The notes under the pieces were generated by a model. It searched no databases, had not been told where the DNA came from, and saw only the letters and a program-made list of their open reading frames with translations. This document shows, in pieces, positions 1 to 64,000 of a stretch of 64,000 bases of DNA. The translations under genes were made by a program, and so were the position numbers. Origin of the DNA: Pelagihabitans pacificus (GTDB lineage Bacteria > Bacteroidota > Bacteroidia > Flavobacteriales > Flavobacteriaceae); assembly GCF_009371985.2 (NCBI RefSeq), contig NZ_VIKU02000004.1, forward strand, positions 310,001 through 374,000, given 5' to 3'. Numbering within the stretch: the stretch's first letter is position 1; every line of letters begins with the position of its first letter.

Positions 1-750
1 TTTGTCCACCGGGACCGATTGTAAATGGTTCTCCTGCAAAAATAACAATAACTGTTCCAAAACGGCGATTGTTTTTTCGCTGGTGTCGTGAAGCAATACG
101 ACATCCCCTTTTGAAATTCTGGAAGTAATTCGTTTTAGAATATTGGAGGCAGTTCGTGGGGTCGTATCCAGCGAGCGTACATTCCAACCAATGGAATAAA
201 GCTCCCGGGCCTTGACCGCTTTTTCTATCTGGGGATTGGTTACCCCAAAGCAAGGCCTATAGAGTTTCATCTCGAGCCCCGTTAGGTCCTTGACAAGCAT
301 GTTCGTTTTCCTTAACTCTTCAATCACCCTGTTCAGCCCAAAAAAGCCGAACGATTTGGAATGGGAATAGGTGTGGTTGCCAATGCTGTGACCATGATCG
401 ATGATATCCAGTAAGATTGTTGGATGCTTTTCTACTTGTTTTCCTATACAGAAGAAGGTGGCCTTGGCATTGTATTGTTTCAACAATTTCAACACTTTTG
501 GCGTAAACTCGGTATTCGGACCGTCATCAAAGGTAATCGAGACCCAGTTTTCATCAATTGTCTTGTTGGAGTGGTATGACTTTAAATGATAGTTCCAACG
601 TATCAAAAAAGAGCCAAAAAGGGTAATTACCAACCACGAAAAAACCGTCAGGACAAACCACCACCATGAAACGGGAACGAAAAAACTAGTAATGGCAAGT
701 GTTGTAAGGACACCAATGGTCAATGTATTTAAGGCACGTCGTTTTAGCAT
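1..750 (-). CDS. Polysaccharide deacetylase (NodB family), 3' part outside window
   Basis: The reading frame is open from an ATG at 750 to the left edge, giving 250 codons with no stop, so the C-terminus is missing. Two hydrophobic segments lie in the first 50 residues, followed by a NodB deacetylase domain: the metal/catalytic motif TFDDGPN, the zinc-ligand motif HSIGNHTYSHS, an RPCFG motif and a late LHDT motif. The family removes N- or O-acetyl groups from polysaccharides or related glycans. The start overlaps the stop of the upstream ketosynthase-like gene by 7 nt, so it is the last visible gene of the pigment operon. Its role in pigment formation is unclear; it may act on a cell-surface glycan. 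The family call is confident, the substrate unknown. Confidence 0.87.
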   Translation of the reverse strand, partial: MLKRRALNTLTIGVLTTLAITSFFVPVSWWWFVLTVFSWLVITLFGSFLIRWNYHLKSYHSNKTIDENWVSITFDDGPNTEFTPKVLKLLKQYNAKATFFCIGKQVEKHPTILLDIIDHGHSIGNHTYSHSKSFGFFGLNRVIEELRKTNMLVKDLTGLEMKLYRPCFGVTNPQIEKAVKARELYSIGWNVRSLDTTPRTASNILKRITSRISKGDVVLLHDTSEKTIAVLEQLLLFLQENHLQSVPVDK

Positions 751-1808
751 CGGCGGAGTAGTACCAGGCTGTGATTTTCACCACGATACTGATTGTATAA
801 TAAGATCGTCTTAGGTCGGGATACTTCCAATTGATTCAGTTTCACTGCTGTGGGAACGGTTTGGCTTTTCAGGATTTTGGCGGCCAGCCAAAAACCGAAA
901 CCACTGGCTGTATCAAATTCTCCGGAAAGGTGTTTGTAATAGGCTTGAGGCGTGTTTTTGAAAATACCCTTGCCCAACAGTTCGTAATAGGAATCAAAGT
1001 CGATGTCGCCGTTGTTGCCAAATATCGCCAAATCGAGTTCTTCGGGGGTCAATCCGTTCTGTCCCAAAAATTGGGATACCTTTTCCGAGAGCACACTCTT
1101 GGATAAGGTATTGTAGGTAGTTATAGCAACCAATTCCCCATAAGTAGAAGACTGTTTTTGCCCGGAAAGGACAAAAAAGTGAGCACCTTCGGCCATGACA
1201 CAGCCCTTTGAATTTGATTGCAGTAATTGGCTAGAATCCACCGGTTTGTGCTTAATATGATCGATGAGTCTATGGGTATCCACGTGGTGGTCTACCAGCT
1301 CATCGACTCCACCGACCAAAATATTAGTGGCTTCCTTATTTCGAATCTGCATCAGGGCGTCGAGCAGACTTGATTCGAAAGAGATCGCGGAATGTACGTA
1401 GGTGAAGTTATAGCCCTTGCAGCCGACTCCCAAGGCTATTTGTCCCGAAACAGTGTTATGGGATGATTGTATAAAGCGGGTAGGGGTTAGGAATTGTTCC
1501 TTGTTGTCAATGATGGCGCTCACGAATTTCTCCGAATCCCCGATACAACCGAGTCCGGTACCTACAATGATGGCGTCTATATTTTCCACTCCGGCCTCCT
1601 CCATTGCCGTTTTGGCACTTACGGTACTCATTTTGATGCCCTTGGCCATTCTACGAGCGGCTGCGGGCGTAATGTATGCCTTGTAGTCGGGCTCGATCAC
1701 CCGAATCGTGGTATCATTATAGGTGACGATTTCCTCCAAAAAGTCCTCGTTGTTGAAGGTTTTCTGGGCAGAAACCGAGCCGACGCTATTAATATAAACC
1801 GCTTTCAT
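744..1808 (-). CDS. Ketosynthase-like chain-length-factor protein lacking the active-site Cys
   Basis: 354 aa with a thiolase-fold ketosynthase shape, but degenerate. The nucleophile region reads YVHSAISFESS where an active enzyme has TACSS or similar. The first catalytic His motif (HGT) is replaced by GNNGDID. A GEFDTASGFGF segment takes the place of the second His motif GHxxxASG. This is the pattern of a chain-length-factor partner, as seen in aryl polyene loci (ApeC-type) and type II polyketide systems. The start forms a TAATG overlap with the stop of the active ketosynthase at 1808, which supports a KS/CLF heterodimer. Likely cytosolic, controlling polyene length. An inactive paralogue with a structural role is the main alternative. 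Confidence 0.8.
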   Translation of the reverse strand: MKAVYINSVGSVSAQKTFNNEDFLEEIVTYNDTTIRVIEPDYKAYITPAAARRMAKGIKMSTVSAKTAMEEAGVENIDAIIVGTGLGCIGDSEKFVSAIIDNKEQFLTPTRFIQSSHNTVSGQIALGVGCKGYNFTYVHSAISFESSLLDALMQIRNKEATNILVGGVDELVDHHVDTHRLIDHIKHKPVDSSQLLQSNSKGCVMAEGAHFFVLSGQKQSSTYGELVAITTYNTLSKSVLSEKVSQFLGQNGLTPEELDLAIFGNNGDIDFDSYYELLGKGIFKNTPQAYYKHLSGEFDTASGFGFWLAAKILKSQTVPTAVKLNQLEVSRPKTILLYNQYRGENHSLVLLRRC

Positions 1809-3007
1809 TATGCTTTTTTGGAAAATAGCAGGGTGGTACAGTTACCTCCGAAACCAAAGGAATTTGATAGGATGACATTCAATTGTTCTTTTCTGAGTTC
1901 GGTCTCCGGTACCAGTTCGAACTCTTTCATAGGCGTTTTGAAATTCAGGTTAGGGTAAATCGTATCGTTCTGCAAGGCCAGTACCGAGTATACGGCTTCG
2001 ACAGCACCGGCGGTTGCCAAAGTGTGGCCCGTAAACGCCTTGGTAGAACTGAATTTGGGTACCTTTCCTTCAAAAATACGAAGCATGGCACGACCTTCGG
2101 AAAGGTCGTTATTAGGAGTAGCCGTGCCATGGGCGTTTACATAGTCGATTGCTTCGGGCGTCAAACCTGCCACTTTTAGGGCCTTTTCCATCGCCAAGAC
2201 CGCGCCATCCCCATAGTCAGAGGATGCCGTCTGATGGAAGGCATCATTGGCATTGCCATATCCTTTCACATAACCCAAGACCTCTTTGCCTTCTTTCTCG
2301 ACCAAGCTGTCCGATTCCAGGACCAAGTAAGCCGCTGCCTCTCCCAAATTGAGTCCTTTTCGGTTCTCATCAAAAGGAGTGTTGTAGGTATCCGATAAGA
2401 TCATTAGGGTTTTAAATCCATTGATGGTAAATTTTGAGAGACAGTCGGCCCCACCGACCACGACTCGATCTAGTTGTCCCGATTTGATCATGCGGGCACC
2501 CAACATTATGGCATTGGCGGCGGAAGAGCAAGCGGTACTGATCGTAGTGGCGAAACTTTCTTCCAATCCCAGGTTACGGGCAATCTTTTGGGTTGAATCC
2601 CCTGCATGGAGCCCATTGATGTGATGCCAGGCATCGTTGTTCTCAAAATACTCGTAAAAGTATTGTTCGGATTTGTCCATTCCACCGACGGTAGTTCCGG
2701 AAATAAGGCCGGTTCGCTCTTTGTTGATGTCCGATATTCCTGCTTGCGCTACCGCCTCCTTTGCGGCGATAACACCTAATAATGAAGTTCTGGACCACGA
2801 ATTCTTTGGAAGCCCGAGTCGTTCTTCCAATTCGGAATTGGTCAGGGAGACTTCGCCGACCATGATCTCGTTCTTATGTACAGTTTCTATTTGGGAAATC
2901 TTCGAAATACCGATTTGCCCGGAGATGAGCGATCGATAATTTTCCGCCACGTCTTCACCGATGGCGGAAATAATTCCCATACCGGTAATTGCTACCCCTT
3001 TACCCAT
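1808..3007 (-). CDS. Beta-ketoacyl-ACP synthase II-type ketosynthase (aryl polyene)
   Basis: 399 aa, full FabF length. The nucleophile Cys is at about residue 160 in ISTACSSAAN. The catalytic His residues lie in HGTATPNND and in GHTLATAGA, and the C-terminal glycine-rich NSFGFGGNC is present. It condenses malonyl-ACP onto a growing acyl-ACP chain. Its stop overlaps the start of the Cys-less partner by 1 nt, so the two are probably made in equal amounts and work as a pair. A 158-nt gap separates it from the upstream ACP gene, the longest gap in this part of the operon. Assigned to aryl polyene extension by context; primary fatty acid synthesis is less likely given the cluster. Confidence 0.93.
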   Translation of the reverse strand: MGKGVAITGMGIISAIGEDVAENYRSLISGQIGISKISQIETVHKNEIMVGEVSLTNSELEERLGLPKNSWSRTSLLGVIAAKEAVAQAGISDINKERTGLISGTTVGGMDKSEQYFYEYFENNDAWHHINGLHAGDSTQKIARNLGLEESFATTISTACSSAANAIMLGARMIKSGQLDRVVVGGADCLSKFTINGFKTLMILSDTYNTPFDENRKGLNLGEAAAYLVLESDSLVEKEGKEVLGYVKGYGNANDAFHQTASSDYGDGAVLAMEKALKVAGLTPEAIDYVNAHGTATPNNDLSEGRAMLRIFEGKVPKFSSTKAFTGHTLATAGAVEAVYSVLALQNDTIYPNLNFKTPMKEFELVPETELRKEQLNVILSNSFGFGGNCTTLLFSKKA

Positions 3008-3165
3008 ACGAACGCTTCATCTAAATTTTCAGCCGTAAAAATACGAATATCCGATGTTTAAATCGAAGTTTTGACAGGTAGCTTTTTGATTCTGGATATC
3101 TTCCAAAAAATAGCAATCAGGTGTTTACTTAAAGAACAGATCTTTGAGAAGAAAGAAATTGGGGG

Positions 3166-3423
3166 TCAAGCTCCTTTTTGTTGTGTAATGTAGGTCGCCA
3201 TGGTTTCGACCGATTCAAAGATTTGCCGACCTTCCTTTGGATCGGCCAATTTGATGCCGTAGTCTTTGTCGAGCATCACAATGAGCTCCAGCGCATCGAT
3301 AGAATCCAAACCAAGGCCCTCACCAAAAAGGGGATCGCTGTCCCCAATGTCATCGACCGATACATCTTCCAAATTAAGTTGCTCAATGATTTTCTCCTTT
3401 AATTCTAATTTTAAATCGGTCAT
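3166..3423 (-). CDS. Acyl carrier protein (first of two in the locus)
   Basis: 85 aa, acidic, with the phosphopantetheine attachment motif GLDSIDALEL and the modified Ser at residue 41. It carries growing acyl chains for the neighbouring ketosynthases, hotdog enzymes and reductase. Its ATG overlaps the stop of the upstream ketosynthase-N-terminal-like gene in an ATGA arrangement, so translation is probably coupled. A second ACP lies at 13028-13276 beside its own ketosynthase and ketoreductase. The two may serve different branches (polyene versus resorcinol precursor) or interact in sequence. Confidence 0.93.
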   Translation of the reverse strand: MTDLKLELKEKIIEQLNLEDVSVDDIGDSDPLFGEGLGLDSIDALELIVMLDKDYGIKLADPKEGRQIFESVETMATYITQQKGA

Positions 3424-4025
3424 GAAGTCTGGTATAATTGGTTTATCTTCTTCTTCGAATGGGTAAAAATACCATTCTTTGCCACAACGTACAAAAAGGC
3501 ATCATATTTTTCGTTATCGAGGTCCATCCATCCGCATAACACCTTTTCCGCCCTCTGCATCTTGAGTAGACCATCGGCATAATCAACCAACGGGTCCGCC
3601 CTGAATTGCTCAAATACAAAAAAACCATTTTCGGAAAATAGTCGATGCTTAATGCTAATTTCCCCCAGACAGATATTGGGTAAGGTATAGACGAATACGG
3701 CCGGACTCGGATAATAATGATCCGCCTCTTCAATGCTTTGCTGATGTCGACGATCTGTATCCAGGCTTGCCGCACGATTCGATAAGACCAAGGCGATGTT
3801 TTTCTCGGTCATATTCTTCAGGAGCAGGTCGGAAGCGATCAGGGCAAGCTTGCTCAAGGCATCCATCTTAAAGAACTTGGGGTATTGGGTGTCCAGAGTC
3901 TTATAGGCTTCTTTTATAAACGGTAAAAAATTGGTTTCGGCACTTTCAAAGACCGTAGCACCATTTAACGAAATTCGCTGATCTTTGATGCGGCAGTAAC
4001 TCTCGATGTGATATTTTTCCATCAT
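3420..4025 (-). CDS. Stand-alone ketosynthase N-terminal-like protein
   Basis: 201 aa. It resembles the N-terminal half-domain family of beta-ketoacyl synthases (PF13723-like), with a conserved VYTLPNICLGEISIKHRLF region and no obvious nucleophile Cys motif or second half. Proteins of this kind recur in aryl polyene and flexirubin loci, but their exact reaction is not settled to my knowledge. Two ATGs lie in tandem at the start; the outer one gives an ATGA overlap with the ketosynthase stop at 4022. The stop overlaps the ACP start the same way. This tight coupling on both sides points to an accessory subunit of the polyene synthase. Confidence 0.72.
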   Translation of the reverse strand: MMEKYHIESYCRIKDQRISLNGATVFESAETNFLPFIKEAYKTLDTQYPKFFKMDALSKLALIASDLLLKNMTEKNIALVLSNRAASLDTDRRHQQSIEEADHYYPSPAVFVYTLPNICLGEISIKHRLFSENGFFVFEQFRADPLVDYADGLLKMQRAEKVLCGWMDLDNEKYDAFLYVVAKNGIFTHSKKKINQLYQTS

Positions 4026-5173
4026 TTTTCCGCTACTTTTTTAAAAATAGCCGCCGTATTGCATCCCCCGAAACCGGAGGCGGTCTTCAAAAAGGTTTCG
4101 ATCGGTTTGGGGGTTGTTTTCTTAATGATGTTCAAAGGCTCCGATACCCCCAACTCTTGGAATCCTTTGGAGGCGAACAACGTATTTTGATGAAGGGAAT
4201 GCATACCGATGATCGTTTCCAATAGTCCGGAGGCCCCAAGCGTATGGCCAAAATAACCTTTTAGGCTGTTCATAGGGGTATTTTGCAAGCCAGACCGGTT
4301 GAAAGCGATGGCTTCCATTTCGTCGTTAAACAAGGTCGCCGTTCCATGGGCCGAAATACAGTCGATGTTGCCTGCATTCAGTTCCGACTGGGCCAGGGCG
4401 GCCACTATACTCCTGTAAAGGCCTTCTCCTGTTCGTGAAGGGCCGGAAATATGATTGGCATCATTGCAGGAGGCTTCCCCCAGCAATACCACCGATTCTT
4501 CCGCTAAATGAGTGGTTTTTTTTGTTACCAAAACGCTGGTTCCGACCTCTCCGATATTGATTCCCGACCTGTTTTTATCATAGGGTCTGCACGGTTCATC
4601 GCTTAGTGCCTGAAAAGCATTAAATCCTGATAGGATAAATTTGGTGACCAAATCGCCGCCTACCACGAATACTTCGTCATAGGTGCCTTGTAGAATAAAA
4701 CGTTTCGCGATCGCGATGGCCAATACTCCCGATACGCAAGCGTTGGAAAGCACGAGGGCTTCGTTTTGAAAACCGAAAAAATGTCTGATTTTTTCACCCA
4801 ATTGACCGAGATAGGCGCGACTCTTGGGAAAGGGGTTCTCAGGCTCCAGCACATCGATATTTCCTTTGGTCGTAGAAATGATCAGGCCTACTCGGTCGGT
4901 TAATTCGAGTTGAGAGGCCCTAATGGTTTTTTCGAGGGAAACGAGTAGCATTTTTTCCAAGTGCGTATGTGCTTCCTTTGGTCGAAGTTGGGCATAGGCT
5001 TCCTCCAGTGTTTCGCTAGCTACTTTGGAAGCACAGTAATGATTAGGGAGTAGATGCTTATCATGAATTTGTCGCAGGCAGGCATCTTCTTTTTTGATGC
5101 CTTCGACCGCGGCCGCCGTATCGAAGCCATAACCTGAAACAATGTTATTATATGAAAGGTACACCTTATTCAC
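4022..5173 (-). CDS. Beta-ketoacyl-ACP synthase (aryl polyene)
   Basis: I chose the GTG at 5173, which starts VNKVYLSYNN and overlaps the thioesterase stop by 8 nt, over the open frame reaching 5248. The extra residues upstream come from the thioesterase gene and look unlike a ketosynthase. The product is then 383 aa. Active-site features are NACVSG (nucleophile Cys), HGTATLFND and GHTLGASG (both catalytic His), and ASGFGGCN near the end. It is a cytosolic decarboxylating condensing enzyme of the polyene pathway. With the FabF-like genes at 1808 and 13273 the locus has three Cys-containing type II ketosynthases, so labour is probably divided by chain length or starter unit. Confidence 0.88.
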   Translation of the reverse strand: MNKVYLSYNNIVSGYGFDTAAAVEGIKKEDACLRQIHDKHLLPNHYCASKVASETLEEAYAQLRPKEAHTHLEKMLLVSLEKTIRASQLELTDRVGLIISTTKGNIDVLEPENPFPKSRAYLGQLGEKIRHFFGFQNEALVLSNACVSGVLAIAIAKRFILQGTYDEVFVVGGDLVTKFILSGFNAFQALSDEPCRPYDKNRSGINIGEVGTSVLVTKKTTHLAEESVVLLGEASCNDANHISGPSRTGEGLYRSIVAALAQSELNAGNIDCISAHGTATLFNDEMEAIAFNRSGLQNTPMNSLKGYFGHTLGASGLLETIIGMHSLHQNTLFASKGFQELGVSEPLNIIKKTTPKPIETFLKTASGFGGCNTAAIFKKVAEK

Positions 5174-5615
5174 TGAGAAGGCCCATTTTTTTCTTCCATT
5201 CCATAAAGAATTCGGGAATAACCAAAGAGAGTTCCCCTCCAAGTTCAACGAAAACCTGGACAGTCTTTCCCATGCAGACGACCTGTCCTGCGGGATTTTT
5301 GATTTCGTATTTAAAAATCATCTTTGCGGCTGCGGTGTCAATATAAGTAGTCTTTATTGTAGCCACATCGCCGTACGTCAGCGGCAACTTATGCTCGCAT
5401 CTTGATTCTACGATGGGAGTGGAAAAATTATGTGCTTTTTGGTCGAGATAAGAGATGCCGTGATGGCGGCCAAAGGCTTCCCGGCCATCTTCAAAATACT
5501 GTATGTAGTTGCCATGCCATACAATTCCCAGTGGGTCCGTTTCGGCGAATCGCACCCTTACCTTACTTGTAAAGCTGATTTCTCTTTTGGTTTTAGACGG
5601 CATTTTTTCTTGCAT
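5166..5615 (-). CDS. Acyl-ACP/CoA thioesterase, 4-hydroxybenzoyl-CoA type hotdog
   Basis: 149 aa with the YbgC/4HBT signature FAETDPLGIVWHGNYIQYFE: the Asp of ETDPLG is the catalytic acid and WHGNY follows. It hydrolyses acyl thioesters. In aryl polyene loci a thioesterase of this size (ApeK-like) edits or releases chains. It overlaps the end of the ABC permease gene by 23 nt if translation starts at 5615; an in-frame ATG four codons later (5603) is also possible. It overlaps the following ketosynthase by 8 nt. Confidence 0.87.
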   Translation of the reverse strand: MQEKMPSKTKREISFTSKVRVRFAETDPLGIVWHGNYIQYFEDGREAFGRHHGISYLDQKAHNFSTPIVESRCEHKLPLTYGDVATIKTTYIDTAAAKMIFKYEIKNPAGQVVCMGKTVQVFVELGGELSLVIPEFFMEWKKKMGLLSE

Positions 5616-6861
5616 AATAATAGATAGCGATAAGGGTGGTTACGATGAAAAAGCCACCTAAAAGGGCTAGTTCGGGTATGATGTCCGAGAAGCCCACATT
5701 TCGCAAAAATACATCATAAAAAGCATTGAGTCCCCAATTCATGGGGGAGAGATTGGATACCGTTTGCATGAACTTAGGCATGGCAAACACCGGTACCCAC
5801 ACACCGCCTATTGCCGCCAGGATCACCACAAAAGTTGCTGCAAAGGGGGCCGATTGCTCCTGTGTCTTCGCGATAGTGCCCAATAAGAGTCCGAGCCCTA
5901 CCGCTGCCAGTCCCGCAAAAAAGGCAACTACAAACAAAAGAGGCAACTTATTGGCGATTTCAAGCTTGGGCAACCCTATTAACGGGAAAAGATAGAGGCC
6001 TACTAAAAGCATCAACGCAAACTGGACAAGGGCCACCGATAAAAAAACGATTGTTTTTCCACCCAAGACGGTGGCATACGGCACTGGTTGGGTGCGAAGG
6101 CGTACAAAGGTGCCCTGGTTCTTTTCGTTTACCATGTTAATGCCCAAGGGCAAGATGATAAAGAATATAGCGAAAAGTGTCCATGCAGGAATGTTGTGTT
6201 GCGTGGAATTCGGAACAACCGGTTTTTGGTTGTTGCTGGGATCGATTTCCCTAAAAGTAATGAAATGTTGCGTATCGAAAATCACTTCCGATTCGTCATC
6301 GGTCAGCTGCTCTTGAAAAGCTTTGTAGATGGTTTCGCTCTCTATTTTTGAAATCATTTGGTCGATGTTACTACGTACCGAGCTTTTGAAAGACTGTTGG
6401 GTAGCGGGATCGAAATAGAGCCGCACCTCTTTCGGCTTATATTTTGATCTGACCAAGGGAATGTTTTCTTCCTCCATACCGAATCTCGAAAGGATATTCT
6501 CGACATTTTCGGCTACTTTTTGTGCCAAGTCTTTCGAAAGGTCTTGTGGGATTACGATAGCCAACTGATACAGGCCTTTTTGCACGTGCTCTTGGGCTTT
6601 TTCCTCATCAGTGCCTTTTACCACCTCAAAAAGGTCGGAAGCATCCAAATTCGCAAGGATGCTTTCGGACACCGTCCCTTCATCCTTATCAATGAGCAAT
6701 ATTGGAATCTTTGATGTCTCCAAGGTCTTAAAAGTACTGTCCTGAATGGTGGTGATGGTGATGACTAACAAGAGGGGCATTAAAAACAAAACTGCCAAGC
6801 CCCCAAGGTCTCTGGTTAGTAATAGTATTTCCTTGTATGTGGAGGCCCAGAGTTTATGCAT
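5593..6861 (-). CDS. ABC-2 type transporter permease
   Basis: 422 aa. An N-terminal membrane anchor (about residues 18-38) is followed by a large extracytoplasmic domain of about 200 residues and then five or six hydrophobic helices, the usual plan of ABC-2 exporters of the YhhJ/NodJ class. The ATPase gene lies directly upstream with an 8-nt overlap, so the two form one exporter. In this context it probably moves pigment or a lipid-linked precursor across the inner membrane toward the outer membrane, where flexirubins reside. The cargo is inferred from position only. Confidence 0.88.
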   Translation of the reverse strand: MHKLWASTYKEILLLTRDLGGLAVLFLMPLLLVITITTIQDSTFKTLETSKIPILLIDKDEGTVSESILANLDASDLFEVVKGTDEEKAQEHVQKGLYQLAIVIPQDLSKDLAQKVAENVENILSRFGMEEENIPLVRSKYKPKEVRLYFDPATQQSFKSSVRSNIDQMISKIESETIYKAFQEQLTDDESEVIFDTQHFITFREIDPSNNQKPVVPNSTQHNIPAWTLFAIFFIILPLGINMVNEKNQGTFVRLRTQPVPYATVLGGKTIVFLSVALVQFALMLLVGLYLFPLIGLPKLEIANKLPLLFVVAFFAGLAAVGLGLLLGTIAKTQEQSAPFAATFVVILAAIGGVWVPVFAMPKFMQTVSNLSPMNWGLNAFYDVFLRNVGFSDIIPELALLGGFFIVTTLIAIYYYARKNAV

Positions 6862-7597
6862 GGTCTCTCATGGCTTTACCGGTCAGTTTCAGGAATAGGT
6901 CCTCCAGATGTCGTATTTCGTGTTGATTCGCAATTAGCTCCGAAGGTCGCCCTTGACAGATGATTATCCCGTGGTCGATAATGGCTACCCTGGTACAGAA
7001 TTGTTCAGCTTCGTTTAGATGGTGCGAGGTATATACAATGGTAGTACCATCTGTATTCAGTTTTCGTAGATGGTCTATGATAACGGTCCGGGATTGTACA
7101 TCGACCCCTACGGTAGGTTCGTCGAGAAACAACACTTTCGGACGGTGTAAAATTCCCGAAATTAGATTCAGGCGCCTTTTCATTCCCCCAGAGAAGGTTT
7201 TTGTTTTTTTTTGGGCAAAGTCGGTAAGCCCTAGGATTTCGAGTTGTTTTTGGATAGTATCTCTAAGTGATTTTCCTTTTAAACCGTACATCGAGCCAAA
7301 ATATGTAAGGTTTTCAAAGGCGGTCAGGGTAGGATACAGGGCATATTCTTGGGGAACGATACCAATGAGCCGTTTTAACTGGTTTTTATGGGAGTGGTAA
7401 TCCAGTCCGTTGATGGTGAAACTTCCCGAGGAGGGTTTCAGCAAGGAACAAAGCATTGATATTAGGGTGGTCTTCCCCGCTCCGTTTGGTCCTAGGAGCC
7501 CAAAAATTTCACCTTCTTCAACGGTTAGGTCCAAATTGTATACTGAATAGTCGGTAGCGCCTTTATATTTTTTGGAAAGTTGGTTTATTTGAATCAT
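6854..7597 (-). CDS. ABC transporter ATP-binding protein
   Basis: 247 aa nucleotide-binding domain. Walker A GPNGAGKTT is at about residues 36-44, the Q-loop Gln near 83, the signature FSGGMKRR at 135-142 and Walker B VLFLDEPTVGVD at 155-166. It pairs with the overlapping ABC-2 permease downstream. The sequence is of the ABCA/NatA-like exporter class. Likely energises export of the pigment or an intermediate. Confidence 0.93.
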   Translation of the reverse strand: MIQINQLSKKYKGATDYSVYNLDLTVEEGEIFGLLGPNGAGKTTLISMLCSLLKPSSGSFTINGLDYHSHKNQLKRLIGIVPQEYALYPTLTAFENLTYFGSMYGLKGKSLRDTIQKQLEILGLTDFAQKKTKTFSGGMKRRLNLISGILHRPKVLFLDEPTVGVDVQSRTVIIDHLRKLNTDGTTIVYTSHHLNEAEQFCTRVAIIDHGIIICQGRPSELIANQHEIRHLEDLFLKLTGKAMRDHA

Positions 7598-7650
7598 TGC
7601 ATTGCTGAATTCATCCGGAGGGATGGTTCTTAATTACTGTTTGACGCCTT

Positions 7651-8646
7651 CTATACGGCTCGTTTCAACTTCCCAAAAAAATCAGCTTCCCTTTTGCCAA
7701 GGGCTTCAAGTTGATCGGCCACCTTGTTGTAAGCGTCGTTTTGCACACTTCGATTCTTATAAATTCGAGAGGCATCCAAGGCAAAATCGCGCCATTGATC
7801 CCCGATTTCGGTCATTTCTTGGGAAAGCTCAAAAAGCATGCTATTATTCAATAATTTGCTGGACTCTTGTAAAAAAGCAGCGTAAATGTATCGAAAACCA
7901 CCCCCTCCTGTTCCGATTTCCTCTTGCATGCGCACTATCTGACCCAAATAGTGATTGGCCTTTTTGCTTCCATGTTTCTCGGGCCATTTACGAATCATTT
8001 TCGCAACCGTTCGTATTCCCTTGGCCCCCACAATAGGAACTGGGGCCAACATATCCCGGCAAGTGTGTTTGATTCCCTTTCTGATTGCCGGTTCCAATTC
8101 GAAGGTTTCGGGAAATGAGACAGGATAGTACATGTGGCCCTTCGGGGCAAAAGGACCTTTGGCATAGCGCACTTTTTCCAGTTGTTCTTCGGTAAGGGTG
8201 GTCACATGTTGCATCACGGGATCACTGATCAAATAAGTATCGTCTTCCTTACCGTAGACCACCAGATTATGGGCATTGAAGTGAAATCGATATTCGTCGG
8301 GAAAATAGACCAGGTTATACACGCCTACTTGTAGCCCTACCGGATTGTTATTCCTCAGATTTTCATCGAGTCTTGCTTTCGCCTTTTTGGGATCATTGAA
8401 TTTTTCCCGTTTTATTTCAACGCCTACTCTTTTGGCAAAGCGATTGAAAATATAGCCGGCTAAGGCCCTGTAGGTAATCAGGGGTGCATAGTTGATCTTT
8501 AGAAAGGGGATATAACAGTACAAGAGTCCGGAACCAACGCCGAACACCATCGGCTCGCTTACTTGATAGCCATTGTGCCTCATTAGGTTGGAAACCACTC
8601 CATTTTCACAATGGGCCGATTGTTGGTGCTCGAAGTCTATTTTCAT
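7651..8646 (-). CDS. BtrH N-terminal domain protein with DUF4872-like C-terminus
   Basis: 331 aa. The N-terminus carries a Cys-containing motif HCENGVVSNLMRHNGY (Cys at about residue 13) followed by FGVGSGLLYCY. This matches the BtrH N-terminal family, a papain/C39-like fold that in butirosin biosynthesis moves an acyl group from an ACP to an amine. A His in FHFNAHNLVVYG and an Asp in LISDPV could complete a catalytic triad. The C-terminal half is helical and DUF4872-like. It overlaps the preceding small gene by 4 nt (ATGA). In a pigment made as an ester of an ACP-bound polyene and a phenol, an ACP acyltransferase fits well, but that role is inference. Confidence 0.78.
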   Translation of the reverse strand: MKIDFEHQQSAHCENGVVSNLMRHNGYQVSEPMVFGVGSGLLYCYIPFLKINYAPLITYRALAGYIFNRFAKRVGVEIKREKFNDPKKAKARLDENLRNNNPVGLQVGVYNLVYFPDEYRFHFNAHNLVVYGKEDDTYLISDPVMQHVTTLTEEQLEKVRYAKGPFAPKGHMYYPVSFPETFELEPAIRKGIKHTCRDMLAPVPIVGAKGIRTVAKMIRKWPEKHGSKKANHYLGQIVRMQEEIGTGGGGFRYIYAAFLQESSKLLNNSMLFELSQEMTEIGDQWRDFALDASRIYKNRSVQNDAYNKVADQLEALGKREADFFGKLKRAV

Positions 8647-9053
8647 ATATCGGTACTCTCTATGTTTTTAAGTCGCTCGACACTTATATCGAACACCTCG
8701 GCGTATTTCCGAAGGGTTTTTTGACTCAACCTTTTGAAGACCGAGGGCTTAAAATGTCGTTTTACCCGCCATTGCCACATTCCTACGTAACTAGCGAGTA
8801 TGGCAGGCTCCATTTTACAAACCTCCATATAGTATTCGATAGGGCTGGTCTTGTTTTCCAATACTCTTTTTTTGGCATCGGCAATCCGTTCTTCAATCGC
8901 TTTTAAGGCATTGTCGAGCGCAATGGTTTTCGCCTCCCATCCAGAACTCAGTGCCGTAGTGTAGTTGCCTTTATCGTCTACCGCATAGCAGAGTTCCTTG
9001 CCATGCTCTTCCCTGAAAAAACTCTTGTCCTGAGGTACTTCTTCCTTTTTCAC
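8643..9053 (-). CDS. Uncharacterised small protein coupled to the BtrH-like gene
   Basis: 136 aa starting at a GTG (9053). I do not recognise a domain. It is hydrophilic and mainly helical, with a charged stretch around residues 50-70 (ALKAIEERIADAKKRVLE) and a basic C-terminal part (WQWRVKRHFKPSVFKRLS, then a short helix resembling the second half of a helix-turn-helix). No signal peptide or membrane segment. It sits 19 nt after a hotdog gene and overlaps the BtrH-like gene by ATGA, so it is made together with that enzyme. A partner or regulator of the acyltransfer step is possible. Confidence 0.65.
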   Translation of the reverse strand: MKKEEVPQDKSFFREEHGKELCYAVDDKGNYTTALSSGWEAKTIALDNALKAIEERIADAKKRVLENKTSPIEYYMEVCKMEPAILASYVGMWQWRVKRHFKPSVFKRLSQKTLRKYAEVFDISVERLKNIESTDI

Positions 9054-9072
9054 TCCTTGGAGGGTTTAACGG

Positions 9073-9531
9073 CTATCGTATTCCGTGGATTAAAAAATTA
9101 AAAGTACAAGCTACGATTAATTCTCCTTTTCTAAAAGTAGTAGCTTCCATGGTACAAAGGCTAAAGCTTTCATCGTCATATCGAGACAGTAGTTTTCCCT
9201 TGGTGACAATACGTTCATTTACCGATGGCAATTTCTTGACCTCAATTTTTTTGATGGCACTGATATAGGCAATTGCGTCACCAATTTTTTGGTTGTTTTC
9301 ATCGTCGTATACATAGCTCTGGGCAACAATGGCAGCGCAGCTCTGCGCAGCATTTTCGATAAGTCCCGATTCAGAGAGCAAATCGTTCCGAACAAAAATA
9401 CAGTCCGGTTCGATGTCGAAACAAGTCTCTACCGAGGAGGCATCGAGATACGGCATCGAAGTCGTCATGAGCATCGGTTTCCTATGTGGCAGATATTTTC
9501 TTAAATCGATATTACGCCTTATTCCCTTCAC
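9073..9531 (-). CDS. Hotdog-fold dehydratase-like protein, FabZ/ApeP type
   Basis: 152 aa starting at GTG 9531. It has the FabZ-like opening LPHRKPMLM and the central-helix motif SGLIENAAQS with the conserved Glu. The usual GHFP catalytic-His segment is absent (VRNDLLSES occupies the position). It begins immediately after the stop of the second hotdog gene, with no gap, which suggests a heterodimer. Expected reaction is dehydration of 3-hydroxyacyl-ACP to build the conjugated polyene; if the His is really missing, this chain may be structural or use another residue. Confidence 0.76.
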   Translation of the reverse strand: MKGIRRNIDLRKYLPHRKPMLMTTSMPYLDASSVETCFDIEPDCIFVRNDLLSESGLIENAAQSCAAIVAQSYVYDDENNQKIGDAIAYISAIKKIEVKKLPSVNERIVTKGKLLSRYDDESFSLCTMEATTFRKGELIVACTFNFLIHGIR

Positions 9532-9969
9532 TTAATTTGCCAATGCGGTTTTCATTTCACTTCGCGCAAGAACTACCCCATCGCAGCTAACCTTCGCCCG
9601 CACCAAGGTAATACCCATAATATCATGAAGTATTTCCACAGAGGTCTCCAATCTGTAGCCCACCTCGGGCAACGAAAGTACTTCGGCTTTTTTGATGGCG
9701 CCGATATATCCTATTGGCGCTTTCTTTTTCTCCAAAAAACATTTATATCCCGTGTGCAGTGCAACGGTTTGCGCCATATTTTCGATGAGTCCGGGAGCAA
9801 GGAATCGATTTTGGAAAACAAATAGATGATTGTTTGGAATGGTGAAGCCGGAGACAATCTCGGTCTTGGAGAAATGATAAAGGGCATCTACCATCACAAA
9901 GGGTGGTTTCTGCGGAATGAGGCTTTGAAGAAAGTCGACATCCGTAATATCCTTTTCCAATAGATTCAT
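9532..9969 (-). CDS. Hotdog-fold 3-hydroxyacyl-ACP dehydratase-like protein
   Basis: 145 aa. The FabZ-like N-terminus reads LIPQKPPFVMVDALY, where Gln-Lys replaces the usual His-Arg of LPHR. The helix motif APGLIENMAQTVAL has the conserved Glu. The GHFP motif is missing here too (VFQNRFLAPG). It lies between the DarB-like ketosynthase and the second hotdog gene with zero intergenic bases on both sides. With its neighbour it probably forms the dehydratase of the polyene pathway. Which subunit is catalytic cannot be told from sequence alone. Confidence 0.76.
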   Translation of the reverse strand: MNLLEKDITDVDFLQSLIPQKPPFVMVDALYHFSKTEIVSGFTIPNNHLFVFQNRFLAPGLIENMAQTVALHTGYKCFLEKKKAPIGYIGAIKKAEVLSLPEVGYRLETSVEILHDIMGITLVRAKVSCDGVVLARSEMKTALAN

Positions 9970-11103
9970 TTAGTGTACCGTTAAATAGGCATATGTATAA
10001 GAAAAACGGGCACTTTCGGGAACAAACAGTAGAATCCTGTCTCCTTTTTTGAGTCTTCCCGAATCCACGAGTTCCTCTAACATCACGTAAATCGAAGCAG
10101 CTCCGATATTCCCAACTTTTTCTAGATTCAAGAACCATTTGTCCCAGGGCATTTCCACGCCTTCATTTTTCATCTCATCATAAAATCCCTGCTTGAAGTA
10201 GTTCGATGAAATATGGGGCAGATAGTAGTCGATTTCTTTTGGTGAAATGCCGTGTTTGGCATAAGCCTGTTTTAAACTATCGACAGCTTTCTGGAGAATG
10301 AATTCATCCAGCAGTTTCACATCTTGCTTTACCGCGAAAAGCGATTGTTTTCCCCACTGATCTGCCGGATAATCGCTCCAGGGTTTTAAACTACCGTCCG
10401 CTAGTTTTTCGCCGCCGGCATACATGCACGTCTCCATTTCGAAGGCATAGGAATATCCTTCCATCCATTCGATTTTCAAGGAAACCGCTCCTTTGGGCTG
10501 GTTCTCGAGCAAAACGGCACCTGCCCCGTCAGATAGCATCCATCTTAAAAAGTCTTTTTCAAATGCCAAAATAGGATTGGCTTCCAATTGCTTCAGTGTG
10601 GCTATTTCCTCCTCGAAAATATTGGTCCCCATTCTTGATGAGGATCTTTCCGAGCCGGTACAGACAGCATTATCCACCTGCTGCGATTTCACCGCAAGAT
10701 ATCCGAATTTAAGCGCATTCATACCAGAGCAGCAAACCCCGGAGGCCGAATTGATTTCTAGATTTCCATTCTTTAACAAACCATGCACCATGGCCGCGTG
10801 GGAGGGTAACAATTGATCAGGGCTCGAGGTGCCGCAGGAAAGCAATTGAATATCGTTGAGAGTGAATTGGTCATTGCATAGGTTTCGTACGGCCTGTTCG
10901 GTCAATTGGGCATTGTTATGGGTAATCTCCCCATTTTTATCAATGGCATAGTATCTCGTTTTAATCTGGTTACTACGAAGCACAATGCTCTTCGCCCTTG
11001 ACGGTCTACCATTTAAAAGACCCAGGCGCTCTTCCATTTGGTCGTTGTCGACCGGTTCGTTGGGTAAAAATTTGGCTATTTTAGTAATGTAAACATCTTT
11101 CAT
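9970..11103 (-). CDS. darB: StlD/DarB-type beta-ketoacyl synthase III
   Basis: 377 aa KAS III fold. The nucleophile is in SGVCCSGMNALK (Cys near 124-125), the His in YYLPHISSNY and the Asn in EKVGNIGAAS. The opening MKDVYITKIAKFLPNEPV is as I remember DarB/StlD family members from Flavobacterium and Chitinophaga. This family condenses two beta-keto or unsaturated acyl thioesters into a cyclohexanedione carboxylate, the precursor of 2,5-dialkylresorcinol. DarA, which aromatises that product, is encoded 97 nt upstream. Both are hallmarks of flexirubin loci, so the pathway call is strong. Confidence 0.9.
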   Translation of the reverse strand: MKDVYITKIAKFLPNEPVDNDQMEERLGLLNGRPSRAKSIVLRSNQIKTRYYAIDKNGEITHNNAQLTEQAVRNLCNDQFTLNDIQLLSCGTSSPDQLLPSHAAMVHGLLKNGNLEINSASGVCCSGMNALKFGYLAVKSQQVDNAVCTGSERSSSRMGTNIFEEEIATLKQLEANPILAFEKDFLRWMLSDGAGAVLLENQPKGAVSLKIEWMEGYSYAFEMETCMYAGGEKLADGSLKPWSDYPADQWGKQSLFAVKQDVKLLDEFILQKAVDSLKQAYAKHGISPKEIDYYLPHISSNYFKQGFYDEMKNEGVEMPWDKWFLNLEKVGNIGAASIYVMLEELVDSGRLKKGDRILLFVPESARFSYTYAYLTVH

Positions 11104-11200
11104 AAGACAATGCCCCTGCTTTTGTGGTCATTTGTAAAAAATCTTTCGGTCTGCATCCTCATTTCTTACGAACCTTTTATTCGTAATCAAATGTAACATC

Positions 11201-12121
11201 CTACTTCAAATCAACCGAGGAGTAATACTTGATATCCTTTTGTATTTTTCTATAGAAAAGTACGTAAGTCAGCAAAAATACGATAAAAACGATAGGGGCA
11301 ATAATCCAAATAGCAAATTGTAAATAGTATTTGAAACCCCTAAGCCATCGTTTTCTGCTAGCGGTACCCGCTTTACTTTTTTTGGTTACCAATGCAGCCC
11401 ATTTCGAAAAGATAACGTTCCCTCTTTTATCGGTTTGAATCAAAGCCGGTTTTATCGTTACCGCGTTCAATCCAAGAAGTTCATCCTGAAGTTTGCTAAA
11501 ATCTCCTGAAAGCAAGCATGCTTTGATAGGCCGCCCGAATTTTTTTGCCTCCGAAATGTCTTTTTTTGAGACTCCCGGTTTGGGAAAGATACCGAGGTAA
11601 CGGTCTTTCTTGCCCCTGAGCATCCAATGCTGAATGGTAATTACGCTAAGGTGGTTGATATGTCTATCGACCAGGGCGATATTACCAACCAGCTTCGCCT
11701 TGCAATTGATTAAAAGCCTCTTCAATTTTTCCTGGGATTGATACCACATATTACGGGCGCCGATCACGGTCACGACCTGGGTGTCGTGCAGTAATTTTTT
11801 GGCTGCATCGGATTTCAGGAATGAATTTAGTGGAATTGAGGGCGACAAATACCAAACTTGGTGTCCTAGAATGACCAAGTCGTACTTTTTACCCATTACC
11901 TCGGGTCTCGGTGGATGGACTTCATGGGGAGTCTGAAGAAATGAATCCGGAAAGGCATCCAAAAAATCTTCTTCTTTCCAAGGGAAAGGGAACGGTTTTT
12001 TGGGAATGATCTCATGATAGGTGATGTTGATATTTTCGTCCTTTAGGGTCGAGACAATATTGTTGATAATATCGAACAATTGTCCCGTTTGGGAATAGTA
12101 CACCACTAAAACTTCTTTCAT
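11201..12121 (-). CDS. darA: DarA-type dialkylresorcinol aromatase (flavodoxin-like)
   Basis: I chose the ATG at 12121, which gives MKEVLVVYYSQTGQ and an ATGA overlap with the acyltransferase stop, over the open frame to 12142. The product is 306 aa. YYSQTGQ at residues 8-14 is the FMN phosphate-binding loop of a flavodoxin-like fold. LGHQVWYLSPSIP is typical of the family, and a transmembrane helix lies near the C-terminus (roughly residues 265-290). DarA proteins oxidise the DarB product to the aromatic dialkylresorcinol. The C-terminal anchor suggests the step occurs at the inner membrane, close to the exporter or acyltransferase. Confidence 0.87.
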   Translation of the reverse strand: MKEVLVVYYSQTGQLFDIINNIVSTLKDENINITYHEIIPKKPFPFPWKEEDFLDAFPDSFLQTPHEVHPPRPEVMGKKYDLVILGHQVWYLSPSIPLNSFLKSDAAKKLLHDTQVVTVIGARNMWYQSQEKLKRLLINCKAKLVGNIALVDRHINHLSVITIQHWMLRGKKDRYLGIFPKPGVSKKDISEAKKFGRPIKACLLSGDFSKLQDELLGLNAVTIKPALIQTDKRGNVIFSKWAALVTKKSKAGTASRKRWLRGFKYYLQFAIWIIAPIVFIVFLLTYVLFYRKIQKDIKYYSSVDLK

Positions 12122-13005
12122 TGCTGGCTCTTGTCGTTCCAAAAATCAAAATAATTAAACCACTGTAAGGGATACTTCTCCAGAATCCATTCCAGATTTT
12201 CTGTGTATTCCTTTAGTAACGCATCGGCATCCCGTTTTTTTGCGGTCGAAGTTCTGGCATAAAGATGGTACTTTTTTTTGGGTTCCTTCATGACATAAAC
12301 AAACAAGACAGGTACTTTCAGCCGGGAGGCCAGTAAAAATGGTCCTAAGGGAAACTTGGCTTTTTTTCCTAAAAATAATTCTTCTTGAAACTTTGAACCC
12401 TCTAAGAAACGATCCCCGGTAAAGCAGACCAACTCCCCTTTGCTCAGGCTATCGTGAATTTCAAAAATGTGGGACAGATCTTCCTTGACCAAAATAAACT
12501 TTACGTTCGATTTGGCCTTAACGGTCTCCATGTACGACTTGATCTGCTCGTGTTCGGTATCCCAAGTTACCACACTTATCTGCGATATTTCACTTACGTC
12601 TTCCAGGAAATATTCGGAAACCTCGAAATTGCCTGCATGGGCACTTAAAAGAATGCCTCCTTTTTTTTGTACCAACAGTCGTTCTATGTTCTCGATACCA
12701 TCAAATTCGTAAGTAAAGCGTTCCCTAAGACCTGCGGAAATCGTAGCGCGGTCAATAAGCGTTTGTCCGAAAACGTAGTAGCTTTTATAGATGCTGAAAA
12801 GGCTCTTGGTCTTTGAGTAGCCTTGTCGTTTGCGAAGATAATAGTAGATTGCCCTAGAGCTTTTAAGCGAAAAGATACAGTAATAAAAAACGACGAAGTG
12901 CAGTAAGAGATACGATGCGTTAAGGCCTAAATATTTAATGAAAAAGATATATATCTTATAGCCTAATACGGTTCCCTTGGATTTTCCTTCCCACTCCGCT
13001 GCCAT
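12118..13005 (-). CDS. Membrane-associated acyltransferase, lipid A acyltransferase (LpxL/HtrB) superfamily
   Basis: 295 aa. An N-terminal hydrophobic helix (around residues 28-48) anchors the protein. The catalytic HX4E motif is in LLSAHAGNFEVSEYF, with a later FTGDRFLEGS and PLGPFLLASRLKVPVLFVYV typical of the LpxL-like family. Members transfer acyl groups from ACP to a hydroxyl. Aryl polyene loci carry such acyltransferases, thought to attach the polyene to a lipid or to esterify it. Here it lies between an ACP and darA, so it is one of two candidates (with the BtrH-like protein) for joining the polyene acid to the resorcinol. Confidence 0.85.
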   Translation of the reverse strand: MAAEWEGKSKGTVLGYKIYIFFIKYLGLNASYLLLHFVVFYYCIFSLKSSRAIYYYLRKRQGYSKTKSLFSIYKSYYVFGQTLIDRATISAGLRERFTYEFDGIENIERLLVQKKGGILLSAHAGNFEVSEYFLEDVSEISQISVVTWDTEHEQIKSYMETVKAKSNVKFILVKEDLSHIFEIHDSLSKGELVCFTGDRFLEGSKFQEELFLGKKAKFPLGPFLLASRLKVPVLFVYVMKEPKKKYHLYARTSTAKKRDADALLKEYTENLEWILEKYPLQWFNYFDFWNDKSQQ

Positions 13006-13027
13006 TCATTGTCATTGTTTTGATCGA

Positions 13028-13276
13028 TTAGTCCAGCTTTCTTTCGATCAAGTCATAAAAGTCTTGGAGGGTGACTATGTTGACAAAGTCATCGCCCACT
13101 AACTTCACTCCGAAGTTACTTTCAACGGCAACCACCAAATCCACAAAATCCAGACTATCCAACCCGACGGATTCTTTCAGATTTGCACCAGGGACCAGTT
13201 CTTCGGGATCGACTTCAAATTCATCGATAAGGAAGGCATCGATTTTTTCAACAATAACTTGTTTGGTCATTATCAT
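13028..13276 (-). CDS. Acyl carrier protein (second of two in the locus)
   Basis: 82 aa acidic protein with the phosphopantetheine motif SVGLDSLDFVDL; the Ser is residue 41 if translation starts at 13276. An in-frame ATG two codons later (13270) is possible. The upstream ketosynthase stop overlaps the start by ATGA. Adjacent genes are a FabF-like ketosynthase and a FabG-like reductase, so this ACP probably feeds the elongation cycle. Its charge pattern differs clearly from the first ACP at 3166-3423. Confidence 0.93.
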   Translation of the reverse strand: MIMTKQVIVEKIDAFLIDEFEVDPEELVPGANLKESVGLDSLDFVDLVVAVESNFGVKLVGDDFVNIVTLQDFYDLIERKLD

Positions 13277-14499
13277 CTTTCAATAGCATTTTTTACGATC
13301 AAAGCGGAATTCGTACCACCGAATCCGAATGAATTGGACAAAAATACGTCAATTTTTTTATTTAACGTTTTCTTAACGATGTTTAATTTGGCCGAAATCT
13401 CATCAGGGTTTTCCAGATTGATATTCGGTGCTATGAACGAATGCCGCATCATGAGTATCGAATAGATGATTTCGCTTGCTCCGGCCATCCAACACTCGTG
13501 GCCCGTCATTGATTTGGTCGAACTAACATAGGGATTACTGGCACCAAAAACCTCCAAAATGGCGGAGGCCTCATTGGCATCGCCCACTGGTGTGGAAGTG
13601 GCATGGGCATTGACATAATCGACATTGGCAGCCTCTATATTCGCTTGGTCCAGAGCCCGGTTCATCGCCCTTGCCGGACCTTCAACATTCGGCGTGGAAA
13701 TATGGTCCCCATTCGATGAAAAACCATACCCTATGATTTCACCCAAAATAGGTGCTTTGCGTCGTACGGCCGACTCGTAACTTTCCAGTATTAGGGTTGC
13801 CCCACCACCACTGGGTACCAACCCGTTTCTGTCTTTATCGAACGGTCGGCTGGCTTTCCGAGGGTCATTTTCATGCATGGCGAATACACCGAGGCCGTCA
13901 AAACTACCAAAAGCCAAATGATTTACTTCTTGGGCACCCCCGGCGATGATACATTCTTGTAGGCCACTTTTTATCAAATGGTAGGCCGTACCTATCGAGT
14001 GAGATCCACTTGCACAGGCGGCACTAATCGTGAAATTTACGCCCCTTAGCTTAAAAATGGTAGAAAGGTTCATGGTCACTGTAGAGTTCATGGCCTTAAA
14101 AATGGCTCCCGAACCCACCAGGGTGGTATCTTTTTTCTCCCGCATAATATCTATCGATTCAATGACCGATCGGGCAGTACTGTCATTCCCATAAATGATA
14201 CCTACTTCATTCCTATCCAAGTAGTCTTGATCTATCTTGGCGTTTTCCAGGGCCTCCAATGTGGCTACATAGGCATATTGGGCTTCCTCGCCCATACTAA
14301 TGCGCTGTCTTCTGTTAAGCAATCCTTTTAGGTCTGGTTCTTCCACGGCACCGGTAAGGGGCGAACGATAGCCAAAATCAGCACGCTCCTGGTCATATAC
14401 GATTCCCGACCGGCCTTCATAGAGCGATTTCTTCACTTCGTCTAGATTCTTGCCGATGCACGAATAAATGCCCATTCCCGTAATGACAACTCTCCTCAT
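13273..14499 (-). CDS. Beta-ketoacyl-ACP synthase II-type ketosynthase
   Basis: 408 aa, FabF-like. Nucleophile Cys at about residue 162 (ISAACASGSHS); His residues in HATSTPVGD and TGHECWMAGAS; C-terminal SNSFGFGGTN. The HATSTP and GHECWMAGAS variants differ from housekeeping FabF and are closer to what I recall of ApeO/ApeR-type enzymes. It overlaps the ACP start by 4 nt and follows the ketoreductase gene by 17 nt. It probably carries out chain extension with that ACP and reductase. Confidence 0.92.
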   Translation of the reverse strand: MRRVVITGMGIYSCIGKNLDEVKKSLYEGRSGIVYDQERADFGYRSPLTGAVEEPDLKGLLNRRQRISMGEEAQYAYVATLEALENAKIDQDYLDRNEVGIIYGNDSTARSVIESIDIMREKKDTTLVGSGAIFKAMNSTVTMNLSTIFKLRGVNFTISAACASGSHSIGTAYHLIKSGLQECIIAGGAQEVNHLAFGSFDGLGVFAMHENDPRKASRPFDKDRNGLVPSGGGATLILESYESAVRRKAPILGEIIGYGFSSNGDHISTPNVEGPARAMNRALDQANIEAANVDYVNAHATSTPVGDANEASAILEVFGASNPYVSSTKSMTGHECWMAGASEIIYSILMMRHSFIAPNINLENPDEISAKLNIVKKTLNKKIDVFLSNSFGFGGTNSALIVKNAIER

Positions 14500-14516
14500 T
14501 GCTTTTTTGTAGGATG

Positions 14517-15269
14517 TTACGAATAAATACCGCCGTTGATGTTGATTACCTCCCCTGTGATATATCCTGATTTAGAGGAAGCCAGAAACGATACGAGATG
14601 TGCTACCTCCTCGGCTTCCCCAAAACGATTGGCGGGCACCATTTTCTTTAATTCCGCTTCGTTCAATTCGCTGGTCATGTCGGTTTTGATGAATCCTGGT
14701 GCAACGGCATTTACAGTAACGTTTCTTTTTGCAACTTCTTGTGCAAGTGCTTTAGTCGCCCCAATAACCGCCCCTTTTGCCGCTGAATAATTGGTTTGAC
14801 CCGGAGTGCCTTTTAATCCGGAGACCGAAACCATATTGATGATCCGGCCATATTTGTTGACCAACAGTTTTTGAATCAACGGGTTGGTAACATTGTAAAA
14901 TCCATTTAGGCTGGTGTTGATGACATCGGACCAATCTTCTGGTGGCATCCACATGAACAATCCATCCTTGGTGATGCCGGCGTTGTTCACCACTACCTCA
15001 ATGACCCCATTTTTATGGTTTTCATGCCAGTTGTCCAAACTCGATTTTACTTGCTCCGTGTTCGCCACATCGAACTGGATCAATTCCCCTTTGCCTCCGG
15101 CCGCTTCTACCAAGCGAAGGGTTTCCTCGGCCGCCTCCTTACTACTGTTATAGTTGATCAGGATCTGATAGTCCAAATCCTTTGCCAACTGCTCGCAGAT
15201 GGCGCGACCTATTCCGCGCGATCCCCCGGTAACCAAAGCGTATTTCTTTTTTTCCAATTTGTCGGACAT
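14517..15269 (-). CDS. 3-oxoacyl-ACP reductase, FabG-like short-chain dehydrogenase
   Basis: 250 aa. NADP-binding TGGSRGIG at residues 14-21, NNAG at 95-98, a catalytic Ser near 148-150 and YSAAK with Tyr 161 and Lys 165. The C-terminal ITGEVININGG is standard for FabG. It reduces 3-oxoacyl-ACP to the 3-hydroxy form in the elongation cycle. It stands 26 nt after the WG-repeat gene and 17 nt before a ketosynthase. A separate housekeeping FabG is expected elsewhere, so this copy is taken to be pathway-specific (ApeQ-like). Confidence 0.92.
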   Translation of the reverse strand: MSDKLEKKKYALVTGGSRGIGRAICEQLAKDLDYQILINYNSSKEAAEETLRLVEAAGGKGELIQFDVANTEQVKSSLDNWHENHKNGVIEVVVNNAGITKDGLFMWMPPEDWSDVINTSLNGFYNVTNPLIQKLLVNKYGRIINMVSVSGLKGTPGQTNYSAAKGAVIGATKALAQEVAKRNVTVNAVAPGFIKTDMTSELNEAELKKMVPANRFGEAEEVAHLVSFLASSKSGYITGEVININGGIYS

Positions 15270-15295
15270 ATCGATACTTTTACCACATTGGCAGG

Positions 15296-16426
15296 CTATT
15301 TCACGCTAACAAATGGTTCCGCGTTCTCAAACCACTTGTTTCCGAGAAGCTCTCCTTTTTCATTTAGAAAACCCCATCCTTTCTTTGATTTGATACGGGC
15401 CATTCCATCGACAAACCCTTTTTCCTCCGCACCTTTTAAAAAGGCAAGGCCCGCGGTGATGTCGTACTCCATGGGGATTACCAAGTTTCCGGTCTTGTCG
15501 ATAAAGCCCCATCGTTTTTCCTTAACAGGTGCCAGTCCATTTTCGGCAAAGATCTCCGCATCCCGATATTTAAAATCAACAACGGTTTCCCCTTTGTCGT
15601 TGATATAGCCCCATAATTTACCGTTTGCCACTGGTGCCAGACCGCCTGAAAACGCCCTTGCCTTGTCAAAAGTCGGGGCGATTACCCATTCCCCCTTGCT
15701 GTTTACAAAGCCTACTTTCTTATCCTTCCGGGCATAGGTCAAACCAGAGTCTCCGTGAAAGTTCCATACCTTATCGGCGCCTTCAACGGGATGAAAGGTT
15801 CCATCGGCCACCACTCCGAAAACACCGTTCTTTTTGGCATATACCCCTGCGGGATGATAGGTATTTCCTATTTCTTCATATTCTGCGGGGATTATCTCCT
15901 CTCCCTTGTTGTTGATCATACCCCAATACACCCCTTTTTGAACCTTTGCGTGACCATTTCTGAACTTTTTGATGGACTCGTAGGCAGGTTCCGCTACCAA
16001 TTTACCGTCGGTGCCCAAAAGGCCCACTTTATCCATTTTTCTATAAATGGCTACCCCATCGTTAAAATCGTAGTACTTATCGGTAGCGGGTACGTCCAAA
16101 ACCTCGCCAGATTTTGTGATGTACTGCCACTGGTCGTCTTTGTTGACCAGCGCAATTCCGGAATCGAAATACTTTACCTTGTCGAATTGAGGTTCAATGG
16201 CCCACTTACCGGAAGCATCGATATAGCCCCATTTATCGTCTTTTTCGACTGCTGCGAGACCATTGGAGAAACTCTTGGCCTTTTTGAATTGGGGTTCTAT
16301 GGCATAGTTCCCCGATTTGTCGATATAACCGAAACGGTCGCCTTCGCGCACCAAAGCGAGCTCTTGGGCATAGGAAGACACAACTGTCAATAGTACAAGG
16401 GAAAGAATCGCATAAATTTTTCTCAT
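15296..16426 (-). CDS. Secreted WG-repeat protein inside the pigment operon
   Basis: 376 aa. A signal peptide is followed by Gln-Glu (VVSSYAQE near residues 17-22). The rest is about nine or ten degenerate units of roughly 35 residues with the core WGYIDxxGxWxIxPxFDxAxxF, the WG repeat family. No enzymatic motif is visible; such proteins are thought to be binding scaffolds. The ATG overlaps the tyrosine ammonia lyase stop in an ATGA arrangement and the ketoreductase follows 26 nt later, so it is truly part of the operon. An extracytoplasmic role in pigment placement or transit is possible but unproven. Confidence 0.86.
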   Translation of the reverse strand: MRKIYAILSLVLLTVVSSYAQELALVREGDRFGYIDKSGNYAIEPQFKKAKSFSNGLAAVEKDDKWGYIDASGKWAIEPQFDKVKYFDSGIALVNKDDQWQYITKSGEVLDVPATDKYYDFNDGVAIYRKMDKVGLLGTDGKLVAEPAYESIKKFRNGHAKVQKGVYWGMINNKGEEIIPAEYEEIGNTYHPAGVYAKKNGVFGVVADGTFHPVEGADKVWNFHGDSGLTYARKDKKVGFVNSKGEWVIAPTFDKARAFSGGLAPVANGKLWGYINDKGETVVDFKYRDAEIFAENGLAPVKEKRWGFIDKTGNLVIPMEYDITAGLAFLKGAEEKGFVDGMARIKSKKGWGFLNEKGELLGNKWFENAEPFVSVK

Positions 16427-17958
16427 GATTTCTTATTTTGATGGTTGATAATATAGTTCTTAACAGCATTTACATAAGGATACATAATCAGATCCTCTTT
16501 GAATGGGGGAACTATATTTCGGACTGCATCGTACATTTTCCTGGTCTTGGTCGATACCTTATCCTGTACGCCGAGATATTCAATGGCCTGCACCACCGTA
16601 ATCATTTCGATGGCTATAATTTCAAATGCATTTTCAATCACCCTTTTGGTAATTAGGGCTGCATTGGTGCCCATACTCACGATATCCTGATTGTCGTTAT
16701 TGTTGGGGATACTATGAACATACATGGGGTTCGATAACATTTGATTTTCAGCAGTAGTCGAGGTCGCCGTGAACTGAACACCCTGCATCCCAAAATTCAG
16801 ACCCAGGGTTCCCAGATTTACAAAAGGGGGTAGAATATCGTTCAACTTCGAATTTAATAAATAATTCAACTGCCGCTCTGCAAGCATGCCCATTTTAGTA
16901 ACCACGATTTTTAACTTGTCCATTTCAAGGGAAACGTAGTCACCGTGAAAATTACCGCCATGGTAAACGTTCTTTTTCTCGAGATCCACTATGGGGTTGT
17001 CGTTGGCAGAGTTTACCTCCTCGATCATAATTCGCTCCACATCGTTCAACGTGTCCAGAACCGGCCCCAGGATCTGGGGCACACATCGCAGGGAATAATA
17101 CTCTTGTACCTTTTCCTCAAATACTTGTACTTCATCGGTCGCCACATATAAATGATGTTCCCTTTTCCTCGTCAAGGTACTATCCTTAAGATGGCTTCTC
17201 ATCGACCTTGCTATTTCACGCTGACCCAAGTGTTTTTTGGTTTCGTTGATTTCCTGGCTCAAGTGATCATCGTAGGCCTGAACAATTTCATTGATGGCAG
17301 AGGAGCAGCAAATCATCCATTCGAGCAGTCTACGGGTGTAGATGGTATTGACCACGCCGATACCGGTCATCACCGAAGTGCCGTTGATCAAAGCTAGGCC
17401 CTCGCGTAATTCAACATGTATCGGTTTTATTCCCTCTTTCTCGAATACGGTTGCGGTAGGTTGTCTCTTCCCTTCATAAAAAACCTCTCCCTCTCCTATA
17501 AGGACCAGGGCCAAATGGGCCAATTGAACCAAATCCCCGCTGGCCCCCACACCCCCATGTTCATAAATAAGCGGCGTTATATTCTTGTTGATCAAGGAGG
17601 TCATTACCTCGATTACCGATTTGTGGACACCTGAATTCCCTAGACTAAGCGTATTAAGCCTTGCCAACATCGCTGCCTTAACGTACTTGGGGGGAATAGG
17701 GTTTCCAGTGCCCGAGGCATGGCTGCGAATCAGATTGTACTGCAACCGAATGGTTTCTGAATCCTTGATTTTGTACTGGGCCATGGGTCCGAAACCTGTA
17801 TTTACCCCATAAATGATCTTATTCTTGGAAAACTCCTTTAAGAAATCAAAACTCTTTTGAACAGTCTTGAAAACTTCCTTATCAACCTCGATTGGTTCTT
17901 CGTCAAAAATAACACTGTAAAATTCCTTTATTCCTAGCTTTCCTTTAATTTTCGGCAT
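16423..17958 (-). CDS. Tyrosine ammonia lyase (aromatic amino acid lyase family)
   Basis: 511 aa. The ASG triplet that cyclises to the MIO cofactor is at residues 139-141 in GGVGASGDLVQLAHL. The catalytic Tyr is near residue 50 in IYGVNTGFGPMAQY, and NLIRSHASGTG near 75-85 occupies the substrate-selectivity region. The sequence closely follows the characterised Flavobacterium johnsoniae TAL as I recall it, including long identical stretches around LNGTS- and QFTATSTTAE-type motifs. It deaminates tyrosine to 4-hydroxycinnamate, the starter of flexirubin polyenes. It is the first gene of the operon, and a -7 promoter box lies 64 nt upstream. Confidence 0.92.
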   Translation of the reverse strand: MPKIKGKLGIKEFYSVIFDEEPIEVDKEVFKTVQKSFDFLKEFSKNKIIYGVNTGFGPMAQYKIKDSETIRLQYNLIRSHASGTGNPIPPKYVKAAMLARLNTLSLGNSGVHKSVIEVMTSLINKNITPLIYEHGGVGASGDLVQLAHLALVLIGEGEVFYEGKRQPTATVFEKEGIKPIHVELREGLALINGTSVMTGIGVVNTIYTRRLLEWMICCSSAINEIVQAYDDHLSQEINETKKHLGQREIARSMRSHLKDSTLTRKREHHLYVATDEVQVFEEKVQEYYSLRCVPQILGPVLDTLNDVERIMIEEVNSANDNPIVDLEKKNVYHGGNFHGDYVSLEMDKLKIVVTKMGMLAERQLNYLLNSKLNDILPPFVNLGTLGLNFGMQGVQFTATSTTAENQMLSNPMYVHSIPNNNDNQDIVSMGTNAALITKRVIENAFEIIAIEMITVVQAIEYLGVQDKVSTKTRKMYDAVRNIVPPFKEDLIMYPYVNAVKNYIINHQNKKS

Positions 17959-18021
17959 GTATGGTTGATTCTGTCGGGTATAAGTGATACTTTAGTAAAT
18001 AAAAATAGGGATTTTGGTTGG

Positions 18022-18029
18022 CAAATTTA
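18022..18029 (-). promoter_or_regulatory. -7 promoter box for the flexirubin operon
   Basis: The minus strand reads TAAATTTG, a match to the Bacteroidota consensus TAnnTTTG. Transcription would start near 18015, about 57 nt before the lyase ATG. A TTG lies upstream at 18055-18053, but its spacing of 23 nt is longer than the usual 19-21. No other box is evident in the 188-nt divergent gap. Confidence 0.5.
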
Positions 18030-18146
18030 TAATAATTGGTGAATCTATTCCCCAATTTTAAAAGGAATGAAGTAAAAGTTATCCGTCGCATACCTTGTAA
18101 TTAAACCATTTTTCTCGGTCACTTGTAACCAGCTAAAAACCAGTTC

Positions 18147-19400
18147 ATGCAAAGCGAAAATGTTGATGTGTTGATTATAGGCGCCGGACCCTCCGGTTCA
18201 GTGGCCGCTGCCTATCTTCATAAACAGGGATTGTCAATTAAGGTAGTCGAAAAAAACCGCTTTCCACGTTTCGTTATAGGGGAGAGTCTAATCCCTCGCT
18301 GTATGGACCATTTCGATGCCGTGGGGCTGCTACCTTGTTTGAAGGCCAAAAACTTCGAAGTCAAAAGTGGGGCTCGCTTTATCAATAACAAGGGAGAGAT
18401 TTGCGAGTTCGATTTTAGCGAAAAGCATGGGGATGGATGGGATTGGACCTGGCAGGTACCTCGAGCCGATTTTGATATGACCCTCACTGATGAACTACAG
18501 AAATGGGGTGTAGCCATTGATTTTGAAAAAGAGGTGGTTGGAGTTGATTTTGAAAAGGATGGCTCCTCGACAACCACCCTGAAGGATGTAAACGGAAACC
18601 TGAGCACCATTGACGCCAAGTTTATCATAGATTCCAGTGGATGGGGAAGGGTATTGCCACGTCTACTTGATTTGAACAAGCCTTCCGAGATACCCGAACA
18701 CGCTACCATTTTCACGCACGTTAAAGACACCAGAAGACCCAAAGGCCGGGAAGGTACCATGATTACTTTTGATGTAATCGATACGGATACCTGGTTATGG
18801 GTGATTCCCTTTTCGAACGGGGATTGTAGTATAGGGTATGTAGGTACTATTGAATATTTGGACTCCTTTGAAGGAACCCCTACGGAAAAGCTTCAGCAAA
18901 TGATGAGGCTTTCAACGTATTATTTTGATCGTTTCGACGGGTTGGAGTATCTTTTTGAACCCCGAACGATTAAGAGTTATTCGGCATCGGTCAAGCAATT
19001 GTACGGTAATGGTTATGCGCTTACAGGGAACAGTGCGGAGTTTTTGGACCCCGTATTTTCGTCCGGGGTAACTTTTGCCGCAGAATCTGCCCATTTGTCG
19101 GCCCAATTGATCGCGAGGGAGTTGAAAGGGGAAACCGTAAATTGGCAAGAGGAATACACCAATTATATTATGTACGGAGTCAACGTATTTTCGACCTATG
19201 TAAAGGAATGGTATACAGGCAATCTGCAGAAAATCTTTTTCCATAGTACGGTGAACACCGGTATCAAAGCGCAGATTTGTGCTGTATTGGCCGGCTATGT
19301 TTGGGACCTTAGCAATCCGTTTGTAAAAAACCATGACCGTTTGGTCAAAACCGTGGCCCACATCGCCGATATGGAGATGGAAAGGACCCTTGATTCCTAA
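18147..19400 (+). CDS. FAD-dependent halogenase/monooxygenase-like protein
   Basis: 417 aa. FAD-binding GxGxxG in IIGAGPSGSVAA (residues 10-21), a GESLIPRCMDHF segment near 45-56, and WLWVIP at residues 216-221, a match to the WxWxIP motif of flavin-dependent halogenases. The family includes halogenases and hydroxylases that act on aromatic or ACP-bound substrates. Divergent from the pigment operon, it probably tailors the polyene aryl ring; chlorinated flexirubins are known. Whether it halogenates or hydroxylates cannot be decided here. A strong terminator follows. A housekeeping geranylgeranyl-reductase-like role is the alternative. Confidence 0.82.
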   Translation: MQSENVDVLIIGAGPSGSVAAAYLHKQGLSIKVVEKNRFPRFVIGESLIPRCMDHFDAVGLLPCLKAKNFEVKSGARFINNKGEICEFDFSEKHGDGWDWTWQVPRADFDMTLTDELQKWGVAIDFEKEVVGVDFEKDGSSTTTLKDVNGNLSTIDAKFIIDSSGWGRVLPRLLDLNKPSEIPEHATIFTHVKDTRRPKGREGTMITFDVIDTDTWLWVIPFSNGDCSIGYVGTIEYLDSFEGTPTEKLQQMMRLSTYYFDRFDGLEYLFEPRTIKSYSASVKQLYGNGYALTGNSAEFLDPVFSSGVTFAAESAHLSAQLIARELKGETVNWQEEYTNYIMYGVNVFSTYVKEWYTGNLQKIFFHSTVNTGIKAQICAVLAGYVWDLSNPFVKNHDRLVKTVAHIADMEMERTLDS

Positions 19401-19420
19401 ATATCGTTCGAACCATGTAC

Positions 19421-19459
19421 AAAAAAACGGACCACCTAAATCGAGTGGTCCGTTTTTTT
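19421..19459. terminator. Bidirectional rho-independent terminator
   Basis: A perfect 15-bp inverted repeat: AAAAAAACGGACCAC at 19421-19435 and GTGGTCCGTTTTTTT at 19445-19459, with a 9-nt loop. It lies between the convergent genes ending at 19400 and 19473, and the A/T flanks serve both directions. Confidence 0.93.
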
Positions 19460-19472
19460 GTTCTATCTGAAT

Positions 19473-20078
19473 TTAAAATGCTTTCTTCGAAATGAGTTTG
19501 GCCAACGACTTTGCGGTTTTGGCATAGCCTTCCCCGACCCTGCTTTCATTGCTATAGTTATTGCCCCATTGATCTCCAGGTGCATTCTTGCTACTGACCT
19601 CCAGTAAAATAGTGTCCTTGTTGGAAGTCTCTACGAATTTAAGATTGGTCGTCACCTTCGCAGGCTGCTTCATAATCCCTGCATCCCAACCGGGATAAAG
19701 CCATACCGTTTCTACGATTAAGGTATACGGGGTATCCGAAAGATCTTCGGCAAAGTAAATGTCTTGTTCATTGCCCAGGTATTTGTTTATTAGTTCGAGA
19801 AACTTTGGCTGCCAAATGAGGGTGGGGCTGCTTTCCCATGCTTTTTCCCAGGTTTTTCCCTTTCCCCTCGCTTTTTCCTCGAGGTCGGCCGAGCGATTGG
19901 TCACGTATTCCTCATTGGTGAGATTGTCTTTCATCAAGCGCATGTTGTCGTATACGAATTCTACGTTGATTTCCTTTTGACCTTTTATGAAATCGAAACC
20001 GCCTTGTTCGACTTTCATTTTTTGTGCCTGTACCGCGAAGCAAGCAAGGAATGTACAAAGAGTAATTAGCTTTTTCAT
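19473..20078 (-). CDS. Uncharacterised secreted protein
   Basis: 201 aa with a clear signal peptide (LITLCTFLACFAVQAQ, cleavage near residue 18). The mature part contains several Trp residues and a segment FAEDLSDTPYTLIVETVWLYPGWDAG that looks like beta strands, plus a Lys-rich end. No named domain is recognised. It reads as a periplasmic or surface protein of about 20 kDa. It is a single transcription unit sharing the bidirectional terminator with the flavoprotein gene. Confidence 0.75.
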   Translation of the reverse strand: MKKLITLCTFLACFAVQAQKMKVEQGGFDFIKGQKEINVEFVYDNMRLMKDNLTNEEYVTNRSADLEEKARGKGKTWEKAWESSPTLIWQPKFLELINKYLGNEQDIYFAEDLSDTPYTLIVETVWLYPGWDAGIMKQPAKVTTNLKFVETSNKDTILLEVSSKNAPGDQWGNNYSNESRVGEGYAKTAKSLAKLISKKAF

Positions 20079-20173
20079 GGGATAATGTGTTTGATTTTAC
20101 TATTGGTTAATGTCTTTAAGGCACTGAAGTTAACGGAAACATTCAAAAAAAGACAAAAATTACCGTAGTTATT

Positions 20174-21466
20174 TCAGTCATCTACTGCAGCAAATACCAT
20201 CTGCCGAAATTTCCATCCGGTATCGTCTTTAACCTCCCCCTGGGTCTGTTTCATTAAAATACCGATGATATTCTCCTGGGGATCGGCGAAATATTGTGTA
20301 TTGAAATAACCGCCCCAATCGAAGGTCCCGGCGCTGCCTTCACCGCCCGCATCCTGCCCCTGTAGGGTGACCACGCCGAACGCAAGACCGTAGTGTTTGG
20401 TGCCTTCGGTGAATTTTTCTCCGGTCTGGTTCCCCATTATACTTCTTACGGTGGTTCGACTTAAAATCCGGGTGCCGTTGAGTTCTCCCCCGTTGAGGTA
20501 CATTTGAAGAAAAGTGGCGTAGTCTTTTGCAGTACTCGAAAGTCCCGCCCCGCCGGAGAAAAAGCATTTGGCCCCTTTGATAGGATAGTCGGTATCGTAG
20601 AAGGTAATTGGATATTTCCGCCACTCGCCATCTACCTTGTGTTGTACGGTGACCAATCGGCCGTACTTTTCTGGCGGAAGGTAGAACCGGGTATCGTTCA
20701 TGCCCAAGGGATCAAAGATGCGGGTTTTTAAAAACTGATCGAAGGGCACGCCCGATACTACTTCGATGAGGTAGCCAAGTATGTCGAGCCCTTCGCTATA
20801 GGTGAATCGATCACCTGGATTATGGTGCAATGGAAGTTTTGCCAATTTTTTTACGCTTTCTTCGATACTGATGTTTTTGGTTGTAAACAGATCGGTAATA
20901 CCTGCTTTCGTGTAGATTTTTTTGAAGCGCTCGTCGCCGTCGATGACACCATAACCAATACCCGAAGTGTGGGTAATCAAATCCCGAATGGTTATTTGAT
21001 CTTCTGCCGGTTTGGTGGTGTAGGTAGAATCGGTTTCGTAAAAACTGTCTAGGATTTGTGCTTCCCCAAATTCGGGAATGTATTGCGAGATCGGGTCGTC
21101 CAAACGAAATTTCCCCTCTTCCCAAAGCATCATGACCGCCGTGGAGGTAATGGCCTTGGTCTGGGAGGCGATGCGAAAAATCGTATTCTTTTCCATGGAC
21201 TTTTTGGCGCTGTTGTCGGCCATTCCATATGCCTTGTGAAAGACGATTTTACCGTTCCGGGCGATAAGGGCCACTGCACCCGGGAGTTCGTTTTTATCGA
21301 TGGTTTCTTGTAACATGCCATCGATTTTTGCCAAACGGTCGGGAGACATTCCTACCTCGGTCGGGTCCGCTTCGGAAAGTGTGGGTGATTTTTGTTGCGA
21401 GGGGGTTTGGGCCGTTGTCGTAAAGACAAAAAAGCATAACAATAAGGTTGCAAGTCTATTTTGCAT
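20174..21466 (-). CDS. Serine hydrolase, class C beta-lactamase fold
   Basis: The ATG at 21466 starts a signal peptide (MQNRLATLLLCFFVFTTTAQ), so I prefer it to the open frame reaching 21508; product 430 aa. The SxxK catalytic motif is in IASQTKAITSTAVMML, with the Tyr motif in TYSEGLDILGYL. The fold covers beta-lactamases, D-peptidases and esterases, and in Bacteroidota most are periplasmic esterases or peptidases of unknown substrate. A paralogue lies at 58773-60050. No operon partner is close. Confidence 0.88.
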   Translation of the reverse strand: MQNRLATLLLCFFVFTTTAQTPSQQKSPTLSEADPTEVGMSPDRLAKIDGMLQETIDKNELPGAVALIARNGKIVFHKAYGMADNSAKKSMEKNTIFRIASQTKAITSTAVMMLWEEGKFRLDDPISQYIPEFGEAQILDSFYETDSTYTTKPAEDQITIRDLITHTSGIGYGVIDGDERFKKIYTKAGITDLFTTKNISIEESVKKLAKLPLHHNPGDRFTYSEGLDILGYLIEVVSGVPFDQFLKTRIFDPLGMNDTRFYLPPEKYGRLVTVQHKVDGEWRKYPITFYDTDYPIKGAKCFFSGGAGLSSTAKDYATFLQMYLNGGELNGTRILSRTTVRSIMGNQTGEKFTEGTKHYGLAFGVVTLQGQDAGGEGSAGTFDWGGYFNTQYFADPQENIIGILMKQTQGEVKDDTGWKFRQMVFAAVDD

Positions 21467-21698
21467 AAGGTTTTTTTGATTAAAATACTTGGAAACGACA
21501 TCCGTCAACCAGGCTTAACAAGGTAAAAAAAAATCGTTTCAAAAAAAATTTAGAGAGGATGGTAAGTACATGGTCTTAACAACTGTATCATCAATATAAG
21601 GCGACACTACTTGGGAAGGATTGGTTTTGGATTCATCCTCTTGGCAATTAGTACAAAGTGTTTGTGCGGTTACTTTAGCTAACTGCAAATTCCTACCC

Positions 21699-22112
21699 TT
21701 AAGTGAAATTGCACCTCCCCCTACGTTCCAAAAGATTAAAAAGAACAAACCCCAGAAAATAGGCGACGACGTCGAGCCAGTCTGCCGTATACCGGAACTC
21801 GATTTTTGGCAAATACCATTCAAAGTAAAAACAGAACAGCACTGTAACGATGACTTGGGCAGGTAGGGGAAGGGTGATTTTGTCACAAGATTTGATGTAA
21901 CTCGCTGCCTTTTGAATTGTCTTAAGAACAAGGGGCATACAAAGGAAATCGTTTAAATGGTTATTGACCATTTGTGGGAGGGGATATCCGACCTGTTGTA
22001 AGATATAAATGAAGGTTGCCAGGGAAACAAAAAAGGGAAAGTACCAACCTTTCAAAAGGATAGCGCCCTTTATTTTGATAGCATTGGATGGTTTATTTTT
22101 AAGCGGCCACAT
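21699..22112 (-). CDS. Small membrane protein of the family labelled 'magnesium citrate secondary transporter'
   Basis: 137 aa from an ATG at 22112; a TTG two codons earlier is possible. Three or four hydrophobic helices are visible, with conserved segments LNDFLCMPLVLK, ITLPLPAQ and YTADWLDVVAYFLG. I recall this pattern from Bacteroidota proteins given that label in databases. At this length a transport role is doubtful. It overlaps the zinc-ribbon gene by 14 nt, so the two are co-translated. Confidence 0.72.
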   Translation of the reverse strand: MWPLKNKPSNAIKIKGAILLKGWYFPFFVSLATFIYILQQVGYPLPQMVNNHLNDFLCMPLVLKTIQKAASYIKSCDKITLPLPAQVIVTVLFCFYFEWYLPKIEFRYTADWLDVVAYFLGFVLFNLLERRGRCNFT

Positions 22113-22410
22113 AACCAATGATAAATGCCAAAAATGAGCCTATTGCAATAATTATTACCCAAATTGAATAGAAAAATTTAGCGGTGAGGCGTATGAGCGG
22201 ATTTTCGTTTTTTGTCGCCTTCTCAAAGAAAACGGTGATACGGTTTTTTGGCCGTTTTTCAATAGAGGCTTTCTTTTCGACTGCACTTTGTTCTCTTTGT
22301 AATCGCCTCTTAAGATTTATATTTATTAGTTCTCCACACTTTTTACAGTAGTCGCGATTTAAATTCGTTGTTCCACAATTCTGGCAGATTCTATACTTTT
22401 TTTCGCCCAT
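22099..22410 (-). CDS. Zinc-ribbon protein with a C-terminal membrane helix
   Basis: 103 aa. Two Cys pairs, CQNCG and CKKCG (residues about 9-27), form a zinc ribbon. A basic linker follows (KRRLQREQSAVEKK), then one hydrophobic helix near the C-terminus (FYSIWVIIIAIGSFLAFIIGY). It is probably an inner-membrane protein with a cytosolic ribbon. The overlap with the membrane protein gene suggests a shared complex of unknown function. Confidence 0.78.
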   Translation of the reverse strand: MGEKKYRICQNCGTTNLNRDYCKKCGELININLKRRLQREQSAVEKKASIEKRPKNRITVFFEKATKNENPLIRLTAKFFYSIWVIIIAIGSFLAFIIGYVAA

Positions 22411-22503
22411 ATGATTAGTTCAATTAGTTCACCTGAATTCCTGGATTTTGCACGGTAAAAAGAATGTAGTCATTAGGTAGAATGCTATGAAAAACTTCTT
22501 GTT

Positions 22504-22511
22504 GCAAAGGT
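22504..22511 (-). promoter_or_regulatory. -7 promoter box upstream of the zinc-ribbon gene
   Basis: The minus strand reads TACCTTTG, an exact TAnnTTTG match. It implies a start near 22497 and a leader of about 87 nt. A TTG lies at 22530-22528, with a short 16-nt spacer. Confidence 0.4.
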
Positions 22512-22835
22512 AGTCATAGCCATGAAAACAAGTATCGGATACGAATTGAAAAGGGTCTCATTTCAATGTGTTTTCGATGGGATAACCTTGGCCTCTCAAC
22601 GTACACGGACGAAAATTACATGATTGGCACGGTTTTTAAAGCGCTCGATGTTGGCAAGAACCGATGGTATTTATTGAAATGTGTATTCAAAATAGAAAGA
22701 ATACCATCTGGGATACTCGGCCAACTACCTGCTATTCTTGTTCCATAAGCTATATAGTTCCCTTAGTAATTATCCGAAACCAAACTTTTCTTTTAGTGCA
22801 AGTGTTCTGTTAACCTCTGATAATGAGTTACATAT

Positions 22836-22869
22836 ACGTTTACAAACGACAACAAACGTTTACAAACGA
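22836..22869. repeat. Two tandem palindromic sites, candidate operator
   Basis: ACGTTTACAAACGA occurs at 22836-22849 and again at 22856-22869, a centre-to-centre distance of 20 bp or about two helical turns. Each contains the palindrome CGTTT-AC-AAACG. They sit about 42-75 bp upstream of the -7 box of ssb, a typical position for a dimeric activator or repressor. Confidence 0.6.
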
Positions 22870-22910
22870 AAGTAAGTACTTCCCAACCGAATACCATTTG
22901 GGCACTGATA

Positions 22911-22918
22911 TAGGTTTG
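22911..22918 (+). promoter_or_regulatory. -7 promoter box for ssb
   Basis: TAGGTTTG matches TAnnTTTG; the start would be near 22925 with a leader of about 50 nt. No good -33 element is seen at 19-21 nt, which would suit an activator-dependent promoter. Confidence 0.45.
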
Positions 22919-22975
22919 CAGTGTCAAGTCAAGGAGGCTTGATAGTATTAACTGTTTAACATTAAAATATTTAGT

Positions 22976-23308
22976 ATGAACGCACTTAAAAACTCAGTAC
23001 AGTTGATTGGAAACTTGGGCCAAGACCCAGAAATCGTAAACTTGGACAATGGTAGCAAGCTTGCCAAATTCTCCATCGCCACGAGCGAGAGTTACAGGAA
23101 CGCCCAGGGGGAAAAAGTGGAGGACACCCAATGGCACAATATCGTTGCATGGGGGAAGACCGCCGAAATCGTCGAGAATTATCTTGTAAAAGGCAAACAG
23201 GTAGCCATTGAAGGAAAATTGGTTCACCGGTCATATGAAACCAAGGAAGGGGAAAAGCGATACATCACCGAAATTAAATGTAATGAACTGTTGATGTTGG
23301 GGAAGTAG
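22976..23308 (+). CDS. ssb: Short single-stranded DNA-binding protein
   Basis: 110 aa OB-fold. LIGNLGQDPEI near residues 10-20, FSIATSESYRN, and WHNIVAWGKTAEIVENYLVKG are standard SSB segments, ending at ITEIKCNELLMLGK. It stops at the end of the OB-fold: the linker and acidic tail (DDDIPF-like) that recruit repair and replication partners are absent. A longer housekeeping SSB is therefore likely elsewhere, and this one may be a special-purpose copy. It is alone in its unit, with its own promoter and tandem palindromes upstream and a hairpin downstream. Confidence 0.92.
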   Translation: MNALKNSVQLIGNLGQDPEIVNLDNGSKLAKFSIATSESYRNAQGEKVEDTQWHNIVAWGKTAEIVENYLVKGKQVAIEGKLVHRSYETKEGEKRYITEIKCNELLMLGK

Positions 23309-23752
23309 GACCCCATTAGTATATTGTTATCTTCACATATGGGCAACCTGCCAGACGCTTGTTTCAAGGTCGGCAGGTTGCTTTGTCTTACTAGGAACCT
23401 TATGAAAAAAGTACTCTCCATTATACATTTAGAGGCCCTCAATTTGCGGAAATCCCTGCTACTAACGAAATCGATTAGGCAAAACAGGCAGTGGGTCGAT
23501 TATCCAATGCATCGGATGTAAATCCTATTTTGGGTACGCCAAGGAACGGCGACCTTATTGGAAAATTCGATGGGCATCCAAGTGTGTCGAAAATGACGTA
23601 ATGGTCTTCGACTAAAATACTGCAATACTTTTGCCAATTTTACCAAAATGTATCGCCTTGTCCCGTAAATAGGGCATTTGCAACGATTAAACCCTGTAAA
23701 TAGCTTTATATTTTGTAATATTAGGGGCTTGAATTTTATATAAAATCCCATT
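23309..23752. other. 444-nt intergenic region between ssb and the GntR-type gene
   Basis: After the ssb hairpin no convincing gene is seen. A 65-codon frame at 23324-23521 runs through the hairpin and lacks any family resemblance. A TACTTTTG box at 23626-23633 could drive the regulator, with a leader of about 113 nt. Confidence 0.5.
23343..23381 (+). terminator. Hairpin terminator after ssb
   Basis: GCAACCTGCC (23343-23352) pairs perfectly with GGCAGGTTGC (23372-23381) around a 19-nt loop, followed by a short TTTGT. The T-run is weak. Confidence 0.6.
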
Positions 23753-24766
23753 ATGTCCTTACTGGATAAAATCAACGACTTAAAAAACATAAAAACACTT
23801 TCAAAACATGAACAGTTGGTGCATGGGGTAATTGAGGCTATCGATTCCGGTATTTTGGTTTCAGGCGACCAGCTGCCCTCAATCAACCGAATGGTAGCCG
23901 ATTTGGGATATGCTAGAAAGACGATTGTCAAGGCCTATGAAGAATTGAAGGACAGGGGGTTGGTAGAGTCAAAGAAGTTAAAGGGCTATTTTATTATAAG
24001 TCAAGAAACGAAGGTGACCTTAAAGGTGGCCCTACTGTTGTTTGCGTTTCAGAAATTCCAGGAGGAATTTTACAATACCTTCCGAAAAGAACTGGGAAAA
24101 AGGTTTCAAATAGATGTTTTTTTCCATCATAACAATGTGGCCGTTTTCGAAACCATATTCAATAATATAACGGGTAAGTATGGAATGTATGTTGTAGCCC
24201 CTATTCCAGATCCATCGATTCGACCCTTGTTAATGGGCATTGAACCTTCCAAATTATTGATTATTGATCGGTTTTATTCCTTACCTGAGTCCTATTCCTA
24301 TATTTCCCAGGTTTTTGAAGACAGTATGTACAGCAGGCTTGTTGAATTGTTGCCCAAGCTAACAAATTACGAGAAGTTGGTGCTTATCGCTTCCGATGAA
24401 AGTTATTATCCTACGGGAACAGTTAAGGCCTTTGAAAATTTTCTCAACGATTTTGACATTGATGGGTCTGTTCAAAATACGTATGAAAGGGGATCCTTGA
24501 AAAGGGGTTATGTATACTTTTTTATTGGAGATTCGTTTTTATGGGAGGTATTAAAGGATTGTGGAAACCATGGCTATAAGGTTGGAAAAGATATTGGTAT
24601 TTTGTCTTGTGACGATCATATTGTAAAGGAAATTGTTTCAGGTGGCATCACCACCATCTCGGCAGACTTCGAGGAAATGGCCATCAAGGCCGCTAATTAT
24701 ATTAAGAATCCTGAGCCTACCCACGAGATTGTTCCCATAAACCTTATAGAACGGGGTTCCCTGTAA
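23753..24766 (+). CDS. GntR-type regulator with a LacI/periplasmic-binding-like sensor domain
   Basis: 337 aa. An N-terminal winged helix (GDQLPSINRMVADLGYARKTIVKAYEEL, about residues 41-68) belongs to the GntR family. Residues from about 90 onward resemble a type I periplasmic-binding-like sugar sensor (KVALLLFAFQKFQEEFY near 88-104, ISCDDHIVKEI-type hinge near the end). This AraR-like architecture usually represses carbohydrate genes and is released by a sugar. The gene ends 1 nt before the convergent haloperoxidase-like gene of the SusCD island, so it is the best local candidate for controlling that island. Its own promoter lacks the 23-bp shared element. Confidence 0.88.
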   Translation: MSLLDKINDLKNIKTLSKHEQLVHGVIEAIDSGILVSGDQLPSINRMVADLGYARKTIVKAYEELKDRGLVESKKLKGYFIISQETKVTLKVALLLFAFQKFQEEFYNTFRKELGKRFQIDVFFHHNNVAVFETIFNNITGKYGMYVVAPIPDPSIRPLLMGIEPSKLLIIDRFYSLPESYSYISQVFEDSMYSRLVELLPKLTNYEKLVLIASDESYYPTGTVKAFENFLNDFDIDGSVQNTYERGSLKRGYVYFFIGDSFLWEVLKDCGNHGYKVGKDIGILSCDDHIVKEIVSGGITTISADFEEMAIKAANYIKNPEPTHEIVPINLIERGSL

Positions 24767-24767
24767 T

Positions 24768-26096
24768 TCACTTTTCTTGGAGCCTTATTTTTGTAATGAT
24801 GTGCTGCCCTATTTGTTGTCCTTGGGTGATTCCTAGTTCAATGGCAGGACGATAATGGATTCCCCCGTATAATCTGCTAATGGCTGCCTCTTGGGAGGCT
24901 TGATGAAAAGAGGAAAAGCTGCGAACGGGTAATCCGTAGGGGACCTCGGTGGCATCTACAAACGCATAGTTCTTACCAAATAGATGGGTCAGCACGGTTG
25001 CCGCGGCATTGGAGGCTACACTATGACCCGAAGTATGTTCCGGAAATGCCGGGGTCTGTAGTATGGGCATCCAGTCCGGGTCGATATATTCATTGATAAA
25101 AGTCTCTGGACGCGTGAGTTGGCTCCGGTATTTTTGATCCCAACAACTTATAAACGCATCGGCCACCGCGATGCCCACCATAGACATGGTTTCCGCCGCT
25201 AAAACAGGATCAGCTTTTTGTTCTTCCAGTACTTGGGCGGCGATATGCATCCAGTGTCCACCCGGGGAAATCTGCTGTTGGAAGTACATTACATGACCTT
25301 TTGTCGTTGATATATTTGGGTTGCAGTCCCAAAATTTGGCAATCTCGATTTCCACCGTGTCCAGTTGTTTTACGGTTTCATATACTTCCATAGCCTCCTG
25401 ATAGAAACGGGAGCCTTCGGAACTATCGAAAGTGGTCGGCATGCCCGGATCAAACTGATTTGCGGAATCCAGTACAAAAGGTCTAATGGTATTCCAATGC
25501 GGTTCTATCGCTTCCATATAATCCGGGGGCGTTGGTCGCCAACGGCCTGGGTCGTCGGTAACGCTATATCGTGGCAAAGCCGTACGTCTCAGGTATCCGT
25601 CTTTGGCCGCCCACCCCAGAATCGCTTCGGCCAAGTTTTCTCCGTATGTGATTGAGTTGTCATAAATTTCCTTGTCGATTCCAAGCTCCCTCGCTTCCTG
25701 GAGGATTTCCTTTTCCACTTGATCTACTCTTTCCAAATCATACACCAAGGCCTCCCCGACATTCATAAAAGCAACCATCGATACCAACGGATAATAGTAA
25801 TTTTTGTCGTTATCGGGTAGGGGTAAGGTATCCAGGCCGTTCAATTGTCCTACAAAGGAAACCTTCGTCGAATCAAGAAAACGGATACCTTCGTATGCGG
25901 CGATATTGGGATAAGCATAAATACGGCTGGCCACCGGTGGCGTAAAAATATCCGCTACGATGACCTCGGTTAGTTGCCGGTTGTAGCGCGACAGCCCATT
26001 TTCGAAGTACGCATCAAGTTTTTGTAGATCGTGTTTAGGGCTACAGGCCGATAGTGCCAGTATTAAAATAATACCAAACTTATTGAATCGTTTCAT
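24768..26096 (-). CDS. Vanadium-dependent haloperoxidase-like lipoprotein (PAP2 superfamily)
   Basis: 442 aa from the ATG at 26096, which opens a lipoprotein signal (FGIILILALSACSPK); the ATG at 26102 is also possible. All three oxyanion-site motifs are present: KX6RP in KYRSQLTRP, the TSGHS of PEHTSGHSVASN, and SRX5H in SRLYGGIHYRP. The last position of the acid-phosphatase motif (Asp) is not conserved, as in vanadium haloperoxidases. Members oxidise halides with peroxide, though some are phosphatases. It overlaps the CRTAC1 gene stop by 17 nt and is last in the SusCD transcript direction. Halide use is not proven by sequence. Confidence 0.87.
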   Translation of the reverse strand: MKRFNKFGIILILALSACSPKHDLQKLDAYFENGLSRYNRQLTEVIVADIFTPPVASRIYAYPNIAAYEGIRFLDSTKVSFVGQLNGLDTLPLPDNDKNYYYPLVSMVAFMNVGEALVYDLERVDQVEKEILQEARELGIDKEIYDNSITYGENLAEAILGWAAKDGYLRRTALPRYSVTDDPGRWRPTPPDYMEAIEPHWNTIRPFVLDSANQFDPGMPTTFDSSEGSRFYQEAMEVYETVKQLDTVEIEIAKFWDCNPNISTTKGHVMYFQQQISPGGHWMHIAAQVLEEQKADPVLAAETMSMVGIAVADAFISCWDQKYRSQLTRPETFINEYIDPDWMPILQTPAFPEHTSGHSVASNAAATVLTHLFGKNYAFVDATEVPYGLPVRSFSSFHQASQEAAISRLYGGIHYRPAIELGITQGQQIGQHIITKIRLQEK

Positions 26097-29000
26097 CTGC
26101 ATACACTGTTTTGGTGTTTCCTCTTGCATTGGTAATCGCAATCTCTTTGATAAGGTCGTTGACGGTAAAGCTTCCGGTACTTTGTGATAAATAGCCCGAA
26201 CCATTGTAGAACTCCATTCGATACTGTTTTCCAGTATGTAGCATTACGTTGGCAAATTGTGCATCGCCATCAATAGCAATGGCCTTTCGTGCAGCGTTTT
26301 GGACATTGGACTCGAATATCCTTAACGGACCATCATTGTTGGCTGCCAAGACATACCATCCTCCTCGAGCGCTTTGCATGACGGCCAGGCCGCTACCATC
26401 CAAATCGTTCAAAAAGCCACTGGCTTCCCATTCGATATTTTCAAATGTTCCATCGCCCTTCCCTTTGAGGAAACTACCCATCATGGCATCGTATCGTCCT
26501 GTTGCCGCCTCGGTGGCATATGAGTTTCCGGTGAGTAGAAGGTCTTGTATTCCGTCACCATCTATATCCTTTACCACGATTCCCTCTATTGGAGCGGTCT
26601 GCAGGGCTAGCGGTAACGATTGTAGTTCAAATCGCCCTTGCCCAAGGTTTTCTAGATAACTATTGGCAAAATTATGGCTTTTTACGACATAGGCTCCTTC
26701 CAACTCTTCCGGTAAGAACGATTTTTGGAAAGAGGTTTCCGCGTAGGATTCATAGGTGCGAAATCGGCCTCTCATCGCATTGATTTGGCCGATGATCTCG
26801 TCCCTGGAATGGGCCAGATGATTTTCGCCATCGATATAATAACACATCACGGGATCCAGGCGTCCATCCTTGTCATAGTCATTGGCATAGATACAGAGGG
26901 GTTCTTCGGCTGTAGCACGGTATTTGGTGTTGAGTCCAAGATTGCCCAAAATATAATCGGTATCGCCGTCTTGGTCAAAATCGCCTCCATTGATACTGTT
27001 CCACCAACCTTCCGATTTTTCTAGTCCTATAATCTGGTCAGGGGGTTTCAAGTGTCCCTTTTCATTTCGGAAAATAGTAATGGGCATAAATTCCCCTACT
27101 GCGATCAAATCGGTCCAACCATCCTGGTCATAATCCGTCCAGAGTGCGGAACTGACCATGCCAAGTTGCTCCCAATCCGTGATCGTGTCACTAATATCCA
27201 CAAATTTTAAATTAGCTGGATTTCCATCGGAACGATTTTCCAGGAGATAGCTTTTGGCAGGCATCGGATAATTTCCCGGGTCGATTCGACCTGCTACGAA
27301 CAAATCCAAATCACCATCCTTATCATAATCGGAAGCGATAACGGAGGCGCCGCTGGAGGTTATCAAGGGGAGGGCCTCGCCCAATGAAAAATTCCCTTGC
27401 CCATCATTGAGGTACAGACGGTCTTGATAGGGGTTAAAGTCAGAGGGGGCGATACCGCCGCTGACTACATATAGATCTTTATCCCCATCGCCATCCGCAT
27501 CGAAAAATAATGCGCCCATGTCTTCATATTGGTCATCAAAAACGTGGTTGGGTTCAAAACTTCCTTCCGGTTTCTGTAGAAAGAGTTGCCCCGACTGCTG
27601 GAAAGCCCCCCCGATAAAAAAATCCTCCAATCCGTCCGCATTCACATCCGCCACCGCGATACCCGGACCGCCTCGAGAGTGCATATGTGGAAGTATGGGT
27701 TGTAGCTTGAAATCTACAAGTTCGTCTTCCTGGTGGGAGAAGTCGATTCCTAGACTGTCGGTCACCTCCACAAAAAGCGGTTCCCTGGTCGGATTTTGAA
27801 TGGGACGCCGTTGGGAAGCTTCCGATTGGTCGATGATCAGCAGTTGATTGGCAGGTTGTTTTTTGATTGAATGATAGCTTCCGTCGGGCCACCAGACTTC
27901 GATAAGATCAACGGTGGATAAAGTATCCAATCCGAAATGTATGGTGGGGTCTACACTTGACTCGTACCCCCTGCTTAGAAAATGTTGGTAATATTGGTTT
28001 GTGTTACCTGTGGTAATTTTAACCTTTGTCCCGATACCCTGAAGGTTTCCGACTTTTCCTTTTAGTGCCAGTCTTAAAAAATTGTTCCCTGGTCTCTGTT
28101 CACTTAAATTTCTGTAAACAAAGGCGGGTTGGTCTACATTATTGACCAAAAGGTCGAGATCCCCATCATTGTCCAGGTCGGCAAAGGCAGCTCCGTTTGA
28201 ACAGCTTTTTTTGTCAAATCCCCATTCCTCGGATACTTTCTCGAAGGTCATGTTCCCCTTATTTCTAAAGGAATAATTGACCAAATCTGCCTTTGGAAGC
28301 TCTTTTATGGAGTTCTTTTTTTGTTCGATTTTTGCCTCGGCGGTCCCCAATGGATTGTCATAGATACCTTGGTAGTGTATGTAATCCAAGTTACCTAAAT
28401 CCCGTAGGAACCCGTTGGTCACATAAAGATCTTTATGGCCATCATTGTCATAATCGGCCAACAAAGGACTCCAGCTCCAATCTGTGCTGCTGATTCCCGC
28501 CAAAAACCCGATTTCACTAAATTTTCCACCACCTTGGTTTATCTGCAAAGTGTTGCGACTGTACTGCGGATTGTAGCCAGCTTTCAGCATCAATTGAAAC
28601 CGGTCATAACCGGTCGAGGAAATGATTAATTTTTGTCTTTTGTTGTCTTCGGGACGCATATCGAGCACCATGATATCAGGATTCCCATTATTATCGATAT
28701 CGGCCAGGTCGTTACCCATGCCGGCATAGGAGGTGTGTTTGATATGTTCGGTAATCCCGTCTCTGAACGTACCATCTTTTTGGTTGATATAAAGAATATC
28801 GTTTCCAATAAAGTCGTTTGACACATAGATGTCCGGCCAATCGTCGCCATTGATATCCGAAATACCTACTCCCAGGCCATACCCTTCAACTAAAATCCCC
28901 GCTTCCAAGGAGACGTCGACAAAAGTTCCGTCCCCCTCGTTTCGGTACAGGCGATCATTACTTACAGATTGGCCATTGAGCTCCCTCGGTTTACTCACAT

Positions 29001-29592
29001 TTACCTTATATTCGTAGGCCGCCGGGTTGACCAGTAGATACATATCCAAATCCTGATCTCTGTCATAATCGAAAAAGGCGGCATGCATGCTTTGCCGGGT
29101 GTCGTCCAAGCCGTATTCGGAAGCTTTTTCCGTGTAGGTCAAATCGCCATTGTTGATATAAAGTAAATTGGCTCTTTCCGAAATCTTGCCACCTCCGGAA
29201 ACGCACACATAAAGGTCTAGAAAACCATCTTGATTAATATCGACCATGGTAACCCCCGTTTCCCATCTGTTGTTCAATAATCCGGATGTTGCAGTGATAT
29301 CCTCGAACTTAAAATCCCCTAAATTACGATATAGTCTACCCGACTCCATGTTTCCACCGAAATAGACATCTACAAGGCCGTCATTGTCAATATCCCCTAC
29401 TGCCACACCAGCTCCCGTATAGACATTCATATATTGAAATACATTGATGCTGTCGTTCTCAATGATAGTATTTCGGAAGTCGATTCCGGTTCGTGAGGCT
29501 GGTAATAGTTCAAAACGTTGCGGTTTAGTTTGTTTGCACCCACCCGCTAGTATCGCCAAACCAATAAGCAGGTATGTTTTGAACATCTTCAT
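26080..29592 (-). CDS. CRTAC1-type lipoprotein with FG-GAP/VCBS repeats and ASPIC/UnbV domain (copy 2)
   Basis: 1170 aa. Lipoprotein signal LLIGLAILAGGCKQ. Many calcium-binding-like FG-GAP/VCBS units with the core DxDNDGxxDLYV (for example DYDNDGHKDLYVTNG and DLDNDGDLDLLVNN) suggest one or two beta-propellers. An ASPIC/UnbV segment with IEVWWPDGSYH is near the middle (about residues 560-580), and a second repeat block follows. It is probably outer-membrane anchored and binds a glycan or protein. It overlaps its paralogue by 4 nt (ATGA) and the haloperoxidase-like gene by 17 nt. Confidence 0.9.
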   Translation of the reverse strand: MKMFKTYLLIGLAILAGGCKQTKPQRFELLPASRTGIDFRNTIIENDSINVFQYMNVYTGAGVAVGDIDNDGLVDVYFGGNMESGRLYRNLGDFKFEDITATSGLLNNRWETGVTMVDINQDGFLDLYVCVSGGGKISERANLLYINNGDLTYTEKASEYGLDDTRQSMHAAFFDYDRDQDLDMYLLVNPAAYEYKVNVSKPRELNGQSVSNDRLYRNEGDGTFVDVSLEAGILVEGYGLGVGISDINGDDWPDIYVSNDFIGNDILYINQKDGTFRDGITEHIKHTSYAGMGNDLADIDNNGNPDIMVLDMRPEDNKRQKLIISSTGYDRFQLMLKAGYNPQYSRNTLQINQGGGKFSEIGFLAGISSTDWSWSPLLADYDNDGHKDLYVTNGFLRDLGNLDYIHYQGIYDNPLGTAEAKIEQKKNSIKELPKADLVNYSFRNKGNMTFEKVSEEWGFDKKSCSNGAAFADLDNDGDLDLLVNNVDQPAFVYRNLSEQRPGNNFLRLALKGKVGNLQGIGTKVKITTGNTNQYYQHFLSRGYESSVDPTIHFGLDTLSTVDLIEVWWPDGSYHSIKKQPANQLLIIDQSEASQRRPIQNPTREPLFVEVTDSLGIDFSHQEDELVDFKLQPILPHMHSRGGPGIAVADVNADGLEDFFIGGAFQQSGQLFLQKPEGSFEPNHVFDDQYEDMGALFFDADGDGDKDLYVVSGGIAPSDFNPYQDRLYLNDGQGNFSLGEALPLITSSGASVIASDYDKDGDLDLFVAGRIDPGNYPMPAKSYLLENRSDGNPANLKFVDISDTITDWEQLGMVSSALWTDYDQDGWTDLIAVGEFMPITIFRNEKGHLKPPDQIIGLEKSEGWWNSINGGDFDQDGDTDYILGNLGLNTKYRATAEEPLCIYANDYDKDGRLDPVMCYYIDGENHLAHSRDEIIGQINAMRGRFRTYESYAETSFQKSFLPEELEGAYVVKSHNFANSYLENLGQGRFELQSLPLALQTAPIEGIVVKDIDGDGIQDLLLTGNSYATEAATGRYDAMMGSFLKGKGDGTFENIEWEASGFLNDLDGSGLAVMQSARGGWYVLAANNDGPLRIFESNVQNAARKAIAIDGDAQFANVMLHTGKQYRMEFYNGSGYLSQSTGSFTVNDLIKEIAITNARGNTKTVYADETIQ

Positions 29593-32500
29593 AGGATAGG
29601 CAGTATTTCCGTTTGATCCCCGTTGCTATCAATGATTTTCACCGAGGTGGCATCTGCAGGTATTTGAAGCGTACGACTGGAGTGCGAAAGATATCCTCCG
29701 CCGTAGTGAAATTCTACCTTATGTCTTTTGCCATCTTTGAATTCTATAAGCGCACCAACTTCATTTTGTTCGGGCGTGTAGGTTCTATTCGTTTTAGGGC
29801 CTAAGAAAACCTTCAATGTACCGTCGTTGATGCCCACCACGGTCAGCGGACCCTTGTCGGTTTGCAGCGCTACCATTCCTTTGGCATCTCCCGTCACAAA
29901 GAATCCACTTTCGGAAACATCGACCGATGAGAAGCCCCCTTTTCCGTCACCTTTTAGTAGCCAACCAATGGAGGCATCATAGCGGCCCGAGAAGACTTCC
30001 CCACTGTAAAAATTACCAACGGCCAGTATGTCCAGATTGCCGTCGTTGGTATAGTCCTTTATGAGCATCCCATAGATCGGTGCTATTTGTGCCTTCATGG
30101 GCAATTCGGACAGTTTGAATTTGCCTGACCCCAGATTCTCTAAATAAGAATTGGCGAACGTCTCGCTCTTCACAACATAGGCATCGGCAAGCTCCTCCTT
30201 TAAGAACGACTCTTCAAAGGTTGCTTCGGCATAATCGGAATAAGTGCGAAAACGTATGCGCATGGCATTGATTTGATCGATGAGGTCGTTTCGTGAGTGG
30301 GCAAGATAATTTTCTCCATCAATATAGTAGCACATCACCGGATCGATCTGTCCGTTTTTGTCATAGTCACTGGCGTACACACATAAAGGCTCTTTGGCGC
30401 TTGCCTTATATCGGCTATTTAACCCTAGATTTCCGAGGATGTAATCGGTATCGCCGTCGTTATCGAAATCACCCGAGCTGATGCTATTCCACCATCCAGT
30501 AGTATGTTCAAGGCCGGTTTGATCTGTAATCTCATTCAGTATTCCCTGTTTGTTTTCAAATAGGTGAATTTTCATAAACTCCCCAATAACGATTAGGTCT
30601 TGCCATGTATCGTTGTTAAAGTCGGTCCAAATGGCATCGGTAACCATGCCGAGTTCGTCAAATTCAAGGTCAACGGGCTGCGGATCGGCCTCAAATTTAA
30701 TCGTGCCGTCAGCACTATGGTTTTTTAGAAGGCAGCTTGCAGACGGCAGGGGATATGCCCCTGGCCGTATGCGACCCCCCACGAACAGGTCGAGATCGCC
30801 ATCCTTATCGTAATCCGATGCGGCGACCACCGAACCACTTACAAACGATTTTGGAAGCGCATCCGACAAAACGAATATTCCTGAGCCGCTATTTTGATAG
30901 AACCGATCTCGGTATAACGAATCGTTATTCGGAAGGGACGAACCCCCGCTGACCACATATAAGTCCTGATCGCCATCGTTATCGGCATCGAAAAATAGGG
31001 TGCCCATATCTTCGGTCTCGGTTTCGGCCATTGCATTCTGTTCAAATGAGCCATTGGGTCGTTGTAGTAAAATGCTGCCAGACTGCCCTCTTGCGCCCCC
31101 TACGTACATGTCTTCCAAACCGTCATTGTTTACATCCGCGACCGCTATACCCGGGCCATTGCGGGAATGCATGTGTGGTAGAAGGGGTTGAATTTTATAA
31201 TCGACAAATTCGTTTTCAACATGGGCGATATCGAGTCCAATACTGTCCAACGCGTGAAACAGCGTGGTCATTCGGGTCGGTTCGGCTATGTTCGGGGCAG
31301 TTCGTGCATCCTGGTAACGCAGAACCAGCTCTTGATTAACCCGTAAAGGACCTATTTTTTGCTTTTTTCCATCTGGCCAAATGACCTTTAGACTGTCTAT
31401 CCGGGCGGTGGCTCCCAGGCCAAAATGAAGTGCCTGCTCCACGGTCGACAAATAACCACGGTAAGGGGTATAGTATTTTTTCTGTCGTTTTCCTTGGTAA
31501 AAGATTTCCACTTGACTTCCTATCCCTTGCCTATTAGGCATTTTTCCTTCGAAACGGAATCGGATGTAGTTGTCGTTTCCACCTTCCGCGGTATTTTGGT
31601 AGAGACCGGCCGGGTCATCGATATTGTTGATGATCAGGTCTAAATCCCCGTCATTGTCCAGATCGGCATAAACGGCGCCATTGGAATAGGTGGGTTTTGA
31701 GAATCCGCTTTCCTCGGTGATGTCCTCAAAGCTTAGGTCCCCCTTATTTTTGAACATGAAATTATGTATCTTGATTCCTGGTAGTTTGTTCAACTCGTTC
31801 AATCGTTGTTCCCTATTTGCTTCTTCCGTTCCCATCGTGAGTACATTGTTGCCATAGACCATAAAGTCGAGATTGGTAATGTCCTGGCGATAGCCATTGG
31901 TCACAAAAAGATCGTTGAGGCCATCGTTATCGTAGTCGGCCAAAAGAGGACTCCAGCTCCATTCGGTCGCTGAAATTCCTGCGATTTGCCCTATTTCGCT
32001 GAAGGAACCGTTTCCATTGTTCAACTGAAGGGTATTGCGGATGTATTGGGGCTGATATCCATCGGAAATACTGTTTTGGAATTCGTCGTAATTATTGCCC
32101 ATCATGGTGAGCTTCCAGCGTTTGTTATCGGGCGGAAGCATGTCCAAGACCACGACATCCGGATGGCCATCATTGTTGATGTCGGCAATGTCGTTGCCCA
32201 TTCCATTAAAAGTCAGGTGTCTAAAGTAAGACGAGGCCTCGTTCGAGAAAGTCCCGTCTTTTTGATTGATATAGAGAAGGTCATCCGTTAGAAAATCATT
32301 GGAAACATATACATCGGGCCAACCATCTGTATTCATATCGCATATTTCGACCCCTAGACCGAACCCTTCGATTAAAATTCCTGCTTCCTTGGAAACATCG
32401 GTGAAGGTGTTATCGCCATTGTTACGGAAAAGTTTGTCGGCAGAGGGGGCTTTCCCGGTGCGGTCTTTGGGTCTGGGGGTATTGCGATTGAAATCGACCA

Positions 32501-33089
32501 AGGCATTGCTCAAAAGGTACATGTCCAGGTCACCGTCGCCGTCGTAGTCGAAGAAAGCCGCTTGCACCGAATAACTTTCGTCTGCAAGGCCCCATTCCTT
32601 GGCAGCTTCGGTAAAGCCAAGTCGCCCCCCTTTGTTTCCGTTGTTGATAAAGAGGAGGTTGGCACGTTCGGCTCCGGTTGAACCGCGATGCCCACCCTTG
32701 CATACATAGATATCGGGATAACCATCTTGGTTAATATCTACGATGGAAACACCGTTCGACCAGTTTTCGGACCCGACCCTGGCCGATTTGGTAACATCCT
32801 CAAATTTCCAGTCACCCAGATTGCGATACATACGGTTACTGACCATATTTCCCGTAAAATATAGGTCTTGCAAGCCATCTTGGTCAAAATCTGCGACGGC
32901 GACTCCTGCTCCGTTATACATGTACTCGAACTCGAGCACTGAGGGATTGCCCCCTAGAACAAGGGTATTACTGAAATCTACCCCTGTAGTCGATGGTGAC
33001 ATTTCCTTGAACGAAGTATCCGCAATATGTTTACAGCCTACCAGGGTTAGTGCAAGGGGTATAAGAAAATGAAATGGTCGTCGCCTCAT
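29589..33089 (-). CDS. CRTAC1-type lipoprotein with FG-GAP/VCBS repeats and ASPIC/UnbV domain (copy 1)
   Basis: 1166 aa from the ATG at 33089, chosen because it opens a lipoprotein signal (FLIPLALTLVGCKH); the frame is open to 33173. Architecture as in the next gene: VCBS/FG-GAP units (DYDGDGDLDMYLLSN, DYDNDGLNDLFVTNG), an ASPIC/UnbV segment (LKVIWPDGKKQ), then more VCBS units. It is a clear tandem paralogue of the downstream gene, with much of its length alignable by eye. Divergence is high enough that the duplication is old. A hairpin with a T-rich tract lies between it and susD, so its expression may be partly uncoupled. Confidence 0.9.
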   Translation of the reverse strand: MRRRPFHFLIPLALTLVGCKHIADTSFKEMSPSTTGVDFSNTLVLGGNPSVLEFEYMYNGAGVAVADFDQDGLQDLYFTGNMVSNRMYRNLGDWKFEDVTKSARVGSENWSNGVSIVDINQDGYPDIYVCKGGHRGSTGAERANLLFINNGNKGGRLGFTEAAKEWGLADESYSVQAAFFDYDGDGDLDMYLLSNALVDFNRNTPRPKDRTGKAPSADKLFRNNGDNTFTDVSKEAGILIEGFGLGVEICDMNTDGWPDVYVSNDFLTDDLLYINQKDGTFSNEASSYFRHLTFNGMGNDIADINNDGHPDVVVLDMLPPDNKRWKLTMMGNNYDEFQNSISDGYQPQYIRNTLQLNNGNGSFSEIGQIAGISATEWSWSPLLADYDNDGLNDLFVTNGYRQDITNLDFMVYGNNVLTMGTEEANREQRLNELNKLPGIKIHNFMFKNKGDLSFEDITEESGFSKPTYSNGAVYADLDNDGDLDLIINNIDDPAGLYQNTAEGGNDNYIRFRFEGKMPNRQGIGSQVEIFYQGKRQKKYYTPYRGYLSTVEQALHFGLGATARIDSLKVIWPDGKKQKIGPLRVNQELVLRYQDARTAPNIAEPTRMTTLFHALDSIGLDIAHVENEFVDYKIQPLLPHMHSRNGPGIAVADVNNDGLEDMYVGGARGQSGSILLQRPNGSFEQNAMAETETEDMGTLFFDADNDGDQDLYVVSGGSSLPNNDSLYRDRFYQNSGSGIFVLSDALPKSFVSGSVVAASDYDKDGDLDLFVGGRIRPGAYPLPSASCLLKNHSADGTIKFEADPQPVDLEFDELGMVTDAIWTDFNNDTWQDLIVIGEFMKIHLFENKQGILNEITDQTGLEHTTGWWNSISSGDFDNDGDTDYILGNLGLNSRYKASAKEPLCVYASDYDKNGQIDPVMCYYIDGENYLAHSRNDLIDQINAMRIRFRTYSDYAEATFEESFLKEELADAYVVKSETFANSYLENLGSGKFKLSELPMKAQIAPIYGMLIKDYTNDGNLDILAVGNFYSGEVFSGRYDASIGWLLKGDGKGGFSSVDVSESGFFVTGDAKGMVALQTDKGPLTVVGINDGTLKVFLGPKTNRTYTPEQNEVGALIEFKDGKRHKVEFHYGGGYLSHSSRTLQIPADATSVKIIDSNGDQTEILPIL

Positions 33090-33140
33090 TATTCTGGTTT
33101 GGAGCATAAAACGAATATAACAACTACATGTTAAAGAAAA

Positions 33141-33170
33141 GGAATCCAATCTCATAAAAGATTGGATTCC
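33141..33170 (-). terminator. Hairpin with T-rich tail between susD and the CRTAC1 genes
   Basis: GGAATCCAATCT (33141-33152) and AGATTGGATTCC (33159-33170) form a perfect 12-bp stem with a 6-nt loop. On the minus strand the stem is followed by TTTTCTTT. It lies inside the SusCD-to-haloperoxidase series and could attenuate the distal genes. Confidence 0.7.
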
Positions 33171-33205
33171 CAACGGTCTATTAGACCCCTTAACAAACTA
33201 CAAAA

Positions 33206-33380
33206 TTTTACTCGATAAACGAGATTTAAATGCTCCGACGTCCCTACGACAGGTGTCAGGCCAGGCCTGGGTCGGAATCTATGTTAATTCCTTTTAATAC
33301 CTCGTGGGCTTGTCACTCCTTCACGTAGCCGTTTGTGCCTCCGCTAAGGCTATGGCGACACACGGACGGCGGACGAAGGC
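33206..33380. repeat. Dispersed repeat, long copy (175 bp)
   Basis: It starts TTTTACTCGATAA and ends CGGCGGACGAAGGC. The same order of blocks recurs at 58658-58757 in the same orientation: 13 identical bases, then a 39-bp stretch with 26 matches, then a 25-bp block (2 mismatches) containing CTTGTCAC and CCTTCACGTA, then a 14-bp block (1 mismatch). This copy has two extra inserts. It lies just after the susD stop. Confidence 0.7.
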
Positions 33381-33394
33381 CCCTAGTTCGTTTT

Positions 33395-34924
33395 CTAGTA
33401 TCCGGGATTTTGGGTCAATAGCCCTCCGGAGCGGTCTACTTCGGATTGAGGAAACGGGAATACGTTATAGTTGTCGTTCCAAGCACTGCCGAAAATGGTG
33501 GCGCCCAAATTCCAACGTACGATATCGAACCATCGATGCGGTTCCAAGGCCAGTTCCACCCTTTTTTCCTGCATCATGGCCATCAATAAGTCCCCATCGG
33601 CCGCAGTGGTGGGAGCAAGACCGGCCCTTTGCCTGATGTCATCAATTTGGGTTCTTGCGAGCCCCAAATCCCCGCCACCAAGGATTAAAGCCTCAGCGTA
33701 TAATAATTTCAATTCTGCGAAGCGGAACCAGCGCTCGTTGTTAAAATCGGCCTGTTGATTGGGCGCATGGTTAGCGGGGTCGATATTTACTTCGCCTCGG
33801 TATTTCTTGAGGGTATAGTTGGTAGATGACCAAGTAATGTCGTAGGGTAGTGAAGTGAAAGTGGTAAAATAGGTATCCCCATCTTGATAGAGGATGGTAC
33901 TGAGTCTTTCATCACCCTCCTCAAAAGCATCTACCAAATCCTGCGTAGGTGCCCACCAGCCTAATTTACCGCCCGGCGCTCCATTACCAGCATCCCAATA
34001 CCATCCCCTACCTGTGCCTTGGGAAGCTTTGAAATTCTCCGAATGTGTATCATCAAAAACCCAAAGGTTGTCATCCGATTGTGGTCCACCATATTGTACC
34101 TCAAAAATAGATTCGGAATTGTTTTCATTGGTAAAGGCAAAGACATCTTCGTAGCTGGGTACCAGACTATATGGTCCATTGTTGACCACGTCTTCAAAAG
34201 CCGTAATCGCGGCTTGGTAGTCTTCCCTAAAAACGTTCACCTTGCCAATAAATGATTTCGCCGCCCAAGAAGTGGCCCTACCGGTATTGCTCGAATCCCA
34301 AGACTCTGGTAAACCCGAGGCCGCGGTGTTAAAATCTGCCAATATGAAGTCGTAAAGGGCTTCCTGCGTTGCATTGGGCAATGCAAGATCATTGATATCC
34401 GTCAATACTTTATCGGCAATAGGCGGGGTGCCGAACATTTTGAGTGCTTGAAAGTGAAACCAAGCTCTCAAAAATTTCGCCTCTGCTTCCAGAACCGTTT
34501 TGTCCTCGGCGGTCAACTCATTTTCGGCATCCAAATTTCCCAATACCAGATTTGTCCGGTAAATCCCCTCATAAATCTGTGTATAAACCGCTGCATAGGG
34601 GGTATCCGCAGCCCTCAATTGCAAATTATCGATATCAAGGGATATTTGGTCGCCGGCCGCGGTCACGGGGTCGGCGGCAACATCATCGGTAATGACCATC
34701 GATAACTTCCAAAACTCACCTCTTTCGGATAGCGTTTCGGTACTGGTGCCCCAGAAATCTTGGATAGACGAATAGGCAGCAAACATAGCCCCGTCAAAAT
34801 CACCCCTGGTTTTATAAAATGACTCCACTGTGATACTGTCCAAAGGCTGTAGGTCCAATTCATCGCTGCATGAGAACGTCACCAAGGAGAGGATTGCTGT
34901 AAGAATTAAAATTTTTGCTTTCAT
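33395..34924 (-). CDS. SusD/RagB-family outer-membrane nutrient-binding lipoprotein
   Basis: 509 aa from the ATG at 34924, which starts a lipoprotein signal ending VTFSCSDELDLQP. The SusD fold is shown by the N-terminal block LDLQPLDSITVESFYKT, the helical TPR-like middle and the C-terminal block AEALILGG...VELALEPHRWFDIVRW. It caps the SusC channel and binds the substrate. It follows susC by 28 nt. No glycoside hydrolase is fused or adjacent on this strand, unlike classical polysaccharide loci. Confidence 0.95.
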   Translation of the reverse strand: MKAKILILTAILSLVTFSCSDELDLQPLDSITVESFYKTRGDFDGAMFAAYSSIQDFWGTSTETLSERGEFWKLSMVITDDVAADPVTAAGDQISLDIDNLQLRAADTPYAAVYTQIYEGIYRTNLVLGNLDAENELTAEDKTVLEAEAKFLRAWFHFQALKMFGTPPIADKVLTDINDLALPNATQEALYDFILADFNTAASGLPESWDSSNTGRATSWAAKSFIGKVNVFREDYQAAITAFEDVVNNGPYSLVPSYEDVFAFTNENNSESIFEVQYGGPQSDDNLWVFDDTHSENFKASQGTGRGWYWDAGNGAPGGKLGWWAPTQDLVDAFEEGDERLSTILYQDGDTYFTTFTSLPYDITWSSTNYTLKKYRGEVNIDPANHAPNQQADFNNERWFRFAELKLLYAEALILGGGDLGLARTQIDDIRQRAGLAPTTAADGDLLMAMMQEKRVELALEPHRWFDIVRWNLGATIFGSAWNDNYNVFPFPQSEVDRSGGLLTQNPGY

Positions 34925-34952
34925 AATACCTTTTTCTTTTAATATAACAATT

Positions 34953-37900
34953 TTACTTAAAACTAACCGACCATCCGAGTTGGACAATTCTTGGCAGCGG
35001 TGCCTGCCCGTCGTCCTGACCTGTTGCAAGCGGGTTGTTTCCCTTTTGGAAGCTCTGCGCCCTACCGACCTCTGGGTCAAATCCCGAATATCCCGTGAAG
35101 GTAGCCAAGTTTTGGGCACTTACGAAAAAGCGCATGTTTGAGATAAAACCCCCTGTCCAGCTTTGCAGCCGATCTTGAGGTAGCGTATATCCCAACTGAA
35201 TGTTTTGAATTCTCAAATAGTCGGCATCTTCGATAAATCTATCGGAAAGTCGATTGTTTTGATTTGGATCTCCGGGAGCCAGCCGTGGGTTGGAACTTGA
35301 GTTTGTAGAGCCTTCCCCATTCCATCTGTTTACCACCTGGGTACTGAAATTGTTGGTGCCTACCATGCCTTCCAAAGTAATTCTGGAGGAGTTATAAATT
35401 TGACGATCTCCGACACCTCTCAACAACACTGAAAAATCGAAACCTTTGTATTTGGCCTGCAAATTGACACCATAGAAAAAACCAGGATACGGACTACCCA
35501 AGAAAGTTCGGTCATCGGCATTCACCTGACCATCCCCATTGATATCTACAAATCTGATATCACCTGGGGAAGGTGTTCCATTGGCATCAGGCAAGGCGGC
35601 GGCCACTTCCGCATCATTTTGATAGAGGCCATCGGTCTTGTAGCCAAAAAAATGACCCAAACTCTCCCCAACGATCGTTCTGTGTGATTGGGCACCCCCG
35701 ACACCCGCAATAATCTGCTCTACCGGACCGAGACTTTGGACCGTATTTTTTACGGTCGTCAAGTTAGCACCGATTCCATACTCAAAATGATCCCCAATTT
35801 TATTTTGGTAATTGAGAGCCAATTCAATACCAGAGTTGGTGATTTCTCCGGCGTTCGTAGGTGCCGGAAGGAAAAACCCGCTGGTAAAAGGTAACGGAAG
35901 TTGAACCAATGCGTTCTCATTGGTTTTCTTGTAGTAATCAAAAACCCCTGTAATTTTACCTTTTAGCAAGCTAAAGTCAAGGCCAATATCAATTTGTTTC
36001 GAGGTCTCCCAGCCGATAGCACGGTTCGCAAAGGTGGTGGGCGCCGGACCTACCACGGTTCCCTGACCGTCACCGAGCACATAGAAGATATTGTTGTTCA
36101 GAGTGGTGAGAAAGGGAAATGTGTTTGCCGTACCGTCCCCTAAATTCTGGTTGCCCAGTTCGCCATAGCCCACTCTTAATTTGAGATCGTCCAAGAAATC
36201 TAGTTCGCTCATGAAATCTTCCTGGGAAATTCTCCAACCAACCGATATGGAAGGGAATACACCATCCCGGTTGTCTTCTGCAAATTTTGAGGTAGCGTCA
36301 CGACGAATGTTGGCAGTGGCCAAATACTTACCCTTGTAATTATAGGTTAAACGTCCGATGATACCTTGAAGGGTCCAGAGATCCGCTTCGTTGGCACCGG
36401 CGACGGCGGTCCCACTGGCTGCGAAGTTGTCGTTGAAAAGATTTCGTCCCTGTAGGCGTACCTTGTCAAACCTAAATTTTGTTTGTTCGAAGCCGAGGAG
36501 TGCCCCGATATTATGGTCGCCAAAGGTTTTATCGTAAGACAGGGTGGCCCCGGTGGTTATTGTCAATTCTATGGGGCGGGATTGAACCAACAAGGACTGT
36601 CGTGGCGAGTTTCCGTCTAGCGTAGTTTCGGCTTGAAAGAAATCCCCTGTTCCTACATTATAGTCAATACCGATAGAAGGGCGGAGCTTCAGATTATCTA
36701 TGATTTCCCACTCGCCAAAGAAATGGCCCAACACTTTGCGATTTTGAATAGTAGTACTGTTAATCCTGGTATCGGTTAATTGAACCAGGTTTGAAGTACC
36801 TCCGGCAGCTCCCCTGGTATCGGGATTTGATAGATTATATCCCAACGGACCGTCACCGAAAATCTGAAAGAACGGTGCGTTCAATGCTGCATTGAGACCT
36901 GCGTTGAGGGCTCCCTCGCTTTGGGTGAGGCGATCGGACTGACTAATCTGTAGCGATTCGCCGAATTTTAATCGTTTTCCGATTTTGAACTCGGTATTGA
37001 CCCTTAGGGAGTATCTTTCAAATGCCTGGGCTCTTTGAATACCTTCATTATCCAAAAACGAACCGGAAATGTAGTATGTTCCGTTTTCGCCCCCACCGCT
37101 AACACCGACATTGTGGTTTTGTACAAATCCATCCCTGAAAATAGCATCCTGCCAATCTACGAAAGGTTGACCACTAAACGCGGAAAAATCCCTACCGAGC
37201 TCACTTTGAATGGATATGTACTGTTCAACGTCGAGGACACTTAATTGCTCCCTCACCGTGGCGATGGATGCATAACCATCATAGGTGACTTTTGGATCTC
37301 CTCTAGTGCCCTTTTTCGTAGTTATGATAATCACACCATTGGCTCCTCTTGCCCCGTAGATAGCGGCCGAGGCGGCATCTTTTAAAACATCGATCGATTC
37401 AATATCGCTTGGATTAATACTGGCCAGCGGATTGGAATCCGTTGTAGAAGAGGTATTTACGGTTATGTTATTGGTTCCTACAAGCGGCACACCGTCGACA
37501 ACATAAAGTGGATTCGCATCGGCACTCAAGGTTCCTACACCACGAATATTCACACTTACGGGAGCACCGGGATCACCGCTTCGGTTTGTAATGTTGACTC
37601 CAGAAATTGTCCCTGCCAAAATTTGATCGGGGCTTACAATGGGTTGCTTTACAATCTCCGCCGCTCCGATGGACCCCACAGCACCCGTCAGGTCCGCTTT
37701 TCGCTGGGTACCATACCCGACAACGACTACTTCGCGCAATGCCTCGGCATCCTCGACCAGGGTAACATTGATGGTCGATTGTCCATTAATGGCTACCTCC
37801 TGTGTGGCGTATCCTACATAAGAGAATACCAGGGTATTTGCGTCCTCGGGGACAGCGATCGAATAGTTTCCGTCAAAATCGGAAACTGCCCCCGTATTCG

Positions 37901-38066
37901 TTCCTTTAACTACGATACTCGCCCCGGGCAATGGCCCCTGTGAATCGGAAACCGTACCCGAAATCGTGGTTTGGGCATTCATTGAATGTACTCCAAATAA
38001 AAGAGCCAGGATAAATGTGAGGTAGAGAGCCTTCAATCTATCCTGCTTAGAGAAGCTTTGTTCCAT
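34953..38066 (-). CDS. SusC/RagA-family TonB-dependent outer-membrane transporter
   Basis: 1037 aa from the ATG at 38066; a TTG two codons earlier is unlikely. Signal peptide (FILALLFGVHSMNAQ), then a carboxypeptidase-D-like regulatory domain (TISGTVSDSQGPLPGASIVV), a plug domain opening LREVVVVGYGTQRKADLTG, and a 22-strand barrel with aromatic-rich segments. It imports the ligand bound by SusD, driven by TonB. It is first in the leftward unit. A -7 box and the 23-bp shared element lie 64-99 nt upstream. Confidence 0.95.
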   Translation of the reverse strand: MEQSFSKQDRLKALYLTFILALLFGVHSMNAQTTISGTVSDSQGPLPGASIVVKGTNTGAVSDFDGNYSIAVPEDANTLVFSYVGYATQEVAINGQSTINVTLVEDAEALREVVVVGYGTQRKADLTGAVGSIGAAEIVKQPIVSPDQILAGTISGVNITNRSGDPGAPVSVNIRGVGTLSADANPLYVVDGVPLVGTNNITVNTSSTTDSNPLASINPSDIESIDVLKDAASAAIYGARGANGVIIITTKKGTRGDPKVTYDGYASIATVREQLSVLDVEQYISIQSELGRDFSAFSGQPFVDWQDAIFRDGFVQNHNVGVSGGGENGTYYISGSFLDNEGIQRAQAFERYSLRVNTEFKIGKRLKFGESLQISQSDRLTQSEGALNAGLNAALNAPFFQIFGDGPLGYNLSNPDTRGAAGGTSNLVQLTDTRINSTTIQNRKVLGHFFGEWEIIDNLKLRPSIGIDYNVGTGDFFQAETTLDGNSPRQSLLVQSRPIELTITTGATLSYDKTFGDHNIGALLGFEQTKFRFDKVRLQGRNLFNDNFAASGTAVAGANEADLWTLQGIIGRLTYNYKGKYLATANIRRDATSKFAEDNRDGVFPSISVGWRISQEDFMSELDFLDDLKLRVGYGELGNQNLGDGTANTFPFLTTLNNNIFYVLGDGQGTVVGPAPTTFANRAIGWETSKQIDIGLDFSLLKGKITGVFDYYKKTNENALVQLPLPFTSGFFLPAPTNAGEITNSGIELALNYQNKIGDHFEYGIGANLTTVKNTVQSLGPVEQIIAGVGGAQSHRTIVGESLGHFFGYKTDGLYQNDAEVAAALPDANGTPSPGDIRFVDINGDGQVNADDRTFLGSPYPGFFYGVNLQAKYKGFDFSVLLRGVGDRQIYNSSRITLEGMVGTNNFSTQVVNRWNGEGSTNSSSNPRLAPGDPNQNNRLSDRFIEDADYLRIQNIQLGYTLPQDRLQSWTGGFISNMRFFVSAQNLATFTGYSGFDPEVGRAQSFQKGNNPLATGQDDGQAPLPRIVQLGWSVSFK

Positions 38067-38129
38067 AATCAAATAGTTTAAGTTAGTTAATCTTACTGCT
38101 AGGGTCTGTAGAACAACATGTCATATTTT

Positions 38130-38152
38130 ATAGACTATGATACACTATGCTA
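38130..38152 (-). promoter_or_regulatory. 23-bp shared element, susC copy (candidate operator)
   Basis: On the minus strand it begins TAGCATAGTGTATC and contains CATAGTNTAT twice with a 10-bp period. It matches the copy at 38506-38528 at 21 of 23 positions. It lies 5 nt downstream of the susC -7 box, over the expected transcription start. Confidence 0.72.
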
Positions 38153-38157
38153 CTAAT

Positions 38158-38165
38158 CAAATGTA
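38158..38165 (-). promoter_or_regulatory. -7 promoter box for susC
   Basis: Minus strand TACATTTG, an exact TAnnTTTG match, with transcription expected from near 38151. No -33 TTTG is seen at the usual spacing. Confidence 0.55.
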
Positions 38166-38480
38166 CTATAAAAAAATCAATCCTTTAAAAATTTTCACTT
38201 GAAAAATTATAATATGGTAATAAAGTAACCTTTAGCCTGAATAATCCATAGTTTTAATTATGCCATTTCTTATTCAAAAATCTTTTCGTCAGAATACGTT
38301 TCAAACGGTAGCGGTTCGATATTGTAGCAGTTGATTCTTTTGGTCGCAACCTATCTCTTTTGGGGGAGTTTCCGGTCACTTGAAGTTACAAAACATACGA
38401 TTAGCCTATAGAGAACTGTTTAACTTGTACCCAGGTTTAGTATAAATATCATTTTTTTAACTAAATTTAATTCATTATTC

Positions 38481-38488
38481 TATATTTG
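38481..38488 (+). promoter_or_regulatory. -7 promoter box for the GH36/symporter unit
   Basis: TATATTTG, an exact TAnnTTTG match. The start near 38494 would give a leader of about 310 nt before the GH36 gene. Confidence 0.55.
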
Positions 38489-38505
38489 CGGACAGTTTTG
38501 ATAAA

Positions 38506-38528
38506 TAGCATAGTATATCATAGTATAT
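38506..38528 (+). promoter_or_regulatory. 23-bp shared element, GH36 copy (candidate operator)
   Basis: It begins TAGCATAGTATATC and holds CATAGTATAT twice in direct tandem (38509-38518, 38519-38528). It stands 17 nt downstream of the plus-strand -7 box, in the same orientation relative to transcription as the susC copy. Confidence 0.72.
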
Positions 38529-38711
38529 TACACACTACATAGACCTGTTACCGGTCCACTAAGAAAATCGGATCTGGTTTTCCAGACCCTTTTAGAATTA
38601 GGCGACAGTGTTTTTCAAATTAATGGTGGCGTTATTTTTTGGTTGGTATGCCATTAGTGGAAAAGGGTGGAGAAACAATAAATGATTTTTTGAATTGAGT
38701 TAGTTATGTAG

Positions 38712-38754
38712 TTTGACGAAGCCAAGTGATGTTGATTGCTTGGCTTTCGTCAAA
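38712..38754 (+). promoter_or_regulatory. Long hairpin in the GH36 leader
   Basis: TTTGACGAAGCCAAG (38712-38726) pairs with CTTGGCTTTCGTCAAA (38739-38754), with one bulged base and a 12-nt loop. There is no T-run after it on either strand, so it is more likely an mRNA structure or processing site than a terminator. It ends 52 nt before the start codon. Confidence 0.5.
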
Positions 38755-38806
38755 TTAAGAAAAATTTCCCCGTCGCCAGAAAGATGTCTCCGCAATAAGC
38801 TATACA

Positions 38807-40606
38807 ATGAGTACGTTTGCATCGAAAAACAAGTATATGACCCGCACATTGGCTACCGCCGTATCCGATATCGATATTCTTGGCGTCCAAGCCGGTGTTG
38901 AAACCATCTTGACCAAGGTATATGAAGTCAATGATGTAGTCTTATACGATTTTCAAGTTTCTTCGGAGGCACCCCTTTATCCGAAACCTATTACGTTAGG
39001 TTGGAAAGTGCCCGCTTTTAATGTGAAGGGGGTTTGGAAACCGACCGCTGACTTTTCAAAACGCATCCAAGCCGATTGGGAGCTAGATCATATGCAATCC
39101 AGGATATCCGTTGATGCCCCCGTCATTGGACTTTTTGGAAACGATGACAGCAACTTGCTCACCTTCGCCTGTTCAGACCCCATCAGCACCTTGGAATTGA
39201 ATGCCAGATTGCGAGAGGAGGACAAGCACTTTCATTACCATATCACTTTCTTTTCCGAGCCAGAACAGCCTATAACCGATTTTAAAATACAGCTGCGTTT
39301 GGATTATAGTAACTCACATTTTTCAAAGGCACTCGACGCGGTTTCAAAATGGTGGGAAGGCTTTGAACCATTAAAACCGGCCTATGTGCCAGCGATTGCA
39401 AAGAAGCCTCTCTACTCCACGTGGTACCAGTTTCATCAAAACCTGGATTTAGAGGTGCTGCACGAGGAGTGTAGGTTAGCACATGATTTGGGTTATAAAG
39501 CGGTCATCATCGATGATGGGTGGCAAACGAAGGATACCAATCGCGGCTATGACTTTACCGGTGATTGGCATCCCGAAGGAATTCCAGGGATGGCTACTTA
39601 TATTGATCGCCTTCATTCATTGGGGATGAAGGTCGCCCTCTGGTATTCTGTGCCTTTTTGTGGAAAGAAATCGAAGGCTTACCAAAGGTTCAAGGGCAAG
39701 TTCCTTACAGAGGATCATCGTTGGGCACCGGTATTCGATCCCCGTTATCCCGAAGTACGGGACTATCTCATTTCCGTATACAAAAATGCTTTGAAAGAAT
39801 GGAAACTGGATGGGTTCAAGCTCGATTTCATCGATGACTTCCGTTTATATCAAGATACTCCTCTTGGGCGCGATAATGGTCGTGACTATGCTTCTATCAA
39901 TGAGGCCGTAAACCGTTTGATGAGCGATGTCATGAGTACACTTCGCGCCATCAATCCGGAAATATTCATCGAGTTTCGACAAAAATATATTGGTCCGGCG
40001 ATGCGAAAATATGGCAATATGTTCCGTGCTTTTGATTGTCCGGGGGATGCTACCATGAATCGGGTACGGATTGCGGATATTAGAATGCTTGCCGGGGATA
40101 CTGCTGTTCATGGGGATATGATTACCTGGCATCCCGGGGAATCGGTAGAAGTCGCCGCACTTCAATTAGTGAACACCTTGTTCGGGGTTCCGCAGTTATC
40201 GGTGATGCTACAAGATCTCCCGGCATCGCATCGGACTATGATTCGATTCTATACCAGCTATTGGAATACCCATGGCAAGGAACTGACATCGGGTGATTTC
40301 GTCCCGCGGAAACCCCTGGCCAATTATCCTATCCAGAAAGTTGCCAAAGGGGCTTACACTATCATTGGAGTATACGATGAATATGTCGTCACCCTTGAGC
40401 ATGTCGACATCCATTTGCATTTGTTGAACGCACAGATTGCAGACCGATTGACGGTACATTGCGTGACCGATTTTGGTAGCTATCTGGGGGTTGTTTATGA
40501 TTGCCAAGGTACTGTTGTTTCGGAAGGGCTGTACAGTCTTTCCAAAGGATTGGTTCAAATCTGGGTACCCCCATGTGGAATGGTACAACTTAGAAAGAAC
40601 ACCTAG
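38807..40606 (+). CDS. GH36-type alpha-galactosidase (melibiase clan D), cytoplasmic
   Basis: 599 aa. A beta-sandwich N-terminus is followed by a TIM barrel. GYKAVIIDDGWQT is near residue 230, the nucleophile Asp lies in KLDGFKLDFIDD, and the acid/base Asp probably in FRAFDCPGDATM. No signal peptide, so it works in the cytosol. It would cleave alpha-galactosides brought in through SusCD and an inner-membrane carrier. An in-frame ATG at 38837 is a possible shorter start. The symporter follows 217 nt later. Related clan D specificities such as raffinose-type or galactosylglycerol substrates cannot be told apart here. Confidence 0.87.
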   Translation: MSTFASKNKYMTRTLATAVSDIDILGVQAGVETILTKVYEVNDVVLYDFQVSSEAPLYPKPITLGWKVPAFNVKGVWKPTADFSKRIQADWELDHMQSRISVDAPVIGLFGNDDSNLLTFACSDPISTLELNARLREEDKHFHYHITFFSEPEQPITDFKIQLRLDYSNSHFSKALDAVSKWWEGFEPLKPAYVPAIAKKPLYSTWYQFHQNLDLEVLHEECRLAHDLGYKAVIIDDGWQTKDTNRGYDFTGDWHPEGIPGMATYIDRLHSLGMKVALWYSVPFCGKKSKAYQRFKGKFLTEDHRWAPVFDPRYPEVRDYLISVYKNALKEWKLDGFKLDFIDDFRLYQDTPLGRDNGRDYASINEAVNRLMSDVMSTLRAINPEIFIEFRQKYIGPAMRKYGNMFRAFDCPGDATMNRVRIADIRMLAGDTAVHGDMITWHPGESVEVAALQLVNTLFGVPQLSVMLQDLPASHRTMIRFYTSYWNTHGKELTSGDFVPRKPLANYPIQKVAKGAYTIIGVYDEYVVTLEHVDIHLHLLNAQIADRLTVHCVTDFGSYLGVVYDCQGTVVSEGLYSLSKGLVQIWVPPCGMVQLRKNT

Positions 40607-40823
40607 CCGGATATGGCAATTGAGCGCCTAGTTTCATTCCGACGCTGTGGATGTGCAAAATCATTTAACTATTTTCTTGGGCAAAAAATGCCACCAATAA
40701 AATTGGATGTGCTATTTTAGACGCTGCACCATCAAAATTCGTCGAAGACCCACAGGTTCATTTTTAATCGGGTTTTGAGAACAATCGACAAATTGCAAAA
40801 TTGACCAACCAAAAATCAGAACT

Positions 40824-42473
40824 ATGTTGCCCATTCTCTCTTTTGCCGGCTTTACTTTATTAGTAGCGTTCATAGCGTGGTACGCTACCAGAAGCACCAA
40901 TGAAAAGACAGCCGACGGCTATTATCTAGGCGGTAGAAGTCTTGGTGCCGTTACAATCGCAGGTTCCCTTTTGCTGACTAACCTATCTGCCGAACAAATA
41001 GTGGGTTTGAACGGACAAGCCTTTACGGAGGGCATCTTGGTGATGGCTTGGGAAACCCTGGCGGCCATCGCGATGATTTTAACGGCCATCATACTGTTGC
41101 CCAAGTATATGAAAGGAGGTATTACCACCATTCCCCAATTCATAGAAAATCGTTTCGATAAACAGACCAAGGCCATTTTGTCGGTCTTGTTTCTCTTTGC
41201 CTATAGTTTGGTCTTATTGCCTACTATTCTTTATTCGGGTTCCCTAGCCTTTAGCTCGATGTTCGATTTACCCTCGATGCTGGGAATGAGTCAAAACGCT
41301 ACTATCTGGTTGTGTGTTTGGAGTATCGGCATTATCGGGTCGATTTACGCTATTTTTGGAGGACTCAAAGCGGTCGCGGTCTCCGACTTAATAAATGCCA
41401 TTGGTCTGATTGTCGGGGGATTGCTTATTCCCTATTTTGGATTGAGAATGATTGGTGACGAGAATATTGGTCAAGGACTCGACATTCTTTGGAACAACCA
41501 CCCTGAGAAATTCAATCTGAAAGGGGAGGTCGATTCATCGATTCCGTTCGGCACCATTTTTACAGGTATGATTCTGGCACAGGTGTACTATTGGGGTACG
41601 AACCAGTCGATTTTACAACGGGTATTTGGCGCCAAAAGCTTAAAGGAAGGGCAGAAAGGGGTTATTCTTGCCGCTTTGGTAAAATTTCTGATTCCTATTG
41701 TTGTGGTGCTCCCAGGGGTTATCGCTTGGCATGTGTTCGACGGGGATTTGGCCAATGCCGACCTGGCCTATCCGGAATTGGTCCGTAAAGTATTACCACC
41801 GTCCCTCGTCGGTTTTTTTGCGGCGGTTTTATTCGGTGCGGTCCTCAGTTCCTTTAATAGTTTATTGAATAGTAGTGCTACCTTGTTCGGCTTTGACCTT
41901 TTCAAACAGTATTTTAATCAGGAAGCTACGGAACTACAGACCGTAAAGGCAGGAAAGACATTCGGGTTGATCTTAGCGGTAGTATCGATGACCATCGCAC
42001 CGTTTATCGCATCGGCCCCCGATGGCTTATTTGCTTATATCCAGGAGTCGTTGGGGAGTTTAAGCGTCCCGATCTTAGCGGTCGTTTTTGTGGGAATCTA
42101 TACCAAACGAGTACCTGCATTGGGAGCAAAGATTGTTTTGACCGTCGGGGTGGTGATGTATCTTATTAGCCAATTTGTACTAAGCCCAATTTTGGTCGAA
42201 AGCGCTTTGGAAGCTGCTGCTGCCAGTGGCATTACGGATCCAAAGGAATTGCGTGTAATCGGGGCCAAGGCCTATCCACACTTTTTACATATCATGGGAA
42301 TTCTATTTGTGGTGAATGTGGGAATCATGCTTCTGGTCGGTAGACTAAAACCGAAGACCGACGTTCCGACTGAACTACAAACCGACCAAATTGATACGAC
42401 CCCTTGGAAGTACGCCCTTTTGGCGGGTGGCATCATTACCGCAATGGTCTTAAGCACCTATTTGATTTTTTAG
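40824..42473 (+). CDS. Sodium:solute symporter (SSS/SLC5 family)
   Basis: 549 aa with about 14 hydrophobic helices. Typical segments are DGYYLGGRSLG after the first helix, LLLTNLSAEQIVGLNGQAF, and GLKAVAVSDLINA in the middle, as in SGLT-like sugar symporters. It lies 217 nt after the alpha-galactosidase on the same strand with no obvious terminator between, so they are probably co-transcribed. Sugar or glycoside uptake across the inner membrane, coupled to sodium, is the likely role in a marine organism. Confidence 0.9.
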   Translation: MLPILSFAGFTLLVAFIAWYATRSTNEKTADGYYLGGRSLGAVTIAGSLLLTNLSAEQIVGLNGQAFTEGILVMAWETLAAIAMILTAIILLPKYMKGGITTIPQFIENRFDKQTKAILSVLFLFAYSLVLLPTILYSGSLAFSSMFDLPSMLGMSQNATIWLCVWSIGIIGSIYAIFGGLKAVAVSDLINAIGLIVGGLLIPYFGLRMIGDENIGQGLDILWNNHPEKFNLKGEVDSSIPFGTIFTGMILAQVYYWGTNQSILQRVFGAKSLKEGQKGVILAALVKFLIPIVVVLPGVIAWHVFDGDLANADLAYPELVRKVLPPSLVGFFAAVLFGAVLSSFNSLLNSSATLFGFDLFKQYFNQEATELQTVKAGKTFGLILAVVSMTIAPFIASAPDGLFAYIQESLGSLSVPILAVVFVGIYTKRVPALGAKIVLTVGVVMYLISQFVLSPILVESALEAAAASGITDPKELRVIGAKAYPHFLHIMGILFVVNVGIMLLVGRLKPKTDVPTELQTDQIDTTPWKYALLAGGIITAMVLSTYLIF

Positions 42474-42497
42474 TAGTGTGATTCGGTCCAAGAAGAA

Positions 42498-43334
42498 TTA
42501 GAATCGCATGACGAGTCCCACCTGTCCTGGTCCGAAACTAAGGTCATAGCTTATTTTTTTGGCTTTGTCGTTGTACTTTTTGTCATACTTGGTGTCTAGG
42601 TACCGGTCAATGGCCTCGACGGTAAAAATACTGATAAACACGCTTAGGGTCACGTCGGAAAGCCAATGTTTGCCTTCCCACAATCTGGATATCGCGGGAA
42701 TGGCTCCCAAGGTATATATGCCGCCCTTTACCCATTTGTTCTTGAATTGTTTGGCGATGGCATGCGCATTGGTCATAGCCAGAATAGCATGACCTGAAGG
42801 GAAGGAGTGAAAATCCCTGTCACCGCCCCAGAGTGGATCGAATGTATCTTTAGAATACCCACTTAGCGGCCTTGCCCTTCCGACAGCCGACTTTAAGAAT
42901 TGTTGCAGTAGGCCAGCGGCACTAGCCGAGGAAATGAGCAATACCCCCGTGCGCCTTAGTTTCTCATCCTTAATGGCCAGTCCGGTAAGGTATATTGCAC
43001 CGGTAAGAATATAATTGTTCGAAGGACTTCCGTACTCAAAACCGTAGTCACGGATAAATTGTGGCACATCGTCGCGAATGCCGCCCATATAATCATTTAC
43101 GGGGTTGTCGACCAGATAAGAGGCGCCAAAAGCAAGTGCCGTAATTCCGGCGTCTTTCCATTGGGGTCCTCTCCAATGGAAGGGCCTACTGTAGGCATAA
43201 CCAATTCCTTTAAAGACGTTTCCAAAATCATATTTGGCCATCTGCCAGCGTGTCCCGGTGGAGTCGATTTCGAAATCTTGGCTCTGAAGGGAAAAAATAG
43301 TCGATAGGCAAACGACATAGATAAAAAATTTCAT
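42498..43334 (-). CDS. PAP2-family phosphatase, exported
   Basis: 278 aa with a signal peptide (VVCLSTIFSLQSQ). The three PAP2 motifs are KSAVGRARP, PSGHA and SRLWEGKHWLSD, so all catalytic His, Arg and Asp residues are present. It acts on phospholipid or isoprenoid pyrophosphate-like substrates at the periplasmic side. It is convergent with the symporter, 24 nt apart, and not clearly part of the uptake unit. It is a true phosphatase by motif, unlike the haloperoxidase-like protein at 24768. Confidence 0.88.
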   Translation of the reverse strand: MKFFIYVVCLSTIFSLQSQDFEIDSTGTRWQMAKYDFGNVFKGIGYAYSRPFHWRGPQWKDAGITALAFGASYLVDNPVNDYMGGIRDDVPQFIRDYGFEYGSPSNNYILTGAIYLTGLAIKDEKLRRTGVLLISSASAAGLLQQFLKSAVGRARPLSGYSKDTFDPLWGGDRDFHSFPSGHAILAMTNAHAIAKQFKNKWVKGGIYTLGAIPAISRLWEGKHWLSDVTLSVFISIFTVEAIDRYLDTKYDKKYNDKAKKISYDLSFGPGQVGLVMRF

Positions 43335-43415
43335 ACTTTCTTTTGGTTATAAAGATAGTTTTTGCTCGTAATAAGGTTAGCTTACATCCAATTTTTACGA
43401 ACTCGAAACGGCAGA

Positions 43416-44459
43416 TTAGTGGTGGGTCTGAACTAGAACGGGCTTCTGTAGGCTACTATAAAAATCATCAAGAATCCCGGTCTTGTCGAAATTTTCCCAA
43501 AGAATGATTTCCCTTTGGTTTTCGGGTCTATCGACCCACTGGTTGTCGATAAGTATAGGAGCGGGGATACGTGTGGTCTCGCCCCAGGAGTTATTTTTGA
43601 GAATGGCCAAGGCTACCATATCAAATAGGGGACGGGAATTTTTAGGGCCATTATCACCGATATGGTCAAAAATGTGCTCGAAAAGACTAATAGAGTAATC
43701 ACCAAAAGTACTAAAAGAACCTCCATGTCTTCCTGTAATAGGCTCTGTGGCTTTCGGGCCAAGGCCGGGCATTTTCTCATTTATTTCGGTCTTGGTCACC
43801 GAAACCGCATCGGTCCCCGATGGTTTTCCATAGCGCACCGTGACCATTTCAAACGGAATGCGGCTGTTGAGCACGTAATTCATGGCCACGGTATCGTTGT
43901 CTTGATTATACTCTCCGGGCTCGGGATAGTTGCTGCCCAACCAAACAATTTTGGTGCGGCCTGCCAACGATGGTTCTTTCTTCAATGCCAAGGCAATATT
44001 GGTCAGTTTCCCTACTGCCACGACGATTATCGAATCCTCTTCGGTGGCTTCCAGGATAAAGTCTACTCCTTCCTGTCCGTCATAGCTACCAGGGTCAAAA
44101 TCTTCGGATATCTCTTTAAAGTTACCCTCTGCTCCTTTTAAGAGTGGTACGGAATCCTTTAAATTGCACAATTGTAAAATGCGTTCGGCCTCGTCATAGT
44201 GTCCCTGGATTCCTTTTCCATTGATGGTGGCGTTCACCGTAATGCCCACAACATCGAACGTGTTTCCGTTCAATAGCATGTAGGCCAGGGCATGTTGGTC
44301 ATCTAGCTCATTGTTGGCATCGGTATCGAAAATGAGTTTTATTTTGTTATCGGTGGTTGTGTTCGCAAGGTGTTTTTCTATTCGTTGGGATTGGTTTTTA
44401 CAGGATATCGAACAAAGAAACAACAGGCTTACGGCCATTGGGATAGAGAAAACTTTCAT
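43416..44459 (-). CDS. Inosine/uridine-preferring nucleoside hydrolase, lipoprotein
   Basis: 347 aa. A lipoprotein signal (SLLFLCSISCKN) is followed by the calcium-site signature IFDTDANNELDDQHALAYML; the Asp cluster binds calcium and ribose. It cleaves N-glycosidic bonds of ribonucleosides. The signal indicates an extracytoplasmic enzyme that salvages nucleosides from outside. The gene is alone on its unit, with 81 nt to the PAP2 gene. Confidence 0.9.
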   Translation of the reverse strand: MKVFSIPMAVSLLFLCSISCKNQSQRIEKHLANTTTDNKIKLIFDTDANNELDDQHALAYMLLNGNTFDVVGITVNATINGKGIQGHYDEAERILQLCNLKDSVPLLKGAEGNFKEISEDFDPGSYDGQEGVDFILEATEEDSIIVVAVGKLTNIALALKKEPSLAGRTKIVWLGSNYPEPGEYNQDNDTVAMNYVLNSRIPFEMVTVRYGKPSGTDAVSVTKTEINEKMPGLGPKATEPITGRHGGSFSTFGDYSISLFEHIFDHIGDNGPKNSRPLFDMVALAILKNNSWGETTRIPAPILIDNQWVDRPENQREIILWENFDKTGILDDFYSSLQKPVLVQTHH

Positions 44460-44567
44460 AGTAACAAGGGCTTTCGATTAGAAGTGGCAAAGTACAAAAT
44501 ATTCCCGTCCTACAGGAAGCGGATGACTCAAGCAGGTAGTTGAAAAATGGGGTGGAGGTACTGGGAA

Positions 44568-44762
44568 TCAGGCTACTTTTTGAAGAAGGTCGAAACAGGG
44601 GCACCGTTTACAACGTTTGTGTTCCCCTTTTTGGTATTTCGAGCAACATTTCGGTTTGAGTTTCGACTTTTTTTTGACAGGTTCGTTGGCGACCTGTAAT
44701 TTCTTTAAAGCCTTTTTTAGCTTTTTCCTTTCCTTTTTAGCCGCTTTCTTTTTATTACCCAT
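44568..44762 (-). CDS. Small Lys-rich protein with Cys cluster
   Basis: 64 aa. The N-terminal two thirds are almost all Lys, Arg and Ala (GNKKKAAKKERKKLKKALKK), followed by CCSKYQKGEHKRCKRCPCFD, five Cys in about 18 residues. I recall similar short proteins in Flavobacteriaceae but know no function. The pattern suggests a nucleic-acid-binding tail with a small metal site. It is well placed between the nucleoside hydrolase and ferritin. Confidence 0.7.
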   Translation of the reverse strand: MGNKKKAAKKERKKLKKALKKLQVANEPVKKKSKLKPKCCSKYQKGEHKRCKRCPCFDLLQKVA

Positions 44763-44826
44763 CGATTCTCGGATAGGCCGTAAAAATAATTATTTTAATT
44801 CAATCTAAATAAAGACAATTGTTAAA

Positions 44827-45345
44827 TTATTCCTCCCCACTCGCTGCGGCACTTTCCACGGTAATCATCTTAACATCCCTATCGAAGAGATAGAGGCCGC
44901 CTTTATCGTTTCCGATCAGGTTGATCTTGTCTAAAATTGTCCGCGCCAAAGCCTCTTCCTCGATTTGCTCGGCAACGTACCATTGTAAAAAGTTATGTGT
45001 AGCATAATCTTTTTCTTCCAAACTTACGTGCACTAGGTCATTGATGCTTTTGGAGACGTAAATTTCGTGTTCCAACAGCTCTTCGAACATTTTTTGGAAA
45101 GTCCCAAAATCGGTTTTCGGCGCCTTGAGTTGGGAAATTTGGGCATGTCCTCCCCGTTCATTTACATATTTAATCAATTTGAGCATATGCATTCGCTCCT
45201 CGTCGGAATGTTTGTACATGAATTGGGAGATCCCTTCGAGCCCTTTCACTTCTGCCCAGGAGGCCATGGAAAGATAGGTTTGTGATGATTCCGCTTCGAT
45301 TTGGATTTGCTTATTCAGCGCTTTTTCTAATTTTTTTGATAACAT
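44827..45345 (-). CDS. ftnA: Non-heme ferritin
   Basis: 172 aa from the ATG at 45345; the open frame upstream lacks ferritin sequence. Ferroxidase-centre residues are visible in QIEAESSQTYLSMASW (Glu 17, Tyr 24), HSDEERMHMLK (Glu and His) and QWYVAEQIEEEA. It stores iron in a 24-subunit cage. A TAACTTTG box at 45363-45370 lies just upstream. Confidence 0.95.
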   Translation of the reverse strand: MLSKKLEKALNKQIQIEAESSQTYLSMASWAEVKGLEGISQFMYKHSDEERMHMLKLIKYVNERGGHAQISQLKAPKTDFGTFQKMFEELLEHEIYVSKSINDLVHVSLEEKDYATHNFLQWYVAEQIEEEALARTILDKINLIGNDKGGLYLFDRDVKMITVESAAASGEE

Positions 45346-45362
45346 GATAGGTCCGTTTTGTA

Positions 45363-45370
45363 CAAAGTTA
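45363..45370 (-). promoter_or_regulatory. -7 promoter box for ferritin
   Basis: Minus strand TAACTTTG, an exact TAnnTTTG match about 18 nt before the ATG, predicting a very short leader. Confidence 0.45.
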
Positions 45371-45409
45371 CATATTAACAGCCTTTTATATCGGTAAGGG
45401 CAACGGCAA

Positions 45410-46312
45410 TTAAAAAAAAATCCCCTGTGCGGTCCGAAAGGTGTTGGCATGGGCCTCGACGATAATTTTAATATCCGGGGAGTACCCACCACCCATGCTG
45501 CACTGCACCGGTATTTGATGGCGGTGGCAGGTCTGGAGCACCAATTCATCCCTTTGGTTGCATCCTTTGACCGAGAGGCCCAAGGTTCCTAATTTGTCGG
45601 TTTCGATGATATCTACCCCACAGAGGTAGAAGATAAAATCTGGCTTCACCTGATCGATCAATTTCGGAAGTATCTCCTTAAGGATGGATAAATATTCATT
45701 GTCCCCAACTCCCTTTTTTAAGGGAATATCCAAATCGGATTCCTCCTTTTTAAAAGGATAGTTCCCGGCACCGTGCATGGAAAATGTAAAGACCGATGCA
45801 TCGTTCTGAAAAATTTCCGCCGTTCCATTCCCTTGATGAACATCCAAATCCACGATTAAGATTTTCTTTGCCAGTTTCCGGTTTTGTAGATAGCGGGCCC
45901 CGATGGCCTGGTCGTTTAACATGCAAAATGCCTCTCCCCGATTTGTATAGGCGTGGTGGGTGCCGCCCGCAATATTCATGGCAATACCGTGTTCAAGGGC
46001 GAATTCACTTGCTTTCATGGTCCCATCGGCGATAATGCGTTCTCTTTCTACCAAGTCTTCCGTGAGCGGAAAACCAATTTTCCTAGCTTCTTTAGGGGGA
46101 ATTTTAATATTGAGCAGGTCGTAAAAATACTCTGGGTCGTGCACCGCCACGATGTGCTTGTCATTTGGCACCGCCGGCTCGAAAAAATTCTCCGCCTCAC
46201 AGGTTCCTTCATGCAGTAGCTGTTTGGGGAGCAACTCGTACTTCAACATTGGAAAGCGATGCCCCTCGGGAAGCGGGTGTTTGTAAATTGGATGAAAGGC
46301 TATTTTGAGCAT
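45410..46312 (-). CDS. Histone deacetylase-family (class IIb-like/acetoin utilisation type) amidohydrolase
   Basis: 300 aa from the ATG at 46312; the longer frame reads into the promoter. Zinc and catalytic residues: GGTHHAY (tandem His), IVDLDVHQGNG (Asp-His-Asp metal ligands) and YLCGVDIIETD. The family deacetylates small amines or proteins in bacteria. It is divergent from the Sua5 gene with a well-formed promoter in between. Confidence 0.9.
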   Translation of the reverse strand: MLKIAFHPIYKHPLPEGHRFPMLKYELLPKQLLHEGTCEAENFFEPAVPNDKHIVAVHDPEYFYDLLNIKIPPKEARKIGFPLTEDLVERERIIADGTMKASEFALEHGIAMNIAGGTHHAYTNRGEAFCMLNDQAIGARYLQNRKLAKKILIVDLDVHQGNGTAEIFQNDASVFTFSMHGAGNYPFKKEESDLDIPLKKGVGDNEYLSILKEILPKLIDQVKPDFIFYLCGVDIIETDKLGTLGLSVKGCNQRDELVLQTCHRHQIPVQCSMGGGYSPDIKIIVEAHANTFRTAQGIFF

Positions 46313-46344
46313 AAGTAGATTACCGGTACAATCAAATCGAAATA

Positions 46345-46375
46345 CAAAGATAGGACCCACTGGCCCACTAACAAA
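46345..46375 (-). promoter_or_regulatory. Complete promoter for the deacetylase gene
   Basis: Minus strand TTTG (46375-46372), a 19-nt spacer, then TATCTTTG (46352-46345). This matches the Bacteroidota TTTG/N19/TAnnTTTG consensus on both elements. The start near 46338 gives a leader of about 26 nt. Confidence 0.7.
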
Positions 46376-46428
46376 GTCATCAAAGACGGATTCTCTTTTT
46401 AAACAAATGACAAATGAAAAAGCTACAG

Positions 46429-46436
46429 TACCTTTG
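46429..46436 (+). promoter_or_regulatory. -7 box directly before the Sua5 gene
   Basis: TACCTTTG ends 5 nt before the ATG at 46442. Transcription would start at or close to the start codon, so the mRNA may be leaderless. Confidence 0.45.
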
Positions 46437-46441
46437 CCGAT

Positions 46442-47398
46442 ATGAGCAGCGCGATTACCACGGATATTTCCTTTTGCCAGCAACTACTGAAAGAGGGGCA
46501 ATTGGTCGCCATACCTACTGAAACGGTCTATGGTTTGGCAGCGAATGCCTTTGATAAAAAGGCCGTGAAAAAGATATTTGAAATGAAGGGTAGACCCTTT
46601 TTCAATCCGCTCATCGTTCATATTCACAGTCTGGAACAATTGAAAGATTTAACCGAATGCATCCCCGACAATGCATTAAAGCTGGCCAACGCATTTTGGC
46701 CCGGACCGTTGACCTTGATATTGCCAAAAGGAGATAAGGTCCCCGATATCATCACCGCAGGGAAATCTACGGTTGGGGTACGTATGCCGAATCATCCTTT
46801 GATGCTTGCGCTTTTAAAGGGACTACCGTTTCCCCTGGCGGCACCAAGTGCCAATCCTTTTACCAGGGTCAGTCCAACTTCGGCGGCCCATGTGGCCGAT
46901 TATTTTGGTAATCGAATTCCAGCTATTCTGGACGGTGGTGACTGCCGAATCGGATTGGAATCGACCATTGTCGGATTCGACAATGGGAAACCTATGGTTT
47001 ATCGAAAGGGCGGTATATCGATAGAGGCCATAGAAGCTGTGGTTGGTCCTGTAGACTTAATGACCGAAGACGACACGGCGCCCCAAGCACCGGGTATGTT
47101 GTCTAAACACTATTCGCCCCGTACGCCGTTGATCGTAACCGAGAATGTATCGGAAATCCTGAATGACTATCGGTCAAAAAAAATCGGGGTGCTTTCCTTT
47201 TCGAAAATTGATTTCCCAGATGCGACAGTAGTCAAGGCGCTGTCACCTAAGGGAAATCTCGAGGAGGCGGCCCAATCGCTTTTTGCAAGTCTTCATGCAT
47301 TGGATAGCGCAGGCCTCGATGTAATTGTTGCCGAGCGCTTTCCTGAGGAAGGTTTGGGACGCAGCATCAATGACCGCTTGCGTCGTGCGCAGAATTAG
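46442..47398 (+). CDS. tsaC2: Threonylcarbamoyl-AMP synthase, Sua5 type
   Basis: 318 aa: a YrdC domain with LVAIPTETVYGLAANAF (about residues 20-36) and AAPSANPFTRVSPTSA, then a C-terminal Sua5 domain, making it the long Sua5 form. It makes threonylcarbamoyl-AMP for the t6A37 modification of ANN-decoding tRNAs. A single-gene unit divergent from the deacetylase gene. Confidence 0.95.
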   Translation: MSSAITTDISFCQQLLKEGQLVAIPTETVYGLAANAFDKKAVKKIFEMKGRPFFNPLIVHIHSLEQLKDLTECIPDNALKLANAFWPGPLTLILPKGDKVPDIITAGKSTVGVRMPNHPLMLALLKGLPFPLAAPSANPFTRVSPTSAAHVADYFGNRIPAILDGGDCRIGLESTIVGFDNGKPMVYRKGGISIEAIEAVVGPVDLMTEDDTAPQAPGMLSKHYSPRTPLIVTENVSEILNDYRSKKIGVLSFSKIDFPDATVVKALSPKGNLEEAAQSLFASLHALDSAGLDVIVAERFPEEGLGRSINDRLRRAQN

Positions 47399-47412
47399 TA
47401 CTTCGGGTAATC

Positions 47413-49584
47413 CTATTCCCTGTGAAGCGCCAACTGAATCCTCTTCCTTGGAATATCAACACTTAGGACTTTCACGATAATTTGTTGGTGTAGATGTACA
47501 TGGTCGTTTATGTCCTTTATATATGTATCCGATAGGTTTGAAATGTGGATGAGTCCACTTTCCTTGATACCGATGTCCACAAAACATCCAAAATTGGTGA
47601 TGTTATTCACAATGCCCGGTAACAACTGACCCTCCCTAAGGTCAGTGATCGATCGAATGTTTTGATTAAAGGTAAATACTTTTGCCTTTTCGCGGGTGTC
47701 CAGTCCCGGTTTTTCAAGTTCGTCGAGTATATCAGTTAAGGTGGGCAGACCAACGGTCTCGGAACAGTACGAGTTCAAGTCGATACGTTTCAGCACCTCT
47801 GTATTGCCAATCAGTTCTGTCAATCCCAAATCCTGGTCTTTGGCCATCTTTTCTACTATCCTATAGCTCTCGGGATGCACCGCGGAATCGTCCAGGGGAT
47901 TTTTGCCCCCTTTGACCCGAAGGAACGCTGCACCTTGCTCAAAGGCCTTTTCACCCAATCGATGCACTTTCTTGATTTCGGTCCTACTGGGGAAGCTGCC
48001 ATTTTCATTGCGATAGGCGATAATATTCTCGGCGAGTTTTGGCCCAATACCCGAAACATAGCTGAGTAGGGAGACGCTGGCCGTGTTGATGTTTACCCCA
48101 ACCGAATTCACACAGCTTTCCACCACCTTATCCAAGGAGTACTTTAGTTTTGTCTGATCCACGTCGTGTTGGTACTGGCCCACGCCAATCGATTTGGGGT
48201 CGATCTTGACCAACTCGGATAACGGATCGGCCAAACGGCGACCAATCGAAATCGCACCACGTACCGTTACGTCATAGTTCGGGAATTCATCCCTAGCAAT
48301 CTTGGAAGCGGAGTAGATGGATGCCCCTGCTTCGCTCACCACGAAAACCTCTACCGGGTTTTTAAAGGAGGTTCGTTTGACCATCTGTTCGGTTTCCCTG
48401 GAAGCGGTACCGTTCCCAATGGCGATAGCCTCGATTTTATAGGCGTCACAAAGGGAACTGATTTTTTTCATCGCTCCGGATCGTTCATTTTGTGGAGGGT
48501 GCGGATAAATCGTCTCATTGTGCATCAATTCACCCCGGGCATTAAGGCAAACAACTTTGCAACCGCTGCGGAAACCGGGATCGATGGCCAAAATTCGTTT
48601 TTCACCCAGGGGAGCGCCCAGCAACAATTGCTTCAGGTTTTTGGAGAATACCTGAATGGCGTCGTCATCGGCTTTTTCCTTGGCATTTTTTAAACACTCA
48701 TTTGAAAGGGATGGAAAAAGCAGCCGCTTATAGGCATCTTCCAAAGCCTGTTGTATGTGTGGCGTACAGGAATTATTGGATTTAATCAGACGCTCCGAGA
48801 TGCGGGCCAACAAGCGATCTGTGTCAATTTCGATTTTTATGCGAATGTATTTTTCGCTTTCGGCACGAAGGATGGCCAATAAACGATGCGATGGGCAATG
48901 CACCAGTGACTCGCTCCAATCAAAATAATCGCGGTATTTCTGTGCTTTCCCATCTTCTTTTTTCGTGCCAATCACCTGGGTCGTTATTTGTGCGTACCGC
49001 TCCAATTGATGCCTGATCAAGTCTCGGATATCGGTGCGTTCATTGATCCATTCCGCGATAATGTGCCTTGCTCCTTCCATGGCCTCGTCTATGTTCATGA
49101 CCTTTTGATTCAGATAATTAACGGCAATAGACTCAACAGTATTTGTGCGTTGGGCCATGATGATTTTGGCTAAGGGCTCCAACCCATTTTTTCTGGCTAC
49201 TTCGGCTTTAGTCTTTTTCCTTTTCTTGTAGGGCAGATACAAATCTTCCAACTGATTCATATCGGCTGCAGACTCAAACCTTTTTCGAAGTTCCGGGGTT
49301 AAGAGTTGCTGCTCATCAACAGCTTTAAGGATGGCACTTTTTCGTTTTTCCAACATTTCGAACTCCATCTTGTATTTTACAATGTCCCCAATCTGTACTT
49401 CGTCGAGATTGCCGGTTTTTTCCTTGCGGTAGCGCGCTATAAAGGGAATGGTACAATCTTGGTTTAAAAGGGTTATCGTGTTTTGGATCCCTTTAAGGGG
49501 AAGTTGGGTGTGTGCCTTGATGTATTGGAGGAGGTTCAAAGGAATTCGCTTTTTTATTTTATAGTCTTTCAGGGCCAAGAGCAA
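47413..49584 (-). CDS. tex: Tex family transcription accessory/RNA-binding protein
   Basis: 723 aa. Domains in order: helical N-terminus (TIPFIARYRKEKTGNLDEV near residue 45), a YqgF-like domain (ILAIDPGFRSGCKV), a helix-hairpin-helix domain (VNINTASVSLLSYVSGIGPK) and a C-terminal S1 RNA-binding domain (GIVNNITNFGCFVDIG). The start is not certain: the first 15 or so residues are less conserved, and a TTG at about 49539 is an alternative. It binds nucleic acid and affects transcription; exact function differs between species. Confidence 0.92.
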   Translation of the reverse strand: MLLALKDYKIKKRIPLNLLQYIKAHTQLPLKGIQNTITLLNQDCTIPFIARYRKEKTGNLDEVQIGDIVKYKMEFEMLEKRKSAILKAVDEQQLLTPELRKRFESAADMNQLEDLYLPYKKRKKTKAEVARKNGLEPLAKIIMAQRTNTVESIAVNYLNQKVMNIDEAMEGARHIIAEWINERTDIRDLIRHQLERYAQITTQVIGTKKEDGKAQKYRDYFDWSESLVHCPSHRLLAILRAESEKYIRIKIEIDTDRLLARISERLIKSNNSCTPHIQQALEDAYKRLLFPSLSNECLKNAKEKADDDAIQVFSKNLKQLLLGAPLGEKRILAIDPGFRSGCKVVCLNARGELMHNETIYPHPPQNERSGAMKKISSLCDAYKIEAIAIGNGTASRETEQMVKRTSFKNPVEVFVVSEAGASIYSASKIARDEFPNYDVTVRGAISIGRRLADPLSELVKIDPKSIGVGQYQHDVDQTKLKYSLDKVVESCVNSVGVNINTASVSLLSYVSGIGPKLAENIIAYRNENGSFPSRTEIKKVHRLGEKAFEQGAAFLRVKGGKNPLDDSAVHPESYRIVEKMAKDQDLGLTELIGNTEVLKRIDLNSYCSETVGLPTLTDILDELEKPGLDTREKAKVFTFNQNIRSITDLREGQLLPGIVNNITNFGCFVDIGIKESGLIHISNLSDTYIKDINDHVHLHQQIIVKVLSVDIPRKRIQLALHRE

Positions 49585-49590
49585 GTTGCA

Positions 49591-49621
49591 GACCCCACAG
49601 CTTTTCGAAAGCTTTGGGATC
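49591..49621. repeat. REP-like palindrome, left copy
   Basis: 31 nt starting GACCCCACAG and ending CTTTGGGATC, an imperfect inverted repeat. It shares the plan of the copies at 50233 and 50381. It lies between the start of tex and the end of the transposase remnant. Confidence 0.65.
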
Positions 49622-49636
49622 TATGGAAATAAGAGC

Positions 49637-50207
49637 CTATTCTAATAGATATTCGTTCATCTTTTCAAAAATTTCACCCGATTTTAGTTGATGTATATGT
49701 TTAAAGTTCGCTATGTCTTCAAACATGTCCAGGATAAACTCCTTTGAAACTAGCGTTTGCTGTTCGGACAAATAAGCATGATAAGATGTGTGCTGGTACA
49801 AATCAAAGTATTCCACCAATCCATGATGCTGTGCGTTGGTATGGATATAAATTAGAAGATTTTTGAGATAAATTTCATTCTTTACTCGAATTCTAGAGAA
49901 CTTTCTTTTGAATAAGCTACCACTTCGACCATATGCTTTATTAATCGCTTTTGCATACGCATTGAAAAAAGTTTGAAAAGATTTGTGATATTGTTTTTGT
50001 ATCAGCATCCTCATTGATTCTAATAAGTAAATGAAAATGATTGGTCAACAGGCAGTAAGCAAAAACTTGGATATGCGGGATAATGTGTTTTTTCAACAAA
50101 GATAGGAAGTAGGCGTAATTTCGATTTTCAAAGAAGATATTTTCCTTGTTATTTCCTTGATTGTAAATATGATAGTAATACCCAGGTTCTAGTGGTTCGT
50201 ATTGCAT
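49637..50207 (-). pseudogene. REP-associated tyrosine transposase (Y1/IS200-like), frameshifted
   Basis: Two reading frames together make one protein of about 189 aa. Frame one from 50207 gives PGYYYHIYNQGNNKENIF and the metal-binding TNHFHLLI. Frame two gives NAYAKAINKAYGRSGSLFKRKF with the probable catalytic Tyr, then LLIYIHTNAQHHGL. The join is a run of six T on the coding strand (49965-49970 on the plus strand): removing one T restores FSNFFNAYAK. It is a single-copy housekeeping-type RAYT rather than an IS, flanked by REP-like palindromes. A sequencing error in the homopolymer is possible. Confidence 0.85.
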
Positions 50208-50232
50208 GTTTTAAAGATATGTACCGGGACTA

Positions 50233-50263
50233 GACCCCAAAGGTTTTCAAAACCTTTGGGGTC
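50233..50263. repeat. REP-like palindrome, perfect copy
   Basis: GACCCCAAAGGTTTT (50233-50247), one central C, then the exact complement ending GGGGTC at 50263: 15 bp arms with a single-base centre. It lies 25 nt upstream of the transposase start. Confidence 0.85.
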
Positions 50264-50380
50264 TTTGCCTTCGATTTGGCTATTTCGGGCTTCATGAGAG
50301 CGTCGTAGCTATCGTGATTTATGGAGCCAAGTTTGCCACTATGGCGATTTTTCACTCATAACCTCATGATGCAGGATATA

Positions 50381-50412
50381 GAACCTGAAGGTTTTGAAAA
50401 CCTATAGGGGTC
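50381..50412. repeat. REP-like palindrome, right copy
   Basis: 32 nt from GAACCTGAAGG to TATAGGGGTC with the same core AGGTTTTGAAAACCT and diverged outer arms. It lies 12 nt beyond the metG stop and might also act as its transcript end. Confidence 0.7.
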
Positions 50413-50423
50413 AGGCTTCCCAT

Positions 50424-52541
50424 TTAGTTGATTCCCGCTCCATTGCCTACATCATCCTGATCGGGGTTGACAAAAACCAATTTCCCATCGGCATTCTCTG
50501 TCATCAATATCATGCCTTCACTTTCCACACCCCGTAATTTCCGGGGGGCCAAATTCACCAATACGGTCACTTGTTTGCCGATAATGTCCTCTGGTGCGAA
50601 GCTTTCCGCAATTCCGGAAACGATGGTACGGGTATCCAAGCCGGTGTCGACTTTTAGTACCAGCAGTTTGTTGGCCTTGGCCATCTTTTCCGCTTCGACG
50701 ATGGTACCGACCCGCATGTCCAATTTTGAAAAGTCATCAAAGGTAATGGTATCTTTTTGTGGCATAAGTGTTTTACCATCCATACCGGACGGAGCCTCGT
50801 TGGCTTTTTTGGCAGCCTCCAATTTATCGAGCTGTGCCTGAATCTCACTGTCTTCGATTTTACGGAAAAGCAGCTCACCTTTATCGATTTGATGGCCAGG
50901 AGCAAGAAGCGTTTCTTTTGAAGCTACATCTTCCCATCCCAACCTCTTGAGTGTATCCGTGTCGTTGGTGTTCAAAGTACTGGGTGCCACATTCAAGATG
51001 TTTTTCAGTTTGTTGGACGTAAACGGTAAAAAAGGCTCGCTCAAAACGGCCAGTCCCGTAGCGATTTGCAAGGAGACGAATAAAATAGTCTGTACACGTT
51101 CCGTGTCTTCCTTGATTACTTTCCAAGGTTCCTCATCCGCTAAGTATTTGTTGCCTAGCCGGGCAAGGTTCATTAATTCCTGACCGGCCTCCCTAAAGCG
51201 ATATCGTTCTATGGAGCTTGAGATTATCCCTGGAAATTTTTGAAGCTCGATGAGGGTCTCCTCGTCGACTTTTAACAGGGTTGTCGCATTCGGAACAATT
51301 CCCTGATAATATTTGTTCGTGAGCACTACCACCCGATTGATGAAATTACCCAAAATGGCGACCAGTTCATTGTTGTTGCGGGCCTGAAAGTCTTTCCAGG
51401 TAAAGTCGTTGTCCTTGGTCTCGGGCGCATTGGCGGTCAAGGTATATCGCAAGACATCTTGCATATCGGGGAATTCCTTCAAATATTCGTGCAACCAAAC
51501 CGCCCAATTTTTGGAGGTGGAAAGTTTGTTGCCTTCTAGATTCAAGAATTCATTGGCGGGTACATTTTCCGGTAAAATATAGCTGCCTTCAGCCTTCAAC
51601 ATCGACGGGAAGATGATACAATGAAAGACGATATTGTCTTTCCCGATAAAATGTACCAACTTGGTATCCTTGTCTTTCCAATAGGGCTCCCACTCTTTTC
51701 CCTCTTTTTGGGCCCATTCCTTCGTCGATGAGATATAGCCTATGGGTGCATCGAACCACACATACAATACCTTGCCTTTCCCCCCTTCCACAGGTACCGG
51801 AATTCCCCAGTCGAGGTCGCGGGTAACCGCCCGTGGCGCCAGTCCCCCGTCGATCCACGATTTACACTGGCCGTACACATTGGTTTTCCAGTCATGTTTA
51901 TGTCCTACGAGAATCCATTCCCTTAAAAAATCCTCATACTGATCTAAGGGTAAAAACCAATGCTTGGTTTCTTTAAGTATTGGGATACCCCCGGTAATAG
52001 TGGATTTAGGATTGATCAAATCGGTTGCATTCAGTGAGGATCCACAGTTTTCGCACTGATCACCGTATGCTTCTTCATAACCACATCTTGGGCAGGTGCC
52101 GATGACAAAACGGTCCGCAAGGAATTGTTGGGCTTCCTCATCGTATAATTGGGCGGTAGTTTCCTCCTTAAAATCACCCTGCTGGTATAATTTCCTGAAA
52201 AAATCCGAGGCCGTTTCATGGTGCACCGCGGCAGAGGTCCTGGAATAGTTGTCAAAAGTGATTCCAAAATCTTCGAACGACTTTTTGATGATCGCATGGT
52301 ATTTGTCAATGATATCCCTGGGAGCGACCCCTTCTTTTTTAGCCTTCATCGAAATGGCAACCCCGTGTTCGTCGCTGCCGCACACAAAGGCGACGTCGTT
52401 ACCCAACAGCCGTAGATATCGGGCATAAATATCGGCAGGCACATAGACCCCTGCCAAATGTCCAATATGGATGGGACCATTGGTATAGGGCAAGGCTGCC
52501 GTGATGGTATATCTTTTTGGATGGTCATTCTTTTTGGCCAT
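50424..52541 (-). CDS. metG: Methionyl-tRNA synthetase with C-terminal tRNA-binding domain
   Basis: 705 aa from the ATG at 52541. The HIGH-type motif is in [13 protein letters not shown] near residue 20, a zinc domain with [18 protein letters not shown] near 150, KMSKS as NKLSTSKNW, and a C-terminal EMAP-like domain ([20 protein letters not shown]) for tRNA binding and dimerisation. It charges tRNA-Met. A minus-strand TATTTTTG box at 52568-52561 lies directly upstream. Confidence 0.97.
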
Positions 52542-52560
52542 AAACACGGTGATTAGGGCA

Positions 52561-52568
52561 CAAAAATA
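52561..52568 (-). promoter_or_regulatory. -7 promoter box for metG
   Basis: Minus strand TATTTTTG, an exact TAnnTTTG match, with a predicted leader of about 13 nt. Confidence 0.45.
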
Positions 52569-52601
52569 GTGTTTTTTATGAGCCTCCTACGAGGAGACCC
52601 T

Positions 52602-52650
52602 AAAAAAGCAAAGCCTCCGTTGTATCTAATCGATACCATCAAAGGCTTTG
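52602..52650 (-). terminator. Terminator after the DUF1501 gene
   Basis: CAAAGCCT (52609-52616) pairs with AGGCTTTG (52643-52650); inside the loop GTATC pairs with GATAC. On the minus strand the stem is followed by CTTTTTT. It is 62 nt past the DUF1501 stop. Confidence 0.75.
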
Positions 52651-52711
52651 AACATATTGGGGGTAGATTCAGGGACGAAAATGGTGTAAAAATACCTAGT
52701 TATTCGATATA

Positions 52712-54427
52712 TCAAGACATCATGACCGATTTACTCATTTTTTGGTCTTGGACTTGAATTCTATAAATATACTTGCCGCTTGCCAACTGGGATTGAACGC
52801 GTTCACGTATGTTGATTTCTGCAGAACCTTCCATCATCATCTCATTGAACACCGTGCCTACTTTTTGACCCAAAATGTTGAATAGCTGAATATCCACGTG
52901 GGCGCTAAATGGCATCTCCAAATAAATATGGGGCGTGCTATCGGTAGGATAATAGGGTCGATGAACGATAGCGTTCAATAACTCCGGATTGGGATCGGTA
53001 GGGTCCGTCGACTCCGGTTGGGTAGGCCTTGTGGGTTGCCCGTCGCTATAGGCAATATCCGGAAAATCCGTACCGCTACAGCTAAAGCCAAGATTTACCG
53101 GGGTGTAAGACTTTTCATTGAAGAAGACAAACTCCTCTACGAGTGGAACGTCTATACATAACCATTCGGCCATTACAGTAGCGTATAAATCCCTAAAATC
53201 CATGGTGTAATCCAGATTACCACGACCATCACCATTTTCCACATCGGGATGTTCACCTACGAAGGCACTTCCGTTTAAGCCATTTCCAAAAAACAAGGTA
53301 GGGGCCGCTTTACCGTGGTCGGTACCATTAGAACCGTTTTCGAAAATTCTTCTTCCGAATTCCGAAAAAGTCATACTCAATACTTTCTCGTCTTGTTGGG
53401 TGAAACCAAGGTCTTCGTAGAAATTATTAACAGCTACCGACAAATTGGTCATTAAACGTTCGTGCGCCAAAGGCTGATTACCATGGGTATCAAAACCACC
53501 CATAGAAATCATATATACTTTGGTGCCCAAATTACCTTTGATCAATCTGGCCAAAAGGGCAAGTTGTCTTGCAAAACCATTGTCTTGATATTCGACATCG
53601 TTTCTGCCGGCTTCGTAAGCTTCGTTTATTTTACCCGCATAGTCATAGGTAACATTGGCAACACCTCGTAAAAAACGCAATTGGTCGCCGTACATACACT
53701 CATCAAAAAGGGCTTGTTCCACATCGTATTGCAACCCCCTCATGGCAATTTCCTCCAATTGGTCAACGTTGGATGCGGTAAACGCATAGTTTGTCTCTTC
53801 GCCTTGGAATACCAAGTTCCCGAAACTTCCTATTTGTACGGCTGCCGGGGCATCGGGTCTTCCACCTCGCATGAGATAATTTGGATACAGGTTTTCGAAG
53901 TGCCTACCCATCCAACCCGTATTCAAACCTGAAAAGCCGGTAGTTTCCAAATCGGTATTCGCAAAAATATCGGATCCCGTAAAGTGAGACAAGCTCTGTC
54001 CTTCATAACCTACTCCGTGTACGGCTTTGAATTGGCCTTCCTCCCACATTGGTTGCAAGGATTGCATATAGGAAGGAATACCGAACTCATCGGTTAACTT
54101 CAATACCTTACTCTCAGGAATATATATGTTGGGCCTTGCATTGGCATATGAATCATATTGTTCGATGGGGATTACCGTACTAAGACCATCATTACCGCCC
54201 GATAGGCGAATTAATATGAGAATATTATCGGTTTCGGCCGCTGCAATGGCTTGGGTGAATCTTGATGGAGCGGATGCCGTAAGGTAATTGCTGCCAAGCA
54301 TCATGGAACCGCTGCCCGCAATTCCCAATGCTTGTAGGAATGAACGTCGACTCCAGACCTTGTGTTCTTCATCATGGCCTTCGTGTTCTTTGCCCATATA
54401 GGGACTATTATCATGGATATCACACAT
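52712..54427 (-). CDS. DUF1501 protein with Tat signal and type IX secretion C-terminal domain
   Basis: 571 aa. A twin-arginine motif SRRSFLQALG at about residues 27-36 leads a Tat signal. The body is DUF1501 (NILILIRLSGGNDGLSTVIP, MTFSEFGRR), a sulfatase-like fold of unknown reaction. The last 85 residues (IQLFNILGQKVG then LASGKYIYRIQVQ) form a type A T9SS sorting domain. It should cross the inner membrane folded by Tat and then be secreted or surface-attached by T9SS. It follows the DUF1800 gene by 11 nt. Confidence 0.88.
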   Translation of the reverse strand: MCDIHDNSPYMGKEHEGHDEEHKVWSRRSFLQALGIAGSGSMMLGSNYLTASAPSRFTQAIAAAETDNILILIRLSGGNDGLSTVIPIEQYDSYANARPNIYIPESKVLKLTDEFGIPSYMQSLQPMWEEGQFKAVHGVGYEGQSLSHFTGSDIFANTDLETTGFSGLNTGWMGRHFENLYPNYLMRGGRPDAPAAVQIGSFGNLVFQGEETNYAFTASNVDQLEEIAMRGLQYDVEQALFDECMYGDQLRFLRGVANVTYDYAGKINEAYEAGRNDVEYQDNGFARQLALLARLIKGNLGTKVYMISMGGFDTHGNQPLAHERLMTNLSVAVNNFYEDLGFTQQDEKVLSMTFSEFGRRIFENGSNGTDHGKAAPTLFFGNGLNGSAFVGEHPDVENGDGRGNLDYTMDFRDLYATVMAEWLCIDVPLVEEFVFFNEKSYTPVNLGFSCSGTDFPDIAYSDGQPTRPTQPESTDPTDPNPELLNAIVHRPYYPTDSTPHIYLEMPFSAHVDIQLFNILGQKVGTVFNEMMMEGSAEINIRERVQSQLASGKYIYRIQVQDQKMSKSVMMS

Positions 54428-54438
54428 AATCGTAGGTT

Positions 54439-55950
54439 TTATTTTAATTGGAATTCGGGCTCACTTGCCATATGGATCAATAAGTCTTTGACTTGCTGGG
54501 GTGCTAAGGGTAAGTTCATGTTCCAAGAACCGTTTTGATAAACCATATCAGGTTCATAGGCTGCCCTGAACTTGTCGATAGCTGCGCTATAGTCTACAGG
54601 TGTTAACAGACCCTTTGGGGTCAATGTGTCTATAATGGCCCTAGCAACCTCATCAGGGTCGTTGGTAATGGCCCCATTCGGTCCGGCCGCCGCTATTCCA
54701 AAAGTTCTAAATTGTTCGGTATTGCTGTTCCAAAAATCTTCGATGAGCATCTCACAGGTAAGCCACCGGCCTATAATGAAGTTGGTATTGATCCAAGTTC
54801 GGTCTCGTTGCCAACCTGCCACATCAACGGGAGAAAACAGCGTTTGACCCAATAAATTACAATTATTCAGAATCTGACTTAGCATATCGTCATTATAGGC
54901 AAAGCCTGTTTCCTTGATTAAATTGAGATAGAGGTCAAACGGACTCTTTATGATTACGCCAATCGTGGTATCGTCGAAAAAATGCTCACTCTTGAACAAT
55001 TGTCGCAACACTGGAGCGATTTCGAAATTGTTTGCCAAGAAGGTATCCGCAAGGGCATTAATGATTCCCTGTGGATGCCCTACTGGATAGGTACCGCCTG
55101 GATTGTACTCTTCCCTTTTACTATCGGGATGCACGAAGAATTCATACAGTTTGGTACAGACAAACCGGGCTATGCTATCGGCCCGCTCTTCGAACAAAAT
55201 GTTGATAACATCGTCATAGCCCCAATTACCGGTTCTACCAAAAATGGTTTTGGTATCCGTATTAAAACGTTCCGGATTGAAAGCGGGTTTTGTACATCCC
55301 ACTTCACCACGATCTGTATACCCCGTAAGGGCTTTGGAAGTTTCCTCGATGTCGGTTTGGTCATACCGGTTTCCTTCGCCCAGGGTGAACAACTCGTAAA
55401 GTTCACGAGCGTAATTTTCGTTGGGCCTGTTGCCATTGTTGTATGCACCGTCCAAATAGAAAAGCATGGCACTGGTAAGGCCAATTTCACTCACAAAGGT
55501 CCTAAAGTTGCCGAGGGCGTTTCTTTGCAGGCAATCGGTGTATTCAGCAAGAAAGGCAGCGCAATCATAGACCGCTAATTCCGTAACAAAATGATTGCTC
55601 CAAAAAAAGCTGAGCCTGTCTTTCAGGCCATTATTCAACAGCGCATTGGTATACGCAAGTTGCCAGTCGCTTATTTGGGCTCTCCTGAGCTGCCGTGCCT
55701 GATCATCGTCGGCAGGATAGTTGGCATTGGTCCAATTGGCCCAAGCAGGAGCTGCCAAAGGCGCTGTGGCAATGGCTTGATTGACTAAAGCATCCACCAG
55801 CGTACCTGCATTTTGGCCGGTCGCTTGGTCGATTGTTTGTACTGAGGCACTAAACCCCAGTCTTCTGTACAAATGCGCCGCCTTGGTTCTATCCAAGGGA
55901 GTTCCGTACGGCGCCAATGTAGCAGTGTTACAATTAACGAAGTATTCCAT
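54439..55950 (-). CDS. DUF1800 family protein
   Basis: 503 aa. Conserved family segments are KAAHLYRRLGFSAS at the N-terminus, LKDRLSFFWSNHFVTE, ENYARELYELFTLGEG and YDQTDIEETSKALTGY. The function of the family is unknown; it nearly always pairs with DUF1501. No signal peptide is visible here, while the DUF1501 partner has Tat and T9SS signals. The two genes are 11 nt apart and form one unit. Confidence 0.88.
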   Translation of the reverse strand: MEYFVNCNTATLAPYGTPLDRTKAAHLYRRLGFSASVQTIDQATGQNAGTLVDALVNQAIATAPLAAPAWANWTNANYPADDDQARQLRRAQISDWQLAYTNALLNNGLKDRLSFFWSNHFVTELAVYDCAAFLAEYTDCLQRNALGNFRTFVSEIGLTSAMLFYLDGAYNNGNRPNENYARELYELFTLGEGNRYDQTDIEETSKALTGYTDRGEVGCTKPAFNPERFNTDTKTIFGRTGNWGYDDVINILFEERADSIARFVCTKLYEFFVHPDSKREEYNPGGTYPVGHPQGIINALADTFLANNFEIAPVLRQLFKSEHFFDDTTIGVIIKSPFDLYLNLIKETGFAYNDDMLSQILNNCNLLGQTLFSPVDVAGWQRDRTWINTNFIIGRWLTCEMLIEDFWNSNTEQFRTFGIAAAGPNGAITNDPDEVARAIIDTLTPKGLLTPVDYSAAIDKFRAAYEPDMVYQNGSWNMNLPLAPQQVKDLLIHMASEPEFQLK

Positions 55951-56140
55951 AGTTTGTAGGCTTTAAGAACGTTCATGTGTGTAGGGGCTAATTCTTAACG
56001 CTTAAACTTTTTGGATAGTATGCTAATCCTATTATTTTCGATGTACGGTTGGGGAATTTACGGTGAGGAGATGAAATACGACGATTAAATGATTGTTTTT
56101 TCGACGAAATGCACTTTTTTAACATATCTATAGGTCACTT

Positions 56141-56500
56141 ATGGGGAAACACAATGAGTTTGGAAAGGAAGGAGAACAAATTGCGGTAGAGTTCTTGATT
56201 GAAAAAGGATACCGCGTACGACACCAAAATTATCGATACCTTAAAGCCGAGCTGGATATCATTGCCGAAAAAGACGGCGTCTTGGCCATTGTGGAAGTTA
56301 GGGCCCGCAGCAATGACCAAATAATCAATATTGCCGACACCATCACGAAAAAGAAGATTCAGCTATTGGTAATGGCGGCGGACCACTATGTTACTGAAAG
56401 TGATTTGGATATGGAAGTGCGTTTCGACATCATCGCAATTTTAAAGAACAAAAACATTTTTAAAATAGATCATTTAGAGGGAGCATTTTATCATTTTTAA
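56141..56500 (+). CDS. yraN: YraN/UPF0102 endonuclease-like protein
   Basis: 119 aa. The PD-(D/E)xK-like core is YRYLKAELDIIAEKDGVLAIVEVRAR: the Glu-Leu-Asp, then EVR, with the family's usual Lys replaced by Arg in VRAR. The family is related to Holliday-junction resolvases but its role is unsettled. An unlinked upstream gap separates it from DUF1800. The next gene has its own promoter. Confidence 0.9.
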   Translation: MGKHNEFGKEGEQIAVEFLIEKGYRVRHQNYRYLKAELDIIAEKDGVLAIVEVRARSNDQIINIADTITKKKIQLLVMAADHYVTESDLDMEVRFDIIAILKNKNIFKIDHLEGAFYHF

Positions 56501-56503
56501 ATA

Positions 56504-56535
56504 TTTGTTTTATTTATAACAAATTGTTATTTTTG
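56504..56535 (+). promoter_or_regulatory. Complete promoter before the ACT-like gene
   Basis: TTTG at 56504-56507, a 20-nt spacer, then TATTTTTG at 56528-56535. Both elements fit the Bacteroidota consensus. The predicted start near 56542 lies 10 nt before the GTG start codon. Confidence 0.7.
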
Positions 56536-56551
56536 AATAAAATCAATCAAA

Positions 56552-57211
56552 GTGAAGACCATTTCCTCCGTAGTTGAAGCGTACATCAAGAAAAAACCAT
56601 TTTTACAGAGTGCTTTGGCCCAGGGCATTATCAACCTTACCTCGCTTTCCAGAATCGTAAAGCCTGAAATTCAGGAAGAATTGGGCAAGGAAGTCCGTAA
56701 CGGTGCCATTGTAATGGCATTAAAGCGATTATCCGATGATTTGGAATTTCGGGCTACGCACAAAATTGTAAAGGTTTTGAAGAATATCGGTGAAATAACG
56801 GTGCGGTCCTCACTCACTGATTTTACGTTTTTGGTCTCTGACACAATTTTATCCCACCAAGCTAAATTATTGGAGGAAGTCAATACCAACCAGGATGTGT
56901 TTTATACCTCCTCAAGAGGGGTCAACGAGATGAACATCGTGGTCAGTAGTAGCATGGATGCTGTAGTTGAAGAACTCTTTAAGGCGGAACGATGTACCCA
57001 AAAGGCTGAAAACCTATCCTCTATTACCGTAAAACTACCTGCGGAAAATGTATCTGTCCCCGGTATTTATTATTTTATTTTTCAGCGTTTGGCGTGGGAA
57101 GGAATCGTGCTGTACGAGGTCATTTCCACCACCAATGAATTTACGATTTTGGTTAATGATGATCAGGTAGATGTGGCCTTTAAAACTATCAAGGATTTAA
57201 AAACCTTGTAA
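56552..57211 (+). CDS. Uncharacterised protein with probable ACT-like C-terminus
   Basis: 219 aa beginning at a GTG (56552). The N-terminal part is helical with an IINLTSLSRIVKPEIQEEL segment that resembles a small DNA-binding or regulatory helical bundle. The C-terminal half (SSITVKLPAENVSVPGIYYFIFQRLAWEGI) looks like one or two ACT-type amino-acid-binding modules. I recall related proteins in Flavobacteria sometimes labelled aspartate kinase, but no kinase motif is present. It may be a regulatory ligand sensor. Confidence 0.6.
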   Translation: MKTISSVVEAYIKKKPFLQSALAQGIINLTSLSRIVKPEIQEELGKEVRNGAIVMALKRLSDDLEFRATHKIVKVLKNIGEITVRSSLTDFTFLVSDTILSHQAKLLEEVNTNQDVFYTSSRGVNEMNIVVSSSMDAVVEELFKAERCTQKAENLSSITVKLPAENVSVPGIYYFIFQRLAWEGIVLYEVISTTNEFTILVNDDQVDVAFKTIKDLKTL

Positions 57212-57294
57212 ACCAGGTAGCCTCCTCGGAAATGATTGTCTTGCTGCTCGTAAACAGACTAAAATAGCGGCCCCAAAAAGCTGCCAACTTATAG

Positions 57295-58620
57295 TTACTT
57301 TTCTCCGTCCAGAAGGGAAATAACCTCTTGATCGTTCGTTGGTTTGGCAACGATACGTTTCTGATCATCCAATATAAAATAGGTCGGGGTCTCTTGAATC
57401 CCGTATAGTCTTGCATAGGTGCTTTCCCATTTTCCCAGGGCAATCGCATGTTCGAATTGGTCCAGTTTGGTGGATTCCTCTTTCCACGAGGTTTCCTCAT
57501 CTTCCAAGCCGACGGCGATAACCTTCAATCCTTTTCTGTTTGTCAGTTCTTTATGTAGGGCCGGCAGCTCTCGCAAACAGTGGCTACAGGTACTGCTCCA
57601 AAATATCAATAGGTATTGGTTGGCCCCTTGGAGGGTACTTAGTTTTTTGACTTCCGTACCATCGACCCATTCGATCTCCGGGGCGACGGCGCCCAATCTC
57701 AGTCGATTGTGCAATGCTATCCCATCCAGGATTTTCATTTCCTCGATACTATGGGCCATCCGTTGCAAGTAGTTGTTAAAGATATAGTCCGATACCTCGT
57801 CGAATTGGTTGGTGGCAGTTCGTTTCCAGACCGTATGGAACATCCCGAATTGGTAGGCGATGGGCAGACCTCTCATTTTTTGCTTGAGGGTATCCACGTT
57901 TTTCTTCATCACCGTTGCTGCCTCCACTGGCGATAAGGCTTTGTAGGGAAGGGCGGTCAGTATGTAGTTTACCGCCTTATCTTCGAGAAATCCCGAAGCT
58001 TGGAGCACAGGATTCCCAAAATCGATGGCGTCGAAATAATGTTGTTTTCTATTTTTTACGTAGTCCGCCACGGGTTCGATCTTTTCAGGAATATAAGGGC
58101 TATTGGCAGCTATAAAATCATAGGCGTATAATCCGTTCGCCCGTGCTTCATAGGATGTTTGAAGCGTTTTTAATTTAGTGATGATCGTATTAAACGCAAC
58201 CGCATCCTTTTGCCCCTCGGTATAATAATCGATGAGTTGTCGTTCAAGGGCATTGATATCGGTAAAATAGTCTTTGAACAGGCTATTTTCCTTGGAATTG
58301 GAAAAAGAGACCCCTTGCTGTTCATCGAACCGAAGACCTATGTCTTGCGCCCCATTGTAAATCAAATCAAAATAATATTCGTCTTGGGGTATGGCATAGA
58401 CCATTCGGTACATGCCCTTTTCGGCATTTTCCGGGAGGGCCATGGTAAATTCCCCGTTATTGACGGCGGTATCGGCGATATACGATTGGCCGGAGGGAGT
58501 CAATCTATAGGCGATCAACCAGCTAAAGTCTTCGGCGGGCGAAAAAGTACCTGAAATGGAACGCTGCGACTGCAACGATGCCACCATCAAAAGTAAAAGC
58601 AATCCCATTTTATTTTTCAT
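57295..58620 (-). CDS. Thioredoxin-like (TlpA/ResA type) exported protein
   Basis: 441 aa from the ATG at 58620 (MKNKMGLLLLLMVASLQSQ), a signal peptide. The first 300 residues are a DUF4369-like beta region and a helical linker. The C-terminal thioredoxin domain has the active site WSSTCSHCLRELPAL, Cys 345 and Cys 348, and the cis-Pro in ETPTYFILD. It is probably a periplasmic disulfide reductase. A copy of the dispersed repeat lies between it and the serine hydrolase gene. Confidence 0.88.
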   Translation of the reverse strand: MKNKMGLLLLLMVASLQSQRSISGTFSPAEDFSWLIAYRLTPSGQSYIADTAVNNGEFTMALPENAEKGMYRMVYAIPQDEYYFDLIYNGAQDIGLRFDEQQGVSFSNSKENSLFKDYFTDINALERQLIDYYTEGQKDAVAFNTIITKLKTLQTSYEARANGLYAYDFIAANSPYIPEKIEPVADYVKNRKQHYFDAIDFGNPVLQASGFLEDKAVNYILTALPYKALSPVEAATVMKKNVDTLKQKMRGLPIAYQFGMFHTVWKRTATNQFDEVSDYIFNNYLQRMAHSIEEMKILDGIALHNRLRLGAVAPEIEWVDGTEVKKLSTLQGANQYLLIFWSSTCSHCLRELPALHKELTNRKGLKVIAVGLEDEETSWKEESTKLDQFEHAIALGKWESTYARLYGIQETPTYFILDDQKRIVAKPTNDQEVISLLDGEK

Positions 58621-58657
58621 GGCAATCCAGTGTTCAAAAACCACACCAAAAGTACGG

Positions 58658-58757
58658 TTTTACTCGATAATAGGGATGTAAACACTGCGAGGCCTACACG
58701 ACAAGTGTCCAAGCGGGCTTGTCACGCCTTCACGTAACCATTACGGCAGACGAAGGC
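58658..58757. repeat. Dispersed repeat, short copy (100 bp)
   Basis: It shares four ordered blocks with 33206-33380, starting TTTTACTCGATAA and ending CGGCAGACGAAGGC. It is also placed just after the stop of a minus-strand gene and before the next minus-strand gene. Confidence 0.7.
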
Positions 58758-58772
58758 TCCGAGGTAGCTCAT

Positions 58773-60050
58773 TTACTGGTTGGATTCGATTGGGCCATAA
58801 ACCGCATCCCGAAAACTTTTATGAAGTCCGATGGGGTCGTACGGAAATAATTGTACGAATAACACGGCAGTCAACTCGTTTTTGGGATCTACCCAGAACA
58901 AGGTACTGGCCGCTCCGTCCCAAAAGAATTCCCCGACCACGCCATTGTTTTCTTCCGAAGACGAAGGAGGCGCTACACGAACGGCAAAATCGATCCCAAA
59001 TCCTACTTGCCCTTTGCTGGGCAAAAAATGCCGTTCCGTAACACTGTCGGCCAGCTGATTGGTTGCCATCAATTCAACCGTTTCCGGCCGTAGTATCTGT
59101 ACCGAATCGATGGTGCCCCTATGTACCAGCATTTGGGCAAAGCGCATATAGTCGTCAATGGTTGAAGTAAGTCCCGAGCCCCCGCGTGTCAGGGGCCAAG
59201 GCTTCGTGTAGTTACCATAGGTAACCGTATCCCGTTCCAGGATTCCTTCCCCCGTTCGGCGGTACAGGGCCGCAAAACGATGACGGTCATTTTCGGGAAT
59301 AAGGTATCGGGTTTGCTGCATACCTAAAGGGTCTAGCACGTGTTCGCGCACATAGTCGCCATAGGGTTGGCCCGAAATACGTTCGACCATAAATGCCTGC
59401 ACGTCGACACTAGGACCGTATTGCCATTGTTCGCCGGGGTGAAAGAGCAGTGGTGTTTTTCCCATGATCTCTGCCATTTTTTCCAGGGTGTTGTTACGAT
59501 TAAGGGCATCGGCCTTGGCTATGAGCTTTCCTAGTTTGCTGTTGTCCGCATTTCCAAAACCAGCGGTATGTCGTGTTAAGTCCCGAATCGTGATTGGGCG
59601 GTTCGTTTCCTCCAAAATTGGATTTCCGTCAGCATCCTCTCCTACGTACACCTTCATATTGGCGAACTCCGGTGCGTACTTCGCCACAGGATCGTCCAAA
59701 TCAAATTTTCCTTCTTCGTATAAGGTCATTAGGGCCGTACCGGTAATCGGTTTGGTCATCGAATATATCTGTACGATGGTATGGCGGTCCATCGGTTTTT
59801 TGGCCTCCCGATCGGCATCGCCAAAAGCATTGAAATAGACCTCTTTGTCCTTTTCAAAAATCAAGGCGGAAACCCCGGCAATATTTCCCGAATCGACGAA
59901 AGCCTTTAAAACGGAATCAATGCGACCCTTTGCTCTTTCGTTGATGACTAAATTGGAATCATCTTGCCGTGCATCGGACTTGGGCGTTTCCTTACAACAA
60001 GCTAGAAGCAGGAATATGGTGAAGGTAAGAAGTGAACGGAGAATTCTCAT
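58773..60050 (-). CDS. Serine hydrolase, class C beta-lactamase fold, lipoprotein
   Basis: 425 aa with a lipoprotein signal (FTIFLLLACCKE). SxxK is in YSMTKPITGTALMTLYEEG, followed by FDLDDPVAKYAPEF; the Tyr motif is near WQYGPSVDVQAFMVE. It is paralogous to the gene at 20174-21466. Substrate unknown; periplasmic esterase or peptidase activity is likely. Confidence 0.9.
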   Translation of the reverse strand: MRILRSLLTFTIFLLLACCKETPKSDARQDDSNLVINERAKGRIDSVLKAFVDSGNIAGVSALIFEKDKEVYFNAFGDADREAKKPMDRHTIVQIYSMTKPITGTALMTLYEEGKFDLDDPVAKYAPEFANMKVYVGEDADGNPILEETNRPITIRDLTRHTAGFGNADNSKLGKLIAKADALNRNNTLEKMAEIMGKTPLLFHPGEQWQYGPSVDVQAFMVERISGQPYGDYVREHVLDPLGMQQTRYLIPENDRHRFAALYRRTGEGILERDTVTYGNYTKPWPLTRGGSGLTSTIDDYMRFAQMLVHRGTIDSVQILRPETVELMATNQLADSVTERHFLPSKGQVGFGIDFAVRVAPPSSSEENNGVVGEFFWDGAASTLFWVDPKNELTAVLFVQLFPYDPIGLHKSFRDAVYGPIESNQ

Positions 60051-60217
60051 ATCAATCTGTTTTTACGACGCGTTTTTGCCAGCAACGGCTATCATTTATT
60101 CTAATATAAGGCGATAAACCTATCTATTGGACTTCTATACCAGCCTTTGTTTGAATAACTATCATAAAGCAATGTCAATTGCTAACGGGACTTCATATAT
60201 AGCAGGCGAATAGTTCG

Positions 60218-60565
60218 CTAATTATTTGGGTTTTGGCCAATGCCCATATCGGTCAAGATGCTGGTCATCAAGGCTTGCTCTTTTTCGTGAACGAATCCAT
60301 CCGATTTTGCTACGTCTTCCAAAATAGCCGCCAGTGCTTTTTTCTTGGCCTCGGGCATTGCAATAAGGATCTGCATGCCTTGGGCCGTGTCGATGTTCCT
60401 GGCATCTGCAATAAAGTTACTGTCAAAACCAATTTCAAGCATCAATCGGCTTAAGGCGTTTATTTCCCCGTTATGAACGACCTCATCGGCGATGATTATT
60501 GAATCGATGACTTTGACAATGGCCAACTTTTCCGCAAGATCAAACTTCATGTATTTGTTTTTCAT
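60218..60565 (-). CDS. TerB-like protein
   Basis: 115 aa. A helical TerB-type fold is suggested by LAIVKVIDSIIIADEVVHNGEI and by SDGFVHEKEQALMTSI near the end, with acidic residues typical of the metal-binding site. An in-frame ATG at 60550 is an alternative start. It follows mfd by 3 nt, so it is co-transcribed with that gene. Function unknown; the name comes from tellurite-resistance loci but there is none here. Confidence 0.75.
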   Translation of the reverse strand: MKNKYMKFDLAEKLAIVKVIDSIIIADEVVHNGEINALSRLMLEIGFDSNFIADARNIDTAQGMQILIAMPEAKKKALAAILEDVAKSDGFVHEKEQALMTSILTDMGIGQNPNN

Positions 60566-60568
60566 TGG

Positions 60569-63500
60569 TTAAACTAGTTGTTTTTCGGTTATTTCGAAAG
60601 GGCTCAGTGCTTTTAAGGCTTTTTTGATCGAGGTTATGCCTTCAAAAATCAGTAAGAGGCGTAGACCGTTTCGGGTTTGTTTTTCCTTTATTTTACAAGC
60701 CTGTGGATGGCTTTGAACATATTGTAAGACCTTGGTGAAGGAGGGACTCTGGTAAAAATCCGATTGCTGGTCGGCAATGAAATAGCCAATGAGTTTACCT
60801 CTTTTCATAACCACCCGTTCCAACCCTATGCCTTTGCCTATCCACTTGATGCGAACGGAGTTCAGTAAATCCACCGCTTGGGTCGGCAGCTCCCCGAATC
60901 GATCGACCAATTGGGCCTCGAACTGCTTAAGGCCGACCTCATCGTTCACTTGGTTCAATTCGGTGTACAAGGTGAGTCGTTCGGTGATATTATTGATGTA
61001 ATCATCGGGGAAAAGTAATTCGAAATCCGAATCGATCTGGGTTTCTTTCACGAATACCTTTTCGTGATGTCCCTCGACTTCCTCGTATAGTTCCTTAAAC
61101 TCGTTTTCCTTCAGTTCATCGATGGCCTCCGCCAGTATTTTTTGGTAGGTCTCGAAACCGATGTCATTGATAAACCCACTTTGCTCGCCTCCCAATAAAT
61201 CACCGGCCCCACGAATCTCCAAATCTTTCATCGCGATATTGAATCCGCTTCCCAATGCCGTGAATTGTTCGAGGGCCTCAATTCGTTTTCGGGCATCCGG
61301 GGTCATTACATCGTATGGGGGGGTAATAAAATAACAGAAAGCCTTTTTGTTGCTGCGCCCCACACGACCCCGCATCTGGTGCAGATCACTCAGCCCAAAA
61401 TTATTGGCGTTGTTAATAAATATGGTATTGGCATTGGTTACATCGAGTCCGCTTTCCACGATGGTCGTCGACACCAGTACATCGAATTCCCCGTTCATAA
61501 AGGAAAGCATCAAGGTTTCCAATTTTTTTCCTTCCATTTGACCATGGCCGATTCCAATTTTGGCGTCGGGTACCAATCGTTGAATCATACCGGCAACTTC
61601 TTTGATATTTTCAATTCGATTGTGGATGAAAAATACCTGTCCGCCCCGTTGAATTTCATAGCTGATGGCATCTCGGATGGTTTCTTCGTTCAAACGAATC
61701 ACCGAACTTTCTATAGGGTAGCGGTTGGGTGGGGGGGTGTTGATTACCGACAGGTCACGGGCCGCCATCAGGCTAAATTGTAGCGTTCTTGGAATTGGAG
61801 TGGCGGTTAAAGTGAGCACATCTACGTTTTCCTTGATCGATTTCAGTTTATCCTTGACCGAAACCCCGAACTTTTGCTCCTCATCGACAATCAATAGTCC
61901 CAAGTCCTTGAACTTCACATTTTTGTTCACGAGTTGATGGGTGCCGATGATGATATCTACTTTTCCTGCCTCCAGTCTTTCAAGGGTTTCCCGTTTTTCC
62001 TTTGCGGTTCGGAACCGATTGAGGTACTCCACGGTCACGGGCATTTCCTTGAGTCGTTGGCAAAAGGTGCGGTGGTGCTGAAAGGCGAGAATGGTGGTCG
62101 GTACCAAAACGGCTACTTGTTTCCCGTTGTCGACCGCTTTGAAAGCCGCCCGAATCGCGACTTCGGTCTTACCGAATCCTACATCCCCACAGATAAGACG
62201 GTCCATCGGCCTTTCGCTCTCCATATCTCTTTTAATATCCTCGGTGGCTTTGCTCTGATCCGGAGTATCCTCATATAGAAAAGAAGCTTCAAGTTCATTT
62301 TGCAAATAGCTGTCTGGTGCGTATTGAAACCCTTTTTCCAGTCGCCGTTTTGCATAGACTTTGATGAGGTCGAATGCTATTTTCTTTACCCTGGTCTTGG
62401 TTTTTTGCTTGAGTTTTTTCCACGCCGCGGAACCGAGTTTATAAATTTTGGGGACGGCTCCGTCTTTCCCGTTAAACTTTGATATTTTGTGAAGGGAATG
62501 AATACTCACATATAGGATATCGCGCTCCCCGTACATTAATTTGATGGCTTCTTGCTTCTTGCCCTCCACATCGATTTTCTGAAGCCCTCCGAACTTGCCG
62601 ATTCCATGGTCGATATGGGTTACATAGTCCCCGATTTCAAGCTTGTTGAGCTCCTTCAGCGTAATCGCCTGTTTTTTCGCATAGCCATTTTTAAGGTGGA
62701 ATTTATGGTACCGCTCAAAAATCTGATGATCCGAATAGCAAACCAGTTTTTGGTCATCATCGATAAAACCTTGATAGAGTGGAAAGACCACCGTTTCATA
62801 ATGAACATGTTCATTGACTTCCTCGAAAATTACATGAAAGCGTTTTGCCTGCTGCTCGCTGGCACAAAAGAGGTAGTTCGTATACCCTCGCGCCTTGTAA
62901 TCATTCAGATTGTCGATCAACAGGTCGAATTTTTTGTTGAAAGCCGGTTGTGGTTTGGTGTTGAAGATGATATCCGTAGTACCCATTTCCGTCGCACCCG
63001 TTGAACCGTTAATTGGTAAAGATGTGGTTGAAGCTCCGAAGCTTATCAATCCGAATCCTTGCAGCTGTTTTTGAAAACTATGGCCGTTCATAAAGAGTTC
63101 TTCCGGCGTGGCACGTTCGATGACTTCCGAGAGCGTGCCGAATGCCTCTTTCGCCTTTTCGAAAAAATCGTCCAATCGGTCAGACAGCATGTCGATGTTT
63201 TTGGTAAAAACAAGGGTACTTGGTGAAATGTATCGCAGAAAGCTTTCCCGTTTTTCCTGTAAAAACTTATCGGCCACATTTGGGATAACGGTGATTTTCT
63301 TGACTTTATCGGTCGACAATTGGGTCTCCACATCAAAAGTTCGGATGCTGTCGACCTCGTCTCCAAAGAATTCGATTCGATACGGCTCGTCATGCGAGAA
63401 CGAGAACACATCCACGATACCGCCACGGACCGAAAATTCACCGGGTTCGGTCACAAAATCGACTCTTTTGAATTTGTATTCAAATAAGACTTCGTTCAGA

Positions 63501-63976
63501 AAGTCGAGAGAAAGGGTATCTCCCAACTTGATTTTCAAAGTGTTCCTCTCGAGCTCCTTTCGTGTGACGACCTTTTCAAACAACGCGTCGGGATAGGTGA
63601 CAATGACCGCCGGTTTTTTACGGGAATTGATACGGTTGAGTACCTCCGCCCGCAGAAGTACGTTGGCGTTGTCGGTTTCCTCGATCTGGTAGGGTCTGCG
63701 ATAGCTGCCGGGGTAAAATAATACATCGTTTTCCCCTATTAGACGTTCTAGGTCATTGAGGTAGTACGCAGCCTCTTCCTTGTCATTGAAAATCAATAAA
63801 AAAGGAAGCTCGGAACTTCGAAAAATGTCGGATAGCACAAAAGAAAGGGAGGAGCCGGCGAGACCCTTTAAATGTACCCTTAAGGGGATGGAACCATCAT
63901 TTTTGGAAATAGCCTCCCGCAGTTTTCCGGTTTTGGAAGACTGTGCGAATAGGTGTTGAATGGTAGTATGCGTCAA
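60569..63976 (-). CDS. mfd: Transcription-repair coupling factor Mfd
   Basis: 1135 aa from a TTG at 63976. The open frame reaches 63994 from another TTG, but that codon overlaps the -7 box at 63992-63999, so the later start is preferred; it is not certain. Domains in order: UvrB-like N-terminus, a CarD-like RNA-polymerase-interaction domain (KLEIGDYVTHIDHGIG), helicase motor (GDVGFGKTEVA, IVDEEQKFG) and a C-terminal TRCF domain. It removes stalled RNA polymerase and recruits UvrA for repair. Confidence 0.95.
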   Translation of the reverse strand: MTHTTIQHLFAQSSKTGKLREAISKNDGSIPLRVHLKGLAGSSLSFVLSDIFRSSELPFLLIFNDKEEAAYYLNDLERLIGENDVLFYPGSYRRPYQIEETDNANVLLRAEVLNRINSRKKPAVIVTYPDALFEKVVTRKELERNTLKIKLGDTLSLDFLNEVLFEYKFKRVDFVTEPGEFSVRGGIVDVFSFSHDEPYRIEFFGDEVDSIRTFDVETQLSTDKVKKITVIPNVADKFLQEKRESFLRYISPSTLVFTKNIDMLSDRLDDFFEKAKEAFGTLSEVIERATPEELFMNGHSFQKQLQGFGLISFGASTTSLPINGSTGATEMGTTDIIFNTKPQPAFNKKFDLLIDNLNDYKARGYTNYLFCASEQQAKRFHVIFEEVNEHVHYETVVFPLYQGFIDDDQKLVCYSDHQIFERYHKFHLKNGYAKKQAITLKELNKLEIGDYVTHIDHGIGKFGGLQKIDVEGKKQEAIKLMYGERDILYVSIHSLHKISKFNGKDGAVPKIYKLGSAAWKKLKQKTKTRVKKIAFDLIKVYAKRRLEKGFQYAPDSYLQNELEASFLYEDTPDQSKATEDIKRDMESERPMDRLICGDVGFGKTEVAIRAAFKAVDNGKQVAVLVPTTILAFQHHRTFCQRLKEMPVTVEYLNRFRTAKEKRETLERLEAGKVDIIIGTHQLVNKNVKFKDLGLLIVDEEQKFGVSVKDKLKSIKENVDVLTLTATPIPRTLQFSLMAARDLSVINTPPPNRYPIESSVIRLNEETIRDAISYEIQRGGQVFFIHNRIENIKEVAGMIQRLVPDAKIGIGHGQMEGKKLETLMLSFMNGEFDVLVSTTIVESGLDVTNANTIFINNANNFGLSDLHQMRGRVGRSNKKAFCYFITPPYDVMTPDARKRIEALEQFTALGSGFNIAMKDLEIRGAGDLLGGEQSGFINDIGFETYQKILAEAIDELKENEFKELYEEVEGHHEKVFVKETQIDSDFELLFPDDYINNITERLTLYTELNQVNDEVGLKQFEAQLVDRFGELPTQAVDLLNSVRIKWIGKGIGLERVVMKRGKLIGYFIADQQSDFYQSPSFTKVLQYVQSHPQACKIKEKQTRNGLRLLLIFEGITSIKKALKALSPFEITEKQLV

Positions 63977-63991
63977 CCGAACTATTTTGTG

Positions 63992-63999
63992 CAAATATA
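63992..63999 (-). promoter_or_regulatory. -7 promoter box for mfd
   Basis: Minus strand TATATTTG, an exact TAnnTTTG match at the right edge; transcription would start near 63985. The -33 region lies outside the window. Confidence 0.5.
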
Positions 64000-64000
64000 C

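Follow-up and report, generated by a model that had tools for sequence, protein, structure and literature searches.

The window analyzed here is a 64,000-nucleotide stretch of the Pelagihabitans pacificus genome. It contains two divergently transcribed groups of genes, the susC arm and the GH36 arm, and a candidate regulator next to the end of the susC arm. The genes are laid out as follows.

23753–24766, plus strand: candidate repressor with a GntR winged helix and a LacI/periplasmic-binding-protein-like domain, the AraR architecture (Pfam GntR and Peripla_BP_3, a LacI-like predicted fold, co-occurrence with the operator described below)
24768–26204, minus strand: PAP2-family protein, end of the susC arm
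26080–33173, minus strand: two large FG-GAP/ASPIC-UnbV proteins of 1170–1194 residues (26080–29592 and 29589–33173), downstream of susD
33395–35119, minus strand: susD (Pfam SusD_RagB)
34953–38072, minus strand: susC, a SusC/RagA-type TonB receptor and the first gene of the susC arm (TIGR04056, 882 bits; likely ATG at 38066–38064)
38807–40606, plus strand: GH36-like glycosidase, first gene of the GH36 arm (Melibiase, 26.3 bits, just below the 27-bit cut-off)
40824–42473, plus strand: sodium:solute symporter, second gene of the GH36 arm (Pfam SSF; PRK10484 model, 714.7 bits)

The predicted fold of the GH36-like protein (mean pLDDT 80.3) matches GH36 alpha-galactosidases. Relatives of the FG-GAP/ASPIC-UnbV pair adjoin susCD and GH36 in many of the clusters inspected. 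Elsewhere in the window, ketoacyl synthases, a lipid-A-type acyltransferase, an aromatic amino acid lyase and a FAD halogenase-like protein are clustered between 744 and 19400, in what we take to be a flexirubin/aryl-polyene pigment cluster.

The original prediction was that the two arms share a 23-bp element in the same orientation relative to transcription. Read directly, the letters are TAGCATAGTGTATCATAGTCTAT at 38152–38130 (minus strand) in the susC arm and TAGCATAGTATATCATAGTATAT at 38506–38528 (plus strand) in the GH36 arm. The two 23-mers are identical at 21 of 23 positions, and each is oriented alike relative to the gene that it precedes, so the element is present as described. A 20-bp part of it occurs as exact copies at 38130–38149 (minus strand) and 38509–38528 (plus strand). 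When this 20-bp pattern was searched for in the window with up to 3 mismatches, it gave 2 matches, both with 0 mismatches; the same search of 100 shuffles gave a mean of 0.05 matches, and one shuffle reached 2. In the 4.56-Mb genome there are 3 matches, the third having 3 mismatches and lying on another contig. That is, a genome search for scattering in unrelated places returned the two exact copies and this one distant match, and the element is not scattered. In the window search, no copy of the 20-bp pattern was found in the upstream region of the regulator gene itself.

Each 23-mer contains CATAGTNTAT twice with a 10-bp period, as had been claimed. The repetition stands for both window copies, but its second TNTAT is not conserved in relatives, whose susC arms have GAACGC, GGACAT or GAATAA at the last TNTAT. 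A longer motif including the second TNTAT was dropped for this reason. The conserved core was redefined from relatives as an 18-bp operator, TAGCATAGWNTATCATAG, in which two TAKCATAG units follow each other head to tail at a 10-bp period. The operators and the elements around them are as follows.

38135–38152, minus strand: operator O-susC, TAGCATAGTGTATCATAG, spanning about +2 to +19 of the transcript predicted for susC and found at the same place in relatives
38158–38165, minus strand: sigma-A −7 box of the susC arm, TACATTTG, ending 5 nt before the 18-bp core
38481–38488, plus strand: TAnnTTTG box of the GH36 arm, TATATTTG, ending 17 nt before the operator
38493–38500, plus strand: imperfect −7 box of the GH36 arm, CAGTTTTG, in the slot 5 nt before the operator
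38506–38523, plus strand: operator O-GH36, TAGCATAGTATATCATAG, upstream of the GH36-like and symporter genes and conserved in relatives
38712–38754, plus strand: leader hairpin of the GH36 arm, located after O-GH36 and before the gene, preceded by GAGTTAGTT (38697–38705)

A TAnnTTTG box was said to lie just upstream of each copy. This is so for the susC arm but not for the GH36 arm, where the box is 17 nt off and the slot is imperfect; the TATATTTG box at 38481–38488 is a possible alternative promoter of this arm. The slot 5 nt before the GH36-arm site is TAnnTTTG in 4 of 6 same-genus relatives (G003, G004, G005 and G008), while in G001 and G007 it is imperfect, as in the window. More widely, 52 operator sites were compared; these were obtained from 60 rows by removing 7 register-shifted duplicates (+10 bp) and one 3-mismatch match lying 477 nt from susC in G172. 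TAnnTTTG ends 4–7 bp upstream in 40 of the 52, at 5 bp in 27 of these 40. The 12 sites with no perfect TAnnTTTG at 4–7 bp include the GH36 arm of the window and all four extra downstream copies of a two-operator subclade. In a larger set selected by TTTG at 4–6 bp, the spacing is 5 bp in 61 of 74 matches, and the TA of TAnnTTTG, which was outside the search pattern, is present in 73 of 74.

Since the sigma-A box of Flavobacterium psychrophilum is described as spanning −12 to −5 (PMC9723704), and the gap between box and operator is 5 bp, the operator is placed at about +2 to +19. A repressor bound there would be expected to block initiation or promoter escape, and it is from the position of the site alone that we infer repression rather than activation. 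An E. coli-type promoter scan (8 matches vs. 3.9 expected) was left out of the analysis. In the clusters examined, the sites point the same way as the gene that each precedes. The same-strand condition of the site collection fixes this orientation by construction; an independent check is provided by an opposite-strand scan of 48 upstream regions, in which every match was the operator of the divergent arm.

The protein encoded at 23753–24766 had been proposed as the regulator. Its N-terminus matches Pfam GntR (2.3e-09, 37.2 bits; cut-off 27), the winged helix-turn-helix of the AraR subfamily, and its C-terminus matches Peripla_BP_3 (31.4 bits; cut-off 26.5), corresponding to the LacI/GalR-like domain of AraR. 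The predicted structure has a mean pLDDT of 88.3 and a pTM of 0.67, and its best PDB matches, among those listed, are mostly LacI-family repressors, e.g., CelR, LacI and PurR. It is the sole sequence-specific transcription regulator seen among the 34 window proteins scanned with Pfam. The recognition segment of the winged helix is nearly invariant in most of 39 orthologues, and least so in those of G172 and G102, the most distant.

Site and regulator occur together. Exact TAGCATAGWNTATCATAG has 26 matches in 23 of the 397 family genomes searched, and the reversed-pattern control has none in the same genomes. An orthologue of the regulator (E ≤ 1e-70) is present in 33 of the 397, spread over 25 of the 237 genera of this family draw, and the 33 include all 23 genomes with the exact motif; judged by coordinates, an orthologue is no more than 15 kb away on the same contig for 25 of the 26 exact sites. 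These figures lend strong support to the proposed regulator. One exact match, G244:C1:4892098 (L234:6099), is far from the regulator, lacks a TTTG box where one would normally stand, and has no recognized cluster gene within about 6 kb on either side. By our estimate from base composition, about one chance exact match is expected in the family DNA, and this stray match is probably such a one.

With six more genomes of the window's genus added to the 33, there are 39 orthologue-bearing genomes, and in all 39 a site with ≤3 mismatches is found in the 650 nt preceding a susC or GH36 match. The best site has 0 mismatches in 29 genomes, 1 in 3, 2 in 4 and 3 in 3. In dinucleotide shuffles of the 48 site-holding upstream regions, a site was found in 0.0, 0.0, 0.02 and 0.4 regions at up to 0, 1, 2 and 3 mismatches, respectively. 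A looser pattern, TAKCATAGTRTATCATAG with 2 mismatches, matches in 124 of the 397 genomes, and its reversed control matches many too; therefore, only strict or well-placed matches are counted. A search for TTTG-N4–6-motif in the genomes of 84,980 species, which may lack records of the genome that holds the window, gave 74 matches in 69 stretches. The next recognized same-strand gene is susC or GH36 in 71 of the 74, the remaining 3 being truncated where the fragment stops, and an orthologue lies inside the fragment for 53. By title, the hosts of the 69 stretches are given as flavobacterial genera, as Flavobacteriaceae or, in two cases, only as Bacteroidia. The genomes are related and the family and 84,980-species collections overlap, so that none of these counts is a tally of independent events.

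Within the window's genus, a GH36-like relative (E ≤ 1e-60) is found in 9 of 10 genomes. Sites are present on both the susC and GH36 sides in the window genome and in G001, G003, G004, G005 and G008, on the GH36 side alone in G007, and on the susC side alone in G006 and G009. In G002 no GH36 relative passes that threshold, and the regulator is represented only by a paralogue (31% identity); its 2-mismatch site match is on another contig, away from the paralogue. The divergent loci L162 and L176 likewise have one operator for susC and another for GH36, as do three genomes of a further genus, g2. The original prediction joined susCD and the GH36/symporter genes in one regulon, a proposal that gains support both from the sites upstream of susC or GH36 in all 39 orthologue-bearing genomes and from the recurrence of separate operators on the two arms.

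Four genomes (G026, G330, G027 and G080) have a second operator copy 31–37 bp further downstream, with no perfect box of its own. Tandem operators 31–37 bp apart are seen at loci L238, L240, L241 and L242, and L127 has three half-site units in a row. For regulator paralogues of 27–32% identity (8 loci in genus genomes), 10-bp-phased repeats following TAnnTTTG numbered 0 vs. 0.07 expected, and the targets of these proteins may lie elsewhere. At one paralogue locus of G244 (L249, 2565–2620), inverted repeats, unlike the direct repeat described here, were seen by eye after a TATATTTG box; the intergenic region is that between the paralogue and a divergent ORF that is SusC-like by eye.

The GH36-arm leader folds better than its shuffles (z −3.71), and several relatives share both the single-stranded GAGTTAGTT tract and the hairpin (38697–38754). 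The hairpin was not picked up by a terminator scan, whose only terminator-like hit was on the other strand, at 38589–38570, with 0.6 expected. A covariance model of the leader element has matches in 50 of the 397 family genomes at E ≤ 0.05. When 30 matched loci were viewed by eye (at L216 the module lies outside the stretch viewed), many had GTTAGTTT-type tracts before AAGCC...GGCTT hairpins, and some of these modules follow genes with no visible tie to such clusters. Tract plus hairpin is therefore taken as a common terminator style and not as a dedicated RNA; the leader hairpin resembles this widespread flavobacterial style. A small RNA made of GAGTTAGTT and the AAGCCAAG...CTTGGCTT hairpin, pairing with AACTAACT of the susC leader, was considered and dropped on these grounds. 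By coordinates, 11 regulator-bearing genomes have a match of the element inside the cluster: in 8 of them it is located between susD and the gene that comes next, and in the other 3 (G000, G001 and G219) between the operator and GH36. Of 6 susC-type loci viewed in gene orientation, 2 (L198 and L202) have AACTAAC in the 500 nt preceding the match. On the minus strand of L176, the leader hairpin is followed by another operator-like sequence, TAGCATAGAATATCATAA, which precedes the GH36 gene and lies 194 bp downstream from where the first operator starts. The hairpin may either attenuate GH36 or be a relic of rearrangement.

From the sequence comparisons, it is highly probable that both sites serve as operators for a single, locally encoded repressor, the GntR–LacI protein of AraR architecture encoded at 23753–24766. 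The same site–repressor pairing recurs in related flavobacteria. As proposed, the repressor would bind the two half-sites, whose 10-bp period is about one helical turn, side by side on one face of the DNA, and so prevent polymerase binding or promoter escape on both arms. Relief would come from a sugar that the pathway releases, plausibly some alpha-galactoside or a product of it, which would bind the LacI-like domain and free both operons. The SusCD importer, the FG-GAP and PAP2 proteins, the GH36-like glycosidase and the sodium symporter would then be induced together.

How such a protein would read the operator depends on the symmetry of the site. One reading is that a symmetric GntR dimer of the conventional kind binds the operator as a pseudo-palindrome, TAnnATAnnnTATnnTA, and that the repeat is incidental; the Bacillus subtilis repressor AraR, of the same architecture, is described as binding palindromes (PMC4218819). 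The position matrix of the 52 sites does have self-similarity in one inverted register, 0.58 over 17 columns at the best full-length register, and a 9-column overlap reaches 0.62. However, the self-match in the direct register is higher: with the matrix shifted by 10, the 8 overlapping columns agree at 0.82 per column, in a set gathered with a direct-repeat consensus that favors repeat-like sites. Variation among the sites also bears on the matter. Columns 6 and 16 both vary from T to C, whereas their palindrome partners, 12 and 2, are invariant in the 52 sites; thus, it is the direct-repeat partners that vary alike. In columns 8 and 18 alike, G is replaced by C or A in some sites. Since the palindrome partner of column 8, column 10, varies as well, this pair does not discriminate between repeat and palindrome. 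The same change appears in both halves as CACAG twice in G080 and G172 and as CATAC twice in G330. Finally, T13 is G in 9 of the 52 sites, a change that breaks the palindrome while perfecting the repeat. The pseudo-palindrome is therefore unlikely, and the site variation favors recognition of two half-sites in the same orientation. A broader proposal, to which we give about an even chance, is that a repressor of AraR architecture reads DNA head-to-tail through a polar operator of one-turn pitch, fixed in orientation and at an almost constant spacing from the −7 box; site and sigma-A promoter would form one oriented module, placed on susC, GH36 or both in different flavobacteria. If this is true, the two winged helices would have to bind in parallel and not as mirror images, a binding mode not found in the literature consulted on GntR proteins with a LacI-like domain. 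A structural question follows: how can a direct repeat be read by a GntR winged helix that is joined to a LacI-like domain?

Explanations that take the sites away from this protein fare worse than the local repressor. Direct-repeat sites are typical of the HTCS and SusR regulators of Bacteroides, and the sites could belong to a regulator of AraC, hybrid two-component or SusR type that activates both operons; but HTCS repeats are reported as about 21 bp apart and SusR repeats as 67/77 bp apart, compared with 10 here (PMC3878776). No such regulator is found among the 34 window proteins scanned with Pfam, site presence tracks the GntR orthologue, and the site is at the predicted transcription start and not upstream of the promoter, all of which makes an activator of this kind very improbable. 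Even less probable is an action of the element in RNA, as a stability or protein-binding site in the 5′ leaders of both mRNAs. In its favor, the element faces the same way with respect to transcription and its spacing from the −7 box hardly varies; against it are the co-occurrence with a DNA-binding regulator, the half-site changes, which fit recognition of two DNA half-sites, and the result that no Rfam family reaches its gathering score in the region. The resemblance might, lastly, come from a promoter that was recently duplicated from one arm to the other and mean nothing for regulation, as the copies agree at 21/23 positions and share an intergenic region. This is scarcely credible, as the core is kept across many genera while the flanks diverge, and information content drops outside the 18 bp, the preceding base and the −7 box.

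Among known systems, AraR of Bacillus subtilis resembles the present regulator in joining a GntR winged helix to a LacI/GalR-like sugar-binding domain, and it represses sugar uptake and hydrolase genes through several operators; its operators are the palindromes At(T/A)tGTaCGTAcaa(A/T)T (PMC4218819), whereas the site here reads better as a head-to-tail TAKCATAG repeat than as a palindrome. Other branches of the GntR family differ in their C-terminal domains. The regulator has no aminotransferase domain of the MocR type by Pfam, and MocR-type NCBIfam models match only residues 12–91, the winged helix. Nor does it have the all-helical C-terminus of the FadR subfamily, having instead alternating strands and helices in a LacI-like fold. 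NanR of Escherichia coli, of the FadR subfamily, has an effector domain of a different class from that of the regulator here. Like the repressor proposed here, NanR is a GntR-type repressor on a tandem direct repeat, with three dimers on (GGTATA)3 (PMC8012715, PMC4494728). Its operator consists of three hexamers of another sequence, compared with two octamers one turn apart here. FarR, NagQ, NanR and MocR proteins are listed as GntR-family binders of direct repeats (PMC4494728, PMC5320631), and the symmetry of the HypR operator is described as ambiguous (PMC6608401). Direct repeats at susCD-type loci are also described for the HTCS and SusR regulons of Bacteroides thetaiotaomicron (PMC3878776), whose regulators are of other families; the period here is 10 bp, and no such protein is among the 34 scanned.

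For the present locus, the regulator, operator and promoter geometry are given together, in a form readable in genomes by an 18-letter pattern that predicts regulon membership for GH36-like/FG-GAP loci. In the mainly open-access literature searched, no published description of the 18-bp motif or of the regulator was found. To our knowledge, susCD-type regulation in marine flavobacteria is little worked out, one model being AusR. AusR, which uses single, double or triple operator copies, appears to be the closest functional precedent. It acts on the alginate PUL of Zobellia galactanivorans and, as presented in a review, is likewise a GntR-family repressor of a flavobacterial PUL that is kept off the DNA by pathway products (PMC8286568); its substrate genes differ from those here.
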